The notes: generated from the letters alone by a model not told the origin. Shown: positions 1 to 64,000, counted from the first letter of the stretch. The stretch is DNA of 64,000 nt from Aeromicrobium sp. (GCA_015351705.1 JADIIM010000012.1:1-64000); one strand, 5' to 3'. Translations and numbers: made by a program.

Positions 1-312
1 CGGCTGCTCGCGCGCATCGTCGAGGACTACGAGGCCGAGGCGCTCGTCGTGGGCCTGCCGGTCACGCTGGCGGGTGACGAAGGTCCGCAGGCGGCGGAGG
101 TGCGCGCCGTGGCCGAGCGGCTCGGCGTGGCGCTCGGACTGCCGGTCGAGTATCACGACGAGCGACTCTCGAGCGCCGAGGCACGACGGCTCATGCGCGA
201 GGCGGGCATGAGCGAGCGCGAGCAGCGCGGCTCGGTAGACAAGGTCGCCGCGGCGATCGTGCTGCAGGGATGGCTCGATGCACGGTCCGGCGGCGTGCGG
301 GAGGACCGATGA
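1..312 (+). CDS. ruvX: RuvX/YqgF family Holliday junction resolvase-like protein (5' truncated)
   Basis: Only the C-terminal 103 residues lie in the window; the reading frame is open from base 1. RuvX is an RNase H-fold nuclease implicated in Holliday junction resolution and in 16S rRNA precursor processing. The visible part has the family's GLPVTLAGDEG loop, the YHDERLSS segment with the conserved Asp-Glu-Arg, and a C-terminal DKVAAAIVLQGWLD helix carrying the last catalytic Asp. The stop overlaps the mltG start (ATGA), so the two genes are translationally coupled, an order common in Gram-positive genomes. The start codon is outside the window. Confidence 0.93.
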   Translation, partial: RLLARIVEDYEAEALVVGLPVTLAGDEGPQAAEVRAVAERLGVALGLPVEYHDERLSSAEARRLMREAGMSEREQRGSVDKVAAAIVLQGWLDARSGGVREDR

Positions 313-1445
313 ACGATCACGGGACACAGAAGGCGTCTGCGGGCGGCCTCAGACTGCGGTCCCCGTTCGGCGATCGCCGTGGCCGGCGTTCGGCCGATGC
401 CCGGTCCCGCAGGCGCACCATGGGCATCATCGTTGCGGTCGTCGCGCTCGTGCTCATCGTGGCGGTGCCCGTGTATGCCGCCTGGCAGCTCTTCTTCGCG
501 CCGGCCGTCCCTGGTGTCGAGCCCGGCCGCCCCGTGGTCGTCACGATTCCCGCCGGTGCGGGCACGGCCGAGATCGCCGAGGTGCTTGCGGAGAAGGGCG
601 TCATCGGCAACGCAGCGCTCTTTCGCCTCCGGGCCCGTCTCGACGGCGTGGACGGGAAGCTCCGGGGCGGGGAGTACGACCTTGAGACCGGGATGAGCCA
701 CGGTGACGTCGTCGAGCGGCTCATCGCGGGTCCGCCACTCGAGTACGTCGACGTCACCGTTCCGGAGGGATTCACCGTCGAGCAGATCGCGGTGCGTCTT
801 GAGGAGCAGGCGGGCATTCCCGCCGACGAGTTCGTCGAGCTCGGCCTCACCGGCGCCGCGTCCTTCGCCGAGGAGCGGCCGTACCTTGCCGGCACACACG
901 AGGGATCGCTCGAGGGCTACCTCTTCCCCAAGACCTACCGCGTGCTCGAGGGCTCAACGGCATCCGACGTCATCGACATGATGCTCGACCAGTTCGAGTC
1001 CGAGACCGCCGGTCTCGACCTCTCGTATCCGTCTGGCCGCGGGCTCGGCCTGCACGAGGTAGTGACGCTCGCGTCCATGGTCGAGCGAGAGGCGCGGGTG
1101 GCCGCCGAGCGGCCGGTGGTCGCCTCGGTCATCTACAACAGGCTCGCCAAAGGCATGCGGCTCGAGATCGATGCGACCATCGAGTACGTCATCAAGAAGA
1201 ACCGCCCACGCCTGCTCAATCGTGACCTTGAGGTCGACAGCCCCTTCAACACCTACCGCAACGCGGGGCTGCCCCCCGGTCCGATCGCAAGCCCCGGACT
1301 CGCCTCGCTTGAGGCGGCGACCGCTCCGGCCGAGACCGCGTATCTGTACTATGTGCTCACGAGCGAGGACGGCTCGCACACGTTCACCGAGACCTACGAG
1401 GAGTTCCTGATCGCGAAGGAGAAGTCCAGAGAGGTGGTTCCGTAA
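309..1445 (+). CDS. mltG: Endolytic murein transglycosylase MltG
   Basis: MltG is a membrane-anchored lytic transglycosylase that cuts nascent peptidoglycan strands and so sets glycan length. The 378-residue product has a basic cytoplasmic tail, one membrane helix at about 38-63, then an extracytoplasmic LysM-like and YceG catalytic region. The catalytic glutamate is probably Glu259 in the segment ASMVEREA, followed by the conserved SVIYNRL and a G-(M)-R-L-E-I-D stretch. ATG 309 is chosen over an upstream in-frame codon because GGGAGGACCG precedes it and it overlaps the ruvX stop as ATGA. An ABC exporter follows after a 3-base gap. Confidence 0.95.
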   Translation: MNDHGTQKASAGGLRLRSPFGDRRGRRSADARSRRRTMGIIVAVVALVLIVAVPVYAAWQLFFAPAVPGVEPGRPVVVTIPAGAGTAEIAEVLAEKGVIGNAALFRLRARLDGVDGKLRGGEYDLETGMSHGDVVERLIAGPPLEYVDVTVPEGFTVEQIAVRLEEQAGIPADEFVELGLTGAASFAEERPYLAGTHEGSLEGYLFPKTYRVLEGSTASDVIDMMLDQFESETAGLDLSYPSGRGLGLHEVVTLASMVEREARVAAERPVVASVIYNRLAKGMRLEIDATIEYVIKKNRPRLLNRDLEVDSPFNTYRNAGLPPGPIASPGLASLEAATAPAETAYLYYVLTSEDGSHTFTETYEEFLIAKEKSREVVP

Positions 1446-1448
1446 TCC

Positions 1449-2402
1449 ATGAGCGATGCTGTAGCGCCCGCCATCCTGATCGAGGGTGCCCGTAAGGCGT
1501 ACAAGCCGATCGTGGGGACGCCGGCCCGCGATGCGGTGCATGACGTCACGATCCGGGTCGCCCCCGGCACGATCCACGGGCTCCTCGGCCCCAACGGCGC
1601 CGGTAAGACCACGACGCTCAAGATGTTGCTCGGGCTCGTGCGGCCGACCGCCGGGACGTTCAGTATCCTCGGGCAGGACTCCACGCGTCCCGCGGGCCGA
1701 CGCGATGTCGGTTTCATGCCCGAGCAGCCGTACTTCCCGCAGCATCTCACCGCGACGCAGGCGCTTCGGCTCTACGCGCTGCTCTCCGGTGTCCCGCGCG
1801 CGGAGATCCCCGGGCGCATCGCCGCGCTCCTCGAGCGCGTGGGGCTTTCCGGGCGGGAGCGCACCCGGCTCGACGCCTTCTCGCGCGGCATGCTGCAGCG
1901 TCTCGGCATCGCCCAGGCGCTCATCAACGACCCGCGTGTCGTCGTCTTGGACGAGCCCGCCTCCGGACTCGACCCGGTCGGGCAGCGTGATGTCCGCAAC
2001 CTGATGCTGTCGCTTCGCGACGCAGGTGTCACCGTGCTGCTCTCCTCGCATCAGCTCTCCGAGGTCGAGACGGTCTGCGACGACGTGACCATCATGAACG
2101 CGGGGCGCGTCGCCGCCGAGGGAGACCTCGACGACTTGCTGAACGTGGCGGGACATACCTCGATTCGAGCCCGTGGGCTCGGCGAGGAGTTGCCGCCGGC
2201 TGTCGCGGTGCACGCAGGTTCGGTCGCCGCATCCGGTGGCGTGTGGGTGTTCTCCGTGCCCGACGAGGCGGTACGCGCGGTCGTCGACGCTATCGATGAC
2301 GCCGGGGGCGCGGTCGTGTCGGTCTCGCCCATGCGCGACTCGCTCGAAGACTACTTCGCTCGCATGCTCGCTGAGACGGTGACCGAGGGAGGTGCCCGAT
2401 GA
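1449..2402 (+). CDS. ABC transporter ATP-binding protein (ABC-2 export type)
   Basis: This 317-residue cytoplasmic ATPase has one ABC domain: Walker A GPNGAGKT at 47-54, a degenerate signature FSRGMLQR near 145-152, Walker B VVVLDE at 165-170 with catalytic Glu170, and an SSHQ switch histidine. The domain order and the C-terminal extension of about 90 residues match drug, polysaccharide or heme-type exporters of the ABC-2 class. The stop overlaps the permease start (ATGA), so the pair almost certainly forms one transporter. The substrate cannot be read from sequence. Confidence 0.9.
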   Translation: MSDAVAPAILIEGARKAYKPIVGTPARDAVHDVTIRVAPGTIHGLLGPNGAGKTTTLKMLLGLVRPTAGTFSILGQDSTRPAGRRDVGFMPEQPYFPQHLTATQALRLYALLSGVPRAEIPGRIAALLERVGLSGRERTRLDAFSRGMLQRLGIAQALINDPRVVVLDEPASGLDPVGQRDVRNLMLSLRDAGVTVLLSSHQLSEVETVCDDVTIMNAGRVAAEGDLDDLLNVAGHTSIRARGLGEELPPAVAVHAGSVAASGGVWVFSVPDEAVRAVVDAIDDAGGAVVSVSPMRDSLEDYFARMLAETVTEGGAR

Positions 2403-3136
2403 GAGACCGCGTGCTGCCGATCGCCTTCGGCGTGGTCGCTGACAGCCTCCGCCGCAAGGTGCTCTACATCGTCTTGGTGTTCGCCGCGCTTCTCGCGTTC
2501 GCCATCCCGGCGCTGCCCGACTATGGGCTCGGCGTTGAAGCTGCGGTGTTCCGCGAGGTCGCGCTTGCGCTGGCCTACGTCACGGCGCTCGTTCTCACGC
2601 TGTCGCTCGCAGCCAATCGCGTCCCCTCGGAAGTGGAGCGCCGCACCGTCTACAACGTCGTGGCCAAGGGTGTCAGCCGCTGGGAGTACCTCGTGGGGAC
2701 CTGGTTGGGCGTGGTGCTCGTCGTGGGCGCCGGGCTTGCCGCCTTCACCGTGGTCGAGCAGATCGTCGGGCTGGTGACCTACGGTGAGCCCATGTGGCGC
2801 CTGTGGCAGGGAGCGTTTGCGACGTGGCTCGAGATGGGCGTCATCGCGGCGTTCGCCGTGGCCATCTCGGCGGTGGCGGGTCCGGTCGTCGTGGTCACGG
2901 CATCGCTGGCGGCGCTGTTCATAGGGCATGCCAGGAGTACGTTGCTCGGCGGGGAGGGGGCGCTCGGGCTTCAGCCGTTCGTGCCATCGCTCGATGCCTT
3001 CAACGTGGTCAACCCGGTGGCGCACGGCCAGGGCGTGCCGCCGCTCTATCTCGCGAGCATGGTGGTCGTCTTCTGCGGTCTGGCGGGGGTCTCGCTGATC
3101 GTCGGAGGCGCCCTGTTCTCGAGGAGGGACCTGTAG
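2399..3136 (+). CDS. ABC-2 type permease
   Basis: The 245-residue protein is strongly hydrophobic, with about six membrane segments, including one near residues 18-40, several Val/Leu/Ala-rich helices in the middle, and one near the C-terminus. A short amphipathic segment with SEVERRTVYNVVAKG after the second helix resembles the coupling region of ABC-2 permeases that contacts the ATPase. It starts inside the stop of the ATPase gene. Two bases separate its stop from the start of the next gene, so all three genes may be one transcript. Confidence 0.85.
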   Translation: MRDRVLPIAFGVVADSLRRKVLYIVLVFAALLAFAIPALPDYGLGVEAAVFREVALALAYVTALVLTLSLAANRVPSEVERRTVYNVVAKGVSRWEYLVGTWLGVVLVVGAGLAAFTVVEQIVGLVTYGEPMWRLWQGAFATWLEMGVIAAFAVAISAVAGPVVVVTASLAALFIGHARSTLLGGEGALGLQPFVPSLDAFNVVNPVAHGQGVPPLYLASMVVVFCGLAGVSLIVGGALFSRRDL

Positions 3137-3138
3137 TC

Positions 3139-3819
3139 ATGCGCCAGGCATCCACCCGTCTCGTGGTCGCTGTCGCCGTGTGTCTCGTCCTCGCGCTCGG
3201 TGGACAGGCCGTGGCCGATGCGCAGGTCGCGGACGTATCTGGTGCGGACACGAACCGCGCGGTCGGGCGCGCCGCCTCAGCGTACCTCGGCGGCCTCAAG
3301 ACGTTCGCGGCGGCGGTGCTCTGGAACCGCATCGAGCCGGTCTTCCACGGCTTCTACGACGGCATCCCTCTTGAGGAGCAGCGCTATATACTCTCCACGA
3401 TCGCCGCAGTCACAGCGCTCGACCCTCACCTGGTCCAGCCGTACTACGTCGGATCGTGGATCCTCGTGACCAACGATCGCGTGACCGAGGGTGTGGAGAT
3501 GGCCGAGCGCGGCGTCGAGCACAATCCCACCTCGGGGATCCTCATCATGAACCTCGCGCAGCTCCGGATGCTCTACCTCGATGACGCCGATGGCGCCGCC
3601 TTCATCGCCGAGCGCGCACTTGGCCCCGACGTCTGGTGGACCGATGTCGTCGAACAACACAACGCGTACCCGATCCTCGGGTCCATATTCCGGGCCGCCG
3701 GCAGAGATGACCTCGACGCGGTCGTGCAGGCCGAGCTCATCCGGATCGACGAGGAGGCCGGCGACCTGCTCGATGAGCATGACCACGACCACGATCACGA
3801 CGGCGTCCCGGACCACTAG
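3139..3819 (+). CDS. Exported TPR-like protein with His/Asp-rich tail
   Basis: This 226-residue protein begins with a clear signal peptide or N-terminal anchor (residues about 8-28, ending near VADA). It continues with helical, TPR-like sequence, such as the run from PYYVGSWILVTNDRVTEGVE through NPTSGILIMNLAQL. The last 17 residues carry a DEHDHDHDHDG motif that could bind a divalent metal. ATG 3139 is chosen because GGAGGGACC lies upstream and the start is 2 bases after the permease stop. Linkage to the ABC exporter suggests an envelope role, but I do not recognise a specific family. Confidence 0.75.
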   Translation: MRQASTRLVVAVAVCLVLALGGQAVADAQVADVSGADTNRAVGRAASAYLGGLKTFAAAVLWNRIEPVFHGFYDGIPLEEQRYILSTIAAVTALDPHLVQPYYVGSWILVTNDRVTEGVEMAERGVEHNPTSGILIMNLAQLRMLYLDDADGAAFIAERALGPDVWWTDVVEQHNAYPILGSIFRAAGRDDLDAVVQAELIRIDEEAGDLLDEHDHDHDHDGVPDH

Positions 3820-3852
3820 GGAGCGATCGAGCTGCTGAGACCCGACCACTAC

Positions 3853-4344
3853 GTGAGCGATGTGCTCGCGCTCGATCTTAGTGCGCTGAAGTCCGCGGGC
3901 ATACGCGCGCTGTTACTCGACATCGACAACACGCTTCTGCCACGCGATACGTCGGTGTTCCCGCCCGAGTTCGTCGACTGGCTCGGCGGCCTTCCCGATG
4001 CGGGCCTGTCCGCGTACCTCGTCTCGAACAACTGGCACGACCACATATTCGACCGTGCCGCCGAGGTCGGCCTTCCCATCGTGGCCAAGGCGCTCAAGCC
4101 GCTTCCCTTCGGCTTCCTCCGGGCTGCGCGCGCGCTCGGGCTCCGCATGCGCCAGTGCGCGGTGGTGGGTGATCAGGTCTTCACGGACGTCCTCGGCGGG
4201 AATCTCGCGGGTGCGACCACGGTGCTCGTCGAGCCGCTATCCACCTCGGACCTTCCGCACACGCTTGTGCTCCGGCGGGTTGAACGGGTCATAATGGCGG
4301 GAAGACGGCCCGTCGCACGCGAGGCGGGAGCGGGGGAGGGCTGA
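3853..4344 (+). CDS. YqeG family HAD phosphatase (class IIIA)
   Basis: This protein of about 163 residues is a haloacid dehalogenase-fold phosphatase. Motif I is DIDNTL with the nucleophile Asp, motif II is the SNN segment, motif III Lys is in KALKP, and motif IV is VVGDQVFTD. YqeG proteins are small phosphatases often found near aroE and nadD-type genes. GTG 3853 is the first canonical start codon, but the family N-terminus (a L-x-PD-x-YV pattern) is encoded upstream as LLRPDHYV. The true start may therefore be CTG 3832, which has GGGAG 8 bases upstream. aroE begins 4 bases after the stop. Confidence 0.88.
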   Translation: MSDVLALDLSALKSAGIRALLLDIDNTLLPRDTSVFPPEFVDWLGGLPDAGLSAYLVSNNWHDHIFDRAAEVGLPIVAKALKPLPFGFLRAARALGLRMRQCAVVGDQVFTDVLGGNLAGATTVLVEPLSTSDLPHTLVLRRVERVIMAGRRPVAREAGAGEG

Positions 4345-4348
4345 GCGG

Positions 4349-5251
4349 GTGCGCATCGACGGGAACACACGACCCACAGCGGTGATCGGTTGGCCGGTCA
4401 CTCAGTCGCTGTCCCCGGTCATGCACAACGCCGCGTACGAGGCGCTCGGACTGAACTGGGCGTGCCTCCCGCTCGGCGTGCCGGACCAGAGGGCACTCCT
4501 CTCATTCGCCGAGACCGCCCGCCGGCTGTCGTTCGTGGGATTCAACGTCACCATGCCCTACAAGCAGGCCATGGCCGAGCTCTGCGACGAGGTCGCCACG
4601 CTCGCGCAGATGGCGGGCGCCGTGAACACCGTCCACTGCGTCGACGGCATGCTCGTGGGCTACAACACCGACGGACGCGGATTGCTCGAGGCGCTCGAGT
4701 CCGAGGCGGGATTCGACCCCGCGGGCGCATCGGTCGCCGTCATCGGGTCCGGGGGCGCCGCCGGAGCGGCGGTCACGGCGTTCATCCTCGCCAAGGCGCG
4801 TTCGTTGGCGCTGGTGAATCGTGACCCGGGACGTGCCGAGCAGCTTGCCGAGCGGGTCAGCGGCCGCCTTCACGGTATGGAGATGACCGTCCACGAACTC
4901 GGGCCGGCCGCCGCTGATGCGGTCCAGAGTGCCGACCTGGTGATAAACGCCACTCCGCTCGGCATGAGGCTCGACGATCCGAGCCCGGTCCCCGCCGGGT
5001 GGCTGCGCCCCGGTCAGGTCGTCTTCGACATGGTCTACCGGGTCGGTGACACCGCGCTCGTGCGTGAGGCGGCTGGCGCTGGTGCGCGGGCCTTCGGCGG
5101 GCTCGGCATGCTCGTCGCACAGGGGGCGCTCGCGATCGACATCTGGGCGGGCGACGAGCGTGGTCAGGCCACAGCACCGCGTGACGTCATGCGCTCTGCC
5201 GCCGAGGCCGCCATGCGCGAGAGAGCGGACGCCGAGGAGGCGCCGCGATGA
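4349..5251 (+). CDS. aroE: Shikimate dehydrogenase
   Basis: AroE reduces 3-dehydroshikimate to shikimate with NADPH in the aromatic amino-acid pathway. The 300-residue protein has the substrate-binding SLSP motif at 20-23, the catalytic Lys72 in NVTMPYK, the AVNTV and NTDGRG motifs (Asp108), the Rossmann GSGGAAGAA near 133-141 and the NATPLGM segment. GTG 4349 is the start, with GGGGGAGGG 8 bases upstream. The last bases overlap the first pilus ATPase gene as ATGA. The other aro genes lie on the far side of the pilus locus, starting at 23237. Confidence 0.95.
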   Translation: MRIDGNTRPTAVIGWPVTQSLSPVMHNAAYEALGLNWACLPLGVPDQRALLSFAETARRLSFVGFNVTMPYKQAMAELCDEVATLAQMAGAVNTVHCVDGMLVGYNTDGRGLLEALESEAGFDPAGASVAVIGSGGAAGAAVTAFILAKARSLALVNRDPGRAEQLAERVSGRLHGMEMTVHELGPAAADAVQSADLVINATPLGMRLDDPSPVPAGWLRPGQVVFDMVYRVGDTALVREAAGAGARAFGGLGMLVAQGALAIDIWAGDERGQATAPRDVMRSAAEAAMRERADAEEAPR

Positions 5252-6918
5252 CGGCCGCATCGGGCAAGCGGCTCGGACGGGTGCTCGTCCAGGCCGGCGT
5301 CGTCACGCAGGAGCAGCTCGACGAGGCCCTGTCCGGCGCTGCCGGGCGATCGATCACGAGCGTGCTGGTGGAGCAGGGTGTGGCCGACGAGACCGAGATC
5401 GCCCGCGCCGTCGCGGAGAACATGGGGCTTCCGTTCGTCGACCTCGGTGCCATCGAGATCGATCCCACGGCCGCGACGATGCTCTCGCTCGACCTCGCCA
5501 AACGGCACTCGTGTCTGCCCATCAAGATCCAGGACGACGAGCTGATCGTGGCGATGTCGGACCCGGCCAACATATTCGCGATCGACGATCTGCGCATCGT
5601 GACCGGCTTCGAGATACGCCCGGTGGTCGCCGCCGAGAGCGAGCTCGAGCAGGCCATCGAGCGCCTTGCGAGCATGCAGCAGAACGTCGACGAGATGGTC
5701 GGCGACATCGAGGACCTGAGTGCGGCCACCGAAGACGACTCGGCGACGGACGAAGAGGAAGAGGCGCCGGTCGCGCGCATCATGAACCACATCGTCACCG
5801 AGGCGATCCGCCAGGGCGCCGGCGACATCTACATCGAGCCCCAGGAGCATGATCTGCGCGTCCGGTACCGCATCGACGGCGTGTGTCAGGAGATCCTGCG
5901 CAGTCCCAAGAAGATCCATCGTCAGCTGATCAGCCGGCTCAAGATCCAGTGCGGCATGGATATCGCCGAGAAGCGCATCCCGCAGGACGGGCGTTTCGGC
6001 GTGGTGCTCGACGGCAAGTCCGTCGACTTCCGCGTGGCGGTCCTGCCCACGGTACAGGGCGAGATGTCCGTCATGCGTCTGCTGCGCAAGGACGCCATCA
6101 TGATGTCGCTCGAGGACCTCGGCTTCCTTGAGCAGCCGATGGAGCGCATCATGGAGGCCATCACCAAGCCGTACGGCGCGCTGCTCGTCACGGGACCGAC
6201 GGGATCGGGTAAGTCGACCACGCTGTACGCCGCGATCAACAAGACGACCAAGCCGACCGTGAACCTGATCACGGTCGAGGATCCCGTAGAGTACCGGCTC
6301 GAGGGCCTCTCGCAAGTGCAGGTGCACGAGAAGGCCGGGCTGACGTTCGCCGCAGCGCTGCGGTCCATCCTCCGTCAGGACCCGGACGTGGTGATGATCG
6401 GCGAGATCCGTGACAAGGAGACTGCCACGATCGCCATCGAGGCCGCGCTCACCGGGCACCTCGTCCTCTCGACGTTGCACACCAACGATGCGCCCTCGGC
6501 GCTCACCCGTCTGACCGAGATGGGCGTGGAGCCGTTCCTCTCGGCCTCGGCTATCAACTGCGTTCTGGCCCAGCGTCTCGCCCGGCGGCTGTGCAAGGAA
6601 TGCCGGGAAGAGTACACCCCCGATGAGGAGACGTTGCAGCGCATCGGGTTCCCGTACCAGCCGGGGTCGCCGCCGAGGCTGTACCGGGCAGTGGGCTGTA
6701 CGAAGTGCAACAACATCGGCTACAAGGGCCGCATGGGTGTGCACGAGGTCATGACGATGAGCGAGGACATCGAGCGGGCCTGCGTCAATCACGCGTCAGG
6801 TGACGAGATCGCGCGCATCGCCATCGCGCAGGGCATGAAGACGCTCAGGGACGACGGTTTTGAGAAGGTGAGGATGGGCCTCACATCCGTCGAGGAGATC
6901 ATGCGCGTCGTCGTCTGA
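5248..6918 (+). CDS. pilB: Type IV pilus assembly ATPase PilB/GspE-type (copy 1)
   Basis: This is the cytoplasmic hexameric motor that powers pilus extension. The 556-residue protein has an N-terminal MshEN-type domain (about 1-140, of the kind that binds c-di-GMP in some relatives), an acidic linker (150-172), then a secretion ATPase domain. Walker A GPTGSGKST is at 316-324, Walker B near 381-389 (VVMIGEIRD), a His box is at 404-412, and a tetracysteine zinc site uses Cys449, 452, 484 and 487. The zinc site and MshEN domain mark it as PilB/GspE rather than PilT. A paralogue of identical length lies at 11123. It starts inside the aroE stop. Confidence 0.93.
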   Translation: MTAASGKRLGRVLVQAGVVTQEQLDEALSGAAGRSITSVLVEQGVADETEIARAVAENMGLPFVDLGAIEIDPTAATMLSLDLAKRHSCLPIKIQDDELIVAMSDPANIFAIDDLRIVTGFEIRPVVAAESELEQAIERLASMQQNVDEMVGDIEDLSAATEDDSATDEEEEAPVARIMNHIVTEAIRQGAGDIYIEPQEHDLRVRYRIDGVCQEILRSPKKIHRQLISRLKIQCGMDIAEKRIPQDGRFGVVLDGKSVDFRVAVLPTVQGEMSVMRLLRKDAIMMSLEDLGFLEQPMERIMEAITKPYGALLVTGPTGSGKSTTLYAAINKTTKPTVNLITVEDPVEYRLEGLSQVQVHEKAGLTFAAALRSILRQDPDVVMIGEIRDKETATIAIEAALTGHLVLSTLHTNDAPSALTRLTEMGVEPFLSASAINCVLAQRLARRLCKECREEYTPDEETLQRIGFPYQPGSPPRLYRAVGCTKCNNIGYKGRMGVHEVMTMSEDIERACVNHASGDEIARIAIAQGMKTLRDDGFEKVRMGLTSVEEIMRVVV

Positions 6919-7063
6919 CGCGTCCTGCGACCTGCCGTTTCGCTGTTGTTTCGCCTACCGCGACGTGAGAGACTGGAGAGGCTGACCTCGACCGGGGTCG
7001 TCGACGCGCGCCGTCGATCAGGCAACCGGGCGAGTCGGGACACCCACGTGGAGGTGGAGGACC

Positions 7064-7693
7064 ATGGTGGACAAGGGCATCGGCGACTACTTCATCAGCG
7101 ACACCGACGACGAGTCGTTCGCCGATGACGACCTGCTCGTCCCGCCGGTCGTCGTTCCTGCGGTCGCCCAGCCCCAGGTCCCCGCTGCCCCGGCGGCGCC
7201 GGTCGCCGTTCCGGCTCCCACGGCGGCGGTCTCCGCGCCTGCAGCGCCTGTCCCCGGGGTGGCACCGGGCGCGTCTCCGCAGCCCGTAGCCGGACCTGTC
7301 CGGCCCCAGGCGACAGCTCGGCAGGCAAGCCGCGAGGAGATGCTCGCGGCCGCTCTCGACGAGCTCATGGGTGAGGACGCCGACATCCAGGCGGCTGCGC
7401 TCGTGAGCCTCGACGGCTTCACGATGGCGTCGGCACTCCCTGCCGGGATGCAGCCGGACCGCGTGGGTGCGATGTCCGCCGCGATCCTGGGTCTCGGCGA
7501 ACGGGCGGCCGCGGAACTCGGACGCGGCCATCTCTCGCAGGTCTTCATCGAGGGAGAGAACGGGTACGTCCTGCTCGTCGCCGCGGGGGAGCGCGCCGTT
7601 TTGACGGCGATGGCGGAGCCGGGCGCCAAGCTCGGCCTGGTGATATACGACATGAAGTCCATCGCGGAGCGTATCGGCCAGATCCTCGGCTGA
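7064..7693 (+). CDS. Roadblock/LC7 domain protein (MglB/CvnB-like)
   Basis: This 209-residue protein has an acidic N-terminus (1-25), a disordered Pro/Ala/Val-rich segment (26-88) and a C-terminal roadblock/LC7 domain (about 90-205). The domain shows the pattern DIQAAALVSLDGFTMAS, a central helix of small residues, a strand with GYVLLVAAG and a final amphipathic helix. In bacteria such proteins regulate Ras-like GTPases, as MglB does for MglA and CvnB for CvnD. A small GTPase is encoded two genes downstream. GGTGGAGGACC upstream supports ATG 7064. The long Pro-rich N-terminus is unusual for the family. Confidence 0.85.
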   Translation: MVDKGIGDYFISDTDDESFADDDLLVPPVVVPAVAQPQVPAAPAAPVAVPAPTAAVSAPAAPVPGVAPGASPQPVAGPVRPQATARQASREEMLAAALDELMGEDADIQAAALVSLDGFTMASALPAGMQPDRVGAMSAAILGLGERAAAELGRGHLSQVFIEGENGYVLLVAAGERAVLTAMAEPGAKLGLVIYDMKSIAERIGQILG

Positions 7694-7748
7694 GCGCGTC
7701 GCGTTAGAACGCAGGCGACGACACGCCGAGGAGTGACGGTCCGGACCC

Positions 7749-9596
7749 ATGGCACTGCGCGGCAACCTCAAAGACTTCAGCCTTCCCGACGTCTTCCAGC
7801 TCGTCCAGTTGAGCCGGAAGACGGGGGTGCTGCGCATCGTCGGCCAGGATGCCGAGGGGACGATCTGGTTTCGCGACGGCGAGGTATTCTTCGCGCAGTC
7901 CGACTGGCGGCGCGACCATCTCGGCGAGCGGCTCGTCGCTGCGCAGCGGATCACGCCCGCGGCGCTCGCCCGCGCCCTCGAGATCCGATCCGCTGAGCCT
8001 GCCGAGGGCCGGAGGCTCGGCCAGATCCTGGTCGACGAAGGCTACATCACGCACCAGGTGCTCGAGGCGTTCGTCCAGGAGCAGATCCAGGACACCATCT
8101 TCGACCTGATGCGCTGGGAGGAAGGCGACTTCGACTTCGAGGTCCTTCCCGACGTGGTCGACGAGGACATCGGCCTGTCGGTGTCGGTCGAGAACATCGT
8201 CATGGAGGGCAGCCGCCGCCTTGAGGAGTGGGGGAGGATCAAGAAGAAGGTCCCCTCTACCGACATGGTCTTCAAGATGGCCACCGCGCCGGGCGAGGGG
8301 ACGTTCGAGATCTCGCTCAAGCCCGCCGAGTGGAACCTGCTGCTGCTCGTCGACGGTACGCGCAGTGTGTCCGAGCTTGCGCACACCACGCGTCGCACCG
8401 ACTTCGAGGTCGCGCGCATCATCTACGGTCTGTTCTCGGCCGGGCTGCTCGAGGTGCCGTCCGACGACGAGGTCGAGCGCCTGCGCGCCGACCGCGTGAG
8501 GCGTGAGCAGCGTCGCGCTGCCGCGGGGACGCCCGCACCGGCAGAGGTACCCGCACAGGCCGAAGCACCCGCACAGGCAGAGTCGATCGAGGTGGCGCCG
8601 GTCACCCCGGCGGTCGACGAGACCCGGCCCGAATCGGGCACATCGGGCCCCGCCGAGGAGCCTGCGTTCCTGTCAGCCGCCGGCCATCAGCCCTCGGCGG
8701 ACGATATGGCCGTGTTCGAGCAGATGATGGGCGCCGTTCTCGGACCGCAGGCCGCAGAGGAAGCACCGGTCATCGCGCCCGAGGCACCCACGCCGCAGCC
8801 GGAGGCGTATCCGTCCGAGCTCGAAGGCGGGCCGTATGTCCCCGCCGCACCGCCGGTCGCCGATGAGGCATCGCTCGTGTCCGAGACGCTGCCGCCGGAC
8901 GGTGAGGTGGTGCAGCCGACCGCCGACGAGTTTGCAGTCGGTGCGCTCACCGAGGCCGAGATCGCGGACATACCGGCGCCGCCGGTCGCCGAGCAACTCG
9001 GCAGCGGGTTCGTTCCCACGGGCGACTTCGAGGCCGATCTGCGCACACTCGGCCTTGGCGAGCTGCCTCCGGAGCTGCGGGCACCCGCGGCCGAGGCGGA
9101 GATGCCATCAGAGGCAGATGCCGAGGACGACCTGGTGCCCGAGCCCGCTCAGGAGCCGGAGGAGTGGATCACCGGCGAGCCGCCTTCGGTCACCCGCGAG
9201 CCGATGTCGTCTGTGGACGAGACCGTCCCGGACGCGGTGCTGCCGTCCTCGGAGACCGCCGACCTCGAGGACCTCATCCGGTCGCTGGATACGCCAGGTC
9301 ACGAGGAACCCAGCGGTCGGATCGCCTCCGAGACCGACTTCGGTGAAGAATCGGCGGCAAGCCCGGGCGTGATCTCCACCGATGCGTATCTCGCCGATTT
9401 CGGCGGCGACATGGGCCTCACGGGCGGGCTCGGCGACGAGCTCACTGCGCTCACCGGCGGAGGGACCGGGCGTCAACGCCCCACGGCCACCGTCGCGAAG
9501 CTGCCTGAGCCCGGGCAGGCGCCGGTACTGCATCGCGATCAGATGGTGGACAAGAGCCTGATCGAGCAGATCATCAAGGGCATCGAGAGTCTGTGA
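7749..9596 (+). CDS. DUF4388 domain protein with long Pro/Glu-rich linker
   Basis: This 615-residue protein opens with a DUF4388 (PatA N-terminal-like) domain: ALRGNLKDFSLPDVFQLVQL, then TGVLRI and GTIWFRDGEVFFAQS. Helical and winged-helix-like segments follow to about residue 255. Residues 260-560 are low complexity, rich in Pro, Glu and Ala and probably disordered. The extreme C-terminus is again structured-looking (DKSLIEQIIKGIESL) and could be a docking helix. DUF4388 proteins often neighbour roadblock proteins and MglA-type GTPases. Here it lies between one of each, with 16 bases to the GTPase start. I infer an adaptor role; no enzymatic motif is visible. Confidence 0.85.
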   Translation: MALRGNLKDFSLPDVFQLVQLSRKTGVLRIVGQDAEGTIWFRDGEVFFAQSDWRRDHLGERLVAAQRITPAALARALEIRSAEPAEGRRLGQILVDEGYITHQVLEAFVQEQIQDTIFDLMRWEEGDFDFEVLPDVVDEDIGLSVSVENIVMEGSRRLEEWGRIKKKVPSTDMVFKMATAPGEGTFEISLKPAEWNLLLLVDGTRSVSELAHTTRRTDFEVARIIYGLFSAGLLEVPSDDEVERLRADRVRREQRRAAAGTPAPAEVPAQAEAPAQAESIEVAPVTPAVDETRPESGTSGPAEEPAFLSAAGHQPSADDMAVFEQMMGAVLGPQAAEEAPVIAPEAPTPQPEAYPSELEGGPYVPAAPPVADEASLVSETLPPDGEVVQPTADEFAVGALTEAEIADIPAPPVAEQLGSGFVPTGDFEADLRTLGLGELPPELRAPAAEAEMPSEADAEDDLVPEPAQEPEEWITGEPPSVTREPMSSVDETVPDAVLPSSETADLEDLIRSLDTPGHEEPSGRIASETDFGEESAASPGVISTDAYLADFGGDMGLTGGLGDELTALTGGGTGRQRPTATVAKLPEPGQAPVLHRDQMVDKSLIEQIIKGIESL

Positions 9597-9612
9597 CAAG
9601 AACGGAGCACGT

Positions 9613-10140
9613 ATGCAGTCGGTCAAGGTCGTGATCACCGGTCCGTTCAACGCCGGGAAGACCACGTTCATCAAAGCGGTCAGCGAGATCACCGTTCTGT
9701 CCACGGAACGCCAGATCAGCGACGCGTCCAACGAGGGCTCGGGCGAGACGACCGTCGCGATGGACTTCGGCCGCATCACCATCTCCGACGATGTGGTGCT
9801 GTACCTGTTCGGGACGCCGGGGCAGGAGCGGTTCTCGTTCATGTGGGAGACGCTGTCCGAGGGCATGCTCGGCTTCGTGCTCTTGGTCGATGCCGACGAT
9901 CAGGGCTCGTTTGACGACGCCAAGACCATGATCGAGTTCTTCCGCAGCATGTCCGATGTCCCGTTCGTCGTCGCTGCCAACAAGGTGGCACCCACCGACA
10001 TCGGCGCGCTGCGCGCTGTGCGCGCGGCGGTAGGGCTCGATGACGACATCCCGCTGCTGCCGGTCGATGCGCAGGACCGGGAGAGCGTGAAAGCGGTGCT
10101 GCTGGGGCTGCTCTATCGCATCCTCGACACCATGAGCTAG
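9613..10140 (+). CDS. Conservon-type (CvnD-like) small GTPase
   Basis: This 175-residue Ras-like GTPase has G1 GPFNAGKT at 10-17, threonines near 46-47 for switch I, G3 GTPGQE at 67-72, and AANK at 121-124 as G4, where the usual Asp of NKxD is replaced (NKVA). The segment TTVAMDFGRI and the stretch leading to LYLFGTPGQERF are typical of actinobacterial CvnD proteins and of MglA-related GTPases. It probably cycles between GDP and GTP forms under control of the roadblock protein at 7064. GGAGC before ATG 9613 supports the start. The altered G4 may weaken guanine specificity, as seen in CvnD relatives. Confidence 0.9.
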   Translation: MQSVKVVITGPFNAGKTTFIKAVSEITVLSTERQISDASNEGSGETTVAMDFGRITISDDVVLYLFGTPGQERFSFMWETLSEGMLGFVLLVDADDQGSFDDAKTMIEFFRSMSDVPFVVAANKVAPTDIGALRAVRAAVGLDDDIPLLPVDAQDRESVKAVLLGLLYRILDTMS

Positions 10141-10143
10141 CAA

Positions 10144-11022
10144 GTGGATACCCGGCTCTACATCACTGCGGGGATCGGTGTCATCGTCAGCCTGTGCGTG
10201 CTGTACGTCATCTCCGCCTACGCTCGCTACCGGGCAGCGCTCAGACGCTCACGGCACGCCTCCCTGTCGGCCGATGAGGACGTCCCTGGCGCGTATCTCG
10301 GCGCTGATGCCGAGGGCGTCGATGACGTCTTCGCCGTTCGCGAGACGGTTCCTGAGCCCGTGCCCGCGGTGCCTGTCGCGCCGGTTCCGCTCGATGGCGC
10401 CATCGAGGTGCCAATCGAGCCGGACTCACAGGGGACTGCGACCGTGCAGCCTACCGCGATTCCCGTGTCAGCCCTGCGGATCCCGCTCGTGCACCCGCCC
10501 GGCGCCGTCGGGTCGGAGCCGTCGGCTCCCGCGGTCCCGAGCCTCGAGCCCGAGCCCGAGCCCGTGCCTGAGCCCGAGCCCGTGCCTGAGCCCGAGCCCG
10601 AGCCCGAGCCCGTGCCTGAGCCCGAGCCCGAGTCCGCGCCCGAGCCCGCACCCGCCGCGGCACCGGTGCCTGGTCCCGCATCCACGGTGACGGTCGCCCC
10701 GCTCGACGCCGTGCCCGACCCTCATGCGTTCACACCACTGGCTCCGGCGCCCTCGCTCGGGGAGGTCCTGTCGAGCGCCGTGCCGGTCGCCGCGCCCGCC
10801 GTCGGACCGGTCGGGAACACCTCTGTCGCACATCCCGATCCGGTCGATACGCCGGCAGGTGAGGCCGAGCCTCACGAGTACGCGCTTGTCGCTCCGGTCG
10901 AGCTGCACTTCACGCGTGGCGAGGGCCGGGTCGGTGTCAGGGCAGGCACACGAACCTACGGGGAGTTCCAGCGGCTCGCCTCGATCCTGCTCGACGATCT
11001 ACGTAAGGCCCGTGGCTGGTAG
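10144..11022 (+). CDS. Single-pass membrane protein with Pro-Glu repeats
   Basis: This 292-residue protein has an N-terminal membrane helix (about 6-25), a basic stop-transfer stretch with RYRAALRRSRH, and a long central region dominated by PEPEPVPEPEP repeats (about residues 137-170) that is probably extended. The C-terminal 50 residues look folded, with VELHFTRGEGRVGVRAG and a final helix ending LLDDLRKARGW. The basic residues after the helix suggest that the bulk is cytoplasmic. It starts at GTG 10144, 3 bases after the GTPase stop, so it probably acts with that GTPase, perhaps as a membrane tether. I do not recognise a named family. Confidence 0.72.
   Translation: MDTRLYITAGIGVIVSLCVLYVISAYARYRAALRRSRHASLSADEDVPGAYLGADAEGVDDVFAVRETVPEPVPAVPVAPVPLDGAIEVPIEPDSQGTATVQPTAIPVSALRIPLVHPPGAVGSEPSAPAVPSLEPEPEPVPEPEPVPEPEPEPEPVPEPEPESAPEPAPAAAPVPGPASTVTVAPLDAVPDPHAFTPLAPAPSLGEVLSSAVPVAAPAVGPVGNTSVAHPDPVDTPAGEAEPHEYALVAPVELHFTRGEGRVGVRAGTRTYGEFQRLASILLDDLRKARGW
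10545..10650 (+). repeat. Short tandem repeat encoding Pro-Glu/Pro-Val
   Basis: An imperfect array of the hexamer CCCGAG, with interspersed CCCGTGCCT units, encodes PEPEPV-type repeats inside the membrane protein at 10144. The 18-base combination of two CCCGAG units and CCCGTG recurs. Such arrays are prone to slippage in whole units, so length could vary between strains. Confidence 0.85.
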
Positions 11023-11041
11023 TCTGAGTCGGCCGGGGCAC

Positions 11042-11072
11042 TTGCCGTGACCGTGGTCACGTGTCGTACTAT
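11042..11072 (+). promoter_or_regulatory. Promoter with inverted repeat upstream of second pilB
   Basis: A TACTAT -10 element lies at 11067-11072, with a TTGCCG at 11042-11047 as a possible, widely spaced -35. Between them is an inverted repeat with 7-base arms, CGTGACC-GT-GGTCACG at 11046-11061. A repeat in the spacer is a typical repressor operator position. The downstream gene starts at GTG 11123. Confidence 0.5.
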
Positions 11073-11122
11073 CGTGAGGGCGGGCCAGCCGGGCACGCCG
11101 TAGCCGATGGAGTGATGCCTTC

Positions 11123-12793
11123 GTGGCTGAAGCGGGTCAGCGTCTCGGCGTGCTCCTCATGCGCGCCGGCATCATAACCGAGCGGCAACTCACCGACGCT
11201 CTCGAGGTCCACAAGGCCACGGGAAGCCCGCTCGGACGCGTCCTGGTGGACCTCGGCTATGCCACTCAGGGCGCCATCCTGTCGGTGATGGCGAAACAGA
11301 TCGGCATCCCGTACATCGACTTCTCCACCACGCGACCTGACGCGAACGCTGTTGCCGCGGTGCCCCGCGATCTTGCAGTGCGCTACACGCTGATGCCCGT
11401 CGAGGTCGACGATGGCCAGCTCGTCGTGGCCATGGCCGACCCTCAGAACGTGCTGGCGCTCGATGACCTGCGGATCATAACCGGCTACGAGATCAAGCCC
11501 GCGATCTCCACGCGCGACGACATCGCGGCGGCGGTCGATGAGTACTACAAGGTGGCGTCCACCGTCTCCGATGACGAGCTGGACGCCGGTGAGGATCTTG
11601 ACGTCGTCTCCCTCGAGGACCTGACCGAGGTCACCGATGAGGCGCCGATCGTCAAACTCGTGAACTACATCATCAACAAGGCGGTCACCGACCGCTCGAG
11701 CGACATTCACATCGAACCGCAGGAGAAGGACCTCCGTGTCCGGTACCGCATCGACGGCGTGCTCCACGAGATGATGCGAAGCCCCAAGAGCACGCAACAG
11801 GCGATCATCAGCCGATTCAAGATCATGGCCGAGATGGACATCGCCGAGACCCGCAAACCGCAAGACGGTCACACCGCGCTCACCATCGGCGGCCACAAGA
11901 TGGACTTCCGTGTGTCCACGCTGCCGACGGTCTACGGCGAGCGGGTCGTCCTGCGTATCCTGCGCAAGGACAACATCATGCTCCGGCTCGAGGACCTCGG
12001 CTTCCTGTCGTCGTCTCTTGAGCGCTTCGAGTCGTCGTTCCGCAAGCCCTATGGAGCCATCCTCGTCACCGGCCCCACGGGCTCGGGGAAGTCGACCTCA
12101 CTGTATGCGGCCATCAACGTCTTGAACGAGCCCGGTAAGCACATCCTCACCGCCGAAGACCCGGTGGAGTACCGGCTGCCCGGTGTGAACCAGGTCCAGA
12201 CCAATGTGCGGGCGGGACTCACCTTCGCAAAGGCGCTCCGCTCGTTCCTGCGATGTTCGCCTGACATCATCCTGGTCGGCGAGATCCGCGATCAGGAGAC
12301 GGCCCAGATCGCCGTCGAGTCGGCCCTCACCGGTCACCTCGTGCTCTCCACGCTGCACACCAACGATGCGGCTGGTGCTATCACGCGTCTGACCGAGATG
12401 GGCGTGGAGCCGTTCCTCGTGGCCTCCTCGGTGGACTGCGTGCTCGCTCAGCGTCTCGCGCGGCGGCTGTGCAAGGACTGCAAGGAGGAGTTCAAGCCCT
12501 CTCGGCAGATGCTGCTCGACGCCGGCTACGCCGAAGACGCGCTGCCCGATCGCCTGTGGCGTGCCAAAGGATGCAAGAAGTGCGGCGGTACCGGCTACCG
12601 TGGCCGTCTCGGCGTTCACGAGGTCATGCTGGTCTCGGAGGAGATCGGCGACCTCACGGTCAAGGAGGCCACTGCCGAGGCGATCCGCGAGGTGGCGGTC
12701 GAGCAGGGGATGCTCACGCTCAAGCAGGACGGTCTCGAGAAGTGCCGGTCCGGTCAGACGTCTGTCGAGGAGATCGCGCGCGTCATCGTGTGA
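11123..12793 (+). CDS. pilB: Type IV pilus assembly ATPase PilB (copy 2)
   Basis: This second 556-residue extension-type motor has the same architecture as the one at 5248: an MshEN-type N-terminal domain (1-145), a short acidic linker, and a secretion ATPase domain with Walker A GPTGSGKST at 317-325, Walker B near 383-390 (ILVGEIRD), a His box (HLVLSTLHTND) and zinc cysteines 450, 453, 484 and 487. It sits directly upstream of pilC and the pilins, so it is the likelier principal PilB. GTG 11123 follows GGAG by about 10 bases. The absence of a PilT-type gene between the two PilB genes is notable. Confidence 0.93.
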   Translation: MAEAGQRLGVLLMRAGIITERQLTDALEVHKATGSPLGRVLVDLGYATQGAILSVMAKQIGIPYIDFSTTRPDANAVAAVPRDLAVRYTLMPVEVDDGQLVVAMADPQNVLALDDLRIITGYEIKPAISTRDDIAAAVDEYYKVASTVSDDELDAGEDLDVVSLEDLTEVTDEAPIVKLVNYIINKAVTDRSSDIHIEPQEKDLRVRYRIDGVLHEMMRSPKSTQQAIISRFKIMAEMDIAETRKPQDGHTALTIGGHKMDFRVSTLPTVYGERVVLRILRKDNIMLRLEDLGFLSSSLERFESSFRKPYGAILVTGPTGSGKSTSLYAAINVLNEPGKHILTAEDPVEYRLPGVNQVQTNVRAGLTFAKALRSFLRCSPDIILVGEIRDQETAQIAVESALTGHLVLSTLHTNDAAGAITRLTEMGVEPFLVASSVDCVLAQRLARRLCKDCKEEFKPSRQMLLDAGYAEDALPDRLWRAKGCKKCGGTGYRGRLGVHEVMLVSEEIGDLTVKEATAEAIREVAVEQGMLTLKQDGLEKCRSGQTSVEEIARVIV

Positions 12794-12839
12794 GCGGCCA
12801 TACTCCCGCTCATGCGCGCCGCCGTTCGTGCCGAATGTG

Positions 12840-12858
12840 TACTATGTCCCCGGGGACA
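12840..12858 (+). promoter_or_regulatory. -10 element with overlapping palindrome upstream of pilC
   Basis: A TACTAT -10 element at 12840-12845 runs directly into a perfect 14-base palindrome, TGTCCCCGGGGACA at 12845-12858, placed over the expected transcription start. pilC begins at 12883. The layout suits an operator, but no regulator gene is identifiable nearby. Confidence 0.45.
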
Positions 12859-12882
12859 CCATCCGTCTGAGAGGTACGCGCT

Positions 12883-14097
12883 ATGGCGACGACCACCTTC
12901 AAGTACAACGTCCGCGATAAGACCGGCAAGGTCGTGAGTGGCAGGCTCGAGGGCGAGAACCGCGATGCCGTCGCAACCAAGCTGCGCCAGATGGGCTACA
13001 TCATCCTGGATCTGGACGAAGACCGGCTTGCCAAACTGAACAAGATCCAGTTCGGCACGACCATCAAGACCAAGGACGTGACCATCTTCGCCCGGCAGTT
13101 CGCCACGATGATCAACGCCGGCCTCTCGCTCACGAAGTGCCTCAGCATCCTCGGTGCGCAGTCGGAGAGCAAGGAGCTGCGCGAGGTCATCTCGCAGCTG
13201 GGTCGCGACGTCGAAGCCGGACAGTCCCTCTCAGAAGCGATGGTCAAGCACCCCAAGGTCTTCCCGCCGATTTTCTACAACATGGTCCGGGCGGGTGAGA
13301 CCGGTGGTGTCCTCGACGAGGTGCTGCTCCGGGTCGCCGACCTGTTCGAAGCGGATGCCGCGCTGAAGGCCCGCATCAAGTCGGCCATGACCTACCCGGT
13401 GGCGATGGGCGGACTTGTTCTCATCGTCCTGGTCGCAATGATGGTGTTTGTCGTCCCCACGTTCCAGAAGATGTTCTCCGACATGGGCGGGGAGTTGCCG
13501 CTTCCAACGCAGATACTTGTGGCGATCTCCGAGGGCGCTCGCGGACTACCAGGTGTCGTGACCGTCGTCGCGGTCGTAGTTGCGGTGGTGGTCTTCAAGT
13601 GGTGGATCGGTACCGAGTCAGGCCGCTTCATCTGGGACGGCGCGAAGTTACGGATGCCGGTCATCGGTAGTCTGGTTCGCAGGACTGCGCTAGCTCGATT
13701 CACCCGCACATTCGGCACGCTCGTGGCCGCTGGCGTGCCGATACTGTCGGCATTGGATATCGTCTCTGAGACAGCAGGGAATGAAGTAGTGTCCCGTGCT
13801 GTCAAGAAGGTGCGCTCGGCGATCAAGGAGGGGGAGACGATTGCCAAGCCGCTTGGAGAGTCTCCCATCTTTCCGTCGATGGTCGTGCAGATGATCGCCG
13901 TGGGCGAGGAGACGGGCGCACTGGACCAGATGCTCAACAAGATCGCTGACTTCTATGATGAAGAGGTGCGCGTTGCGGTTGACAGTCTGACGTCGATCAT
14001 CGAGCCGATCATGATGGCTTCGCTTGGAGTGATAGTCGGCGGGATCATCATTGCCCTGTACATGCCGATGTTCCAGATCATCACCCTGGTCAACTAG
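12883..14097 (+). CDS. pilC: Type IV pilus inner-membrane platform protein PilC
   Basis: PilC is the polytopic membrane platform on which PilB acts. The 404-residue protein has two T2SSF domains, about 65-190 and 265-395. Each begins with an FARQF-ATMINAG-L or FTRTFGTLVAAGVP type segment and contains an ETGG/ETGA motif (139-142 and in the second half). Membrane helices are visible near 171-192, 222-241 and at the C-terminus (about 375-400). Length and domain duplication are normal for the family. GAGAGG lies upstream of ATG 12883. Confidence 0.95.
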   Translation: MATTTFKYNVRDKTGKVVSGRLEGENRDAVATKLRQMGYIILDLDEDRLAKLNKIQFGTTIKTKDVTIFARQFATMINAGLSLTKCLSILGAQSESKELREVISQLGRDVEAGQSLSEAMVKHPKVFPPIFYNMVRAGETGGVLDEVLLRVADLFEADAALKARIKSAMTYPVAMGGLVLIVLVAMMVFVVPTFQKMFSDMGGELPLPTQILVAISEGARGLPGVVTVVAVVVAVVVFKWWIGTESGRFIWDGAKLRMPVIGSLVRRTALARFTRTFGTLVAAGVPILSALDIVSETAGNEVVSRAVKKVRSAIKEGETIAKPLGESPIFPSMVVQMIAVGEETGALDQMLNKIADFYDEEVRVAVDSLTSIIEPIMMASLGVIVGGIIIALYMPMFQIITLVN

Positions 14098-14099
14098 CA

Positions 14100-14128
14100 T
14101 TGGCGCGCGTGGAAATTCCCGCTAAAGT
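14100..14128 (+). promoter_or_regulatory. Probable pilin promoter
   Basis: TTGGCG at 14100-14105 and TAAAGT at 14123-14128 are separated by exactly 17 bases. This is the best-spaced -35/-10 pair in the pilus locus and fits strong, separate transcription of the major pilin starting at 14205. Confidence 0.55.
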
Positions 14129-14204
14129 GTTGCGCGCCGTGACCGATGATAGTGAGTAGGTGGGCGGTTGCCCATTGTCCGCGAGAGGAAAGGTGGTGAA
14201 CATC

Positions 14205-14540
14205 ATGCGGATGTTCAAGAAGGAGGAGGGTTTCACCCTCGTCGAGCTCATGGTTGTCGTTCTCATTATCGGAATTCTTGTTGCGATTGCGATTCCTGTC
14301 TTCAACGCCGCGCGTGACAACGCCCAGCTCAGGGCGTGCCACGCGAACCAGCGCACCGTCGAGGGCGCCGTACAGCAGTGGCGTGCTGCGAACGTCGGTG
14401 GCACCGTTGGTGCCGACTGGGCTGCTCTGATGGGACAGCTCGTTTCTGACTACGTCCAGGTCATCCCGGTGTGTCCAGCAGGTGGGACCTACAGCTGGAA
14501 CGGAACGGTCGTAGCCTGCACGGAGCACGCACACTACTAG
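14205..14540 (+). CDS. Type IV pilin (first of two tandem copies)
   Basis: This 111-residue type IVa-like prepilin has a 9-residue basic leader ending in Gly, then FTLVE with the assembly Glu at +5 (Glu14) and a hydrophobic helix to about residue 34. The small C-terminal domain holds three cysteines, with a CPAGGTYSWNG segment near the end. ATG 14205 is chosen because AAGGTGGTGA just upstream matches the anti-Shine-Dalgarno closely; earlier in-frame GTG codons would lengthen the leader. The N-terminal codons are richer in A/T than the genome average, which often goes with high expression. Confidence 0.93.
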   Translation: MRMFKKEEGFTLVELMVVVLIIGILVAIAIPVFNAARDNAQLRACHANQRTVEGAVQQWRAANVGGTVGADWAALMGQLVSDYVQVIPVCPAGGTYSWNGTVVACTEHAHY

Positions 14541-14585
14541 GGTGTCCGACTGACAGCGGCTACCCGTCACGATTGGTGCTCGTGT

Positions 14586-14629
14586 AGCACGACGATCGGG
14601 GATCGGCTGGGCCGGTCCCCGATCGTGCT
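14586..14629 (+). terminator. Hairpin between the two pilin genes
   Basis: Arms AGCACGACGATCGGGGA (14586-14602) and TCCCCGATCGTGCT (14616-14629) pair with a three-base bulge, and the stem extends inward through GATCGG/CCGGTC. No U-tract follows, as is common in GC-rich genomes. It may partially terminate transcription or protect the first pilin message from 3' decay. Confidence 0.6.
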
Positions 14630-14682
14630 ATTCGAACGGGAGACGGTTCGCTGCGGTCGCTGCAGGCGAGGTGAGTGACGTG

Positions 14683-15021
14683 ATGGTGACCAGGGATGAT
14701 CGCGGATTCACTCTTGTTGAGTTGATGGTTGTCGTGCTCGTGGTTGGAATCCTCGTCGCTGTTGCGATTCCTGTGTTCAACTCGGGCCGGGCCTTGGCCG
14801 AGCAACGCGCATGCTTCGCGACTCAACGCACGGTCGAGGGGGCGGTTCAGCAGTACCTCGCCAATGGGATCGCCAACACCGCACCCGTGGATCTTGCGAG
14901 CCTTTGGTTAGCACTCGCACCCGCGTATGTCGGCACGATACCCGATTGTCCTACAGGTGGCGCATACTCATGGAACGGTGAGACGCTGCGCTGCGCGATT
15001 CACGGCAGCTATAAGGACTGA
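14683..15021 (+). CDS. Type IV pilin (second tandem copy)
   Basis: This 112-residue prepilin closely resembles the preceding one. It has an 8-residue leader ending in Gly, FTLVELMVVVL with Glu at +5, the shared QRTVEGAVQQ segment and a C-terminal CPTGGAYSWNG block. ATG 14683 is preferred over GTG 14671 because GAGGTGA lies 8 bases before it and the resulting leader has normal length. The acidic/basic leader MVTRDDRG is weaker than that of the first copy. It may be a second major pilin or an initiating minor subunit. Confidence 0.9.
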   Translation: MVTRDDRGFTLVELMVVVLVVGILVAVAIPVFNSGRALAEQRACFATQRTVEGAVQQYLANGIANTAPVDLASLWLALAPAYVGTIPDCPTGGAYSWNGETLRCAIHGSYKD

Positions 15022-15156
15022 GTGCGCGGTCAGGCTGAGGTCGGGGATCGGCATGTGCTGGTCTCCGGCTTCGGCGTTCTGGCGAATTGGGCCCGTGCTC
15101 ACCTCGCTCACAACCCGTGATTGCAGTCTCCGTCGACCGACCAAGGGGAGGCATGG

Positions 15157-15987
15157 TTGGACGCTGATGCAGCGATGTGTGTGATGCTCACGTGCCTGGG
15201 GCTCCTGTTCGGCTCGTTCGCCAATGTGGTCATCTGGCGCGTGCCCCGAGGGGAGTCGATCGTCAGTCCCGGCTCGCACTGTCCCTCGTGCCAGGCCCCG
15301 ATCCACTGGTACGACAACGTCCCCGTCCTGTCCTGGCTCCTTCTCCGCGGCAGGTGCAGAGCGTGCGGTTCGACCATCCCCGTCAGGTACCCCTTGGTGG
15401 AAGCCGCATCTGCGGGAGTGTTCATCCTCGCCGCCGTGCGCTTTGGTGCTACCGCCCAAGCGGTGTTCGCGGCACTGGTCTTCTGGCTTCTTCTCGTGCT
15501 GTCGGCCATCGATCTCGATCACTACCGGCTACCCAATCCACTGGTGCTCGCCCTCGGCGTGATCGCCGCTGTGGCAGTCGTTGTCACCCAGGCCACCGGT
15601 ATGCCGCTAGCGCCGCTGACGGCCGAGGAGGGCTCGTGGCTCGCCAGGGCACCCGCGTTTGCAGCGTTGATAGGACTCGCGGTGGGCGGTGGCGTGCCGG
15701 CGGCGCTCGCCGGCATCTACCGGCTGGTCCGCGGGAAACAGGGGCTCGGGATGGGGGACATCAAGCTGCTCGGCGTTCTGGGCCTCGTTCTTGGCCCGCA
15801 TGTGGTCATGACGCTTCTGTTCGGTAGCGTGATCGGGATGTGCGTTGCTTTGACCGCCGCGCGCAGTACCCGGTTGGCGGATCGGCGGATCCCGTTCGGA
15901 CCGTCGCTCTCTGCGGGGGCGGTGATCACCGCGGTTGCCGGTCCAGCCATCTGGGAATGGTATCTGCGGATCGCGGGCCTGGTGTGA
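15157..15987 (+). CDS. pilD: Prepilin peptidase/N-methyltransferase (A24 family)
   Basis: This membrane aspartic protease removes prepilin leaders and methylates the new N-terminus. The 276-residue protein has the A24 N-terminal domain (GSFANVVIWRVPRG) with two cysteine pairs, CPSC and CRAC, that form a zinc site. About seven membrane helices and both catalytic aspartate motifs follow: SAIDLDHYRLPN and the GMGD motif in GLGMGDIKLL. TTG 15157 is chosen because AAGGGGAGG ends 5 bases upstream. An in-frame TTG at 15121 has no ribosome binding site. Confidence 0.93.
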   Translation: MDADAAMCVMLTCLGLLFGSFANVVIWRVPRGESIVSPGSHCPSCQAPIHWYDNVPVLSWLLLRGRCRACGSTIPVRYPLVEAASAGVFILAAVRFGATAQAVFAALVFWLLLVLSAIDLDHYRLPNPLVLALGVIAAVAVVVTQATGMPLAPLTAEEGSWLARAPAFAALIGLAVGGGVPAALAGIYRLVRGKQGLGMGDIKLLGVLGLVLGPHVVMTLLFGSVIGMCVALTAARSTRLADRRIPFGPSLSAGAVITAVAGPAIWEWYLRIAGLV

Positions 15988-15992
15988 CCGGA

Positions 15993-16001
15993 TGTTAAGA
16001 T
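15993..16001 (+). promoter_or_regulatory. Extended -10 promoter for the minor pilin genes
   Basis: TGTTAAGAT forms an extended -10 (TGn followed by TAAGAT) just after the prepilin peptidase gene and about 110 bases before the first minor pilin start. No convincing -35 is visible, which is usual for extended -10 promoters. Confidence 0.45.
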
Positions 16002-16111
16002 GCGGTTGAGCGCCCTGCGGGACGTCAAGTCGCCGCACGTTCGTGCCGATACCCATACCAGCGGCGCGGGCCGTAACGGTCGACCGTGCCTGTATCGAGG
16101 CGGTGAGAGTA

Positions 16112-17680
16112 GTGGGACGCAAGCGGATAGGGGCACAGCTGCTGTCGCGAGATGACGGCATGACGCTTGTCGAGATCATGGTCGCGGCCGTGATCATGTT
16201 CATCATCCTCACGGGTGTTCTGACCCTGGTGACGAACACCACGATGATGTCACTCCAGTCCAAGCAGAAGAACGTGATGACCAATGCGCTGAATGCGTAC
16301 ATTGAATGGGCGCAATCGCTTCCGTTCGAGGACGTCGCGCTCGTGACCGATGATGGTGCCCTCCAGGAGCAGACCACCATTGTCGGTGGCTACACAGTGG
16401 TCATCACCCCCACTGTCACCCCGGTCAGCGGGAACAGCGCACTCAAGACGCTGCGTGTTGACATCACCGTGACCGATGGGCAAGGTCGCGTGTTGGACCA
16501 CTCCACCAGCGTTGCGGTGCGCGACCGCAGCCAGTTCCTCACCCAGGGAAAGCGTGATCCGGAGACTGACCCTGTCGTCCGGTTCGGCAGCCTTGCGCCA
16601 CCAAGCGGTGCGGTGGTCTGGGACTCGCAGTGGGCCGGCGGCCCCATCTATCTCGACGTGCAGGCCGAGGCGGCCGAGGGCCGGGTGATCGAGGTCGTGC
16701 GGGTGTCGTTCAACTCACTGTTGTGCGAGGACGCGAGTCTCCCGCCTCGCTCGGCCCTCTGGGAACCCAGGACCGAGACGTTCTCGTCCACAAGCGATCT
16801 CTTCATATGGAACACACACCAGTCCGAACCGATCGAGGTCGAAGAGGGCGTGTTCGTTGACACCCGGCTGTTCGGTGACGGTGTTGGGACCCTCAAGGCA
16901 TGGGTTGTCGATGACGCGGGTATAGACAATGCTGCGGAGATATTCCTCGTGCTCGACAACTTCCCGCCTGCTGCACCCGGCGGTATCGCTCCAGGTAGCC
17001 CCAAAGGGTACACGGTGTCGGTTCAGTGGGCGAAGGCCATGGACGGCAATCTGGACGCCGACTCGTACACACTCGAGTGGGTGCGGCAGGGGATGCCGCA
17101 CACAGCGGCCACGGGTTCTCCATTCGGGTACTGGGATACTGGGGGGGCGCATGCTGAGGCCAACGCGGCGAACCACCCGGATTCGACGCTGACTCATGAG
17201 ATCGCCACGCAGCCCTTCAGCCGGTATGCGGCGCGCGTTCGCGCCGTGTCGCCGCGAGGATTCACCTCGGATTGGGTCGACACCATCTTCGAGTCGCGTC
17301 CGCTTCTGAGCGGTACGTACCAGGTCGAGAAGAAGACAACGGGTGGTCCGAGCACGAGGTACTGGAAGGTCACCTCCACGCTTTCGGTCACACCACCTGC
17401 GTTCCCGACGTCTGCCGGGGCCACCTACTCGTTCTACCGGATCACCGGGGGGACGGAGACGCTCATCCAACAGGGTGCTGCGACGACGTGCACCGACGCA
17501 GTGACGGTCACCGGGAATCCCGACTCCACGAACTTCCCGGTCCGCGGTTACCGGGTCGACGTCACATACACGCCGCTCGGCATTGGCGGCGGCACTTCCA
17601 CACAATCATCTTCGAACACCGTCACCACGGTCTATCAGGCGAATGCGGGAACGTATACGTTCACCGAGGGGACGTGGTGA
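16112..17680 (+). CDS. Large PilV/GspI-like minor pilin with fibronectin III-like region
   Basis: This 522-residue prepilin-like protein has a 16-residue leader ending RDDG, then MTLVEIMVAAVIMF with Glu at +5 (Glu21). The rest is exported. After about 190 residues of unassigned sequence, the region near 285-385 resembles a fibronectin type III domain: it runs from APGGIAPGSPKGYTVSVQW, through YTLEW, to YAARVRAVSPRGFTSDW. The C-terminal part is Thr/Ser-rich. GTG 16112 is chosen because AGGCGGTGA lies 5 bases upstream. Most minor pilins are under 250 residues, so this one probably carries an adhesive or tip domain. Confidence 0.85.
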   Translation: MGRKRIGAQLLSRDDGMTLVEIMVAAVIMFIILTGVLTLVTNTTMMSLQSKQKNVMTNALNAYIEWAQSLPFEDVALVTDDGALQEQTTIVGGYTVVITPTVTPVSGNSALKTLRVDITVTDGQGRVLDHSTSVAVRDRSQFLTQGKRDPETDPVVRFGSLAPPSGAVVWDSQWAGGPIYLDVQAEAAEGRVIEVVRVSFNSLLCEDASLPPRSALWEPRTETFSSTSDLFIWNTHQSEPIEVEEGVFVDTRLFGDGVGTLKAWVVDDAGIDNAAEIFLVLDNFPPAAPGGIAPGSPKGYTVSVQWAKAMDGNLDADSYTLEWVRQGMPHTAATGSPFGYWDTGGAHAEANAANHPDSTLTHEIATQPFSRYAARVRAVSPRGFTSDWVDTIFESRPLLSGTYQVEKKTTGGPSTRYWKVTSTLSVTPPAFPTSAGATYSFYRITGGTETLIQQGAATTCTDAVTVTGNPDSTNFPVRGYRVDVTYTPLGIGGGTSTQSSSNTVTTVYQANAGTYTFTEGTW

Positions 17681-18237
17681 GCATGGGCTCCACGCGCCGC
17701 GACTCGGGGTTCACGCTTGCCGAGTTGACTGTGGTCATGGGTCTTCTCGGCATGATTCTCGCCATTGCCTACACGGGCTTCAGTGTTGCCGCGAACGGCA
17801 GCCGCATGAGCGACCGGCAGGCTCACCTCAGCCGCGAGATCGGTGCGCCGATGTCGGTGATCGACCGAGCGCTCACCCAAGCGTTCGATTTCGACACGAG
17901 CTACCCCGGGCTGAGCCCGAACCGACTGGCGTTCTACACGGACCAGAACACCAATGGATATCGGGAGCGCTACGTCATGGAGGTCTCCGGTACTCGTCTT
18001 CTGATCAGCACCGAGGAGGAGGGCCACCAGCCGTTGAGGCAGGTCGTCTGGTCCGAGCATAACGCCAACCTTAGTGCCGGCGTGCCGCTCTTCCGCTACT
18101 ACAATGTGAACGGTGACGAGATCACGTCGATGGGGAGCGTCCCTGGCGACGTCAAGCGCGTCGTGGTCACCCTCGTCACCGTTCACGACGGTGATCAACT
18201 GACGGATTCCCGCACGGTGTTCCTGCGGAATCGCTAG
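17677..18237 (+). CDS. PilW/GspJ-like minor pilin
   Basis: This 186-residue prepilin-like protein has an 11-residue leader ending in SG, then FTLAELTVVMGLLGM with Glu at +5. Its soluble domain contains a segment of the GspJ/PilW kind (RLAFYTDQNTNGYRERYV). GTG 17677 overlaps the preceding stop as GTGA with GAGGGGA upstream; ATG 17683 is an alternative that shortens the leader by two residues. It lies between a PilV-like and a PilX-like gene, the usual order of tip-complex pseudopilins. Confidence 0.85.
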   Translation: MSMGSTRRDSGFTLAELTVVMGLLGMILAIAYTGFSVAANGSRMSDRQAHLSREIGAPMSVIDRALTQAFDFDTSYPGLSPNRLAFYTDQNTNGYRERYVMEVSGTRLLISTEEEGHQPLRQVVWSEHNANLSAGVPLFRYYNVNGDEITSMGSVPGDVKRVVVTLVTVHDGDQLTDSRTVFLRNR

Positions 18238-18256
18238 ACCGATGGAGGAGAGAACG

Positions 18257-19870
18257 ATGGCCAATCACCCCACGCGACTTCTGAAGGACGACGTCGGCGT
18301 TGCGTTGATCACGGTACTCGGGGTCATGCTGGTGATCACCGTCCTAGCGATCGGCTCGTACTCGCTTGCCGGTCAGGCGTTGCACGAGTCGGTGCGGGTG
18401 GAGCGGGAGACGAAGGCGTTCCGTGCGGCTGCCAGCGGGATGGAGAAGGTTCTATCTACCTTCAGCGAAGACGATGCTCTTGCGATGCTGGGCGGTGTCC
18501 CCATCACCGGCTCCACACCTGACGGCACGTATGAGATCACGATCGACGACCTCGGGCATAACGAGTGGCGCCTGACCTCCGTAGGCACACAGGCCGACGG
18601 TACCACGGAGATCGTGCGTCAGCAGTTCTACTTCATCGACCTGTGGAAGATGAACTTGTCAGCCGGGTCTTCGTCGCTTATGAGCGGCTCATCGGCGCTC
18701 AACGGCACGTCGAGCATCGTCGGTCCCTTCTACATGAAGGGCGATCTCAACATCCAGGCGAACATGGCGGTCGTCGAGGGTCCGTTGTTCGTGAAGAACG
18801 GCGACATCTCGCTCAAGAACAGCAACATCTGGCTCGGCCTATACGAGGAGCCCATCAAGGTCTACTGCGACAAGGCGATCCCCGATAACAGTGGTAACGG
18901 CTCCGGCAAGGGCACGGGCGTCTACATAAGCCATCGGATCCGATCCGTGCCGGACATCACCCTCCCGCCGATCACCCAGGCTAAGCTTGAGGAGTGGGCG
19001 ACGACTGCCAAGAACGAGTCGATCGACAACATCATGGGCACCACGCCGGTCGCCAACCTTGAGTCGAGTGACGGACACGCGAGTTCCTACGTGACGATGC
19101 AGCCTCCCAGCACAACTACGTGGTCGCGACGGAAAGCCCAGACGGCTGTCGCCGCCGCGGCGCTGCCCTACAAGTTCATCGGCGATCCCTCAGGCGACAT
19201 CAGCGGTATGGGCAACGGGTCTACGCCGCTCACCATCGGTGGAACCGGAAGCTTCGGTGCGTGGGGTTCCACGACCACCACCGATGGCGTCAGTCTTGCG
19301 GCCGGTCCCGTAGGTTCATCCGGCTATCCCGCCGGCAAGCATGACGACTTCGCATACGACGATGTCAACAACATCCTGTACATCAGCGGGACGGTCTTCG
19401 TAGATGGGCCTCTCACTTTTGCCGAGAACATGAAGTACGTGGGCAACGGGACGATCGTCGCCAACGGCGATGTCACGTTCAACGGCGCGGTCATCCCGTA
19501 CTTCAGCTCGGGAGCGACGAACAAGAATGTCCAGGGAGAGAACAACAAGTGGGCGCTGGGAGTCGTGACCCCGAAGGACATGAAGTTCAACGCTGGCGGG
19601 AACAACCCGATGGCAGGCACCGGAGCCAGCAACCGGGACGCACTTCGTCTGCTCGAGGCGGACTACGCCGGGGCGTTCTACGTCGGGGGTACCGCGTACT
19701 TCAACAGCAACAACATGCTGATCAGGGGCACGGTGTTGGCGAGTCAGATGAAGTTCGACAAGAACAACAATCTGCTGATCACCAACCCACTGCTCCCGAC
19801 CTATCTGCCGAACTCGCTGCCTGGCGCTGGCGCGGGCCTGCTGACCCCTGGCCTGTGGACGCGTGGGTGA
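18257..19870 (+). CDS. PilX/GspK-like minor pilin, large
   Basis: This 537-residue protein has a short basic N-terminus, DDVG followed by VALITVLGVMLVITVL, and no Glu at +5, as in GspK/PilX proteins that cap the pilus tip. The extracytoplasmic part has many short beta-type segments such as GPFYMKGDLNIQANMAVVEG and VFVDGPLTFAENMKYVGNG, resembling stacked-strand surface proteins. ATG 18257 follows GGAGGAGA by 5 bases, which excludes the in-frame ATG at 18242. The size is well above PilX (about 200 residues), so it may have an added surface function. Confidence 0.8.
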   Translation: MANHPTRLLKDDVGVALITVLGVMLVITVLAIGSYSLAGQALHESVRVERETKAFRAAASGMEKVLSTFSEDDALAMLGGVPITGSTPDGTYEITIDDLGHNEWRLTSVGTQADGTTEIVRQQFYFIDLWKMNLSAGSSSLMSGSSALNGTSSIVGPFYMKGDLNIQANMAVVEGPLFVKNGDISLKNSNIWLGLYEEPIKVYCDKAIPDNSGNGSGKGTGVYISHRIRSVPDITLPPITQAKLEEWATTAKNESIDNIMGTTPVANLESSDGHASSYVTMQPPSTTTWSRRKAQTAVAAAALPYKFIGDPSGDISGMGNGSTPLTIGGTGSFGAWGSTTTTDGVSLAAGPVGSSGYPAGKHDDFAYDDVNNILYISGTVFVDGPLTFAENMKYVGNGTIVANGDVTFNGAVIPYFSSGATNKNVQGENNKWALGVVTPKDMKFNAGGNNPMAGTGASNRDALRLLEADYAGAFYVGGTAYFNSNNMLIRGTVLASQMKFDKNNNLLITNPLLPTYLPNSLPGAGAGLLTPGLWTRG

Positions 19871-19900
19871 CGGATCGAGGGTTGTGAATCTGGCGCACTA

Positions 19901-19935
19901 TTGACAAGGAGGGCTCATCTGCGGTTCGATGAGCC
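19901..19935 (+). promoter_or_regulatory. -35-like element with perfect inverted repeat upstream of pilM
   Basis: A consensus TTGACA is at 19901-19906, followed by an 8-base perfect inverted repeat, GGCTCATC (19912-19919) and GATGAGCC (19928-19935), with an 8-base loop. A weak -10-like TTCGAT lies at 19925-19930. The repeat could be an operator over the promoter or a hairpin ending the minor pilin transcript; no U-tract follows it. Confidence 0.4.
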
Positions 19936-19997
19936 GTGTCGGAGTCGCGTGAGCCTGCGCGAGTATCTCTCCGCAGCGTACTTTGCAGGGGAACCGC

Positions 19998-20037
19998 CGT
20001 AGCAGTAGCACCAGTCGCAGTCTTGTCGTAGCAGTAG
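19998..20037 (+). repeat. 11-base direct repeat in the pilM leader
   Basis: CGTAGCAGTAG occurs at 19998-20008 and again at 20027-20037, 29 bases apart start to start. The second copy abuts the pilM ribosome binding site AAGGAGG. It could be a regulator or RNA-binding site, or chance. Confidence 0.7.
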
Positions 20038-20050
20038 AAGGAGGACTCCG

Positions 20051-21172
20051 TTGGGTTCCCTCTCCTTCGGTTCGAGCCAGTCATCGATCGGTCTCGACAT
20101 CGGTACGCGTTACGCACGCGCCGCGCAGGTCAAGCAGACGGGCAGCGGGCCTGTCGTCACCGGCTACGGTCGGGTCGACGTTCCTCTTGGCGCTGTCGCT
20201 GACGGCGAGATCGTGGATGCTGCGGCAGTGGCCTCGGCGCTCAAAGACCTCTGGCGTCATTCGAACGTGCGCGGCAAGGACGTGAGCGTCGGCGTCTCCA
20301 ACCAGCGTGTCATCGTGCGCCTGATCGACCTTCCCTTCATGGAGCGCGGCGAGCTGCAAAGCGCCATCCAGTATCAGGCGCAGGACTACATCCCGATGGC
20401 GGTTGAGGAGTCCATCCTCGACTTCCAGATCATCGGCGACTACATGACCCCATCAGACGAGCACATGATGGAAGTTCTGCTCGTCGCGGCGCACCGCGAG
20501 ATGATCGGCAACACGGTGGCCGCCGTGGAGGGTGCCGGCCTCAGGCTCACCAGTATCGACGTCTCGTCGTTCGCGATCGTCCGCGCGCTCATGGGTGACT
20601 TGCCTGAGGTCCTTCCCGGGGCCGAGAGCGAGGCGACTGCGGTCATCCATGTCTCGTCCGGACTGACGAACATCGCCGTGGTCGAGCGTGGTGTCCCGCG
20701 CTTCAACCGCATCTCATCGCTGGCGGGCAGCACGTTCACCCAGTCGGTCGCGAACGTTCTGAACATCACGTTCGATGAGGCCGAGGATCTGAAGGTCAGG
20801 ATCGGTCTGCCGGACATCGATGGCACTGCCGCCGACGAGTTCCCCGGTATCGAGCCGGACCGCGTGCAGCTCGTGCACCAGTCGATCGAGCGCGAGGCAA
20901 GCAAGTTCATCGCAGAGGTCCGTCGTTCTCTCGACTACTACCTGACCCAGACATCACAGGTGCGCAGCATCAGGCGCATCCTTCTCACCGGCAGCGGGTC
21001 CCAGCTTCGCAATCTCGCGTCGTATCTCGAGAAGGGGCTGCAGGCCCAGCAAGTCACCCTCGGTGACCCACTTGCCCGGACACAGGCCTCGTCAGGGGCG
21101 CTGGCCGCAGTGGAGGCTGATCGCTTCGGCTGTGTGACGGCGGTCGGTCTCGCGCTGGGAGGGCTGCAGTGA
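20051..21172 (+). CDS. pilM: Type IV pilus assembly protein PilM
   Basis: PilM is an actin-like cytoplasmic protein that recruits PilN and couples the PilNO complex to the motor. The 373-residue product has the N-terminal SIGLDIGTRYARAAQV phosphate-loop segment, an FtsA/PilM-like middle with PFMERGELQSAIQYQAQDYI, and a C-terminal ILLTGSGSQLRNL adenosine motif. The start is TTG 20051 with AAGGAGG 7 bases upstream. The stop overlaps the pilN start. Confidence 0.93.
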   Translation: MGSLSFGSSQSSIGLDIGTRYARAAQVKQTGSGPVVTGYGRVDVPLGAVADGEIVDAAAVASALKDLWRHSNVRGKDVSVGVSNQRVIVRLIDLPFMERGELQSAIQYQAQDYIPMAVEESILDFQIIGDYMTPSDEHMMEVLLVAAHREMIGNTVAAVEGAGLRLTSIDVSSFAIVRALMGDLPEVLPGAESEATAVIHVSSGLTNIAVVERGVPRFNRISSLAGSTFTQSVANVLNITFDEAEDLKVRIGLPDIDGTAADEFPGIEPDRVQLVHQSIEREASKFIAEVRRSLDYYLTQTSQVRSIRRILLTGSGSQLRNLASYLEKGLQAQQVTLGDPLARTQASSGALAAVEADRFGCVTAVGLALGGLQ

Positions 21173-21762
21173 TGATGCGCGTGAACCTGCTGCCCCCGGA
21201 GATACTGGAACGTCGCAAGTCAGAGCAGCGCGTCGTCTGGGTGTTGCTCGCAGCCGTGTTCGTCGGGGTGGTTCTCGCAGGAGTTTGGGGCTTCGCCAGT
21301 TATCGGGCGGGGGTCAAGCAGGATGAGCTGGCCCAGCTTCAGCAGCTGGTCCAGTCAACGCAGGCACAGGCAGACCAACTGGCGATCTTCGAAGAGCGCG
21401 CGGTCGAGCTCGAGGCTCGCAAGGCAGTTGCGGATGCCGCGCTGGGCGATCGTCGCAACTGGGGCAAGCTCTACGATGAGGTGTCCCTGGTGCTACCTGC
21501 GGATGTGTGGATCCAGACCATGGTCACGAACGAGGTAGACGGTCTGGCGATCGACGGATACGCGCTGGACTCGGTGACCGACACCCCGGACGGGGGGCAC
21601 AAGCCGATCGCCAAGACACTCGTCCGTCTCTCAGACCTCAACGACCTGTACGATGTCTGGCTGACGAACTCGGCCAAGACCGAGTATCTTGAGCAGCCGG
21701 CTATCCAGTTCAGTCTGACCGCGGGTGTCGTGTCTCCCGCTGAGGGCGAGGTGGCGCCGTGA
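21172..21762 (+). CDS. pilN: Type IV pilus assembly protein PilN
   Basis: This 196-residue bitopic protein begins with MMRVNLLPPEILERR, the family's conserved cytoplasmic INLLP-type motif that binds PilM. A membrane helix (about 23-43) and a periplasm-facing coiled coil and small domain follow. It overlaps the pilM stop (TGATG); GTG 21169 is an equally possible start one codon earlier. The ribosome binding site GGGAGGG is at 21157-21163. Confidence 0.9.
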   Translation: MMRVNLLPPEILERRKSEQRVVWVLLAAVFVGVVLAGVWGFASYRAGVKQDELAQLQQLVQSTQAQADQLAIFEERAVELEARKAVADAALGDRRNWGKLYDEVSLVLPADVWIQTMVTNEVDGLAIDGYALDSVTDTPDGGHKPIAKTLVRLSDLNDLYDVWLTNSAKTEYLEQPAIQFSLTAGVVSPAEGEVAP

Positions 21763-21847
21763 CGGCCCACCTGACATTCAACGATCATCCGCGGTGGGCG
21801 GGCCTGCCCCGCCACGTACGCCCGGCCTACTGCGGAGGGTGCTAGCC

Positions 21848-22474
21848 ATGGGACGACTCACTGCGACCACACAGCTCATCATCGGTGTCGCGCTCATCGT
21901 CGTCCTGGCGGCGGTGATCGTCGCCTTGGTGATCATGCCCCAATTCACCAAGGCGAGCGACCTGGATGCGCAGATCGGTCAGGCGGAGGGCGACTTGGTG
22001 ACCGCGCAGGCGCTCGTTGCCCGTCGGCAGAGCGCGAAGGCGCAGTCGGCGGCCAACGAGGTCGAGCTCATGCGTATCGCCAACCGGATGCCCGACTCGC
22101 CCCAGCTCCCGTCTCTGATAATCGAGCTCCAGGACCTGGCGAACGCCGCCGACCTCGAGTTCGTTCAGATCACGGTCGGCGATGTGACCGAGGCTACTAC
22201 ACCCGAAGGTGCGCCGGCAGGGTACAGCGTGCTTGAGATGACCGCGCTACTGCGTGGTGACTGGGCGAATCTTGTCGACTACAGCCACCGTCTCCACAAG
22301 CTCGATCGAGGTATCCGTGTCACGAACACCGTCTTCACGTACATCGCGGAGACCGACGAGGAGCCCGAGTACGTGGAGGCGACGTTCACACTGCACGCGT
22401 ACGTGATGGGTGTCATCGCCCAGGCACCGCCTGCGCCGGGCACCCCATCGACCGAGACCACCACGACGCCGTGA
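21848..22474 (+). CDS. pilO: PilO-like type IV pilus assembly protein
   Basis: This 208-residue bitopic protein has one membrane helix (about 9-31), a coiled coil (DLDAQIGQAEGDLVTAQALV) and a ferredoxin-like domain typical of PilO, containing LPSLIIELQDLANAADLEF. It would pair with PilN as the alignment subcomplex. ATG 21848 follows GGAGGGT by 7 bases. The gap of 85 bases after pilN holds no separate gene. Confidence 0.85.
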   Translation: MGRLTATTQLIIGVALIVVLAAVIVALVIMPQFTKASDLDAQIGQAEGDLVTAQALVARRQSAKAQSAANEVELMRIANRMPDSPQLPSLIIELQDLANAADLEFVQITVGDVTEATTPEGAPAGYSVLEMTALLRGDWANLVDYSHRLHKLDRGIRVTNTVFTYIAETDEEPEYVEATFTLHAYVMGVIAQAPPAPGTPSTETTTTP

Positions 22475-22507
22475 TGACGGCCGGAGCAGGCGAGGGAGGC
22501 GAAGACC

Positions 22508-23119
22508 ATGTCCGATGAGCTGCAGGCGCCGGATACGTTCGGGCAGGACGTCCAGGTCGAGACCGGCACCAAGCCCGGCCTCTTCGCCACGCCCACCGGT
22601 AGGATAGTCGCCATTGTAGCGGGGCTCGGTATCCTCGGCATCATCGTTGGGATAGCGATCGCCATCGTGATGTTCGTGTTCGCGGGTCAGGCGATCGATG
22701 AGATCGAGCGGCAGATCCAGGAGCAGGTGGACGCACAGCCCAGCACCGAGCAGACCGAGACGCCGCCGCCGGCGTCCGCTCCTGCGGAAGAGGTCAAGAA
22801 CTCCGAGGTGTTCACCTTCCGCGACATCTTCGAGCCGCTGCTCGAGCCACTGCCGGAGCCGTCGAGCGATACGACCACGACGCCGACCGCTCCTGACGGT
22901 GAGACTCCGATGGTACCCGGTGTGCTCTATCTTGTGGATATCATCGTCGAGGACGGTATCACCAAGGGCGTCTTCGTCCTGAATGGAGTCACGTACACGC
23001 TCGGGCCGGGTGACTCCATCCCGGACACACCGTGGCAGCTGCTGAGGATCAGCACGACACAAGTGACGATGCTCTACGGCGACCAGCAGGTGACGCTGAT
23101 AATCGGGCAGGGCAAGTAG
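22508..23119 (+). CDS. PilP/GspC-like pilus protein
   Basis: This 203-residue protein has one membrane helix (about 35-62), a Pro/Thr/Glu-rich linker (75-130) and a C-terminal beta domain (PGVLYLVDIIVEDG, then VLNGVTYTLGPGDSI and VTMLYGDQQVTLIIG). The fold prediction by eye and the position after pilO match PilP/GspC homology-region proteins, but it is an anchored protein and not a lipoprotein. The first 34 residues are cytoplasmic. It ends the pilus operon; a strong hairpin follows. Confidence 0.68.
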   Translation: MSDELQAPDTFGQDVQVETGTKPGLFATPTGRIVAIVAGLGILGIIVGIAIAIVMFVFAGQAIDEIERQIQEQVDAQPSTEQTETPPPASAPAEEVKNSEVFTFRDIFEPLLEPLPEPSSDTTTTPTAPDGETPMVPGVLYLVDIIVEDGITKGVFVLNGVTYTLGPGDSIPDTPWQLLRISTTQVTMLYGDQQVTLIIGQGK

Positions 23120-23140
23120 CGCATCAGTGCGTGTCTCCCT

Positions 23141-23164
23141 CGGGCGCCGTTCATGCGGCGCCCG
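23141..23164 (+). terminator. Terminator at the end of the pilus operon
   Basis: Perfect 9-base arms CGGGCGCCG and CGGCGCCCG flank a TTCATG loop, 21 bases after the PilP-like stop. There is no U-tract, but the stem is very stable and sits between two convincing transcription units. Confidence 0.72.
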
Positions 23165-23200
23165 ATGCGTCTCCGGGGAAGCGTGGGTCGGCAGGTGCGG

Positions 23201-23206
23201 TAGAAT
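23201..23206 (+). promoter_or_regulatory. -10 element upstream of aroC
   Basis: TAGAAT lies 31 bases before the aroC start in the context GGTGCGGTAGAAT, which resembles the sequence before pyrG (GGTGCGGTACGAT at 45651). No good -35 is seen. Confidence 0.4.
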
Positions 23207-23236
23207 CCCGGCATGAGCCGGTGAACGGAGGGCGTG

Positions 23237-24385
23237 GTGCGCTACACCACTGCAGGGGAGTCTCACGGACGCGCACTGGTCGCGGTGTTGACCGATGTGC
23301 CCGCGGGTGTGCCGGTGGATCGCGTCGCGATCGACGATGATCTCGCCCGTCGGCAGCGTGGGTACGGCCGAGGCGGCCGCATGGCGATCGAGCATGACTC
23401 GGCCACGGTACTGTCCGGCATCCGGTTCGGGAGGACGCTCGGAAGCCCTGTCGCCCTGCTCATCGAGAACAGGGACGCTCCCAACTGGCACGAGGCGATG
23501 GATCCGTGGGGCACGGGCGAGGGGGTCGAGCGGGTGACCGCCCCACGCCCCGGGCACGCCGACCTGCCGGGGTGTCAGCGCACCGGCTCGGCAGACGCGC
23601 GGGACATCCTCGAGCGCGCGAGCGCCCGCGAGACCGCCGCGCGGGTGGCGGCGGGCGCGGTGGCAAAGGCGCTGCTCGCGGAACTCGGGGTGACGGTGCG
23701 TTCGTGGGTGGAGCGCATCGGCCCGTCAACCACGGGCCCGCTGGCGCCTGAAGCGGTCGACGGTGCGGTGGTCGAGGAGAGCGACGTGCGCTGTCCCGAC
23801 CCGCAGGTCGCAGACGCCATGCGCGCAGCCATCGACGCCGCGCGCTCGGACGGCGAGAGCCTCGGTGGTGTGTTCGCGGTGACGGCCGACGGGCTGGTCC
23901 CGGGAATCGGAGGATATGCCGAGGCAACGGCCCGACTCGACGCGCGGCTTGCCGCGGCCGTGATGTCCGTCCCCGCCATCAAGGGCGTGGAGATCGGTGA
24001 CGGGTTCGCGTGTGCGTGCCGTCCCGGCTCGGCGGTCCACGACGAGATCGTGCTCGACGCGCGCGGAGTGCTGCGGCGCTCGACCAACCGCGCCGGAGGC
24101 ATCGAGGGCGGCATGACCAACGGCGAGCCCCTGGTCCTGCGCGCCGCCATGAAGCCGATACCCACGCTGATGCGGCCGCTCGCTACGGTCGACCTCGCCA
24201 CTGGCGAGGTGGCCGATGCCGCGCGCGAGCGTTCGGACGTCTGTGCGGTCCCGGCTGCCGCGGTGGTCGCTGAGGCCGAGGTGGCCCTCGTGCTCGCCGA
24301 TGCCTACCAGGACCTGCTCGGCAGGGGTTGCCTCGCCGACATGCAGCGCGCACTCGACGCGTATCGAGCAAGGATCGCCTGGTGA
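23237..24385 (+). CDS. aroC: Chorismate synthase
   Basis: AroC converts 5-enolpyruvylshikimate 3-phosphate to chorismate using reduced FMN. The 382-residue protein has the RYTTAGESHG opening, the RRQRGYGRGGRM basic loop, the PRPGHADLPG segment and GIEGGMTNG near the C-terminal third, all part of the flavin/substrate site. GTG 23237 is preferred to GTG 23234 because GGAGGG ends at 23232. The stop overlaps the next gene, a shikimate kinase/dehydroquinate synthase fusion. Confidence 0.96.
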   Translation: MRYTTAGESHGRALVAVLTDVPAGVPVDRVAIDDDLARRQRGYGRGGRMAIEHDSATVLSGIRFGRTLGSPVALLIENRDAPNWHEAMDPWGTGEGVERVTAPRPGHADLPGCQRTGSADARDILERASARETAARVAAGAVAKALLAELGVTVRSWVERIGPSTTGPLAPEAVDGAVVEESDVRCPDPQVADAMRAAIDAARSDGESLGGVFAVTADGLVPGIGGYAEATARLDARLAAAVMSVPAIKGVEIGDGFACACRPGSAVHDEIVLDARGVLRRSTNRAGGIEGGMTNGEPLVLRAAMKPIPTLMRPLATVDLATGEVADAARERSDVCAVPAAAVVAEAEVALVLADAYQDLLGRGCLADMQRALDAYRARIAW

Positions 24386-26001
24386 GCCACGTCTTCCTCA
24401 CCGGCTTCATGGGCGCCGGGAAGAGCACCGTCGGACGGCTGGTGGCCGAGCGGCTCGGCAGGCCCTTCGTCGACCTCGATGCTGAGATCGAGCGGCGTGA
24501 GGGCGCGAGCGTCCAGAGCCTGTTCCGGGAGCGTGGAGAGGCGGGATTCCGTGATGCCGAGCACGCGGCGCTTGCGGCGCTTGCCCAAGAACCCGCGTTG
24601 GTGGTCGCCACCGGTGGCGGCGTCGTGCTGCGCGAGGACAATCAGGCGCTCCTCCGCGGCCACGGGACGGTGGTCTACCTGTCGGTAACGCCCGAAGAGG
24701 CCATCGCGCGCGTGGGCTCTGCCGGCGACCGGCCGCTGCTGGCCGGCGGAGGGCTCTCGGCAGCACGCGCCATCCTGGACGCGCGGCTCGGGCTGTATGC
24801 CGCGACCGCCGATCACGTGATCGACACGGTGGGCAAGGCCCCTGCCGAGGCGGCCGAGGCGGTGCTGCGTGCGCTCGGCGCGATCCGCGTCGGTGCCCAG
24901 GGCGACAGCGGGTACGATGTCCGCGTCGGCCCCGGGCTGCTCGACGCTTGCGGTGAACACGTCGCACGGCTGCTGCCGGGCGCCTCGGCGATGGTGGTGA
25001 GCGACGAGCATGTGTGGGCGCTGTACGGCGAGCGGTGCCGGTCTGCTCTCGAGAGCGCCGGCGTCCGTGTCGCGCAGATCGTCGTTCCGCCCGGTGAGGC
25101 GTCCAAGTCGTGGGAGTCCGCCGGAGCCTTGCTCGAAGGGTTCGCGGCCGCCGGGCTCGATCGGACGTCGGTGGTGGTCGCGCTGGGCGGTGGCGTGGTC
25201 GGCGACCTTGCCGGCTTCTGCGCGTCCGCGTACATGCGGGGCATCGCGGTGGTCCAGGTCCCCACCACGCTCCTGGCACAGGTGGACAGTGCCATCGGCG
25301 GCAAGACCGGCGTCGACCTGCCCGCGGGCAAGAACCTCGTGGGCGCGTTCTGGCCGCCACGGCTCGTGCTGGCCGACACGGACGTGGTCACGAGCCTTCC
25401 CGCAGCCGAGTGGGCGAACGGGATGGTCGAGGTGGTCAAGGCGGCGCTGCTCGAGGGTCAGGCAAGCGTGGAGGGCCTGAGTGACCGCCTTCCCGCACTG
25501 GGCGCGCGGGACCAGGCGGCGGTCCAGGCGACCGTGCGGACCGCGGCGGCGTTCAAGGCGCGCATCGTCTCGGCCGACCTGCGTGAGGCCGACCTGCGCG
25601 AGTGCCTCAACCTCGGCCACACGCTCGGCCATGCGCTCGAAGCGGTGACCGGGTACACGGCGCTGCCGCATGGGCAGGCCGTTGCCGAGGGGATGCGGTT
25701 CGCCGCCATGCTCGCCGAGGAGCTCGTCGGATCTTCTCCCGAACTCACGCGTGAGATCGCCGGCCTGCTCGACGCGGTCGGCGCGTCTCACGGCGCATTC
25801 CTCGAGTGTATCGCCGGTCACCGTGACGCACTCGAGCCAAAGGCACTGCTGGCGGCGATGAAGTCCGACAAGAAGTCCCGCGGGGGCGCTGTGCGCTTCG
25901 TGCTGCTGGAGAGCCCGGGGGCGTGGCGCGTGGCGCCGGTGGACGACGCGACGCTGCTCGGTTCGCTCGAGCGATGGCGCAACGGGATCGGAGATGTGTG
26001 A
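24382..26001 (+). CDS. aroKB: Bifunctional shikimate kinase/3-dehydroquinate synthase
   Basis: One 539-residue reading frame encodes two shikimate pathway enzymes. Residues 1-167 are shikimate kinase: P-loop GFMGAGKST at 8-16, the DLDAEIE shikimate site near 31-37 and the ATGGG motif near 76-80. Residues from about 175 are dehydroquinate synthase: the GGGVVGD NAD site and metal ligands Glu350, His413 (LGHTLGH) and His430 (LPHGQ). GTG 24382 overlaps the aroC stop. The enzymes are separate in many bacteria; no frameshift or internal stop separates them here. Confidence 0.95.
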
Positions 26002-26003
26002 CG

Positions 26004-26450
26004 ATGCTGCGGATCCTTGTGATGAACGGGCCCAACCTGAATCTGCTCGGCACGCGGGAGCCGGAGGTGTACGGCACGCGCACGCTCGGTGACATCGAGG
26101 CGATGGTTGCGACACACGCGGCGGACCTCGGCGTGGACGTCGAGTTCTTCCAGTCCAACCACGAGGGGGCGCTCATCGACCGCCTGCATGCGGCGATGGG
26201 ATGCGCCGACGGCGTGGTGTTCAACCCCGGGGCGCTCACGCACTACTCGTACGCGCTGCGTGACGCCATCGCGGCCACGGGCCTGCCGGTCGTCGAGGTG
26301 CACTTGAGCGACATCTCCGCCCGGGAGGACTTCCGGGCGGTGAGTGTCACCGCACCGGTCTGCATCGCCCAGATATCGGGCCGTGGCGCCGAGTCGTATA
26401 CGGCAGGACTTGAGACGCTCGTGGAGCACATCCGCAAGGAGGACCGATGA
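26004..26450 (+). CDS. aroQ: Type II 3-dehydroquinate dehydratase
   Basis: AroQ dehydrates 3-dehydroquinate to 3-dehydroshikimate. The 148-residue dodecameric-type enzyme shows [17 protein letters not shown] with catalytic Tyr23, the FFQSNHEG segment, NPGALTHYS (Asn74) and [11 protein letters not shown] with catalytic His100. The usual Asn of the last motif (HxSN) is Asp here. ATG 26004 lies 2 bases after the preceding stop, and the stop overlaps the next start (ATGA). Confidence 0.95.
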
Positions 26451-27535
26451 ACATCGAAGCTCGGCTGCGCGGCCTGCGGCGTCGGCTGACCGACACGAAC
26501 GAGCCTGCCATCCTGGTCACCGCCAACGCCAACCTGCGCTATCTGACCGGGTTCGACGGGGTGATCGACGACGGGATCAACGGCGCATGCCTGGTGACCG
26601 CCGAGCACGCACGCTTCTACACGGACCACCGGTACGCCGAGGCGGCCCGGAACGCGGCTGCGGGCACGCCGTGGGAGGTACGCATCCAGAAGGAGAACCT
26701 GTACATCGAGATCTGCGATGAGCTCATCGCCGAGGGCATCGACTCGCTCATGCTCGAGTCGTCGGTGCCGTACGGACGCTTCACGTTCATCTCGGAACAG
26801 TTCCGGGGTGCGGTCCGTGTGGTGGACCACTACGTCGAGGAGCTGCGGCAGATCAAGGAGCGGGCGGAGATCGAGCGTATCGCGCACGCCACGGCGATCG
26901 CCGACGAGGCCTTCGACCACATCTGCGGCGTTATGGCGCCACAGATGACCGAGGCCGAGGTAGCGCTGGAACTCGAGTTCTTCATGCGCAGGCGCGGCTC
27001 CGACGGCATCGCGTTCGACCCCATCGTAGCCTCCGGTCCCAACGGCGCCCGTCCGCACGCGATCCCCGGTCAGCGGGAGCTCGAGCGTGGCGATCTCGTC
27101 GTCCTGGACTTCGGCGCCCGCGTGGGCGGATATCGCTCGGACATGACACGCACCGTGGCGATCGGTGAGATCTCCGACGACCTCAAGCGCCTCTACGACG
27201 CGGTCCTCGCCGCCAACGAGGCCGGCATTGCTGCGGTCCGTGCCGGGATGCCGTGCGTCGAGGTGGACCGGGCGGCGCGCGAGGTGCTCGATCAGCGCGG
27301 TCTGGGCGACCGCTTCACGCACGGACTCGGACACGGGGTCGGTCTCGACGTGCATGAGATGCCGACGGTGGGGCCGCGGAGCACGCAGTCGCTGCGCGAG
27401 GGCGCTGTGGTGACCGTGGAGCCGGGCGTCTACGTGGAGGGTCTCGCGGGTGTTAGAATCGAAGACCTCGTGGTGGTAGAACAGGCCGGATGCCGGCTGC
27501 TGACCAGCGCGCCGAAAGAGCTCGTCTCGATCTAG
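26447..27535 (+). CDS. M24 family Xaa-Pro peptidase
   Basis: This 362-residue cytoplasmic metallopeptidase has a creatinase-like N-terminal domain (1-130) and a pita-bread catalytic domain. Metal ligands are visible in [18 protein letters not shown] (Asp221 and Asp232), [12 protein letters not shown] (His), VEPGVYVEG (Glu) and RIEDLVVVE (Glu). Proteins of this type commonly precede efp in Gram-positive genomes, as here. It starts within the aroQ stop. Confidence 0.93.
27451..27459 (+). promoter_or_regulatory. Extended -10 promoter for efp within the peptidase gene
   Basis: TGTTAGAAT is an extended -10 located about 90 bases before the efp start, inside the 3' end of the peptidase gene. It would give efp its own transcript in addition to read-through. 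Confidence 0.42.
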
Positions 27536-27549
27536 GAAGGCTACACGAC

Positions 27550-28110
27550 ATGGCTGTCTCCACGAACCAGTTCAAGACCGGTATGTGCATCAGCTACAAC
27601 GACAAGATGTGGATCATCGTCGACTTCCAACACGTGAAGCCCGGCAAGGGCGGTGCGTTCGTGCGCACCAAACTCAAGGAGCTCAAGACCGGTCGCGTGA
27701 ACGACGTGACGTTCCGCGCCGGTGAGAAGGTCGATGACGTCCGGGTGGAGACCAAGCGCCTGCAGTACCTGTACACCGATGGCGCAGCATTCCACTTCAT
27801 GGACACGGACAGCTACGAGCAGTTCGAGATCTCGGCGGACTTCGTGGGCGACGCGGCCAAGTGGCTCAAGGAGAACGACGAGGTGCAGGTCGTCTACGCC
27901 GCCGGTGAGATGATCGGCGTTGAGCCGCCGATGTTCGTTGAGCTCGCCGTCACCGAGACCGACCCCGGCTTCAAGGGCGACACCGTCCAGGGCGGCACGA
28001 AGCCGGCGACCCTCGAGACCGGCGCGGTCGTGCAGGTCCCGATGTTCGTCGAGACCGGTGACACGCTGAAGATCGACACCCGCGACGGGTCCTATATCAC
28101 CCGCGTGTAG
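27550..28110 (+). CDS. efp: Translation elongation factor P
   Basis: EF-P binds ribosomes stalled on proline runs and stimulates peptide bond formation. The 186-residue protein has the three-domain length typical of the family, with KPGKGGAFVR carrying the loop lysine in domain I and the C-terminal GDTLKIDTRDGSYITRV signature. No epmA/epmB modification genes are in the window. Its neighbours include proteins with strong Pro runs (7064 and 10144), which would depend on EF-P. Confidence 0.97.
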   Translation: MAVSTNQFKTGMCISYNDKMWIIVDFQHVKPGKGGAFVRTKLKELKTGRVNDVTFRAGEKVDDVRVETKRLQYLYTDGAAFHFMDTDSYEQFEISADFVGDAAKWLKENDEVQVVYAAGEMIGVEPPMFVELAVTETDPGFKGDTVQGGTKPATLETGAVVQVPMFVETGDTLKIDTRDGSYITRV

Positions 28111-28117
28111 CCTCCGC

Positions 28118-28123
28118 TATACT
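28118..28123 (+). promoter_or_regulatory. -10 element upstream of the carboxylase genes
   Basis: TATACT lies 7 bases after the efp stop and 66 bases before the carboxyltransferase start. A short hairpin (CCTCT...AGAGG with GC-rich inner pairs) follows in the leader around 28133-28157. Confidence 0.4.
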
Positions 28124-28189
28124 GTTGCGACCGCCTCTCAGGGCAGCCGGCCCAGAGGGGTTCACGCCTACCCACACAAGGACGGTGCG

Positions 28190-30064
28190 ATGCGACCGGT
28201 CAAGATCACCGACACGACGCTGCGCGACGCCCATCAGTCGCTGTGGGCCACACGGATGCAACTCGGCGACATGCTGCCGATCCTTCCGCTCATGGACTCG
28301 GTGGGCTATTGGTCACTTGAGGTCTGGGGCGGCGCGACGTTCGATGCGGCGCTGCGGTTCCTCGATGAGAACCCGTGGGACCGGCTCCGGGTCATCAAGC
28401 AGCACTGCCCGAAGACGCCGCTGCAGATGTTGCTGCGTGGACAGAACCTCGTGGGCTATAAGCACTACAGCGATGAGATCGTCACCCGTTTCGTGCATGC
28501 GTCGCACCGCAACGGCATCGACGTGTTCCGCATCTTCGACGCGCTGAACGATATCCGCAACGTCGAGACGGCAGCACGCGCCGTCAAGGAGTGTGGCGGC
28601 CACTTCGAGGGGGCCATCTCCTACACGGTGAGCCCCGTCCACACGCTCGACAGCTACCTGGCGTACGCGCAGCAGCTGAAGGAGCTCGGCGCGGACACCA
28701 TCTGCATCAAGGACATGGCCGGCATGCTCACCCCGTTCCGCACGGAGAAGATGGTGCGGGCGCTCGTCGATGAGATCGGCCTGCCGGTGCACGTGCACTG
28801 CCACTACATCGGCGGCATGGCTCCCATGAACTACCTGAAGGCCGCCGAGGCCGGCGCCGACATCATCGACACCGCCGTGGTGGCGCTCGCGTTCGGCAAC
28901 AGCCAGCCGGCCGTCGAGATGATCGTGGCCGCGCTCAAGGAGTCTCCTTACGACAGCGGGCTCGACCTTGACAAGCTCTTCGAGATCGCCGAGTACTGGG
29001 AGAACGTGCGGCAGAACAAGCAGCTCAAGCGCGGCGTGACCTCGCTCCTGCACATGGAGGTGTTCAGCCACCAGGTCCCGGGCGGGATGATGAGCAACCT
29101 CATGAGCCAGTTGGAGCTCCAGAACGCGAGCGACCGACTCCCGGACGTGCTGGCCGAGATCCCGCGCGTGCGTGCCGAGGTGGGCTATCCGCCGCTCGTC
29201 ACTCCCATGTCGCAGATCGTCGGCACCCAGGCCGTCATCAACGTGCTCACCGGCAAGCGGTGGGCGATGGTCCCCGCCGAGATGAAGGACTACCTGCGCG
29301 GTCAGTACGGCAAGGCTCCCGGACCGCTCGACAAGGGCATCGTCGCGCAGATCCTCGGCGACGAGCAGCCGCTCGCGCCTGATGTGCGGCCGGGCTCTTT
29401 GGTCACCACGACGTACGACGAGGCCGCCGCCGAGATCGGCGACCTTGCGAGGACCGAGGAGGACGTGCTCATGTACGCCCTCTTCCCGAACGAGGCCCGC
29501 GACTACCTCGAGCGTCACAAGACCGGCGTTGAGGGCTCGGTCTTCATGATGGCCGCCGAGGTCGAGACGATGAGAGAGGACGACGACGTGAATGTGAACC
29601 AGATCGCCGAGCTGGTGAGACTCGTCGAGAACTCGGATATCACCGAGGTGATCGTCGAGGAGGGCGACGCCCGCGTGGTCGTCCGTCGAGGCGGCGCGGC
29701 CGGACCGCTCGAGCCCCATCACGCAGCCGCGCACCACGCGCCGCCCGCGCCGATGCCGTCGTCCCCAGAATCACCGCAGGTGACCGACACGCCGAAGACC
29801 GGCGGGGACCGGCCCGCGAGCTGGAAGCCGGTGGTGGCGCCGATGGTGGGCACGTTCTACTCGGCCAGTGCGCCGGGGGCGGCCCCGTTCGTCGCCGTGG
29901 GGGACACGGTCGCCGAGGGGCAGACGCTCTGCATCCTCGAGGCCATGAAGCTCATGAACGAGATCGCCGCCGAGGAGGCGGGCGTCGTCCGCGAGGTCTG
30001 CGTGGCCAACGCCACGCCGGTCGAGTACGGCACGGTGCTCTTCTACTACGAGCCGGTGGCGTAG
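28190..30064 (+). CDS. pycB: Pyruvate/oxaloacetate carboxyltransferase fused to AccB-type biotin carrier
   Basis: This 624-residue protein joins two parts. Residues 1-460 form a PycB/OadA-type carboxyltransferase TIM barrel with TLRDAHQSLWATR at the start and the metal-binding His203/His205 in HCHYIGG. Residues from about 467 look like a complete AccB biotin carboxyl carrier: VNQIAELVRLVENSDITEV, a His/Pro-rich linker and a lipoyl-like domain with Lys587 in EAMKLM as the biotinylation site. With the adjacent accC it could form a split pyruvate carboxylase. GTG 29588 inside the gene has its own ribosome binding site and may yield a free 158-residue carrier. Confidence 0.9.
   Translation: MRPVKITDTTLRDAHQSLWATRMQLGDMLPILPLMDSVGYWSLEVWGGATFDAALRFLDENPWDRLRVIKQHCPKTPLQMLLRGQNLVGYKHYSDEIVTRFVHASHRNGIDVFRIFDALNDIRNVETAARAVKECGGHFEGAISYTVSPVHTLDSYLAYAQQLKELGADTICIKDMAGMLTPFRTEKMVRALVDEIGLPVHVHCHYIGGMAPMNYLKAAEAGADIIDTAVVALAFGNSQPAVEMIVAALKESPYDSGLDLDKLFEIAEYWENVRQNKQLKRGVTSLLHMEVFSHQVPGGMMSNLMSQLELQNASDRLPDVLAEIPRVRAEVGYPPLVTPMSQIVGTQAVINVLTGKRWAMVPAEMKDYLRGQYGKAPGPLDKGIVAQILGDEQPLAPDVRPGSLVTTTYDEAAAEIGDLARTEEDVLMYALFPNEARDYLERHKTGVEGSVFMMAAEVETMREDDDVNVNQIAELVRLVENSDITEVIVEEGDARVVVRRGGAAGPLEPHHAAAHHAPPAPMPSSPESPQVTDTPKTGGDRPASWKPVVAPMVGTFYSASAPGAAPFVAVGDTVAEGQTLCILEAMKLMNEIAAEEAGVVREVCVANATPVEYGTVLFYYEPVA
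29572..29590 (+). promoter_or_regulatory. Internal ribosome binding site and GTG start for a free biotin carrier
   Basis: GAGAGAGGA at 29572-29580 precedes an in-frame GTG at 29588 by 7 bases, exactly at the junction between the carboxyltransferase and AccB-like parts. Translation from here would give the sequence starting MNVNQIAELVRLVE, the normal N-terminus of AccB proteins. Confidence 0.5.
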
Positions 30065-31474
30065 ATGGCGTCGCTCGGCAAGGTCCTGATCGCCAATCGC
30101 GGCGAGGTCGCCCTGCGCGTGGTCCGTGCGTGCAAGGAGATGGGCATCCGCTCGGTGGCGGTGTACTCGGAGGCCGATCGCGACTCGCTGCATGCACGCA
30201 TGGCCGACGAGGCGGTCTGCATAGGACCGGCGTCCTCGGCCGGAAGCTACCTCAACATGCCCAACGTCATCTCGGCGGCGCTGATCTCCGGCGCCGATGC
30301 CGTGCACCCCGGCTATGGCTTCCTTGCCGAGAACGCTGCGTTCGCGCGTGCGTGCGTGGACTCCGGTCTCGTGTTCGTCGGTCCGTCTGCGGACGCTATC
30401 GAGCGCATGGGCGACAAGGCGGTCGCACGCTCGACCATGATGGCGGCCGGTGTCCCGTGCGTGCCCGGCAGCGACGGCTCTGTGGACACCGTCGCCGATG
30501 CGCTGGCGTTCGCCCACGAGGTGGGGTTCCCGGTGCTGATCAAGGCCGCGGCGGGCGGCGGGGGCAAGGGGATGCGCGTCGCAGCCGACGAGTCGGAACT
30601 CGAGCGCAACTTCACGGCCGCCAAGACCGAGGCGGCGGCCGCGTTCGGCAACGACACGGTCTACATCGAGAAGTACCTCGCGCGTCCGCGGCATGTGGAG
30701 ATCCAGGTGCTTGCCGATACGCACGGCAACGCGGTGTACCTTTTCGAGCGCGACTGCTCGGTACAGCGGCGCCACCAGAAGCTCATCGAGGAGGCGCCCA
30801 GCCCGGCGCTCACACCCGAGCTTCGCTCGGCGATGGGGGAGGCGGCGCTCAAGGCGGTCCGTGCGGTCGATTACGTGAACGCCGGAACCGTGGAGTTCCT
30901 GCTCGACACCGACGGCTCCTTCTACTTCATGGAGATGAACACGCGCGTGCAGGTCGAGCACCCGGTGACCGAGCAGATCACCGGCGTGGACATCATCAAG
31001 GAGCAGATCCGCATCGCCGCCGGCGAACCGATGAAGCACGCGACCCAGGACGCGCTCGAGCTGCGTGGACACGCCATCGAGTTCCGCATCAACGCCGAGG
31101 ATCCGCTCCACAACTTCCGGCCACACCCGGGCCTGGTGGAGTGCTTCAATCCTCCCGGGGGCTTCGGCGTTCGCGTCGACAGCCATCTGTACGGCGGATA
31201 CACCGTTCCACCGTACTACGACTCGCTGCTCGCCAAGCTGGTGGTGTGGGGGGAGACGCGCGAGGAGGCTATCACCAGGGCCCGTCGGGCGCTCGACGAG
31301 TTCATCGTCGTCGGCATCCCCACGACGATCCCGTTCCACCAGTTCGTGGTGGAAGAGGAGCACTTCGCGCGGGGTGAGGTCTATACTGACTACGTGGAGC
31401 GCCACGTGCTCCCCGCCGATCTCGCCGCGTTCCACGCGGCGATGCACGCTGACGAGGAGGGACGCGATGACTGA
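30065..31474 (+). CDS. accC: Biotin carboxylase subunit
   Basis: AccC carboxylates biotin with ATP and bicarbonate for acetyl-CoA or pyruvate carboxylase. The 469-residue ATP-grasp enzyme shows KVLIANRGEVALRVVRA, the HPGYGFLAEN segment, the glycine loop AAAGGGGKGM, and the EMNTRVQVEHPVTE metal/active-site motif. The length is normal (about 450). ATG 30065 is the base after the fusion gene's stop, so the two are coupled. Either carboxylase complex could use it. Confidence 0.95.
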   Translation: MASLGKVLIANRGEVALRVVRACKEMGIRSVAVYSEADRDSLHARMADEAVCIGPASSAGSYLNMPNVISAALISGADAVHPGYGFLAENAAFARACVDSGLVFVGPSADAIERMGDKAVARSTMMAAGVPCVPGSDGSVDTVADALAFAHEVGFPVLIKAAAGGGGKGMRVAADESELERNFTAAKTEAAAAFGNDTVYIEKYLARPRHVEIQVLADTHGNAVYLFERDCSVQRRHQKLIEEAPSPALTPELRSAMGEAALKAVRAVDYVNAGTVEFLLDTDGSFYFMEMNTRVQVEHPVTEQITGVDIIKEQIRIAAGEPMKHATQDALELRGHAIEFRINAEDPLHNFRPHPGLVECFNPPGGFGVRVDSHLYGGYTVPPYYDSLLAKLVVWGETREEAITRARRALDEFIVVGIPTTIPFHQFVVEEEHFARGEVYTDYVERHVLPADLAAFHAAMHADEEGRDD

Positions 31475-31814
31475 GGAGATCACGCTGGAGGGCATCGGGA
31501 TCGCTCCCGGCGTACTCGAGACCATCGCGACGGTGGCGGCGCAGGGCGTCGACGGTGTCGCCGAGGTCTCGTGCGTCGGCGGCGGCCTGGCGGGGCTGGT
31601 TCAGAAAGGCTCGTCCCGCGGCGTGTGCGTCGAGGTCAGCGATGAGGGCGCGCTTGTGGCGTCCCTGCGCATCCACGCGGCGTACGGCCGCCCTCTGCGC
31701 GAGATCGCGACCGACGTCCAGAAGGCCGTGATCGACGCGCTGCTCACCCACACCGGACAGACGGTCGCCGCGGTCGACGTGTACGTCGACGACGTCGTCT
31801 TCCCCGAGCGATAG
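31467..31814 (+). CDS. Asp23/Gls24 family protein (YqhY-like)
   Basis: This 115-residue protein matches the Asp23/Gls24 family of small envelope-associated or regulatory proteins: GVLETIATVAAQGVDGVAEV near the start and ATDVQKAVIDALLTHTG in the last third. In Firmicutes yqhY sits between accBC and nusB, as here, and is linked to control of fatty-acid synthesis. It overlaps the accC stop by 8 bases. A role in regulating the adjacent carboxylase is inference. Confidence 0.88.
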   Translation: MTEEITLEGIGIAPGVLETIATVAAQGVDGVAEVSCVGGGLAGLVQKGSSRGVCVEVSDEGALVASLRIHAAYGRPLREIATDVQKAVIDALLTHTGQTVAAVDVYVDDVVFPER

Positions 31815-31834
31815 CGCCGGCGGTACCGACGACG

Positions 31835-32338
31835 ATGCTTGAACGCACGCGCGCCCGACGCCAGGCACTTCAGATCCTGTATCAACGGGACATCACCGGT
31901 CAGAGTGTCGCCGACATCCTGGCGTCCGGTACCTACAACGCCGAGGACGGCGAGCCGTCGACATACTGCCAGGAGCTGGCGCTGGGAACGGAGCGTGAGC
32001 AGGGGCCGGTGGACGCGGAGATCGAAGCGACATCACAGCACTGGTCGCTCATGCGCATGCCGTTCGTCGACCGCAACATCCTGCGGCTGGCCGTCTACGA
32101 GATCCTTTTCGAACCCGAGGTCCCGCACTCGGTCGCCATCAACGAGGCGGTCGAGATGGCCAAGGTCTACGGTGGCGATGATTCGTCCAAGTTCGTGAAC
32201 GGCGTGCTCGGCAGGATCGCCCAACTCAAGACGGGGCGGGACCCGGGCGATGACGACGCCGTGTCGTCGGCCGATGCCGACACCGGATCGTCGACCGGGC
32301 CGGACGATGATGGCGAAAGCGATGGAGAAGGGGTCTGA
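31835..32338 (+). CDS. nusB: Transcription antitermination factor NusB
   Basis: NusB binds boxA RNA with NusE for rRNA antitermination. Residues 1-130 form the all-alpha NusB fold: RTRARRQALQILYQ, MPFVDRNILRLAVYEIL and SVAINEAVEMAKVYGG with KFVNGVLG. The protein has 167 residues; the last 35 form an acidic Asp/Ser/Gly tail beyond the family's usual length. The xseB gene follows 6 bases later and carries a similar acidic tail. Confidence 0.95.
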   Translation: MLERTRARRQALQILYQRDITGQSVADILASGTYNAEDGEPSTYCQELALGTEREQGPVDAEIEATSQHWSLMRMPFVDRNILRLAVYEILFEPEVPHSVAINEAVEMAKVYGGDDSSKFVNGVLGRIAQLKTGRDPGDDDAVSSADADTGSSTGPDDDGESDGEGV

Positions 32339-32344
32339 GCCGCT

Positions 32345-32686
32345 ATGGCGGACGAGAAGTTCAGCTTCGAGCAGGCCAGGGTACGCCTGGAGGAGATCGC
32401 GTCCGAGGCGCGCAAGAAGGACACCTCGCTCGAGCGGAGCCTCGACCTGTTGGAGGAGGGCGTCCGTCTGGCCAACATCTGCACCGAACTCGTCGATCAC
32501 GCGGACCTGAGCGCTTCCGGAGCGTCCGGGCAAGACGACGAGAACGGCGCGGCCGATGGGCTGGATGCCGGGAGCCCGGAACCTGAGGAGCCGTCCGTAG
32601 ATGGCCGGCCCGTGTCCTCGGAAGAGGATGCGCCGGAGGCCGAGACTCCTGCTCCAGGCCGTGACGCGGGCGTCGCCGGGGCGTAA
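32345..32686 (+). CDS. xseB: Exodeoxyribonuclease VII small subunit
   Basis: Residues 1-65 match XseB, the small helical subunit that forms coiled arms on XseA: FEQARVRLEEIASE and LERSLDLLEEGVRLANIC. The protein has 113 residues against about 75 for the family; the extra 45 are acidic and Pro-rich. xseA is not adjacent in the window; it may lie elsewhere. Confidence 0.88.
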   Translation: MADEKFSFEQARVRLEEIASEARKKDTSLERSLDLLEEGVRLANICTELVDHADLSASGASGQDDENGAADGLDAGSPEPEEPSVDGRPVSSEEDAPEAETPAPGRDAGVAGA

Positions 32687-32725
32687 CGTCACAGTACCGG
32701 CGGTGTCCGTCCCCGGGCGGACGCG

Positions 32726-32734
32726 TGATACGAT
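32726..32734 (+). promoter_or_regulatory. Extended -10 promoter for dxs
   Basis: TGATACGAT forms an extended -10 with the predicted start about 50 bases before the dxs GTG. Just upstream, GTCCG (32705-32709) and CGGAC (32718-32722) form a small hairpin that may end the xseB transcript. Confidence 0.45.
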
Positions 32735-32790
32735 GCAGATTCGGGCGCGCCTGAGCGCGTCTGTATCCGACTGGGAGTGTGCCGTAACCG

Positions 32791-34725
32791 GTGAGTGACA
32801 GACGCATCCTTGATTCCATCGACGAACCGAACGCCCTCAAAGCGCTCGACGCTGCGGAGTTGAAGCAGCTGGCCGCGGAGATCCGTGAACGGCTCATCGC
32901 GACCGTGTCGGCCACGGGCGGGCACCTCGCACCCAATCTCGGCGTGGTCGAACTCACACTCGGCCTGCACCGCGCTCTCGACTGCCCCCGGGACAGGATC
33001 GTGTGGGACGTCGGGCATCAGGCGTACGTGCACAAGCTCGTCACCGGCAGGCGTGAGCAGTTCGGGACGCTCAGGTGTTACGGTGGCGTGTGTGGTTTCC
33101 CGAAGCGCTCCGAGAGCCCGTGCGACGTCCACGACGCGGGTCATGCGAGCAACTCGATCTCCGTGGCGCTTGGACTCGCAGCCGCCCGCGACCTGCGGGG
33201 CACCGATGAGACGATCGTCGCCGTCATCGGCGACGGGTCGCTCACCGGCGGCATGGCCTTCGAGGCACTCAACCACGCGGGCCACCTCGGCACGCGGCTG
33301 GTCATCGTCCTCAACGACAACGAGATGTCCATCGCGCCGAACGTCGGCGCGCTTTCGAGCTACCTTGCGCGGGTCCGCCTCGACCGCCGCTATCGCCGGC
33401 TGCGTGATGACGTGGAGTCCGCACTGGCCAAGACGAAGCTCGGCGCGGCGATGGTCGCTGCGGGCGAGGCCGCCAAGGAGTCCGTGAAGCAGCTGCTGGT
33501 GCCGGGCATGCTCTTCGAGGAGCTCGGCATCCAGTACGTCGGGCCGATCGACGGCCACGACGTTTCGCAGGTTCAGAACGCCGTGACCTGGGCGGCCTCG
33601 GCTGACGGACCGGTCATCATCCACGCGGTGACGCGCAAGGGCATGGGTTACGTGCCCGCCGAGGACAGGCCCGACACCTTCCACGGCATCAGCCCGTTCT
33701 CGGTCGAGACCGGCAAGGTCAACGGATCGGGTAGCGGTGCGCTGAGCTACACCGAGACGTTCGGACGTGCTCTCGTCGCCGAGGCGCGCGCCGACGAGCG
33801 CATAGTGGCGATCACGGCCGCGATGCCCGCGGGGACGGGCCTCACGTACTTCGCCGAGGAGTTCCCTGACCGGTTCTATGACGTGGGCATCGCCGAGCAG
33901 CATGCGGTGGGGCTGGCTGCCGGCCTCGCGCACGGCGGACAGGTCCCGGTGGTCGCTCTGTACTCGACGTTCCTCCAGCGCGCCTACGACCAGGTCATCA
34001 TGGATGCAGCGCTGCAGGACCTTCACGTCGTCTTCTGCATCGACCGCGCCGGCCTGGTCGGGGAGGACGGCCCGACGCATCACGGCGTGTTCGATCTCAC
34101 GTACCTGCGCGCCGTTCCCAACCTGATGATCATGGCACCCGCCGATGAGGCGGAACTGGTGAACATGCTGCACACGGCCGTCCACGCCGAGGGGCCGGTC
34201 GCGATCCGCTATCCACGGGGGACCGGGCGTGGGGTCGCACTTCCCGCGGAGCCGGAGGTCCTTGAGGCGGGTCGTGCCGAGGTGCGCAGGGACGGCACCG
34301 ACGTGGCGATCCTCGCGGTGGGCCGGATGGTGGAGGTCGCCGAGGAAGCCGCGGTGCTGCTCGCCGCCGACGGCGTCGACGCGGGTGTCGTGAACATGCG
34401 CTGGATCAAGCCGATGGACCTCGAGGCGGTCTCGAAGGTATCGGCGTGTCCGCTGGTTGTCACCGTCGAGGAGAACACGGGCGTGGGCGGGTTCGGGGCC
34501 GGTGTGCTCGAGGCGCTCGCCGATCTGGGCGCGGACACCCCGGTGCTCAGGCTCGCGGTCCCGGACTGCTTCGTCACCCACGGGCACACCGATCGGCTGC
34601 TGGACGAGGTAGGTCTCACACCCGAGGCCGTGCGCGCCGCGATACTCGGCCGCATGCTCGACATACGCGCTGCCGAGGAGACACGGAGCCATGACCGGGC
34701 GCCGGGTCGACGTCGAGATCGCTAG
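32791..34725 (+). CDS. dxs: 1-deoxy-D-xylulose-5-phosphate synthase
   Basis: Dxs condenses pyruvate and glyceraldehyde 3-phosphate in the first step of the MEP isoprenoid pathway. The 644-residue transketolase-like enzyme has GHLAPNLGVVELT, the thiamine diphosphate motif GDGS at 147-150 (GDGSLTGGMAFEALN), a catalytic EQHAVGLAAG segment and DRAGLVGEDGPTHHG. GTG 32791 is the start. Its 3' end overlaps tlyA by 35 bases, a pairing frequent in actinobacteria and clostridia. Confidence 0.95.
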   Translation: MSDRRILDSIDEPNALKALDAAELKQLAAEIRERLIATVSATGGHLAPNLGVVELTLGLHRALDCPRDRIVWDVGHQAYVHKLVTGRREQFGTLRCYGGVCGFPKRSESPCDVHDAGHASNSISVALGLAAARDLRGTDETIVAVIGDGSLTGGMAFEALNHAGHLGTRLVIVLNDNEMSIAPNVGALSSYLARVRLDRRYRRLRDDVESALAKTKLGAAMVAAGEAAKESVKQLLVPGMLFEELGIQYVGPIDGHDVSQVQNAVTWAASADGPVIIHAVTRKGMGYVPAEDRPDTFHGISPFSVETGKVNGSGSGALSYTETFGRALVAEARADERIVAITAAMPAGTGLTYFAEEFPDRFYDVGIAEQHAVGLAAGLAHGGQVPVVALYSTFLQRAYDQVIMDAALQDLHVVFCIDRAGLVGEDGPTHHGVFDLTYLRAVPNLMIMAPADEAELVNMLHTAVHAEGPVAIRYPRGTGRGVALPAEPEVLEAGRAEVRRDGTDVAILAVGRMVEVAEEAAVLLAADGVDAGVVNMRWIKPMDLEAVSKVSACPLVVTVEENTGVGGFGAGVLEALADLGADTPVLRLAVPDCFVTHGHTDRLLDEVGLTPEAVRAAILGRMLDIRAAEETRSHDRAPGRRRDR

Positions 34726-35485
34726 CCGCGGGTTGCTCCCGTCGCGAGAGGCGGCCCGCGCGGCCGTGCTTGCCGGCGAGGTCACCGTCGACGGTGTCGT
34801 TGCGACCAAGGCCGGCGCGCCTGTGGGACCCGACGCCGTCATAGAGATCGCCGAGTCGCGGCGGTACGTCTCCCGCGGGGGTCTCAAGCTCGAGGGTGCG
34901 CTGGGCGCTTTCGGTATCGATGTCGCCGGCGCGCGGGCGATCGATGTCGGCGCGTCGACCGGCGGCTTCACCGACTGCCTTCTGCAGCGGCGCGCGGCCT
35001 CAGTGACGGCGGTCGACGTCGGCTACGGCCAGCTCGCCTGGCAGCTTCGGAACGACGAGCGGGTCCGTGTGCTCGAACGCACCAACATCCGGACCGCCGA
35101 TCCTGCGGTGCTCGGAGGGCCATACGACGTCGCGGTCATCGACGTCTCGTTCGTGGCACTGGCGAAAGTCCTCCCGTCGGTCATGCCGCTGGTGGCGGAG
35201 ACCGGGTGCTGTTTGGCGCTCGTTAAGCCGCAGTTCGAAGTCGGCAAAGGTCGTGTCGGTAAGAAGGGTGTGGTGCGGGACGCCATGCTTCATGAAGAGG
35301 TGCTCACGAGCGTCTCGGACACCGTGCATGCGGCCGGATGGGTGGTGCGTGGCCTGACATGGTCGCCGGTGAAGGGGCCGGAGGGTAACATTGAGTTCTG
35401 GGTATGGGCGGACCGTTCCGGACCGCCTGCCGACGCGTCGCCCGCAGCGGTCGTCGCGGGAGCGCATGAGGCCTTGGGAGGATAG
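34691..35485 (+). CDS. tlyA: TlyA family rRNA 2'-O-methyltransferase
   Basis: TlyA methylates ribosomal RNA at 2'-OH positions; in mycobacteria this confers capreomycin sensitivity. The 264-residue protein has an N-terminal S4 RNA-binding domain (RVDVEIASRGLLPSREAA...) and an FtsJ-like methyltransferase with the SAM motif AIDVGASTGGFTDCL, plus the catalytic-type Lys in LVKPQFEVGKG. The start at ATG 34691 with GGAG upstream lies inside dxs. The nadK start is 1 base after its stop. Confidence 0.93.
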   Translation: MTGRRVDVEIASRGLLPSREAARAAVLAGEVTVDGVVATKAGAPVGPDAVIEIAESRRYVSRGGLKLEGALGAFGIDVAGARAIDVGASTGGFTDCLLQRRAASVTAVDVGYGQLAWQLRNDERVRVLERTNIRTADPAVLGGPYDVAVIDVSFVALAKVLPSVMPLVAETGCCLALVKPQFEVGKGRVGKKGVVRDAMLHEEVLTSVSDTVHAAGWVVRGLTWSPVKGPEGNIEFWVWADRSGPPADASPAAVVAGAHEALGG

Positions 35486-35486
35486 T

Positions 35487-36335
35487 GTGCGCGTACTTCT
35501 GGTGCCGAACCCGGTGAACCCGCGGTCGGTCGAGGCTGTTCGCAGTGCCGCCGCGCGGTTGGTCGAGATGGGGTACGAGCCCGTGCTTGCAGCAGCGGAT
35601 GCGGAGGCCTGCGGTCTCGGCGGCCATGCGGTCCCGCGCGCTGAGATCGGCTCGCCGGACCTGGTCGTCGCACTCGGTGGGGATGGCACGATCTTGAAGG
35701 CCGTCCACCTGATCGGTGTCTCCGACGTGCCGGTCCTCGGGGTGAATCTGGGGCGGCTCGGATTCCTGTCCGGTGCCGACGGGGACGGGCTTGACGATGC
35801 GCTCGAGGCGGCGCTTGCTGGCGAGGCGCGCATCGAGCGTCGCCAGACCATCGAGGTCGCGGTGTCGGCCGGTGGCAGGGCCGCGGGGCGATATCGTGCG
35901 CTCAACGAGGTCTTCGTCGGTCGCGGGGGCGGTGTGCGCGGAGTGGAGCTCGAGGTGTCGGTGAACGACGTCGTGACCGGCCGCTACGTGTGTGACGGGA
36001 TGGTAGTGGCAACGCCCACGGGTTCGACCGCCTACGCGCTCTCAGCAGGCGGACCGCTCGTCTCGCCTGAGGTCCGTGGGATGGTGCTCGTGCCCGTCGC
36101 GCCGCATTCGGTGGGCACACGCCCGATCATCGCCGGCCCCGCCGACGTCGTACGGATCTCGTGTCCCAATCCCGCTCGCTCTGATGCGTGCGTGTCGGTC
36201 GACGGCGACCAGCTGCCGTGCAGGACGGCGCTCGATGCCGTGGAGGTACGCGTGGGCGAGCACGACGTGCGCTTGATGCGGATCGACGGCCGTGACTTCT
36301 ACGGCGTCCTGTCGCACACGTTCCTGGGGGCGTAG
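35487..36335 (+). CDS. nadK: NAD kinase
   Basis: NadK phosphorylates NAD to NADP. The 282-residue protein has the GGDGT motif at 64-68 (Asp66), the NLGRLGFL segment, the NE motif in ALNEVFVGR, and the glycine-rich ATPTGSTAYALSAGGP. GTG 35487 is chosen because GGGAGGA lies just upstream and because the N-terminus RVLLVPNP then fits the family. ATG 35466 would add seven residues. Confidence 0.93.
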   Translation: MRVLLVPNPVNPRSVEAVRSAAARLVEMGYEPVLAAADAEACGLGGHAVPRAEIGSPDLVVALGGDGTILKAVHLIGVSDVPVLGVNLGRLGFLSGADGDGLDDALEAALAGEARIERRQTIEVAVSAGGRAAGRYRALNEVFVGRGGGVRGVELEVSVNDVVTGRYVCDGMVVATPTGSTAYALSAGGPLVSPEVRGMVLVPVAPHSVGTRPIIAGPADVVRISCPNPARSDACVSVDGDQLPCRTALDAVEVRVGEHDVRLMRIDGRDFYGVLSHTFLGA

Positions 36336-36336
36336 C

Positions 36337-37977
36337 GTGCTCAGAGAGCTACACGTCCGTGACCTGGCACTCGTTGAGGACGTCTGGCTGGAGTTCGGCG
36401 CCGGCCTCACGGTCCTCACCGGTGAGACGGGCGCCGGCAAGACGGTCCTCGTTGAAGCGCTCAAGCTTCTGCTCGGCGAGCGGGCGGACTCGACGATGGT
36501 CCGCCAGGGAGCGGCCGAGGCTCTGGTCGAGGGGCACTTCACGCTCGACGGCCGCGATGTGCTCGTACAGCGCCGGGTGAGCTCCGAGGGCCGGTCCCGG
36601 TGCAGCATCGACGGTGAGATGGCCACGGTCTCGATGCTGGCGTCGGTGATCGGCGGTGTGGTCGACCTGCACGGTCAGCACGAACACCAGTCTCTCCTCT
36701 CTCCGTCGAGGCACGCCGGCTATCTTGACCGATCCGCCGGCCCGGATGCGGCATCCGCCCTCGCCGCGTATCGTGAGGCCTTCGACGACGCGCGCGCTGT
36801 CGCATCGGCGCTCGGTGCGCTCGAGGAGCAACTTGCCGACCGCGGCAGGCGCGAGGACTACCTCAGGTTCCAGGTCGCCGACATCGATGCGGTCGCGCCG
36901 GGTGACGGCGAGGACGAGGAGCTCGTTGCCAGGCTCCCGCGCCTGCGGCACGGCGAGCGGCTGGCCGAGGCCGCCGGGAGCGCGTTCGAGGCGCTCAAGG
37001 GAGAAGCCGGTGCTTCGGAGCGGCTTGGTCATGCTGTTGCTGCGCTCTCCAACGCCGCCGGGCTCGACCCACAGCTGGATGCGATGGCCGATACCCTCAC
37101 GCGACTGGACATCGAGGTGCAGGAGGTCGCGGGGACGCTGCGATCGTACGCTGCCTCTATCGAGCACGACCCCGCCGAGCTCGATGCCGTCGAGCACCGC
37201 CTGCGGCAACTGGGGGACCTCACGCGCAAGTACGGACCGACGCTCGCGGACGTGCTGGCCGCAAGGGACGCGGCTGCGCGCGAACTCGACGTGCTGCAGT
37301 CGGGTGAGGAGGGGCTTGCCGCTGCCCGGCAGGCGGTGGCTGAGGCCGAGGCCCGCCTCGAGGCCGCTGCACATGAGGTGGCAGCGGTGCGCGAGGCGGC
37401 CGTGCCCGCCTTCGTCGATCGGCTCAAGGCTGCCTCGGCTGACCTTGCGCTGCCCGACGCTTCCTTCGCGGTGGAGCGCACGCCGCTCGAGCGAGCGGCG
37501 TGGACCGCGTCGGGGCCTGAGCGCGTGGAGTTCCTGTTCGCGTCCGGCCCGGGGGAGGCGCCCCGGCCACTCGCGCGCGTCGCATCGGGTGGCGAGGTCT
37601 CGCGTGTCATGCTGGCGCTCAAAGGCGTGCTCGGTGCGGCCGACTCGGTTCCCGTCCTCGTCTTCGACGAGGTGGACGCAGGTATCGGTGGGGCGACGGC
37701 GCTCGCGGTCGGGCGCCGTCTGGCCGAGCTCGCCTCGGACCACCAGGTCCTGGTGGTGACACATCTGCCGCAGGTGGCCGCGCACGCCGACGCCCATGTC
37801 GTCGTGAGCAAGGGCACCTCGGAAGGCCGCGTCGTCACGGTCGCGCGCATGCTCGCTGATGAGGAACGCGAGCCGGAGATCGCGCGGATGCTTGCCGGCG
37901 ACGCGTCGTCCGTCGGGCTTGCGCACGCATCCGAACTCCTCGAAAGCGCCCGCACCAACCGGCGGGGAGGTGCGTAG
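36337..37977 (+). CDS. recN: DNA repair protein RecN
   Basis: RecN is an SMC-like ATPase in double-strand break repair. The 546-residue protein has an N-terminal ATPase half with Walker A GETGAGKT at 29-36, the LHGQHEHQSLL segment, a long coiled-coil middle (about 150-380) rich in Glu/Ala/Arg, and a C-terminal half with signature ASGGEVSRVMLALK and Walker B VLVFDEVDAGIGG. It begins 1 base after the nadK stop; the nadK-recN order is conserved in Gram-positive bacteria. Confidence 0.95.
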   Translation: MLRELHVRDLALVEDVWLEFGAGLTVLTGETGAGKTVLVEALKLLLGERADSTMVRQGAAEALVEGHFTLDGRDVLVQRRVSSEGRSRCSIDGEMATVSMLASVIGGVVDLHGQHEHQSLLSPSRHAGYLDRSAGPDAASALAAYREAFDDARAVASALGALEEQLADRGRREDYLRFQVADIDAVAPGDGEDEELVARLPRLRHGERLAEAAGSAFEALKGEAGASERLGHAVAALSNAAGLDPQLDAMADTLTRLDIEVQEVAGTLRSYAASIEHDPAELDAVEHRLRQLGDLTRKYGPTLADVLAARDAAARELDVLQSGEEGLAAARQAVAEAEARLEAAAHEVAAVREAAVPAFVDRLKAASADLALPDASFAVERTPLERAAWTASGPERVEFLFASGPGEAPRPLARVASGGEVSRVMLALKGVLGAADSVPVLVFDEVDAGIGGATALAVGRRLAELASDHQVLVVTHLPQVAAHADAHVVVSKGTSEGRVVTVARMLADEEREPEIARMLAGDASSVGLAHASELLESARTNRRGGA

Positions 37978-37980
37978 GCC

Positions 37981-39102
37981 ATGCGCACCGGAGGACAGGC
38001 GCGTCTCGATCGACGGACCAAGGACCTCGTCAAGCGCTTGGGGCCTGAGGACATCGCGATCATCGATCACGCCGATATGGACCGTGTGAGCGCCGAGGGA
38101 CTGCTCGAGACCGGTGTCGAGGTGGTCGTCAACGCGGCCCGCTCCACCACAGGCGCGTATCCGAACCTCGGGCCGCTGCTCCTGGTGCGTGGTGGCGTCC
38201 GGCTGATCGATGACGTGGGCCCGACGGTCTTCGATCGGGTCTCCGAGGGCGATCACGTCGAGGTGGTGGGCGGGGACGTCGTACTCGATGGTGAGGTCGT
38301 GGCCTCGGGGCGACGCCTGACCGTCGACGTCGTGGAGGCTGCGCTGCAGGAGGCGACGGCACGGCTCGACGACCAACTCGACGCGTTCGTGCGCAACACG
38401 ATGGAGTTCGTCGAGAAGGAGCGGGCGCTTCTGACCGGCGCGGTCGCGGTGCCACACCTCGAGACACGCATCGACGGTCGCCAGGTGCTGGTCGTCGTGC
38501 GCGGGTACGACTACAAGGACGACCTCCGGACGCTGCTTCCGTACATCAAGGAAGTGCGGCCCGTGCTCATCGGTGTCGACGGGGGAGCAGATGCCCTCCG
38601 TGAGTTCCGGCTTCGGCCGGACCTGATCGTCGGGGACATGGACTCGGTGAGCGATGCGACACTGACCAGCGGTGCCGAGATCGTGGTGCACGCCTACACC
38701 GACGGCTCGTGCCCCGGCCGGGAGCGGCTCGAGAAGCTCGGGGTGCCGTTCACCGAGTGGCGGACGCCCGGCACGAGCGAGGACCTCGCGCTCCTGCTCG
38801 CCAGCGAGTCGGGGGCCGATCTCATCGTGGCGGTTGGGACGCACTGGAACCTCCTCGAGCAGCTGGACAAGGGCCGGCGGGGGATGGCCTCGACGTTCCT
38901 GGTCCGGCTCCGCGTGGGCCCGAGACTGGTGGACGCGAAGGGCGTGAGCCGTTTGTACCGGGCCTCGGTCAGGCCGGGCCAGCTCCTGCTGCTCGTGGGC
39001 GCCGCCCTCGCGGTCGTGACGGTCGTCGTCTTCATCTCGCCGCCCGCGCGGGCGTTCCTCTCTCTGTTGCTTCTCGGCCTGCGTGCCGTCGTCGGACTCT
39101 AA
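37981..39102 (+). CDS. steA: SteA-like cytokinetic ring protein
   Basis: The 373-residue protein matches SteA of Corynebacterium, which with SteB links the division ring to daughter-cell separation. It has an N-terminal domain with IIDHADMDRVSAEGLL, a middle GYDYKDDLRTL segment, a thiamine pyrophosphokinase-like region (DLIVGDMDSVS), and a C-terminal membrane anchor (GQLLLLVGAALAVVTVVVF). Position between recN and the SteB-like gene matches the actinobacterial order. Confidence 0.87.
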   Translation: MRTGGQARLDRRTKDLVKRLGPEDIAIIDHADMDRVSAEGLLETGVEVVVNAARSTTGAYPNLGPLLLVRGGVRLIDDVGPTVFDRVSEGDHVEVVGGDVVLDGEVVASGRRLTVDVVEAALQEATARLDDQLDAFVRNTMEFVEKERALLTGAVAVPHLETRIDGRQVLVVVRGYDYKDDLRTLLPYIKEVRPVLIGVDGGADALREFRLRPDLIVGDMDSVSDATLTSGAEIVVHAYTDGSCPGRERLEKLGVPFTEWRTPGTSEDLALLLASESGADLIVAVGTHWNLLEQLDKGRRGMASTFLVRLRVGPRLVDAKGVSRLYRASVRPGQLLLLVGAALAVVTVVVFISPPARAFLSLLLLGLRAVVGL

Positions 39103-39111
39103 GGGGACCTG

Positions 39112-39981
39112 ATGTACAACCTCCGCTATCACCTGGCGTCGCTGATCGCGGTCTTCCTCGCGCTGGCGATCGGTCTGGTGCTCGGCACCGTGGTGGCCGA
39201 GCGCGGGATGATCACCGACCAGTCGAGCGCGCTCGTCGCCGACCTGCAGCGACGGTTCGACGAGATCAACGCCGCCAACGATGAGCTGCGTGCGGGGCTC
39301 GAGCAGGACCGGGCGTTCGCCGAGGACGCTGCCGAGACACTGATCGACGGACGCCTGGCTGATACGCACGCCATCGTTCTCGTTGGCACCGGCCGCGTGG
39401 ACGGCGCCGCAGTCGTGGAGCAAGTCGTCACCGACGCGGGCGGTTCGGCATCGCGGGTGACGATGGGCGTTCCTGTACTCGGACTCGATCGCAACGAGCC
39501 GGAGGGCCTCGCCGGCTACTTCGCCTTCCGCGAGATCGAGATGGAGCCGGCCGGTGACGGCCTGGTGCGACAGGTCGCCGCCGCACTCGCCAAGGAGTGG
39601 GTGTCCGGTGAGGATCGCGCGCTCACCGAGGTGCTCGTGGAAGCCGGCGTGCTGAGCGTCCCGGCGAGTGTCGAAGAGACGGTTGGCGCGTCCGCGCTCG
39701 TCGTGATGGCCGGGGCAGAGGAGGCCTGCGACGCCTTCGCGATCGCGCTCGCGCAGGAGATGGCCGACCTCGGAGCTGTGACCATCGGGGCCGAGTCGGC
39801 CGCCGCCCGGACCGGAGTCGCGTCCGCATGCGCTGCCGAGGGGCTGTCGGCGGTCGATCACGTGTCGACGCCGCAGGGCAGGGTCGCGCTCGTGTGGCTG
39901 CTCACCGGCTCGGCGCGTGGGTACTACGGCACCGGTGATGCGGCCGATGGGCTCTATCCGGCGCTCGTATCGGCGGACTGA
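39112..39981 (+). CDS. steB: SteB/MctB-like envelope protein (copper transporter family)
   Basis: This 289-residue protein has an N-terminal membrane helix (about 8-28, with LIAVFLALAIGLVLGT), a coiled coil (about 36-70) and a soluble alpha/beta domain. The family includes mycobacterial MctB, named for copper homeostasis, and corynebacterial SteB, a partner of SteA. Direct linkage to steA supports the SteB role. No cluster of metal-binding Cys/Met residues is visible. Its 3' end overlaps the convergent glycosyltransferase gene by 28 bases. Confidence 0.83.
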   Translation: MYNLRYHLASLIAVFLALAIGLVLGTVVAERGMITDQSSALVADLQRRFDEINAANDELRAGLEQDRAFAEDAAETLIDGRLADTHAIVLVGTGRVDGAAVVEQVVTDAGGSASRVTMGVPVLGLDRNEPEGLAGYFAFREIEMEPAGDGLVRQVAAALAKEWVSGEDRALTEVLVEAGVLSVPASVEETVGASALVVMAGAEEACDAFAIALAQEMADLGAVTIGAESAAARTGVASACAAEGLSAVDHVSTPQGRVALVWLLTGSARGYYGTGDAADGLYPALVSAD

Positions 39982-40652
39982 CGCTCGAACGAGAGCCGTG
40001 CGAGCGTACGCGCGACGGCAAGGAACTGCCGCCCGCGATGGACGAACCCTGGCAGGTCGCGACCGGTCTCGGCATGCTGCATGCTCGTCGGCACTTCGCG
40101 TATCCGCAGACCTGCTCGCGCGACCCGGACGGTGAGCGCCACCTCGACGCCGAAGCCGTGTGCGAACGGTGTTCCCGCCGCGATCGCGTCACGATTGAGC
40201 GCCCGCTGCCCTGACAGGGGCGCTGAGACCCGGATCCCGGTCAGCCGCTCGATCCCCCAACGTGCCAGCCGCTTCACGAGCCCAAGGCCTCCTCGGCGCA
40301 CCGGTGGGGGGAACGTCGCGATAGCCATGTCCGTGGTTCCCTCGGCCAGAGGTGCAAGGAGCGCCGCCGCCTCTCTGGCGGTCTCGCCGAGATCGGCGTC
40401 GAGCAGCACGATGATGTCCGCCGACGCTCCCACGTGCTCCAGTCCGGCCTGAAGCGCTCCGCCCTTGCCGACGTTCCGTGCGAGTGAAAGCACCTCTGCC
40501 CCGGCGTCACGGGCGCGGGCGCCGGTTTCATCGGTGGAGCCGTCGTCGATCACCAGCACGCGCCCGACGCCGGCCACCGCCTGTGCCGCCGTCACGGTCG
40601 CAGCGATGCGGTGCTCCTCGTTGAGCGCGGGGATGAGAACGGTCGCTGCCAC
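39954..40652 (-). CDS. Family 2 glycosyltransferase
   Basis: This 232-residue cytoplasmic GT-A enzyme has ATVLIPALNEEHRIA at the start, VIDDGSTDET, a NVGKGGALQAGLEHV segment and the metal-binding DADLGE (DxD motif). It resembles dolichyl-phosphate-type or polyprenyl-glucosyl transferases, but no membrane segment is present. It lies just downstream of murJ on the same strand, with the GTG start 6 bases after the murJ stop. The acceptor is unknown. Confidence 0.88.
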   Translation of the reverse strand: MAATVLIPALNEEHRIAATVTAAQAVAGVGRVLVIDDGSTDETGARARDAGAEVLSLARNVGKGGALQAGLEHVGASADIIVLLDADLGETAREAAALLAPLAEGTTDMAIATFPPPVRRGGLGLVKRLARWGIERLTGIRVSAPLSGQRALNRDAIAAGTPFAHGFGVEVALTVRVARAGLRIREVPTSMQHAETGRDLPGFVHRGRQFLAVARTLARLSFERQSADTSAG

Positions 40653-40658
40653 GGGCCG

Positions 40659-42275
40659 TCAGCCTCGGCGGAACCGGGCGGCTACGCGCCCTACGGTATC
40701 GGAGAGCTCCGGCACGCGCAGTGCGGTCATGGCTCCGTACGCCGTCACGAGTCCCACCGTCCCGGCGATGAGCAGCTGGAGCAGGAAGCCTCCGGGCAAC
40801 TCGGCCAGCGCATGGGTGAGCGTCATCGCGCCCCAGGCCGCTCCCGCTCCGGCGGCAGAACCGAGGGCGACCTTGGCGAACGTGACAGCGAGCGCCCGGC
40901 CCTCGATCGGGCCGACCCGCCGCCGCAGGATGACAAGAAGCGCGATGAGGTGTCCGCAGAAGAAGATCCCATCGGCGATCGGGATGCCGATGATCCCGAG
41001 GCCGCCCCACCCGCCGAGCCCCCGGGTGAGGCCCGCGTACAGAACGACGTGGAGGGTCGTCGCCACGATGTTGGTGTACATCGGCGTGGCCGTGTCCTGC
41101 AGGGAGTAGAACGACTTGAGCACGAACATGTATCCGGCGAAGAACGCCAGACCGATCGCCCACCACAGCAAGACGCCCGCTACCACGGGCACGTCCTCGG
41201 CGGTGAATCGTCCCGCCCGGTACAGCGTGATGATCGGCGTCGCCAGGATCGCGAGCAGCGAGGCAAGCGGGACGATGAGAACCATGGTGGTGCGCATCCC
41301 GCGCGCGAACATGGCCGTGAAGGCGGGCATGTCACCGCGATTCGCGCGCTCGGCGAGCTCGGGGAAGATCGCGGTGGCGAGCGCCACTGCGAAGATCCCG
41401 TAGGGAAGCTGGTAGAACTGCCACGCGTACCGGAGCGCGGCCTGCCCGCCCTCGCCCGTGGCGATCGCGAAGTTCGTCCGGAAGGTGACCGCCACGAGGT
41501 TCGTCACCACGTACACCAGGATGGGGACCATCTTGACCGCAACGGTCCTGAGCGCCGGGTGACGCCAGTCAATCCTCGGCGTGTAACGTACGCCGAGCTT
41601 CAGCAGGCTCGGAACCTGGACGAGTGCCATCACGAGCACGCCGAGTGTCGTGCCGATCGCCAGGCCCGTGAGCGCGAGGTCCGGGTCACTCTCCCGGAAC
41701 GGCACGTACACGCCGAGGAGTGTCGCCGTGACGACCAGGTTGTTGAAGATCGGGGCGATCGCCGGGGCGAGGAACCGTCGGTAGGAGTTGAGCACGCCGG
41801 TGAACACGAGGCCCATGCCGTAGAAGACGATCTGGACCGCGAAGAAGCGGAAGAACCACATCGCGAGTGCGGCCTGCTCGGCGGGGACGGTCAGCGTCTG
41901 CGAGCGCACGAACGGCTGCGGCCAGATCGTGGCCACGAGCGCCACCACGCCGAGCCCGAGCACGATGATGTTGAGCACGTAGCTCGCGAAGCGCCATGCG
42001 TCATGCTCGCCGTCCTTCTGCAGCCGCTCCATGAACAGCGGTATGAAGACACTTGAGAGCACGCCGCCCGCGAGGAGCTCGAAGAGCATGTTCGGGAGGT
42101 TGTTGGCGATGTCGTAGGAGTCGGCGATGGCTGTCACGCCGAGCGCGTAGGCCATCGCCCAGGTGCGGACGAAGCCCGTGATGCGCGACACGAGCGTCGA
42201 GACCGACATCGAGGCGGTCGAGCGGGCTATCGATGGCGTTGCGATGATCGGGCTCCTCGTCCGGTGACCGCACAA
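40659..42275 (-). CDS. murJ: Lipid II flippase MurJ
   Basis: MurJ flips lipid II across the membrane for peptidoglycan synthesis. The protein has up to 538 residues and about 14 membrane helices of the MOP superfamily, with SVSTLVSRITGFVRTWAMAY near the start, NNLPNMLFELLAGGVLSSVFIPLF, and a final basic tail. The only canonical upstream start is TTG 42275, which lacks a ribosome binding site. ATG at codon 23 would lose part of helix 1's conserved lead-in, and a GAGGAG motif precedes two ATC codons at 42243-42248. The start is therefore uncertain. Confidence 0.92.
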   Translation of the reverse strand: MCGHRTRSPIIATPSIARSTASMSVSTLVSRITGFVRTWAMAYALGVTAIADSYDIANNLPNMLFELLAGGVLSSVFIPLFMERLQKDGEHDAWRFASYVLNIIVLGLGVVALVATIWPQPFVRSQTLTVPAEQAALAMWFFRFFAVQIVFYGMGLVFTGVLNSYRRFLAPAIAPIFNNLVVTATLLGVYVPFRESDPDLALTGLAIGTTLGVLVMALVQVPSLLKLGVRYTPRIDWRHPALRTVAVKMVPILVYVVTNLVAVTFRTNFAIATGEGGQAALRYAWQFYQLPYGIFAVALATAIFPELAERANRGDMPAFTAMFARGMRTTMVLIVPLASLLAILATPIITLYRAGRFTAEDVPVVAGVLLWWAIGLAFFAGYMFVLKSFYSLQDTATPMYTNIVATTLHVVLYAGLTRGLGGWGGLGIIGIPIADGIFFCGHLIALLVILRRRVGPIEGRALAVTFAKVALGSAAGAGAAWGAMTLTHALAELPGGFLLQLLIAGTVGLVTAYGAMTALRVPELSDTVGRVAARFRRG

Positions 42276-42327
42276 GTGTAGCCGACCGTACCGCTGCGCA
42301 ACGCTTCACACGAGCGATGTCGGCGGT

Positions 42328-42336
42328 TGGTATACT
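42328..42336 (+). promoter_or_regulatory. Extended -10 promoter upstream of the membrane protein gene
   Basis: TGGTATACT is an extended -10 about 92 bases before ATG 42429, in the 150-base gap shared with the divergent murJ gene. TTCACA at 42305-42310 resembles a -35, but the spacing is 20 bases. Confidence 0.5.
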
Positions 42337-42428
42337 CCGACGCGTGCGAGGCCGCCGCGTCCGGCTCCTTCCGGCCGAGGCGGGCCACGCCGCAGGCCGA
42401 AGTGACGATCACGGTGGCGGGAGGTGCG

Positions 42429-44522
42429 ATGGGACGACCGGGCCGCATCATCCTCGCCGCACTCGCGATCTGCGTCATGGCGGCGCTCCCGGCCTCAGGA
42501 GCCAGCGCGCCGCCTACGTTCTCCACTGTCGTGATCGTCCTCGCGCCATATCTTACCTGGGACGATGTCCACATCGACCGTACGCCGGGCCTGCATGCTG
42601 TCGCCACCGAGTCAGCCCTCGGGTGCGTGAGTGTGCGAGCCGGGTCGCTTGGCGCCTCACCATCGGCAGTACGCGGGGCCGCGGTGCTCTCGGCGGGACG
42701 TCCGGTCGACGCGCCTGCCGAGGGCGATACACGGCCAACGTACGGTCCGGTGACTCTCGGCTCGCTCGTCCGGGAGGCCGGCGGCCGCACCGTCGCGCTC
42801 GGCACCTCGGCCGGAGATGCGAGCGGGCCCGCCCGAGCCGTGGACGCGCCCGCCCGCGTGGTCGCCTGGGATGCCGACGGTATCGTCAACATGGACGGGA
42901 CCGGTCCGGAGACGCTCAGGCCCGCTCCGGACGCGGCGGCCGGTGTGAGAAGTGATCTCGACATGCTCGAATGGTCCTACCGCAGGGCGCTTGCCATGGC
43001 GACGGACAGCCCCGGTTCGCCGTTGCTGATCGTCATCGACCCCGGCGACCCGGTCCGCGCACGCGAAGCGGGCTGGCACGGGGGCGGCGGGGACGCAGAC
43101 CGGACCGCCGCGGCTCGCTCGGTCGACGCGGTCGTGCGCATGGTCATGCGATCGCTGCCGGACGACGCGGCGTTGCTCGTCGTCTCCACCGCACAGGAGC
43201 GCGTCGGCGGTCCTCCAGGCTTCGGGCCGGCCATGCTCTACGGCGCCGGGCCGGGCATCCTGGACTCGCCGGCGACCCGGCGCACCGGCATCGTGACCCT
43301 CCCGGACGTCACGGCCGCGGTGCTGTCGCTCTTCTCGCTCGAGGTGCCGCCTTCGATGGTCGGCTCAGCGCCCGGCGTCGCCGGAGACGTGACCGAGGAC
43401 CCGGGCGCCCGGGTGGACCTCATGCAGCGCATCGACGCCGAGGCGCGCGCGCTGGAGACCGTGCGCGAGCCGGTGTGGTTCGGCACGATCGCTGCTGCCG
43501 TCGTGGCGCTGATCGGCGCGCTTGCGCTGGTCCTGTCCCGCCCGGGCAGCACGTACAGACACGCTCGCACGATCGTGGCGTACGTGCTGGTGGCGATCTG
43601 CGCGGTCCCGGTCGCGACCCTGCTGGCGCAGGTGGCCGGTCGCCCCGACACCGCCTCGGGTGTGTGGGCGAGGCTGGTGGGCGCGTGGGTGGTCGTGATG
43701 CTGGTGACCGTGCGTCCGCCGCGGGCCGCGCGGCCGCGCGGGGCGCTGCTGGGGGTGGCGGCTCTCACGGTGTTCGTCGTGGTCCTTGACCAGCTCACCG
43801 GTGGTCATGCGGCCAACGGAAGCGTGTTCAGCTACTCGGCGCTCTTCGGCGCGCGCTTCTACGGGCTCGGGAACGAGGGTGCCGCCGTCGTGGTGGGTGC
43901 GCTGCTCGCGCTCGTCGGTCTGCGCATCGACCGGTACGGTGGCACTCGCGCGCGGGAGTACCTGTGGTTCGGTCTGCCGCTGGTGGCCGTGGCCGTGGTG
44001 CCGGTCCTCGGGGCCAACATCGGCGTCGTGGCCTGGGGCGTCGCCGGGTTCTTCACCGCCTATCTCGTTGCGGCGCGGCGGCGACTCGATCGCCGCACGG
44101 TCCTGGGGGCGCTTGCGGCGGGCGCCGCGGTGCTGCTCGTCGCGCTGGCGGCCGACTCCCTCGGCCCCGGCACGTCGCACCTGGGACGCCTGGTCGGGGG
44201 AGAGTCGGACCTCGGTGCGATGCTGGCCCGCAAGGTCGCGCTCAGCCTCGGCATCCTGACCGCTACGCCGATCGTGGTGTTACTCCCCGTTGCGCTCGCG
44301 GCGCTCGTGTACGTGCTCGTTCGACAGGCTGGCCCGCTCGGAGAGGTCCTGTCGCGAGAGCGGGGGACGGCCTCGGCGCTCGCCGGCGGCATCGCGGCGG
44401 CGGTGGTCGGTGTGCTCACCGAGGACTCGGGCGTGGCGCTCTCGGCGATCGTGATGCTGTTCCCAGCCGCGCTGCTCGCGGTGGCTGCCCTTGATCTGGA
44501 AGGAGACGCCGGTGGGCGTTGA
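42429..44522 (+). CDS. Membrane protein with exported alkaline phosphatase-like domain
   Basis: This 697-residue protein has a signal peptide (about 5-27, ending ASGASA) and an exported domain of about 320 residues. The segment VTLPDVTAAVLSLFSLEVPPSMVG near its end resembles alkaline-phosphatase-superfamily phosphotransferases, although I do not see their metal-binding residues. About nine membrane helices follow (from PVWFGTIAAAVVALI onward). ATG 42429 is chosen because GGGAGGTGCG lies directly upstream. It overlaps the MraY-like gene by 11 bases, so the two probably act together in envelope polymer metabolism. The function is not established. Confidence 0.75.
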   Translation: MGRPGRIILAALAICVMAALPASGASAPPTFSTVVIVLAPYLTWDDVHIDRTPGLHAVATESALGCVSVRAGSLGASPSAVRGAAVLSAGRPVDAPAEGDTRPTYGPVTLGSLVREAGGRTVALGTSAGDASGPARAVDAPARVVAWDADGIVNMDGTGPETLRPAPDAAAGVRSDLDMLEWSYRRALAMATDSPGSPLLIVIDPGDPVRAREAGWHGGGGDADRTAAARSVDAVVRMVMRSLPDDAALLVVSTAQERVGGPPGFGPAMLYGAGPGILDSPATRRTGIVTLPDVTAAVLSLFSLEVPPSMVGSAPGVAGDVTEDPGARVDLMQRIDAEARALETVREPVWFGTIAAAVVALIGALALVLSRPGSTYRHARTIVAYVLVAICAVPVATLLAQVAGRPDTASGVWARLVGAWVVVMLVTVRPPRAARPRGALLGVAALTVFVVVLDQLTGGHAANGSVFSYSALFGARFYGLGNEGAAVVVGALLALVGLRIDRYGGTRAREYLWFGLPLVAVAVVPVLGANIGVVAWGVAGFFTAYLVAARRRLDRRTVLGALAAGAAVLLVALAADSLGPGTSHLGRLVGGESDLGAMLARKVALSLGILTATPIVVLLPVALAALVYVLVRQAGPLGEVLSRERGTASALAGGIAAAVVGVLTEDSGVALSAIVMLFPAALLAVAALDLEGDAGGR

Positions 44523-45696
44523 GACGAGTGCGGCGCTCGTGGCACTGGGAGTCGTCGCCGTCGCCGGTGTGGTGGTCCCATGGCGTGCGGTACGCGCGCT
44601 GCTCGCGGCCGGGACCGGCGCGGACCGCGCGGTGGCGAACTACCGCGGACGTCCGGTCGCGCCGGTGCTCGGCGTGGTGTGGCCGCTCTGGGCGGTGTCG
44701 CTCCTGGGCACGCAGGCCGTCCTCGAGGCGATCGGCCGGCTCGTCCCGGGCGGGTCACCGCTCGCGCTGTTGGTCACGCGCCTTATGGACACGCCGCTCG
44801 CTCTGCCGCTGTACGCCGTTCCGTTCCTGCTTGCCGTGGGTGTCTACGCGCTCGGGGCCTTCGACGACGCGTTCGGGGCCGGTGGCCCCAAGGGCTTCCG
44901 CGGCCACCTGTCCGCGCTCCGTTCGGGGCGGCTGACCACCGGGATGGTCAAGATGCTCGGGATCGGCGTCCTCGCGGCGTTCTACGGCGCAACAGCGGCC
45001 GGGCGCGTGCTGGAGCGGTCCGGGACGCTGCCGACATGGCTCGCCGAGGGGCCGGCAGGGTACCTGAGCGCGTGGGCGCTGTCGGCGCTCGTGATCGCGC
45101 TTGCGGCCAACCTCGGTAACCTGCTCGATCTGCGCCCCGGTCGCGCGCTCAAAGTCTACGGCATCGCCGTGGTCGTGCCTGCGGCGGCGTTCGCGCTCGG
45201 TGCCATCGACGCGTATCACGACAGCGTGGCGATGTTCGCGGGTGAGGTCGGGGGCCTTGCGCTCATGCCGGCCGAGCAGGCGGCGGTGGTCGCCGGGGTG
45301 CTCCTCGTGGCGCTCGGCCCGGTGGTCGCGGTCTGGAGCGCCGACCTCGGGGAGCGTGCGATGCTCGGCGACGGCGGAGCGAACGTGATGGGTGCGGTCG
45401 TCGGCTATCTGCTCACCGCGGTGCTGGGTCTCGCCGGACTGGCTGTGGCCGCCGTTCTGCTCCTCGCTCTGAACCTCGCATCTGAACGCGTCTCGTTCAG
45501 CGCCGTCTTCGAGCGTGTGGCGCTGCTGGCATGGTTCGACCGGCTCGGACGTGGCGACAGGCATGCGCCCACACCTCCCGGCGCGGAGACCGCCGGGCGG
45601 GGGCCTGACGATGGGACGGATGCGCCGAGCGGCGCCGCAGAGCGGCGGCCGGTGCGGTACGATGCTTCCGGGACTGCGAGCGAGGGAGAGGACTGA
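44512..45696 (+). CDS. MraY/WecA-like phosphoglycosyl transferase
   Basis: This 394-residue polytopic membrane protein has motifs of the polyprenyl-phosphate sugar-1-phosphate transferase family: AFDDAFG (Asp-Asp), KGFRGHL, ANLGNLLDLRPGRALK (in place of the usual NxxNxxDG loop) and MLGDGGANVMGA near the C-terminus. The last 60 residues are disordered and charged. GTG 44512 follows AAGGAGA closely. The canonical mraY is expected in the dcw cluster past 64000, so this may be a paralogue building a second glycolipid. The substrate is unknown. Confidence 0.8.
   Translation: MGVETSAALVALGVVAVAGVVVPWRAVRALLAAGTGADRAVANYRGRPVAPVLGVVWPLWAVSLLGTQAVLEAIGRLVPGGSPLALLVTRLMDTPLALPLYAVPFLLAVGVYALGAFDDAFGAGGPKGFRGHLSALRSGRLTTGMVKMLGIGVLAAFYGATAAGRVLERSGTLPTWLAEGPAGYLSAWALSALVIALAANLGNLLDLRPGRALKVYGIAVVVPAAAFALGAIDAYHDSVAMFAGEVGGLALMPAEQAAVVAGVLLVALGPVVAVWSADLGERAMLGDGGANVMGAVVGYLLTAVLGLAGLAVAAVLLLALNLASERVSFSAVFERVALLAWFDRLGRGDRHAPTPPGAETAGRGPDDGTDAPSGAAERRPVRYDASGTASEGED
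45658..45663 (+). promoter_or_regulatory. -10 element upstream of pyrG
   Basis: TACGAT in the context GGTGCGGTACGAT lies 42 bases before the pyrG start, inside the preceding gene's 3' end. Confidence 0.35.
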
Positions 45697-45705
45697 GAGG
45701 CGCGC

Positions 45706-47319
<1,614 letters not shown>

Positions 47320-47323
47320 GACG

Positions 47324-48430
47324 GTGAGCCGGGTACTCGAGACGTTCCTGGATCTCGTCCGGATCGACAGTCCCACCGGGCGTGAACGGACCGTGGCCGA
47401 GTCGCTCGTGGCGATGCTCTCAAGCGCGGGGTGCGACGTGCGCTTCGACGACACCACTGCGCTGACCGGCTCTGACAGCGGCAACCTGCTCGCGGTCCTG
47501 CCGGGCACGGCTCCGGGTCGCGTCGTCGCGCTCTCGGCGCACATGGACTGCGTGCAGCCGTGCGAGGGCGTCGAGCCGTTCGTGAGCGACGGGTTCGTCC
47601 GCTCGGCAGGGGAGACGGTCCTCGGCGGGGACGACAAGGTCGGGCTTGCGGCGATCGTCGAGGCGGTCAGACGGCTCGCCGAGGCCGACGCTCCGCACCC
47701 GGACGTGCGTGTGGTGCTGACCGTCTCCGAGGAGAACGGGCTGCGCGGCGCGAAGGCCCTCGATGCGAGCGAGTGCGTCGCCGACCTGTGTCTCGTGCTC
47801 GATGCCGACGGCCCGGTCGGGGGCATCGTCACAGCGGCCCCCACCCACTACACCTTCTCAGCGGTGTTCGCGGGGCGCGCGTCGCATGCTGGCGTCGAGC
47901 CCGAGAAGGGCGTCTCGGCCATCGCGATGGCTGCCGAGGCGATCGGCGCGATGGCGCTCGGCAGGCTCGACGACACCACCACCGCCAACATCGGGACGAT
48001 CGGGGGCGGGAGCGCCACCAACGTGGTCGCCCCCCGGTGCGAGGTGACCGGCGAGTGCCGGTCGCTGGACCCGGACCGCATAGAGGACGTGCGCGCAGCG
48101 ATGGACGCCGCGATGCGTGATGCGGCGGCCGCGCGCGGCGGCTCGGTCGAGGTGGACTGGACGCTCGAGTACGGCGGCTTCTCGCTCGACGACACCGCCG
48201 AGGCGCTGCGCATCGTCGAGGACGCGTGTCGTGCCATCGGCGTGACGCCACGGCGGTTCGCCACCGGGGGTGGCAGCGACGGCAACATCTTCGCCTCACA
48301 CGGCATGCCCACCCTCGTTCTCTCATCGGGGATGTCGAAGGTGCATTCGGTCGACGAGGAGGTCGCGGTGGCCGAGTTGGAGCGCCTTGCCGATCTGCTC
48401 GTCGCGGTCGTCGACCGCGCCAGAGCCTAG
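47324..48430 (+). CDS. M20 family metallopeptidase (peptidase T-like)
   Basis: This 368-residue cytoplasmic zinc exopeptidase has ligand motifs SAHMDCV (His/Asp), GGDDKVG (bridging Asp), TVSEENGLRGAK (catalytic Glu pair) and VLDADG. A dimerisation insert begins near THYTFSAVFAGRASHAG, and a final HS segment (KVHSVDEEV) supplies the last ligand. GTG 47324 is 4 bases after the pyrG stop. Substrates are probably di- or tripeptides. Confidence 0.9.
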   Translation: MSRVLETFLDLVRIDSPTGRERTVAESLVAMLSSAGCDVRFDDTTALTGSDSGNLLAVLPGTAPGRVVALSAHMDCVQPCEGVEPFVSDGFVRSAGETVLGGDDKVGLAAIVEAVRRLAEADAPHPDVRVVLTVSEENGLRGAKALDASECVADLCLVLDADGPVGGIVTAAPTHYTFSAVFAGRASHAGVEPEKGVSAIAMAAEAIGAMALGRLDDTTTANIGTIGGGSATNVVAPRCEVTGECRSLDPDRIEDVRAAMDAAMRDAAAARGGSVEVDWTLEYGGFSLDDTAEALRIVEDACRAIGVTPRRFATGGGSDGNIFASHGMPTLVLSSGMSKVHSVDEEVAVAELERLADLLVAVVDRARA

Positions 48431-48434
48431 CCCG

Positions 48435-49508
48435 ATGCGTCTTGTCTGGGGCACCGTCGAAGCGATCGCCGAGGAGACGGCTTCCGTCCAGCGGGTTGCG
48501 GTGCACGTGGATGGCGCAGCCGATCGGTCCGTGGCGGTCGTGCTCATCGCGCTGACCGGACGCGCAGATGTCGGGGAACGCGTTCTGTGTAACACCACGG
48601 CCGTTGAGCTCGGGCTCGGCACGGGGGGAGAGCACTTCGTCCTCGCGCGCGCCGGCGAGGGTGTCGCTCTCGATGACCCCGTCGCCGGTCACATCATGAA
48701 GCTGCGCTACACGCCGCTCCAGCGCGATGTGACCGCTGTCGAGGAGCCCGCAAGCCCCCACCACGCGGCTATGAGTGACGCTGTGACGCTTGATGGCATG
48801 CCGGTCGTGTGCTGCGGGCTGCACAGTCAGATGGCGATGGTCGCCGCGGGCATCAAGGAGGTGGCGCCGGAGCGCACGGTGGCATACCTCATGACCGACG
48901 ACGCCGCACTTCCGCTTGCTGTCTCCCGGCTCGTCCCCGCCCTGGTCTCCGAGGGCCTTGTCGATGCGACCGTCACGTGCGGTCAGGCGTTCGGTGGTGA
49001 CCACGAGGCGATCAACCTGTACTCGGGCCTTCTCGCCGCGCGGCACGCGTGCGGCGCCGATGTGGCCATCGTGGCTCTCGGCCCCGGGATCGTGGGGACG
49101 GCCACTCCATTCGGGCACGGCGGGGTGGCGCAGGGTGAGGCACTCAACGCGGTCGCATCGCTCGGCGGCAGGGCGGTCGCCGCCCTCAGGGTCTCGTTCG
49201 CTGATCCGCGTGCCCGCCACGTCCCGGTGAGCCACCAGACGCTTTGTGCGCTCACCGGCGTTGCGCTCGCCCCCGCGCTCGTTGCCGTGCCGACGCTCGA
49301 CCCGGGCCAGAGTCAGGCGCTGGAGGTCGCGCTCGACGAGGCGGGGGTGTGGCGCCTTCACGAGCCGCGCTTCATGGCGTCATCTCCGTTGCCCGACATG
49401 CGCGGCATCGGGGTGACCACGATGGGTCGCGGCCCCGAAGAGGACGCGGCGTTCTTCCATGCGGCCGCGGCGGCGGGGCGGCTCGCGGCGAGTCTGCTCG
49501 ACGGCTGA
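48435..49508 (+). CDS. DUF3866 family protein
   Basis: This 357-residue protein matches DUF3866, an uncharacterised actinobacterial and clostridial family often placed near pyrG, M20 peptidase and xerD genes. Visible conserved parts include GERVLCNTTAVELGLGTGG, KLRYTPLQRDV, VCCGLHSQMAMVA and ALGPGIVGTATPFGHGG. No signal peptide or membrane helix is seen. The function is unknown. A hairpin lies just beyond the stop. Confidence 0.85.
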   Translation: MRLVWGTVEAIAEETASVQRVAVHVDGAADRSVAVVLIALTGRADVGERVLCNTTAVELGLGTGGEHFVLARAGEGVALDDPVAGHIMKLRYTPLQRDVTAVEEPASPHHAAMSDAVTLDGMPVVCCGLHSQMAMVAAGIKEVAPERTVAYLMTDDAALPLAVSRLVPALVSEGLVDATVTCGQAFGGDHEAINLYSGLLAARHACGADVAIVALGPGIVGTATPFGHGGVAQGEALNAVASLGGRAVAALRVSFADPRARHVPVSHQTLCALTGVALAPALVAVPTLDPGQSQALEVALDEAGVWRLHEPRFMASSPLPDMRGIGVTTMGRGPEEDAAFFHAAAAAGRLAASLLDG

Positions 49509-49514
49509 CGCGTC

Positions 49515-49532
49515 GTCGCGGCAGCGCGCGAC
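49515..49532 (+). terminator. Weak hairpin after the DUF3866 gene
   Basis: GTCGCG and CGCGAC arms flank GCAGCG, 7 bases after the stop codon. There is no U-tract. It may end the pyrG operon before xerD. Confidence 0.35.
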
Positions 49533-49608
49533 TCGTGCTGTAGGCGGGAGATTCGCTGGCGAACGACCGCTCATCCGAACAACTCAACCGTTCAGTGGTC
49601 ATTTGCGC

Positions 49609-49614
49609 TACTAT
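49609..49614 (+). promoter_or_regulatory. -10 element for a leaderless xerD transcript
   Basis: TACTAT ends 7 bases before the xerD ATG at 49622, so a normal start site would fall on or next to the A of ATG. No ribosome binding site precedes the ATG. The same TACTAT hexamer is used before pilB (11067) and pilC (12840). Confidence 0.5.
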
Positions 49615-49621
49615 CGCCGGT

Positions 49622-50527
49622 ATGGATACGCGACTGCTCGACGACTTCCTCGGCCACCTCGCGGTCGAACGCGGGGCGTCACCGCACACCATCAGTGCCT
49701 ACGGCGGAGACCTGCGCGCCTACCTCAAACATCTCGAGGAGCGCGGTACCGGTCCCGCGTCGGCATCGCGGGACGATGTGATCGCGTTCGTAGCGTCGCT
49801 TCAGGCGAAGGGCATGGCGCCGAGCACCGTCGAGCGCAAGGTCGCCGCGGTGAAGAGCTTCCACGCCTTCCTCGTGCGCGAGGGTCTGTCCGCCGAGCAT
49901 CCCACGATCGACGTTTCGCTCCCCAAGGTTCCCGAGCGACTTCCCGAGGTCATCTCCATCGAGGACGCGTCCCGACTGCTTTCGCAGCCGTTTCCCGAGG
50001 GGCCTGTGGGCCACCGGGACCGAGCGGCGCTCGAAGTGCTGTACGGCTGCGGACTGCGCGTGAGCGAGCTCGTGGCGCTTGACCGCGATGATGTCGACCT
50101 TGAGACGGGATTCGTCCGCGTCTTCGGCAAGGGCGGGAAGGAGCGCCTGGTGCCGATCTCCGGCGCTGCCGCCGAGGCGATGCGCGACTACCTGTCACAC
50201 GGGCGCCCGTACCTCCGCGCGAAGAAGTCCCGCGTCCGCCAGGATCCTGCCGCAGTGTTCGTGAACGTCCGAGGTGGACGGCTCACGCGTCAGGCGGTCT
50301 TCGGTATCGTCCGCACCTACGGTGGACGCGTCGGACTCAAGCTGCACCCGCACACCCTGCGGCACTCGTTCGCCACACATATGCTCCAGGGAGGCGCCGA
50401 GCTGCGCGCGCTCCAGGAGATGCTCGGACACGCCGACATCTCCACGACGCAGGTGTACACCCATGTGGATCGTACGCACGTCCTCGAGGAGTACCTCACG
50501 ACGCACCCGCGTGCTCGGCTGAGGTAG
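49622..50527 (+). CDS. xerD: Tyrosine recombinase XerD
   Basis: XerD resolves chromosome dimers at dif with XerC. The 301-residue protein has an N-terminal SAM-like domain ([17 protein letters not shown]) and a catalytic domain with Arg146 (GLRVSEL), the Lys of [11 protein letters not shown], His244/Arg247 ([11 protein letters not shown]), His270 (LGHADIST) and nucleophile Tyr279. All active residues are present. ATG 49622 fits family length; an upstream GTG at 49595 would add nine residues that overlap the promoter. Confidence 0.93.
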
Positions 50528-50632
50528 TCGGCGGCCACCCGTGATGTCGTCGTCCGGTACGCCCCTGCCTTGGGCCGTCTACGTCGCCACGACACCCGGT
50601 GCACATTCGTGACCCAAGTGGCTGCCAGTGGT

Positions 50633-50661
50633 GCTACACAGCGTTCACGAGGGGGTAAGAT
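50633..50661 (+). promoter_or_regulatory. Promoter for the nucleoside importer operon
   Basis: GCTACA (50633-50638) and TAAGAT (50656-50661) are 17 bases apart, 46 bases before the lipoprotein start. The -35 is a weak match; the -10 is good. Confidence 0.4.
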
Positions 50662-50706
50662 GAATACGGTGTGTCCCATCCCTGTATCGAGGAGGCGGAT
50701 CGCAGC

Positions 50707-51783
50707 GTGAACAGTAAGATGAGCAAGTTGTTGGCCGTACTGCTGGCGCTCATGCTTGTCGTGGCGTTCGTGCCGGCATGCGGCGGGGCGGAGGAGCCCG
50801 AAGAGCCGACCGATGAGCCGGCGGTCGAGGAACCGGCCGAGCCGGTCCTCAAGGCTGCGATGGTCACCGATGTCGGCGGACTGGGTGACAAGTCGTTCAA
50901 CGACCTCGCATACGAGGGACTCAAGAAGGCCGAGGCTGAGCTCAACGTCGAGATCAAGGTCCTTGAGTCGAAGGAGATCACCGACTACGAGTCCAACATC
51001 GACCAGCTGGCCACCGCGGGTTACAGCCCGATATTCGCGGTCGGGTTCTTGATGACCGACGCGATCATCAAGATGGCCCCTGAGTACTCCGACGTTCAGT
51101 TCGGTGGCGTCGACCAGTTCTACGAGGAGCCGCCGGCCAACGCAGTCGGCCTGCTGTTCAAGGAGCATGAAGGCAGCTACCTTGCCGGCGTCGTGGCCGG
51201 CCTTGCCACGCTCGATACCTTCGACGACAAGCTCAACGGCGACAACGTCATCGGTTTCGTCGGTGGCATGGATGTCCCGCTCATCAAGAAGTTCGAGGCG
51301 GGCTTCATCGCTGGCGCCAAGTCCGTGAACCCGGATGTGAAGGTCATCTCGCTGTACGCGGGCAACTTCACGGACCAGGCTAAGGGCAAGGAGCTCGGTC
51401 TCTCGCTCATCGAGCAGAAGGCTGACGTCATCTATGCCGCCGCTGGTGCGGTGGGCCTGGGCACCATCCAGGCGTGCCAGGAGAAGGGCGCGCTGTTCAT
51501 CGGTGTCGACGCTGACCAGTACCTGACCGTTCCCGGCTCGGGCGATGTCATGCTCACCTCGATGATGAAGCGCGTTGACGTCGCGGTGTTCGACACCATC
51601 AAGTCCGCGGTCGACGGCACGTTCGAGGGCGGCACGCTCAAGACGTACGGTCTGGCCGAGGGCGGCGTGGACCTGGCCCCGTTCCACGACTTCGAGGACG
51701 CGGTCCCGCAGGCGATCAAGGACGCTGTCGAGAAGGCACGCGCCGACATCATCGGTGGCACGATCGAGGTGCCTGAATCGTAG
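50707..51783 (+). CDS. BMP/PnrA family nucleoside-binding lipoprotein
   Basis: This 358-residue substrate-binding lipoprotein has a signal peptide with lipobox VPAC (lipidated Cys near residue 20), an acidic Glu/Pro linker, then the BMP fold: AAMVTDVGGLGDKSFNDLAYEG, the GVDQFYEEPP segment, and YAAAGAVGLGTIQACQEKGA. The family binds purine nucleosides for ABC import. GTG 50707 has GAGGAGG 11 bases upstream. The ATPase and two permeases that complete the importer follow. Confidence 0.93.
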   Translation: MNSKMSKLLAVLLALMLVVAFVPACGGAEEPEEPTDEPAVEEPAEPVLKAAMVTDVGGLGDKSFNDLAYEGLKKAEAELNVEIKVLESKEITDYESNIDQLATAGYSPIFAVGFLMTDAIIKMAPEYSDVQFGGVDQFYEEPPANAVGLLFKEHEGSYLAGVVAGLATLDTFDDKLNGDNVIGFVGGMDVPLIKKFEAGFIAGAKSVNPDVKVISLYAGNFTDQAKGKELGLSLIEQKADVIYAAAGAVGLGTIQACQEKGALFIGVDADQYLTVPGSGDVMLTSMMKRVDVAVFDTIKSAVDGTFEGGTLKTYGLAEGGVDLAPFHDFEDAVPQAIKDAVEKARADIIGGTIEVPES

Positions 51784-51827
51784 CGCCAGCTCGTCGTCAG
51801 GTGGCGCACAGACTCCGGTGTGTGCGC
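51783..51827 (+). promoter_or_regulatory. Mutually exclusive hairpins (attenuator-like) after the lipoprotein gene
   Basis: GCGCCA (51783-51788) can pair with TGGCGC (51802-51807), while GCGCACA (51804-51810) can pair with TGTGCGC (51821-51827). The two stems share bases 51804-51807, so only one can form at a time. A strong terminator hairpin follows at 51834. Confidence 0.45.
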
Positions 51828-51833
51828 TAGACT

Positions 51834-51871
51834 GAGAGGGGCGGCCGGTGGCAACGCCGACCGCCCCTCTC
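51834..51871 (+). terminator. Strong terminator-like hairpin between binding protein and ATPase genes
   Basis: Perfect 11-base arms GAGAGGGGCGG (51834-51844) and CCGCCCCTCTC (51861-51871) enclose a 16-base loop with a further CGG/CCG pairing. It probably lowers read-through so that more binding protein than transporter is made, and may be regulated by the hairpins just before it. Confidence 0.75.
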
Positions 51872-51913
51872 TTGGTAGCCCGTGTGCACATCGTTCGGGA
51901 AGAGGAGACGCCG

Positions 51914-53488
51914 ATGCCCGTGCTGGAGTTGCGCGAGGTGACGAAGGTGTTCCCCGGGGTCGTCGCCAACGACCGGGTCTCTATGACGCTCGAGCGAGGG
52001 GAGATCGTCGCACTGCTCGGCGAGAACGGCGCCGGGAAGTCGACGCTGATGAACGTCGTCTACGGCCTGCTCTCGGCCGAGCACGGTGAGATCCTCATCG
52101 ACGGCAGTACGGTCAAGATCCGCTCTCCGCGCCAGGCCATCGATCATGGTATCGGGATGGTCCACCAGCACTTCATGCTGGTCGAACCGCTCACGGTGAC
52201 CGAGAACATCGTCCTCGGGCGCGAGCCCGGACGGCTGGGAGTCATCGACTTCACCGAGGCCCGTGCAAAGGTCGCCGAGATCTCTCAGCGCTACGGCCTG
52301 AGGATCGACCCGGATTCGAGGATCGCGGATCTCTCCGTTGGCATGCAGCAGCGGGTCGAGATCCTCAAAGCGCTGTACCAGGGTGCGAGCGTGCTCATCC
52401 TCGATGAACCGACGGCGGTGCTCACCCCACAGGAGGTCCGGGAGCTGTTCTCGGTCGTCCGCTCGCTCGTGTCCGAGGGTCTGTCGGTCGTGTTCATCAC
52501 GCACAAGCTCGAAGAGGTCATGGCTGTCGCCGACCGGATCATCGTCATGCGCGCAGGGGCCGTGGTGGGGGAGACCCGCCCGTCCGAGACCGATGAGGTC
52601 GGGCTTGCCCGGATGATGGTCGGACGCGACGTCGTCCTGCGCGTCGAGAAGACACCGGCCAGGTGTGGCGACACGGTGTTGGACGTGCGGGACCTGCACG
52701 TCGAAGGCGAGCGGGGCCTCGAGGCGGTGGCGGGGGTGACCTTCGACGTCTGCGGCGGCGAGGTGGTCGCGATAGCGGGCGTCAGCGGCAACGGCCAGAC
52801 CGAGCTGATCGACGCGCTCGTCGGCCTGCGGCCTCCGTCGGCGGGGACGATGGCGCTCAAGGGCGTCGACATCACGCACGCCAGCGCCCGACGCTCGATC
52901 GAGGCCGGAGTCTCGCACATTCCCGAGGACCGACACCGAAGAGGGCTGGTCCTCCAGTTCGACCTGGCCGAGAACCTCGTCCTCGGTGATCACCGCCTTG
53001 CGCCGTACGCCTCCCGCGGGATCATGAACCGGCGCGTCATCGCAGAGATGGCGCGTACGCGCATATCGGATTACGACATTCGCACACCGTCCGAACGAGT
53101 GCTGGCCTCCAGCATGTCGGGAGGCAACCAGCAGAAGGTGGTCGTCGCACGCGAGATCGGCCGCGACCCCGAGCTGCTGGTCGCGGCGCAACCGACACGT
53201 GGTCTGGATGTCGGTGCGATCGAGTTCGTCCACAGGCAGATCCTCGCCGAGCGTGATGCGGGCAAGGCCGTCCTCCTCATCAGTCTCGAACTCGAGGAGG
53301 TGCTCTCGCTCGCAGACCGGATCCTTGTCATGTACGAGGGCCGCATCGTACGCGAGTTCAGCGCCGATGAGGCCGACGCCGAGACGCTCGGCTATCACAT
53401 GACCGGTGGTGGTGGCACGAAGCTCGGTGACAGCGGGGCGCCCACCCCGGAAACAGATGAGGCGGCCGAGAGGGGGGCCGGGCGATGA
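51914..53488 (+). CDS. Nucleoside ABC importer ATP-binding protein (two ABC domains)
   Basis: This 524-residue ATPase has two ABC domains in tandem, as in YufO/NupA-type and sugar (RbsA-like) importers. The first has Walker A GENGAGKST, signature LSVGMQQR and Walker B VLILDEPTA. The second has a degenerate Walker A (GVSGNGQTE), signature MSGGNQQK and QPTRGLD. ATG 51914 is preceded by GAGGAGA 6 bases upstream; the in-frame ATG at 51848 lies within the terminator. Its stop overlaps the first permease (ATGA). Confidence 0.95.
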   Translation: MPVLELREVTKVFPGVVANDRVSMTLERGEIVALLGENGAGKSTLMNVVYGLLSAEHGEILIDGSTVKIRSPRQAIDHGIGMVHQHFMLVEPLTVTENIVLGREPGRLGVIDFTEARAKVAEISQRYGLRIDPDSRIADLSVGMQQRVEILKALYQGASVLILDEPTAVLTPQEVRELFSVVRSLVSEGLSVVFITHKLEEVMAVADRIIVMRAGAVVGETRPSETDEVGLARMMVGRDVVLRVEKTPARCGDTVLDVRDLHVEGERGLEAVAGVTFDVCGGEVVAIAGVSGNGQTELIDALVGLRPPSAGTMALKGVDITHASARRSIEAGVSHIPEDRHRRGLVLQFDLAENLVLGDHRLAPYASRGIMNRRVIAEMARTRISDYDIRTPSERVLASSMSGGNQQKVVVAREIGRDPELLVAAQPTRGLDVGAIEFVHRQILAERDAGKAVLLISLELEEVLSLADRILVMYEGRIVREFSADEADAETLGYHMTGGGGTKLGDSGAPTPETDEAAERGAGR

Positions 53489-54612
53489 GCGAAGCGCGCG
53501 AAGCGATCCCTGTCCAGCGTCCCTGGATGCCGGTGCTGCAGAAGATCGGCGTGCCGGTGATCTCCGCCGCACTCGCGATCGCCATCGGATCGATCATCGT
53601 GTGGATCTCAGGCTACGATGCCGCCGCAGCCTTCTCCGCGCTGTTCAAGGGTGCGTTCGGCGGGCCCAAGCAGATCGGTGACACCATCTTGAGGGCGACG
53701 CCCCTCATCTTCACGGGCCTGGCGGTCGGCTACGGCTTTCGGGCCGGGCTCTTCAACATCGGAGCCGAGGGCCAGCTGTTCATGGGCGGGCTGGCTGCGG
53801 CCAGTCTCGGGGTGTTCCTCGTCGGACAGCCATGGTTCCTCGTCGTGCCGGTCCTTGTGGTCGCTTCGGCACTTGCAGGAGCGGCATGGGCGTTCGTTCC
53901 TGCGCTGCTCAAGGCGCGCATCGGGGCGCACGAGGTCATCACGACCATGATGTTCACCTATATCGGGCGGTACATCGTGTCGTGGCTGGTGGTGGGGCCG
54001 CTCAAGGATGAGGGGATGATCCCGCAGACGGTGGCGCTTGCCCCCGAGGCGCAGCTGCCGCGCATCCAGTCCCTCTTCTCCGCGGACACGCTCGATGCGT
54101 TGCCGTTCCTCGCTCTCGGGCGCGCGCACATGGGCATCGTGATCGCGATTGTCGTCGCGGTCGTCGTGTGGCTGATACTCAAGTACACGACGCTCGGCTA
54201 CGAGAATCGGGCGGTCGGTTTCAACCCGTACGCCTCGGAGACGGCGGGCATCTCGGTGCAGTGGACCACCGTCAAGGCACTGTGCATATCCGGGGCCCTG
54301 GCCGGCCTTGCCGGTTCCGTCGAGGTCATGGGTGTCCACCATAGGATCTTCGACCAGTTCTCCTCGGGCTTCGGGTTCACGGGGATCGCGGTCGCTCTCC
54401 TTGCGAAGAACCATCCTCTCGGGGTGATACCGGCCGCGCTTCTCTTCGGTGCGCTCTCGGCGGGCGCCGGGACGATGCAGCTCGAGGCGAGCGTCCCGCA
54501 GAAGATCATCTTGATCATCCAGGCGCTCGTGATCTTCTTCGTGGCTGCCGAGGAGATCGTCTTGTGGTTCGTCCGCAGGCGTCAGAAGGAGGCGATGAGC
54601 CATGCTGGGTGA
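53485..54612 (+). CDS. Nucleoside ABC importer permease 1
   Basis: This 375-residue inner membrane protein has about nine to ten helices and the BPD_transp_2 family signatures: TPLIFTGLAVGYGFRAGLFNIGAEGQLF early, the HEVITTMMFTYIG segment in the middle, and GFGFTGIAVALLAKNHPLGV near the end. It pairs with the next permease, whose start lies 11 bases inside this gene's 3' end. Confidence 0.93.
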   Translation: MSEAREAIPVQRPWMPVLQKIGVPVISAALAIAIGSIIVWISGYDAAAAFSALFKGAFGGPKQIGDTILRATPLIFTGLAVGYGFRAGLFNIGAEGQLFMGGLAAASLGVFLVGQPWFLVVPVLVVASALAGAAWAFVPALLKARIGAHEVITTMMFTYIGRYIVSWLVVGPLKDEGMIPQTVALAPEAQLPRIQSLFSADTLDALPFLALGRAHMGIVIAIVVAVVVWLILKYTTLGYENRAVGFNPYASETAGISVQWTTVKALCISGALAGLAGSVEVMGVHHRIFDQFSSGFGFTGIAVALLAKNHPLGVIPAALLFGALSAGAGTMQLEASVPQKIILIIQALVIFFVAAEEIVLWFVRRRQKEAMSHAG

Positions 54613-55555
54613 CATCATCACACCGGACCTCTTCGCCTCGGCATTCAGGATGGCGACGCCGCTCGCGCTCGCGGCCATCGGGGGGACCATCTGTGAGCGC
54701 TCGGGTGTGGTCAACATCGCGCTCGAGGGCATCATGCTCACCGGCGCGTTCTTCGGGACCGCCGCGGTGCTGGCAACCGGCAATCCGTGGATCGGTGTGC
54801 TCGCGGCGATGGCCGCGGGCGTGGCGATCGCCTCGGTCCACGCGTTCGCTTCGATCAACTTGCGCTCGGACCAGGTGGTCTCTGGCACCGCCATCAACCT
54901 GCTGGCTCTCGGCGTGACCGGGTTCCTGATGGAGTTCTGGTACGGCCACCCGGGCACGACCGACCCCATCGCCGTGCTGCGCCCCATCTTCTCGTTCACG
55001 TCGCCGGGCGGCGGCTTCTTCGCCGAGATCTGGCGGTGGTTCAACGGCATCGTCTTGTCGCACACGCCTATCGTCTACATCACGATCATCATCGCGGTGC
55101 TCGCGCAGTGGGCGCTGTACCGGACGCGATGGGGCCTGCGGCTCAGGGCCCTCGGTGAGCATCCTCGCGCCGTGGACACGGTGGGCGTGAACGTCTATCG
55201 CGGGCGCTGGATCGCGGTACTCATGAGCGGGGCGCTCGCTGGACTTGCCGGCGCGAACCTCACCATCGAGCAGGTCGGCTCGTTCACCGAGAACATGACC
55301 AACGGCCGTGGCTTCATCGCCCTCGCCGCGAACATCTTCGGTCGGTGGACGCCTGCCGGCTCGTACCTGGCCTCCTTGCTCTTCGGGTTCGCTGACGCGC
55401 TCCAGATCAAGCTGCAGGTGTTCCGCGATGTGATCACCGTCCCGCCGCAGTTCTTCCTGATGCTCCCGTACGTGCTGACCGTGATCGTGCTCGCGGGCGT
55501 CATCGGGCGCGCGATCGCCCCGGCTGCAGTCGGCCAGCCGTACAAGAAGGGGTAG
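54602..55555 (+). CDS. Nucleoside ABC importer permease 2
   Basis: This 317-residue inner membrane protein has about eight helices: FRMATPLALAAIGGTICERS, GVVNIALEGIMLTGAFFG, LRSDQVVSGTAINLLALGVT, and a final LMLPYVLTVIVLAGVIG. It overlaps the first permease by 11 bases. Together with the binding protein and double ATPase it completes one importer. Confidence 0.93.
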   Translation: MLGDIITPDLFASAFRMATPLALAAIGGTICERSGVVNIALEGIMLTGAFFGTAAVLATGNPWIGVLAAMAAGVAIASVHAFASINLRSDQVVSGTAINLLALGVTGFLMEFWYGHPGTTDPIAVLRPIFSFTSPGGGFFAEIWRWFNGIVLSHTPIVYITIIIAVLAQWALYRTRWGLRLRALGEHPRAVDTVGVNVYRGRWIAVLMSGALAGLAGANLTIEQVGSFTENMTNGRGFIALAANIFGRWTPAGSYLASLLFGFADALQIKLQVFRDVITVPPQFFLMLPYVLTVIVLAGVIGRAIAPAAVGQPYKKG

Positions 55556-55561
55556 CATCGC

Positions 55562-55837
55562 GTGGACACCACGCCGAGAAAGGATCGACTGTCCCCGGGT
55601 GACGCGCTGTTCTGGGCACTCACGTGGGGGGTGGGTGCCGCGGGCGGCGTTGCCCTCGGCGGGTGGCTTACCGTCGTAGGCGGGAGCGGCGCCCCCGGGT
55701 CTCAAGGTCTCGACGTGATCACGGACCTTGTGGTGCTACCCGTCGTCGCGCTGCTCCTCGTCACCCTTGGGCATCTCGGCGTCCAGATCGTCTCGGCGGC
55801 GATCCGCCGCAGAACCGTGGCGCGCGGCGATCGCTAG
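55562..55837 (+). CDS. Small membrane protein
   Basis: This 91-residue product has two hydrophobic segments, about 16-40 (ALFWALTWGVGAAGGVALGGW) and 53-78 (VITDLVVLPVVALLLVTLGHL), and a basic tail. It starts with GTG 6 bases after the permease stop, so it is probably co-transcribed with the importer. Its last 102 bases overlap an opposing small gene. I do not recognise a family, and a spurious call remains possible. Confidence 0.5.
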   Translation: MDTTPRKDRLSPGDALFWALTWGVGAAGGVALGGWLTVVGGSGAPGSQGLDVITDLVVLPVVALLLVTLGHLGVQIVSAAIRRRTVARGDR

Positions 55838-55981
55838 CGCTATGGCGACGAGCCCGAACACCACGAGGTCACCGGGGATGTCGGGCCGTGCATCCCCACG
55901 CATGAGACTTCTTAGCGCGTAGGCGGCGACCGGTATCGCGGCCGCCGCCCATAGCGGCATCCGTAGACGAGGTCTCAGCAC
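55736..55981 (-). CDS. Small membrane protein, convergent overlap
   Basis: This 81-residue product has two hydrophobic stretches (LWAAAAIPVAAYAL and VVFGLVAIALAIAA) and a charged C-terminal tail. GTG 55981 lies 3 bases after the DUF4349 stop on the same strand, in a position typical of a co-transcribed gene. Its tail overlaps the 3' end of the gene at 55562. The tail's Arg/Asp-rich composition could be a frame artefact, so confidence is moderate. Confidence 0.42.
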   Translation of the reverse strand: MLRPRLRMPLWAAAAIPVAAYALRSLMRGDARPDIPGDLVVFGLVAIALAIAARHGSAADRRRDDLDAEMPKGDEEQRDDG

Positions 55982-55984
55982 GGG

Positions 55985-56977
55985 CTAGGCCTCAGGACCG
56001 ACCTGCTCGTGGGCCACCTGCGTGGCCGACGGCTGGTGGGTCTTGCGCCGCCGCCGCACGATCGCCCTGACGATGAAGAACGCGGCCAGCCCGAGCAGCC
56101 ACAGTGGCGCCGTGGCGATGATCAGTGCGATGCCGAAGTTGATGACCTCGGCCGCGCCCCTGAATCCACTGGTGACCGCTTCGCGGAAGCCCCAACTCTC
56201 ACCGTCGGGCCGCACGACGGGCCTCGGCTCGGTGAGCTCGATGGTGACCGTGGCCATCGCGGCCTGACGCTCGAGGTACTTCACCTGGGCGTCCATGCTC
56301 TCGATCTCGCCACGGACGCGAGAGAGCTCGGCCTCGATGGCGAGCATCTCCTCGACGTTCTTCGCGGCGTCGAAGAACTCGCGCAGCCGCTGCTCCTCGA
56401 CGCGCAGGTTCTCGAGCCGGGCCGAGAGGTCGATGTACTGCTGGGTGACGTCCTCGGTGTCCTCGGACTGGAACCGCACCGTCCCGAGGGCGATGACGTC
56501 ATCGATGAACTGATCGAACGATGCGGCGGGGACGCGTACCGTCACCCAGCCACGCAGTGCCGCACCGTCGCCGACGGAGTAGCCATACTCGTCATAGCGA
56601 TAGATGGGGCCTTCGGTGTCAGTGGCCACTTGGAGCTGCGTGATGACCGCGTCCCGATCGCGCGCGATCGTCCGGATCGTCGCCACGGCATCGTTGGTGC
56701 TTTCGACCTCGAGCCGCACGGTCTTCGAGCGGATCACCATCCGGTCCGCTTCCGCAACGTTGGCGACGTCGCCCTTCGCGCTGTCGGTCGCCGGCGTCTC
56801 GCCGTAGCCGCCCTCCATGCTGTCGGGTGCTCCGGGCACGGGCGCGGAGGCCGCCACATCGCCGCGGTACTCCTCGGCCGGAGAGCTGTCCATACCGCCC
56901 CCGCAACCGGCGACCAGCGCCAGTGCGAGCGTGAGGGCGAGCAGGCCTGCCGTGCGGGCTCGGGTCTGGGCTCTCAT
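55985..56977 (-). CDS. DUF4349 domain lipoprotein
   Basis: This 330-residue protein has a lipoprotein signal peptide with lipobox LVAGC, a disordered acidic/Gly segment to about residue 75, a DUF4349 domain (IRSKTVRLEVESTNDAVATI, then YIDLSARLENLR), a coiled coil (about 185-235), and a C-terminal membrane helix (LIIATAPLWLLGLAAFFIV) with a basic tail. ATG at 56977 is preceded by AAAGGAGACGAGG. The family is of unknown function and common in Gram-positive envelopes. Confidence 0.88.
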   Translation of the reverse strand: MRAQTRARTAGLLALTLALALVAGCGGGMDSSPAEEYRGDVAASAPVPGAPDSMEGGYGETPATDSAKGDVANVAEADRMVIRSKTVRLEVESTNDAVATIRTIARDRDAVITQLQVATDTEGPIYRYDEYGYSVGDGAALRGWVTVRVPAASFDQFIDDVIALGTVRFQSEDTEDVTQQYIDLSARLENLRVEEQRLREFFDAAKNVEEMLAIEAELSRVRGEIESMDAQVKYLERQAAMATVTIELTEPRPVVRPDGESWGFREAVTSGFRGAAEVINFGIALIIATAPLWLLGLAAFFIVRAIVRRRRKTHQPSATQVAHEQVGPEA

Positions 56978-57086
56978 CTTCCTCGTCTCCTTTCGGCGTG
57001 CGTGCCTGGGATGCACGAACGCCCCGCGGACCATGTCAAGGCAGGCCCCGGGGCGTCCGGTCGAGACGGTGGAACAGCGGGTGCGG

Positions 57087-57245
57087 CTAGTCGGAGTCCT
57101 TCGCCGCCTCTTCCGCTTTCTTCAACTGCTTGGCGGCGTATACCAGGAAGCCGATGCTGAGCGCGACGACCGCGAAGAACACGACGACGAGCATGTTGAA
57201 GATGATGCCGGCGACGTTGTTTCCGAGAAGGAACCATCCATACAT
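57087..57245 (-). CDS. 52-residue single-pass membrane protein
   Basis: The translation begins MYGWFLLGNN, continues with a hydrophobic helix (IIFNMLVVVFFAVVALSIG, about 14-35) and ends in a charged helix with KQLKKAEEAAKDSD. A near-perfect ribosome binding site, GGAGGTGA, lies 9 bases before the ATG. A TTGCTC-17-TAGAAT promoter is found upstream. Codon use matches the genome. It lies upstream of the DUF4349 gene on the same strand, in the gap before the dcw cluster. The function is unknown. Confidence 0.72.
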   Translation of the reverse strand: MYGWFLLGNNVAGIIFNMLVVVFFAVVALSIGFLVYAAKQLKKAEEAAKDSD

Positions 57246-57262
57246 AGGGCCTGCTCACCTCC

Positions 57263-57298
57263 ATCGTGGCCACACACTGCTGCGATTCTATCGTGGCC
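57263..57298. repeat. 9-base direct repeat flanking a promoter
   Basis: ATCGTGGCC occurs at 57263-57271 and 57290-57298. The second copy overlaps the -10 element of the minus-strand promoter and the first lies in the leader just before the ribosome binding site. Confidence 0.6.
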
Positions 57299-57313
57299 GT
57301 CCCAGGCGAGCAA
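57285..57313 (-). promoter_or_regulatory. Promoter for the 52-residue membrane protein
   Basis: On the minus strand TTGCTC (57313-57308) and TAGAAT (57290-57285) are spaced by 17 bases; the predicted start is about 33 bases before the ATG. Confidence 0.5.
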
Positions 57314-57474
57314 CCACCGTGCATGGAAGGCCGTCGCTTCGTTGTTCCACTGTCAAGGCCCGATTCCTGCCTGTCACTCGCTTTGACGCGTCGACCGACC
57401 GCCCGGTTCGTGACGCGTCCGGTCATCGGGGGTGGAGCGTGATATCACTCAGGTGGGATGGAATATCAAGAAAG
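57314..57474. other. Divergent intergenic region, no gene seen
   Basis: This stretch between the small membrane gene and the mraZ operator has no convincing reading frame with a ribosome binding site. It holds a few TTGAC-like hexamers (for example near 57381) and the near-repeat GACGCGTC (57385-57391, 57413-57419), but no complete promoter that I can defend. Confidence 0.5.
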
Positions 57475-57509
57475 TGTTGCAAAGTGGGATAGTGTGGCAT
57501 AGAGTTGTG
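57475..57509 (+). promoter_or_regulatory. MraZ operator (10-base phased repeats)
   Basis: Four 5-base elements repeat every 10 bases: TGTTG (57475), TGGGA (57485), TGGCA (57495) and TTGTG (57505). MraZ is known to bind direct TGGGN-type repeats with this period in its own promoter. Another TGGGA lies at 57454. This fits MraZ autoregulation of the dcw operon. Confidence 0.6.
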
Positions 57510-57562
57510 ACATGAAGTGGCCCGAGGGCCACGATCCTGGTGCAGAAGTGGGGAGGGACGGG

Positions 57563-57997
57563 ATGTTTCTCGGCGAGTACCAGCACACGCTGGACGCCAA
57601 GGGGCGCCTGTCGCTGCCCGCGAAGTTCCGGAACCAGATGTCCGGGAGCTACGTGGTCGTCAAGGGCCTCGAGAAGTGTCTCTACGTGTTCTCGCCCGAT
57701 GAGTTCGAGGCGTTCCTCGGCCAGCTCATGGAGCGGGGGGACTTCGGCAAGGAGTTCCGGCAGGTGCGCCGCTTCTTCACCGCAGGCGCCAAGGAAGACG
57801 AGTTGGACTCGGCCGGCCGCATCAGTGTGCCGGCGAACCTGCGCGATTACGCACGTCTTGAGCGCGACGTGACCGTCATCGGTAACGGCGACCGCATAGA
57901 GATCTGGGATGCCGCGGCCTGGGCCGCGTACAACGGCGAGACCGAGGGCCGGATCGAGGAAGTAACGAGCGAGCTGGCCGAACTCGGCATCCTGTAG
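57563..57997 (+). CDS. mraZ: Transcriptional regulator MraZ
   Basis: MraZ is an AbrB-like ring-forming DNA-binding protein that represses the dcw operon. The 144-residue protein has two SpoVT/AbrB repeats: FLGEYQHTLDAKGRLSLPAKFR and, in the second half, DSAGRISVPANLRDYA. ATG 57563 is chosen because GGGGAGGG lies 5 bases upstream and the N-terminus then matches the family; ATG 57512 would add 17 atypical residues. Confidence 0.95.
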   Translation: MFLGEYQHTLDAKGRLSLPAKFRNQMSGSYVVVKGLEKCLYVFSPDEFEAFLGQLMERGDFGKEFRQVRRFFTAGAKEDELDSAGRISVPANLRDYARLERDVTVIGNGDRIEIWDAAAWAAYNGETEGRIEEVTSELAELGIL

Positions 57998-58007
57998 GTC
58001 CTTGAGA

Positions 58008-58955
58008 ATGGAATACCGGCACACCCCAGTCTTGCTGGCCGAGGTTACGCAGCAGCTGACCTTACACGACGGCTCGATCTTCGTTGACTGTACCTTAGGC
58101 GGGGCAGGTCACACGAAGCGGATAGCGCAGATTGTAGGCCCCACCGGCATCGTGGTGGGCATCGATCAAGACGACGCCGCACTTACCGCAGCAGCAGACA
58201 CACTACGCCTCGGCCAGCAGGGATCTCCCGAGATCGTGCTCCTCAAAGGGAACTTCGGTGACCTCGACGACCTTCTCATCGAGGCCCGCGTCCCGTATGT
58301 AGACGCCTTCCTGTTCGATCTGGGCCTCTCATCCCCACAGCTCGACCATGTCGGTCGCGGTTTCACCTATCAGGAGGATGTCCCTCTCGACATGCGCATG
58401 GACACCTCAACGACGCAGCCTACCGCGGCCGACATCGTCAACACGTATTCCGAGTCCGGACTCGCACGCGTCATCCGTGAGTACGGCGAGGAACGGTGGG
58501 CCTCGCGCATCGCAGCCTTCATCGTAGCCGCGCGGGCCGCCCATCCGATCACCACGACCGGGAGGCTCGTCGAGATCATCAAGGCGGCGATACCGGCCTC
58601 AGCGCGCAGGACCGGCGGGCATCCGGCGCGTCGGACGTTCCAGGCGCTTCGGATCGAGGTCAATCGCGAGCTTGAAGTGCTCGAGCGGGCGCTCCAGGCA
58701 TCGATCGCCTGGCTCGCGCCCGGCGGACGGATCGCGGTCATCAGCTACCACTCGCTGGAGGACCGTATCGCGCGCGATGTCTTCGCAGAGCACGCGAAGG
58801 GGTGTGTGTGTCCTCCCGATCTGCCGGTGTGCCGGTGCGGTCGGGAGCCGGTGCTCCAGATCATCACGAAGAAGCCCATCGTCCCGACGGACGATGAGAT
58901 AGCCGCGAATCCGCGGGCCCGGAGTGCACGACTGCGGGTAGCGGAGAAGCGGTGA
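58008..58955 (+). CDS. rsmH: 16S rRNA m4C1402 methyltransferase RsmH
   Basis: RsmH methylates N4 of C1402 in 16S rRNA. The 315-residue protein has HTPVLLAEV at the start, the SAM site FVDCTLGGAGHTKRI, the LFDLGLSSPQLD segment, and SYHSLEDRI near the C-terminus, with a cysteine cluster CVCPPDLPVCRCG. Its first 70 codons include TTA twice, plus GTT, ATA and CTA, which are scarce in neighbouring genes. ATG 58008 is used; TTG 58002 is an alternative. Confidence 0.95.
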   Translation: MEYRHTPVLLAEVTQQLTLHDGSIFVDCTLGGAGHTKRIAQIVGPTGIVVGIDQDDAALTAAADTLRLGQQGSPEIVLLKGNFGDLDDLLIEARVPYVDAFLFDLGLSSPQLDHVGRGFTYQEDVPLDMRMDTSTTQPTAADIVNTYSESGLARVIREYGEERWASRIAAFIVAARAAHPITTTGRLVEIIKAAIPASARRTGGHPARRTFQALRIEVNRELEVLERALQASIAWLAPGGRIAVISYHSLEDRIARDVFAEHAKGCVCPPDLPVCRCGREPVLQIITKKPIVPTDDEIAANPRARSARLRVAEKR

Positions 58956-59015
58956 GCGCACGGCATCAGGGGCCCCGCCTCACGGCGGGGAAGGAGCGGA
59001 AGGAGGCCCACGGCA

Positions 59016-59585
59016 GTGGGCGCAGCGGCACGCAGGCTCGCACCGAGTGCGGCCCCGGTGCTACCCGCACTGCGGGTGGTGACCGGTGGCCGTCATCGCA
59101 CCCGTGCGCGTGCAGCTGACGCGCGCGGGGCGTTCGCGCTGGCCATGACGTGCCTCCTGATCATCGCTGCCGCCGGAGTCGCTCGGGTGGCGCTCGCCGC
59201 CCAGGCCGCTGAAGCGGCCATCGACTCATGGGAGATCAAGACCGAGCTCAAGTCCGAGCGCTCGGTCACTCGTACGCTCGAGTCCGACCGCAGTGCCTTG
59301 GCCGCGCCGTCGCGCATCGAAGCGCTGGCGTGCGAGACGCTCAACATGGACCGTCCTGTGGAGGTCTGCTATCTCGCCTTGCCGACGGGCGGAGTGGCAG
59401 GAGACGACGCCAGCGGGGCGACGATGGCTGAGGCCGGGACAGCGGGGAGCGTCGACGCTGTCGATCCCGCAGCGAGCGCACCGGCCCGTGGGCGTGGAAG
59501 CATCATGTCGACCATCATGGAGCTCGCCGCGGGCGAGGCCCAGGTGCTGCTCGTCGGCGACATGGGACTCGGGCAGGCCAGATGA
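59016..59585 (+). CDS. ftsL: FtsL/DivIC-like division protein
   Basis: This 189-residue bitopic protein has a basic cytoplasmic tail, a membrane helix (about 39-61, ALAMTCLLIIAAAGVARVAL), a short coiled coil (WEIKTELKSERSVTRTLES) and the SRIEALACETLNM segment typical of FtsL. An unusual Ala/Gly-rich C-terminal extension of about 70 residues follows. Position between rsmH and ftsI supports FtsL, a partner in the FtsLBI divisome core. GTG 59016 has AAGGAGG upstream. Confidence 0.8.
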   Translation: MGAAARRLAPSAAPVLPALRVVTGGRHRTRARAADARGAFALAMTCLLIIAAAGVARVALAAQAAEAAIDSWEIKTELKSERSVTRTLESDRSALAAPSRIEALACETLNMDRPVEVCYLALPTGGVAGDDASGATMAEAGTAGSVDAVDPAASAPARGRGSIMSTIMELAAGEAQVLLVGDMGLGQAR

Positions 59586-61342
59586 ACGGCCCGCGGAACG
59601 ATCGGACCCGGCGCTCCGGCGGGGCGGCATCGAAGCGCTCGGCTCCCACCGGGCGCTTCTTGTTGCTGCTCTGCGTGCTCGGGCTGGGACTTCTCGTCGT
59701 GGCCGGCCAGCTCGTGCGCATCCAGGTCATCGACGGTCCGGTGTACGCCGCGAAGGCGGCGGACCAGCGGACACGTGAGATCACGCTGAGCCCCCAGCGG
59801 GGATTCATCCTGGACCGCGAAGGCGAGGTCCTTGCCGAGACCGTGCCCGCACGGACGGTCTACGCCGTGCCGAGTGTGATCGTCGACAAGGAGGGCGCTG
59901 CTCAAGCTATCGCGAGCACCCTCGGCGGGGATGCTGAGGAGTATCTGGCCCGGCTCGAGCGGGGAGGCACGTACCAGTACATCGCCCGTAAGGCCGACCC
60001 CACGCGCGCGGCGGCGTTGGAGGCGCTCGGCATCAGCGGGCTCGGCTTCCATGACGACTCGCGCCGCGTCTATCCGAGCAACGAGCTCGCCTGTCAGGTG
60101 CTCGGGTTCGTGGGCGTCGACGACACGGGGCTGTCGGGTCTGGAGCTCTACTACGACGACCTGCTCGCCGGCGAGCCGGGGCTGCTCATCGGGGAGCGCG
60201 ACCGCGAGGGGCGGCCGATCCCCGGGGGTGTGGCGTTCGAAGAGGAAGCGATCGATGGCGTCGACATCGTCCTGACCATCGACAAGGACATCCAGTACCA
60301 CGCGCAGGTGGTCCTCGCCGAGACCGTTGAGGAGTGGGGCGCCGCGGCCGGGTCGGTGGTGGTGCTCGATCCGACGGACGGGGCGATACTCGCGATGGCG
60401 TCGGTCCCGGCGTTCAACCCCAATCGCTTCGGCGAGGCGGACCAGGCGGCGTACCGGAACCGCTCGATCGTCGACACGTACGAGCCGGGCTCGACGATCA
60501 AGTCGCTCACGGCGGCGGCCGTCATCGACGAGGGGCTGTACGAGCCCGAGAGCATGTTCGAACTCCCGCCGACCATCACCGTCGGTGGCCGGACGATCAA
60601 GGAGGCCCACCCGCGGCCGACGGTCACCTGGTCGCTGACCGACATCGTCACGAACTCGTCGAACGTCGGTGCCGTCAAGCTCGGCCAGGCCCTCGGCAAG
60701 GAGGGGCTCTACGAGTACTTCGCGCGCTTCGGTCTGACCGAGAAGACCGGCGTCGACTACCCGGGTGAGGTGCGCGGTTCGCTTCCACCGGTCGAGCAGT
60801 GGTCCGCATCGTCCATCGCGACCGTGCCGTTCGGGCAGGGCATCTCGATGACCCCGCTCCAGCTCGCCCGGGCGCTGTCTGCGATCGCCAACGGCGGTGA
60901 GTTGGTGACACCGCACTTTCTGAAGGATGTTCCGGACGCACCGGGGATGACGCTGGTGTGGCCGAAGGAGCGTGCGATCTCCGAGGATGCCGCAGCCAGG
61001 ACGCGCGACGTGATGGCCGACGTCGTGACCGAGGGTACCGGCGCCGCTGCCGCGGTGCCGGGCTATCGTGTGGCGGGCAAGACAGGCACGGCGCAGAAGG
61101 CACGGACCGATGGGCGTCCGGGCTATGCGCAAGGGAAGTACGTAGCATCGTTCTCCGGCTTCTTGCCCGCCGAAGACCCCCGCGTGCTCGTCATCGTGAC
61201 CGTGGACGAGCCGACCAAGTCCATCTACGGCGGGACCGTGGCGGCGCCTGCGTTCGCACGGATCGCGGGCTTCGCGGTGGAGCATCTCAAGATCCCGCCG
61301 ACGAGCCCGGTTACGGGAGTGTCACAGCCGGAACAGGAGTGA
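59582..61342 (+). CDS. ftsI: Penicillin-binding protein FtsI (division transpeptidase)
   Basis: FtsI cross-links septal peptidoglycan. The 586-residue class B PBP has a basic tail, a membrane helix (about 25-45), a PBP dimerisation domain and a transpeptidase domain with active Ser304 in STIK, the SSN motif at 359-361 and the KTGT motif at 500-503. No PASTA domains follow. It starts within the ftsL stop (ATGA). Confidence 0.95.
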   Translation: MNGPRNDRTRRSGGAASKRSAPTGRFLLLLCVLGLGLLVVAGQLVRIQVIDGPVYAAKAADQRTREITLSPQRGFILDREGEVLAETVPARTVYAVPSVIVDKEGAAQAIASTLGGDAEEYLARLERGGTYQYIARKADPTRAAALEALGISGLGFHDDSRRVYPSNELACQVLGFVGVDDTGLSGLELYYDDLLAGEPGLLIGERDREGRPIPGGVAFEEEAIDGVDIVLTIDKDIQYHAQVVLAETVEEWGAAAGSVVVLDPTDGAILAMASVPAFNPNRFGEADQAAYRNRSIVDTYEPGSTIKSLTAAAVIDEGLYEPESMFELPPTITVGGRTIKEAHPRPTVTWSLTDIVTNSSNVGAVKLGQALGKEGLYEYFARFGLTEKTGVDYPGEVRGSLPPVEQWSASSIATVPFGQGISMTPLQLARALSAIANGGELVTPHFLKDVPDAPGMTLVWPKERAISEDAAARTRDVMADVVTEGTGAAAAVPGYRVAGKTGTAQKARTDGRPGYAQGKYVASFSGFLPAEDPRVLVIVTVDEPTKSIYGGTVAAPAFARIAGFAVEHLKIPPTSPVTGVSQPEQE

Positions 61343-61360
61343 GGGCGGCGGTCGGGCCGG

Positions 61361-61369
61361 TGATAGAAT
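61361..61369 (+). promoter_or_regulatory. Extended -10 promoter upstream of murE
   Basis: TGATAGAAT is an extended -10 in the 54-base gap after ftsI, 28 bases before the murE start. It would allow mur genes to be transcribed apart from the division genes. Confidence 0.5.
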
Positions 61370-61396
61370 ATGTCGGCTCACGAGCGGTAAGGACCG

Positions 61397-62848
61397 GTGG
61401 GAACGATACGACTGCGAGATCTACTTGAGGACGGCGTCCAGGTGTCCCCCGAGGCAGGGGATGCCGAGGTCGGCGGCATCACCTATCGCTCTGACGCGGT
61501 CAGGCCCGGCGACGCGTTCTTCTGCGTCCCGGGGTTCCGCCACGACGGACACTCGTTCGCGGCTGATGCCATCGCACGCGGTGCGGTCGCGCTCGTCTGC
61601 GAGCGCGGGTGTGCGCTCGGCGTGCCCGAGGCGGTCGTCTCCGACACACGTCGGGCACTCGCCATCGCCGCCGCTCGCTTCCACGCTGACCCCACGTCCC
61701 GCCTGGAGGTCTTCGGCGTGACGGGCACCAACGGCAAGACCACCACGACGTATCTGATGGACAGCGTCCTGCGGGCGGCCGGACATGTGACAGGGCTCAT
61801 CGGGACCGTGGAGACCCGCATCGCCGAGGAACGTCTTCCGTCCGGAAGGACGACGCCGGAGTCCGCCGACGTGCAGGCCCTGTTCGCCCGGATGTGTGAC
61901 GAAGGCGTCTCGGCGGTGACGATGGAGGTATCGTCACATGCGATCGACCTTCATCGCGTCGACGGCATCCGGTTCGCCGTAGCGGCGTTCACCAACCTCA
62001 CGCAGGACCATCTCGACTACCATCGCACCATCGAGGAGTACTGGTCGGTGAAGCGGCGGCTGTTCACCGACTTCGACGTCCGCGAGCGTGTGGTGGACAT
62101 CGATGACGCGTTCGGCGCCCGGCTCGCCGCGGAACTCGGCGTGTTCTGGACGGTCGGTCGGGCCGAGCAGGCGCAGGTCCGGGCCACCGATGAGGTCGCC
62201 GGACCGAGGTCAACGCTCTTCACGCTGCGCACGCCCGCAGGCGATGCGCGCGTCGACCTGCCGCTTGCCGGCGCGTACAACGTCAGCAACGCATTGGCGG
62301 CCGCCGGCTCGGCGTTGGCCTCGGGCATCGGGTTGGCCGAGGTCGTGACGGGTCTGGAACGTGCGCCGCAGGTGCCCGGCCGTCTCGAGCGCATCGAGGC
62401 CGGTCAGCCGTTCTCCGTCTACGTGGACTATGCTCACACACCTGACAGTCTGGCAAAGGCGATAGCAGCCGTTCGCGCCGTGACCGCCGGTCAGGTGATC
62501 ACCGTCTTCGGATGTGGCGGCGACCGCGACCCCGAGAAGCGGCCGTTGATGGGGCGGGCGGCAGGGGAGGGCTCCGATCGGGTCGTGGTCACGAGCGACA
62601 ATCCGCGCAGCGAGGACCCGGTGGGGATCGTGCTCGCGATCGAGGACGGCCTGCGCGACACCGGTGCCGTGTACGAGGTCGAGATCGACCGGCGGACCGC
62701 GATCGGCCACGCGCTTGCGATCGCCGGTCCCACTGATGCGGTCCTGATCGCCGGAAAAGGACATGAGGACTACCAGATCTTCAGCGACCGGACGATCCAC
62801 TTCGACGATCGAGAGGTCGCCCGCGAGGAGCTGATGGCCCTATGCTGA
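61397..62848 (+). CDS. murE: UDP-MurNAc-tripeptide synthetase MurE (meso-DAP adding)
   Basis: MurE adds the third residue of the peptidoglycan stem. The 483-residue Mur ligase has the P-loop GVTGTNGKTTTT, TMEVSSHAIDLHRVDG, the LTQDHLDYH motif and the DNPRSEDP segment, in which Asn-Pro-Arg selects meso-diaminopimelate rather than lysine. GTG 61397 follows AAGGACCG. The stop overlaps murF. Confidence 0.95.
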   Translation: MGTIRLRDLLEDGVQVSPEAGDAEVGGITYRSDAVRPGDAFFCVPGFRHDGHSFAADAIARGAVALVCERGCALGVPEAVVSDTRRALAIAAARFHADPTSRLEVFGVTGTNGKTTTTYLMDSVLRAAGHVTGLIGTVETRIAEERLPSGRTTPESADVQALFARMCDEGVSAVTMEVSSHAIDLHRVDGIRFAVAAFTNLTQDHLDYHRTIEEYWSVKRRLFTDFDVRERVVDIDDAFGARLAAELGVFWTVGRAEQAQVRATDEVAGPRSTLFTLRTPAGDARVDLPLAGAYNVSNALAAAGSALASGIGLAEVVTGLERAPQVPGRLERIEAGQPFSVYVDYAHTPDSLAKAIAAVRAVTAGQVITVFGCGGDRDPEKRPLMGRAAGEGSDRVVVTSDNPRSEDPVGIVLAIEDGLRDTGAVYEVEIDRRTAIGHALAIAGPTDAVLIAGKGHEDYQIFSDRTIHFDDREVAREELMALC

Positions 62849-64000
62849 CGCTTTCGGTGGGCACGTTGCTTGAGGTGACCGGGGGCGAGCTGCTCGACGG
62901 ACCGACGGTGACCATGGTCAACGGTCTCGCGATCGACTCGCGCGAGGTCCATCCCGGGGCGGCGTTCGTCGCCTTCACGGGTGAGCGCGTCGACGGGCAC
63001 GCGTTCGCAGCGGACGCTCTTGCCGCGGGTGCCCGCGCGTTGCTCATCACGCGTGACGATGTTGGTGTCCGCGCGGCGATAGACCAAGCCGGTCGCTCCG
63101 AGGTCGCACTCGTTCTCGTCGCCGATGCTCACGCTGCCGTCGAGTCTCTCGGCGCGTGGCATCGGTCCCGGCTGATGTGTCCGGTCATCGGGATCACGGG
63201 CTCCACGGGCAAGACCACGACGAAGGACTTCGTCCGGAGCGTCCTCGCCACCCGCATGAGCGTGGTGGCTACGAGCGGCAATCGCAACAATGAGATCGGG
63301 GTCCCGCTCACGCTGATGGAGGCGGGCGCCTCCACCGAGGCGCTCGTGGTCGAGATGGCCATGCGCGGCGTCGGCCAGATCGAGCACCTGTGTCGTATCG
63401 CCCGGCCCACTGCAGGGCTTGTGACCAACGTGGGCGTGAGCCACATCGAGGTGCTGGGTTCCGAGGAAGCGATCGCATCGGCCAAGGGAGAGCTGGTCCG
63501 GGCGGTCCCGGGGGAGGGGCGCGTGTTCCTGAACGCCGACGACGCCTGGAGCGAGGTACTCGCACGGGGAGCGCAGGCAGCGGTGACCACGTACGGGCTC
63601 GGCCCCACGGCGTCCGTATCCGCGCGTGACGTCTCCGTGGCCGAGGACGGCAAGCCGCGCTTCACGCTCGTGTGCGAGCAGGGGACCGCCGAGGTCCGCC
63701 TGCCGACTCCCGGACGGCACAACGTCTACAACGCGCTCGCCGCCGCCGCGATCGGGCTGTACCTCGAGCTCTCGCTCGACGATGTCCGTGAGGGGCTGGA
63801 GTCCGCCACGTTCTCGCGGTGGCGGATGGAGACGTTCGAGAGTGCGAGCGGCGTGACGGTCATCAACGACGCGTACAACGCCAACCCGACGTCGATGCGG
63901 GCGGCTCTGTCCGCACTGGCCGACGTCCCGGCGGGTGGCCGTAGGATCGCCGTGCTCGGCGACATGGCGGAGCTCGGCTCGCTTGCCGAGCTTGCGCACT
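62842..64000 (+). CDS. murF: UDP-MurNAc-tripeptide-D-Ala-D-Ala ligase MurF (3' truncated)
   Basis: MurF adds D-Ala-D-Ala to complete the stem pentapeptide. The reading frame runs open from ATG 62842 to the window end (386 codons). It shows the N-terminal domain (IDSREVHPGAAFVAFTGER), the P-loop GITGSTGKTTTKDF, the GNRNNEIGVPLTL segment, EMAMRGVGQIEHL, NVGVSHIEVLGS and NDAYNANPTSMRAAL, all typical of MurF. It overlaps the murE stop by 7 bases. The C-terminus lies beyond the window. Confidence 0.95.
   Translation, partial: MLTLSVGTLLEVTGGELLDGPTVTMVNGLAIDSREVHPGAAFVAFTGERVDGHAFAADALAAGARALLITRDDVGVRAAIDQAGRSEVALVLVADAHAAVESLGAWHRSRLMCPVIGITGSTGKTTTKDFVRSVLATRMSVVATSGNRNNEIGVPLTLMEAGASTEALVVEMAMRGVGQIEHLCRIARPTAGLVTNVGVSHIEVLGSEEAIASAKGELVRAVPGEGRVFLNADDAWSEVLARGAQAAVTTYGLGPTASVSARDVSVAEDGKPRFTLVCEQGTAEVRLPTPGRHNVYNALAAAAIGLYLELSLDDVREGLESATFSRWRMETFESASGVTVINDAYNANPTSMRAALSALADVPAGGRRIAVLGDMAELGSLAELAH

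Follow-up and report, generated by a model that had tools for sequence, protein, structure and literature searches.

A Ras-like GTPase, a roadblock protein, and a DUF4388 (PATAN) adaptor encoded within an actinobacterial pilus operon: a probable GTP-dependent control system for type IV pili

The roadblock protein MglB is a GAP-like partner of MglA, a Ras-like GTPase. In Myxococcus xanthus, MglA recruits SgmX, a TPR protein, which brings PilB, the extension motor of the type IV pilus, to the pole (PMC11580455). PATAN-domain (DUF4388) regulators from the cyanobacterium Synechocystis interact with PilB1 and PilC (PMC12288463; see also PMC7690835 and PMC9090330); in these PATAN-CheY proteins (PixG, PixE, and LsiR), the PATAN domain is fused to a receiver. 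PATAN genes have also been reported in the vicinity of MglB homologs and of MglA from groups 1 and 5 (Wuichet and Sogaard-Andersen 2014, PMC4316618, which cites Makarova et al. 2006 for such neighborhoods). Finally, the conservons (Cvn, or AGPS) of Streptomyces and Mycobacterium encode a roadblock protein (CvnB), a winged-helix adaptor (CvnC, with DUF742), and a GTPase (CvnD), in that order, along with the sensor kinase CvnA. A 2026 survey of conservons (PMC13343842) covered only loci that are syntenic with CvnA, and its text mentions neither DUF4388 nor Coriobacteriia. Within the open-licence literature, we recognized no report of a GTPase/roadblock/DUF4388 module embedded among the pil genes of Actinomycetota, and we found none of an order-wide triad of this kind or of a relation between DUF742 and DUF4388.

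We analyzed a stretch of 64,000 nucleotides (the window) from a draft genome of 2.07 Mb in 60 contigs. A preliminary description of the window proposed a string of six genes, running from one PilB to a second PilB. Open reading frames and domain matches bear out the place and order of all six, which lie on the + strand. The span that was given for the string does end with the gene for the anchor protein (at 11022), but the second PilB lies just outside of it. The features of the string are:

4349-5251, + strand: aroE (shikimate dehydrogenase), which opens the string; its stop overlaps the start of PilB1, and its position is kept in relatives
5248-6918, + strand: PilB1 motor ATPase (T2SSE, E = 4.8e-138; MshEN)
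7064-7693, + strand: roadblock/LC7 protein (Robl_LC7, E = 4.8e-16)
7749-9596, + strand: DUF4388 (PATAN) adaptor (PF14332, E = 2.4e-34)
7758-8231, + strand: PATAN domain of the adaptor
7920-8084, + strand: MshE-like c-di-GMP motif inside the PATAN domain (43.7, against a cut-off of 38)
about 8316-8456, + strand: winged helix of the adaptor
between the winged helix and the C-terminal helix, + strand: linker of about 340 residues, mostly disordered
9540-9593, + strand: putative C-terminal docking helix of the adaptor, ending in ..MVDKSLIEQIIKGIESL-COOH
9613-10140, + strand: Ras-like GTPase of 175 amino acids (Ras, E = 2.1e-8; ATP_bind_1, E = 1.8e-17)
10144-11022, + strand: Pro/Glu-rich membrane (anchor) protein, with no real family match
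11123-12793, + strand: PilB2 motor ATPase (T2SSE, E = 4.3e-138; MshEN)
12883-14097, + strand: PilC platform protein (Pfam/NCBIfam)

On the 3' side of PilC are pilins, PilD, and PilM/N/O-like genes. The PilB, PilC, and pilin components of this type IVa pilus operon were identified with Pfam or NCBIfam, while PilD and the PilM/N/O-like genes were recognized in the window from open reading frames only (PilD also by similarity in relatives). An Rfam search of positions 4000-24000 of the window gave no match. The anchor protein has an N-terminal transmembrane helix, a Pro/Glu linker of variable length, and a conserved C-terminal segment (10882-11013) with a helix at its end. Its predicted model consists of the transmembrane helix, disorder, and the C-terminal helix, with no fold to compare.

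The GTPase was initially described as CvnD-like, but it is not a CvnD. Its P-loop is GPFNAGKT, its G3 motif is GTPGQ (which includes Gln71), and its G4 motif is NKVAPTD. MglA groups 2-5 are defined by GTPGQ in G3 and by a threonine that replaces the arginine finger in G2, and CvnD-type proteins have the G4 motif NxFD (PMC4316618). The window's GTPase has the GTPGQ motif and Thr46-Thr47, as in groups 2-5, and its motifs lack the TVPGQ and the intrinsic arginine finger of group 1. As is typical of the MglA family, it is coupled to an MglB/roadblock gene with an Asp-Gly pair. In two trees, the GTPases from conservons formed one separate clade (support 100/100), and the window's GTPase lay outside this clade, among the pil-linked sequences. 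In none of 200 bootstrap trees (0%) did the pil-linked GTPases group as a single clade, but their monophyly was not rejected by the AU test (p = 0.263). The conservon GTPases may therefore be nested within, or descended from, the pil-linked kind.

The preliminary description was correct that the kinase and DUF742 are missing. There is no CvnA in the window's string (and a CvnA query matches none of the type IV pilus loci), and the position 5' of the GTPase is occupied by the DUF4388 gene instead of a DUF742 gene. Because of these absences and the tree, we reject the idea that the locus is a conservon. Judging from the sequences, the triad is related to conservons, and it is of the PATAN-linked kind that was noted near MglA groups 1 and 5. 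Those neighborhoods have been portrayed as occasional, whereas the window's arrangement is found across its order, lies inside the pil operon, and shares the putative docking helix. Like the MglA/MglB system, the triad combines an MglA-family Ras-like GTPase with a roadblock partner and would be tied to the extension motor by an effector, but its adaptor is a PATAN protein instead of a TPR protein, and all of it is encoded within the pil operon.

In the predicted model of the adaptor, most of residues 1-250 have a pLDDT above 90, most of the linker falls below 60, and the C-terminal helix lies at 79-89. When we compared this model to structures in the PDB, we found no matches with E ≤ 0.001; there were only weak matches to winged helices. 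DUF4388 proteins that are encoded beside GTPases have a short amphipathic helix at their extreme C-terminus, and the linkers before it vary in length, with fewer than 100 residues in the shortest and about 1,000 in the longest. A strict pattern for this helix matches 62 of the 80 actinobacterial DUF4388 proteins beside a GTPase (unfiltered), and by eye, all but one of the other 18 are near-matches. The pattern also matches 28/31 of the DUF4388 proteins beside GTPases from outside the Actinomycetota and 40/51 of the DUF742 proteins, but just 8 of 2756 other long open reading frames. Beside GTPases, the helix is kept in every phylum that we sampled. The stand-alone DUF4388 paralogs lack it (0/19 in the order, or 0/20 with the window genome's own paralog, which ends directly after the winged helix). 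The docking-like helix of the preliminary description is thus conserved and is tied to the presence of a neighboring GTPase.

The helix goes with the GTPase rather than with the pil genes, which makes the GTPase the likeliest docking partner. This would agree with the interaction of CvnD9 with CvnB9 and CvnC9 that was reported by Komatsu et al. (as cited in PMC8510531). Docking to PilB as the main function of the helix is rejected, because Chloroflexota and Aquificota proteins without nearby pil genes retain it. Docking to the roadblock protein is disfavored, as the helix is kept at loci where no roadblock was found (L080, L171, and L180).

The roadblock protein has a conserved N-terminal peptide (GIGDYFIS), an Ala/Pro linker, and a domain at 7352-7609 that contains the Asp-Gly pair. 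The nearest solved structure is 7f8m (E = 4e-23), while MglB has E > 0.2. This is the only roadblock gene that we found in the window's genome. Gln71, the catalytic glutamine, is kept in all 75 of the pil-linked GTPases with an intact roadblock gene at the locus. Exactly five GTPases have lost it, and at all five of these loci the roadblock is absent or strongly diverged: no roadblock was found at the loci of G059, G109, or G397 or at the second copy of G527 (nor anywhere in the genomes of G059 and G109), and G022 has a strongly diverged one. Some of these five GTPases have also lost P-loop or switch residues. Counted on loci, the association is strong (Fisher p = 4e-8), but the gene tree contains only 3 changes (pairwise sign test, p = 0.25), which is too few for significance once descent is corrected for. 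Although limited, this is good evidence for a roadblock protein that works through GTP hydrolysis, and it supports the proposal that the module is a nucleotide-driven switch.

We propose that the module, which forms part of the pilus operon, probably regulates the type IV pilus in a GTP-dependent way, and that its PATAN adaptor acts on PilB. A chain from GTPase to PATAN adaptor to PilB is the simplest model, as it combines two precedents, MglA-SgmX-PilB and the cyanobacterial PATAN-PilB1 link. The GTPase would be the switch, and the roadblock protein would control its hydrolysis of GTP, in a GAP-like manner, and so reset it. The adaptor's winged helix and extreme C-terminal helix would hold the GTPase on a long flexible linker. 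The cyanobacterial regulators join PATAN to a receiver; in the window, PATAN is joined to the winged helix and the GTPase-linked helix. The PATAN domain, possibly tuned by c-di-GMP, would act on a PilB motor, either bringing it to the base of the pilus or licensing it there. The switch may be tethered near the pilus machine by the short membrane protein. Both the direction of the effect on the pilus and any polarity are conjectural.

Alternatively, the triad might be a generic signaling module that is merely co-transcribed with the pil genes while its target lies in another part of the cell, much as a metabolic gene, aroE, shares the operon. To weigh this, we considered how the module is distributed. 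We searched 248 genomes of the class for the GTPase, and the 53 with a match (E ≤ 1e-8) all belong to the window's own order; the members of the order without a match mostly have a contig end inside the string. In the neighborhoods that we read, and as far as the contigs extend, the order in relatives is aroE, PilB1, roadblock, DUF4388, GTPase, membrane protein, PilB2, (PilT), PilC, pilin, and PilD. All relatives that have the GTPase show this order over the length of contig available, so the string is not a chance arrangement. Across the phylum, a match was found in 106 of 396 genomes, and the triad is found at pilB/pilT/pilC in many other actinobacterial families as well. The actinobacterial loci that we read were of two kinds, either DUF4388-type at pilB/pilC or conservons. 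About 42 of the 45 DUF4388-type loci from other families are at pilB/pilC, and one more is in a Che/PilB-like cluster.

Outside of the Actinomycetota, the picture is different. In Chloroflexota, all 27 loci with the DUF4388-GTPase pair are away from pil genes, as are some loci in Aquificota where the two genes are adjacent (no PilB within up to 9 kb on each side). A Thermus plasmid encodes DUF4388, the GTPase, and the roadblock protein along with a protoglobin, also away from pil genes. So the proposed tie to pil genes survives within the phylum, where the module is not mostly away from pil loci, but not beyond it. Because the pair occurs without nearby pili, it may be a general switch that the pil operon captured, perhaps for reasons other than control of the motor. 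Yet the linkage to pilB/pilC persists across many actinobacterial families even though the local gene order varies, the module never occurs without pil genes in the 248 genomes of the class (at loci with enough contig), and PATAN has a known link to PilB1 in cyanobacteria. We consider it unlikely that the triad is a bystander in the pil operon.

If the module regulates the pilus, then the pilus should be able to exist without it. In one genome (G131), about 14 bp separate PilB1 from PilB2, and the roadblock, DUF4388, GTPase, and anchor genes are all gone; we found no match to the roadblock, DUF4388, or GTPase elsewhere in this draft genome. At the level of sequence, then, the module was lost as a single block. 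Tandem PilBs without the module also occur in G001 and G017, which belong to a different order of the class and may show either a loss or the older state. Because tandem PilBs occur without it, the pilus can exist without the module, as expected of a regulator.

The presence of two motors raises another possibility, which is that the GTP state determines whether PilB1 or PilB2 drives the pilus. PilB1 has an intact Walker A motif (GPTGSGKST), GEIRD, and two CxxC pairs, but its second MshEN motif is degenerate, while PilB2 keeps both MshEN motifs. Consistent with this, the c-di-GMP motif NF053729 scores 35.7 bits in PilB1, which is below the cut-off of 38, and 56.6 bits in PilB2, which is above it. 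(The window's genome has 14 GGDEF matches.) A choice between motors would fit these differences, and the module does lie between two PilBs, as first described, in the window's order and in families f83, f84, and f91. But in most of the other actinobacterial families that we examined, a single PilB adjoins the module, and tandem PilBs also occur without the module. A role in choosing between motors is therefore doubtful, and we prefer the more general model of a GTP-operated regulator that acts on a PilB.

The DUF742 profile aligns with the winged helix and the C-terminal helix of DUF4388 proteins. With the actinobacterial DUF4388 proteins, the probability of the alignment was 95% (E = 2.3e-8), but this set was pre-filtered and the linker was cut; the comparison to uncut DUF4388 proteins from Chloroflexota is fairer and gave 82% (E = 1e-5). 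A control profile for roadblock gave 0.1%. Winged helices are generally alike, so the shared C-terminal helix and the shared gene position carry much of the weight. This resemblance, and the common order of roadblock, winged-helix adaptor, and GTPase, could also be explained if the module were a conservon without its kinase (CvnB-CvnC-CvnD, with CvnC replaced by the PATAN protein) that signals to transcription, but this is very improbable given the separate clade of conservon GTPases, the absence of PilB and DUF4388 from the neighborhoods that we viewed around 65 conservon loci (those with DUF742 and/or a CvnA-like kinase), and the spread of the PATAN form over several phyla, which makes it more likely to be the older form than a reduced conservon.

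The reverse path is a tentative possibility: conservons may descend from a PATAN-type switch, with CvnC/DUF742 being the C-terminal half of a DUF4388 adaptor that has no PATAN domain. The PATAN domain and the long linker are what the window's adaptor has in addition, and perhaps PATAN was lost when the switch, once wired to a cell-surface machine, became wired to a sensor kinase instead. If conservons did arise this way, then CvnC would be an adaptor that binds the GTPase, either instead of DNA or before it came to bind DNA, and its last 15 residues could be a GTPase-binding helix. The function of CvnC in conservons, which is an open question in Streptomyces and mycobacterial signaling, would become addressable.

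If our model is correct, then control of the type IV pilus by Ras-like GTPases is not a speciality of myxobacteria or Bdellovibrio. Instead, it would be standard in several deep groups of Actinomycetota, with all of its parts in one operon. Many little-known actinobacteria would have a switch that appears to be related to the conservon, a Streptomyces signaling system whose mechanism is unsolved, and that probably sets the time or place at which the pilus motor is active.

Both MshEN motifs are retained in PilB2 (34 aligned sequences); in PilB1, the second motif is degenerate (26 aligned sequences). Within the PATAN domain of the window's DUF4388 protein, the NCBIfam model for the MshE-related c-di-GMP motif exceeds its cut-off. 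The features are:

5248-5500, + strand: MshEN region of PilB1
7920-8084, + strand: MshE-related c-di-GMP motif in the PATAN domain
11123-11360, + strand: MshEN region of PilB2
L185:7369-9498, Thermus thermophilus plasmid: module genes with protoglobin
L309:2334-14949, contig 10 of the window's genome: PilT region
L308:2636-14101, contig 45 of the window's genome: chemosensory cluster with DUF4388 paralogue

The P-loop of the GTPase is GKTE in the Chloroflexota sequences that we read (L219, L222, L229, and L231), whereas actinobacterial sequences have GKTT. In family f38 (L136, L138, and L145), three tandem roadblock genes precede the DUF4388 gene, whose product has 1000-1300 residues, and aroE lies between the GTPase and PilB. 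On the Thermus thermophilus plasmid, DUF4388, GTPase, roadblock, and protoglobin genes form a single string. This arrangement suggests a gas-sensing version of the module.

PilT is absent from the window's own pil operon; relatives often keep it between PilB2 and PilC. On contig 10, a PilT gene adjoins a complete Che cluster and the gene for a GGDEF protein.

The second DUF4388 protein of this genome, which lacks the docking helix, is encoded within the chemosensory cluster on contig 45, along with CheR-TPR, a receiver, a PilB-like MshEN/T2SSE ATPase, two CheW, an MCP, CheA, and CheB. This cluster may offer a second way of controlling the pilus.
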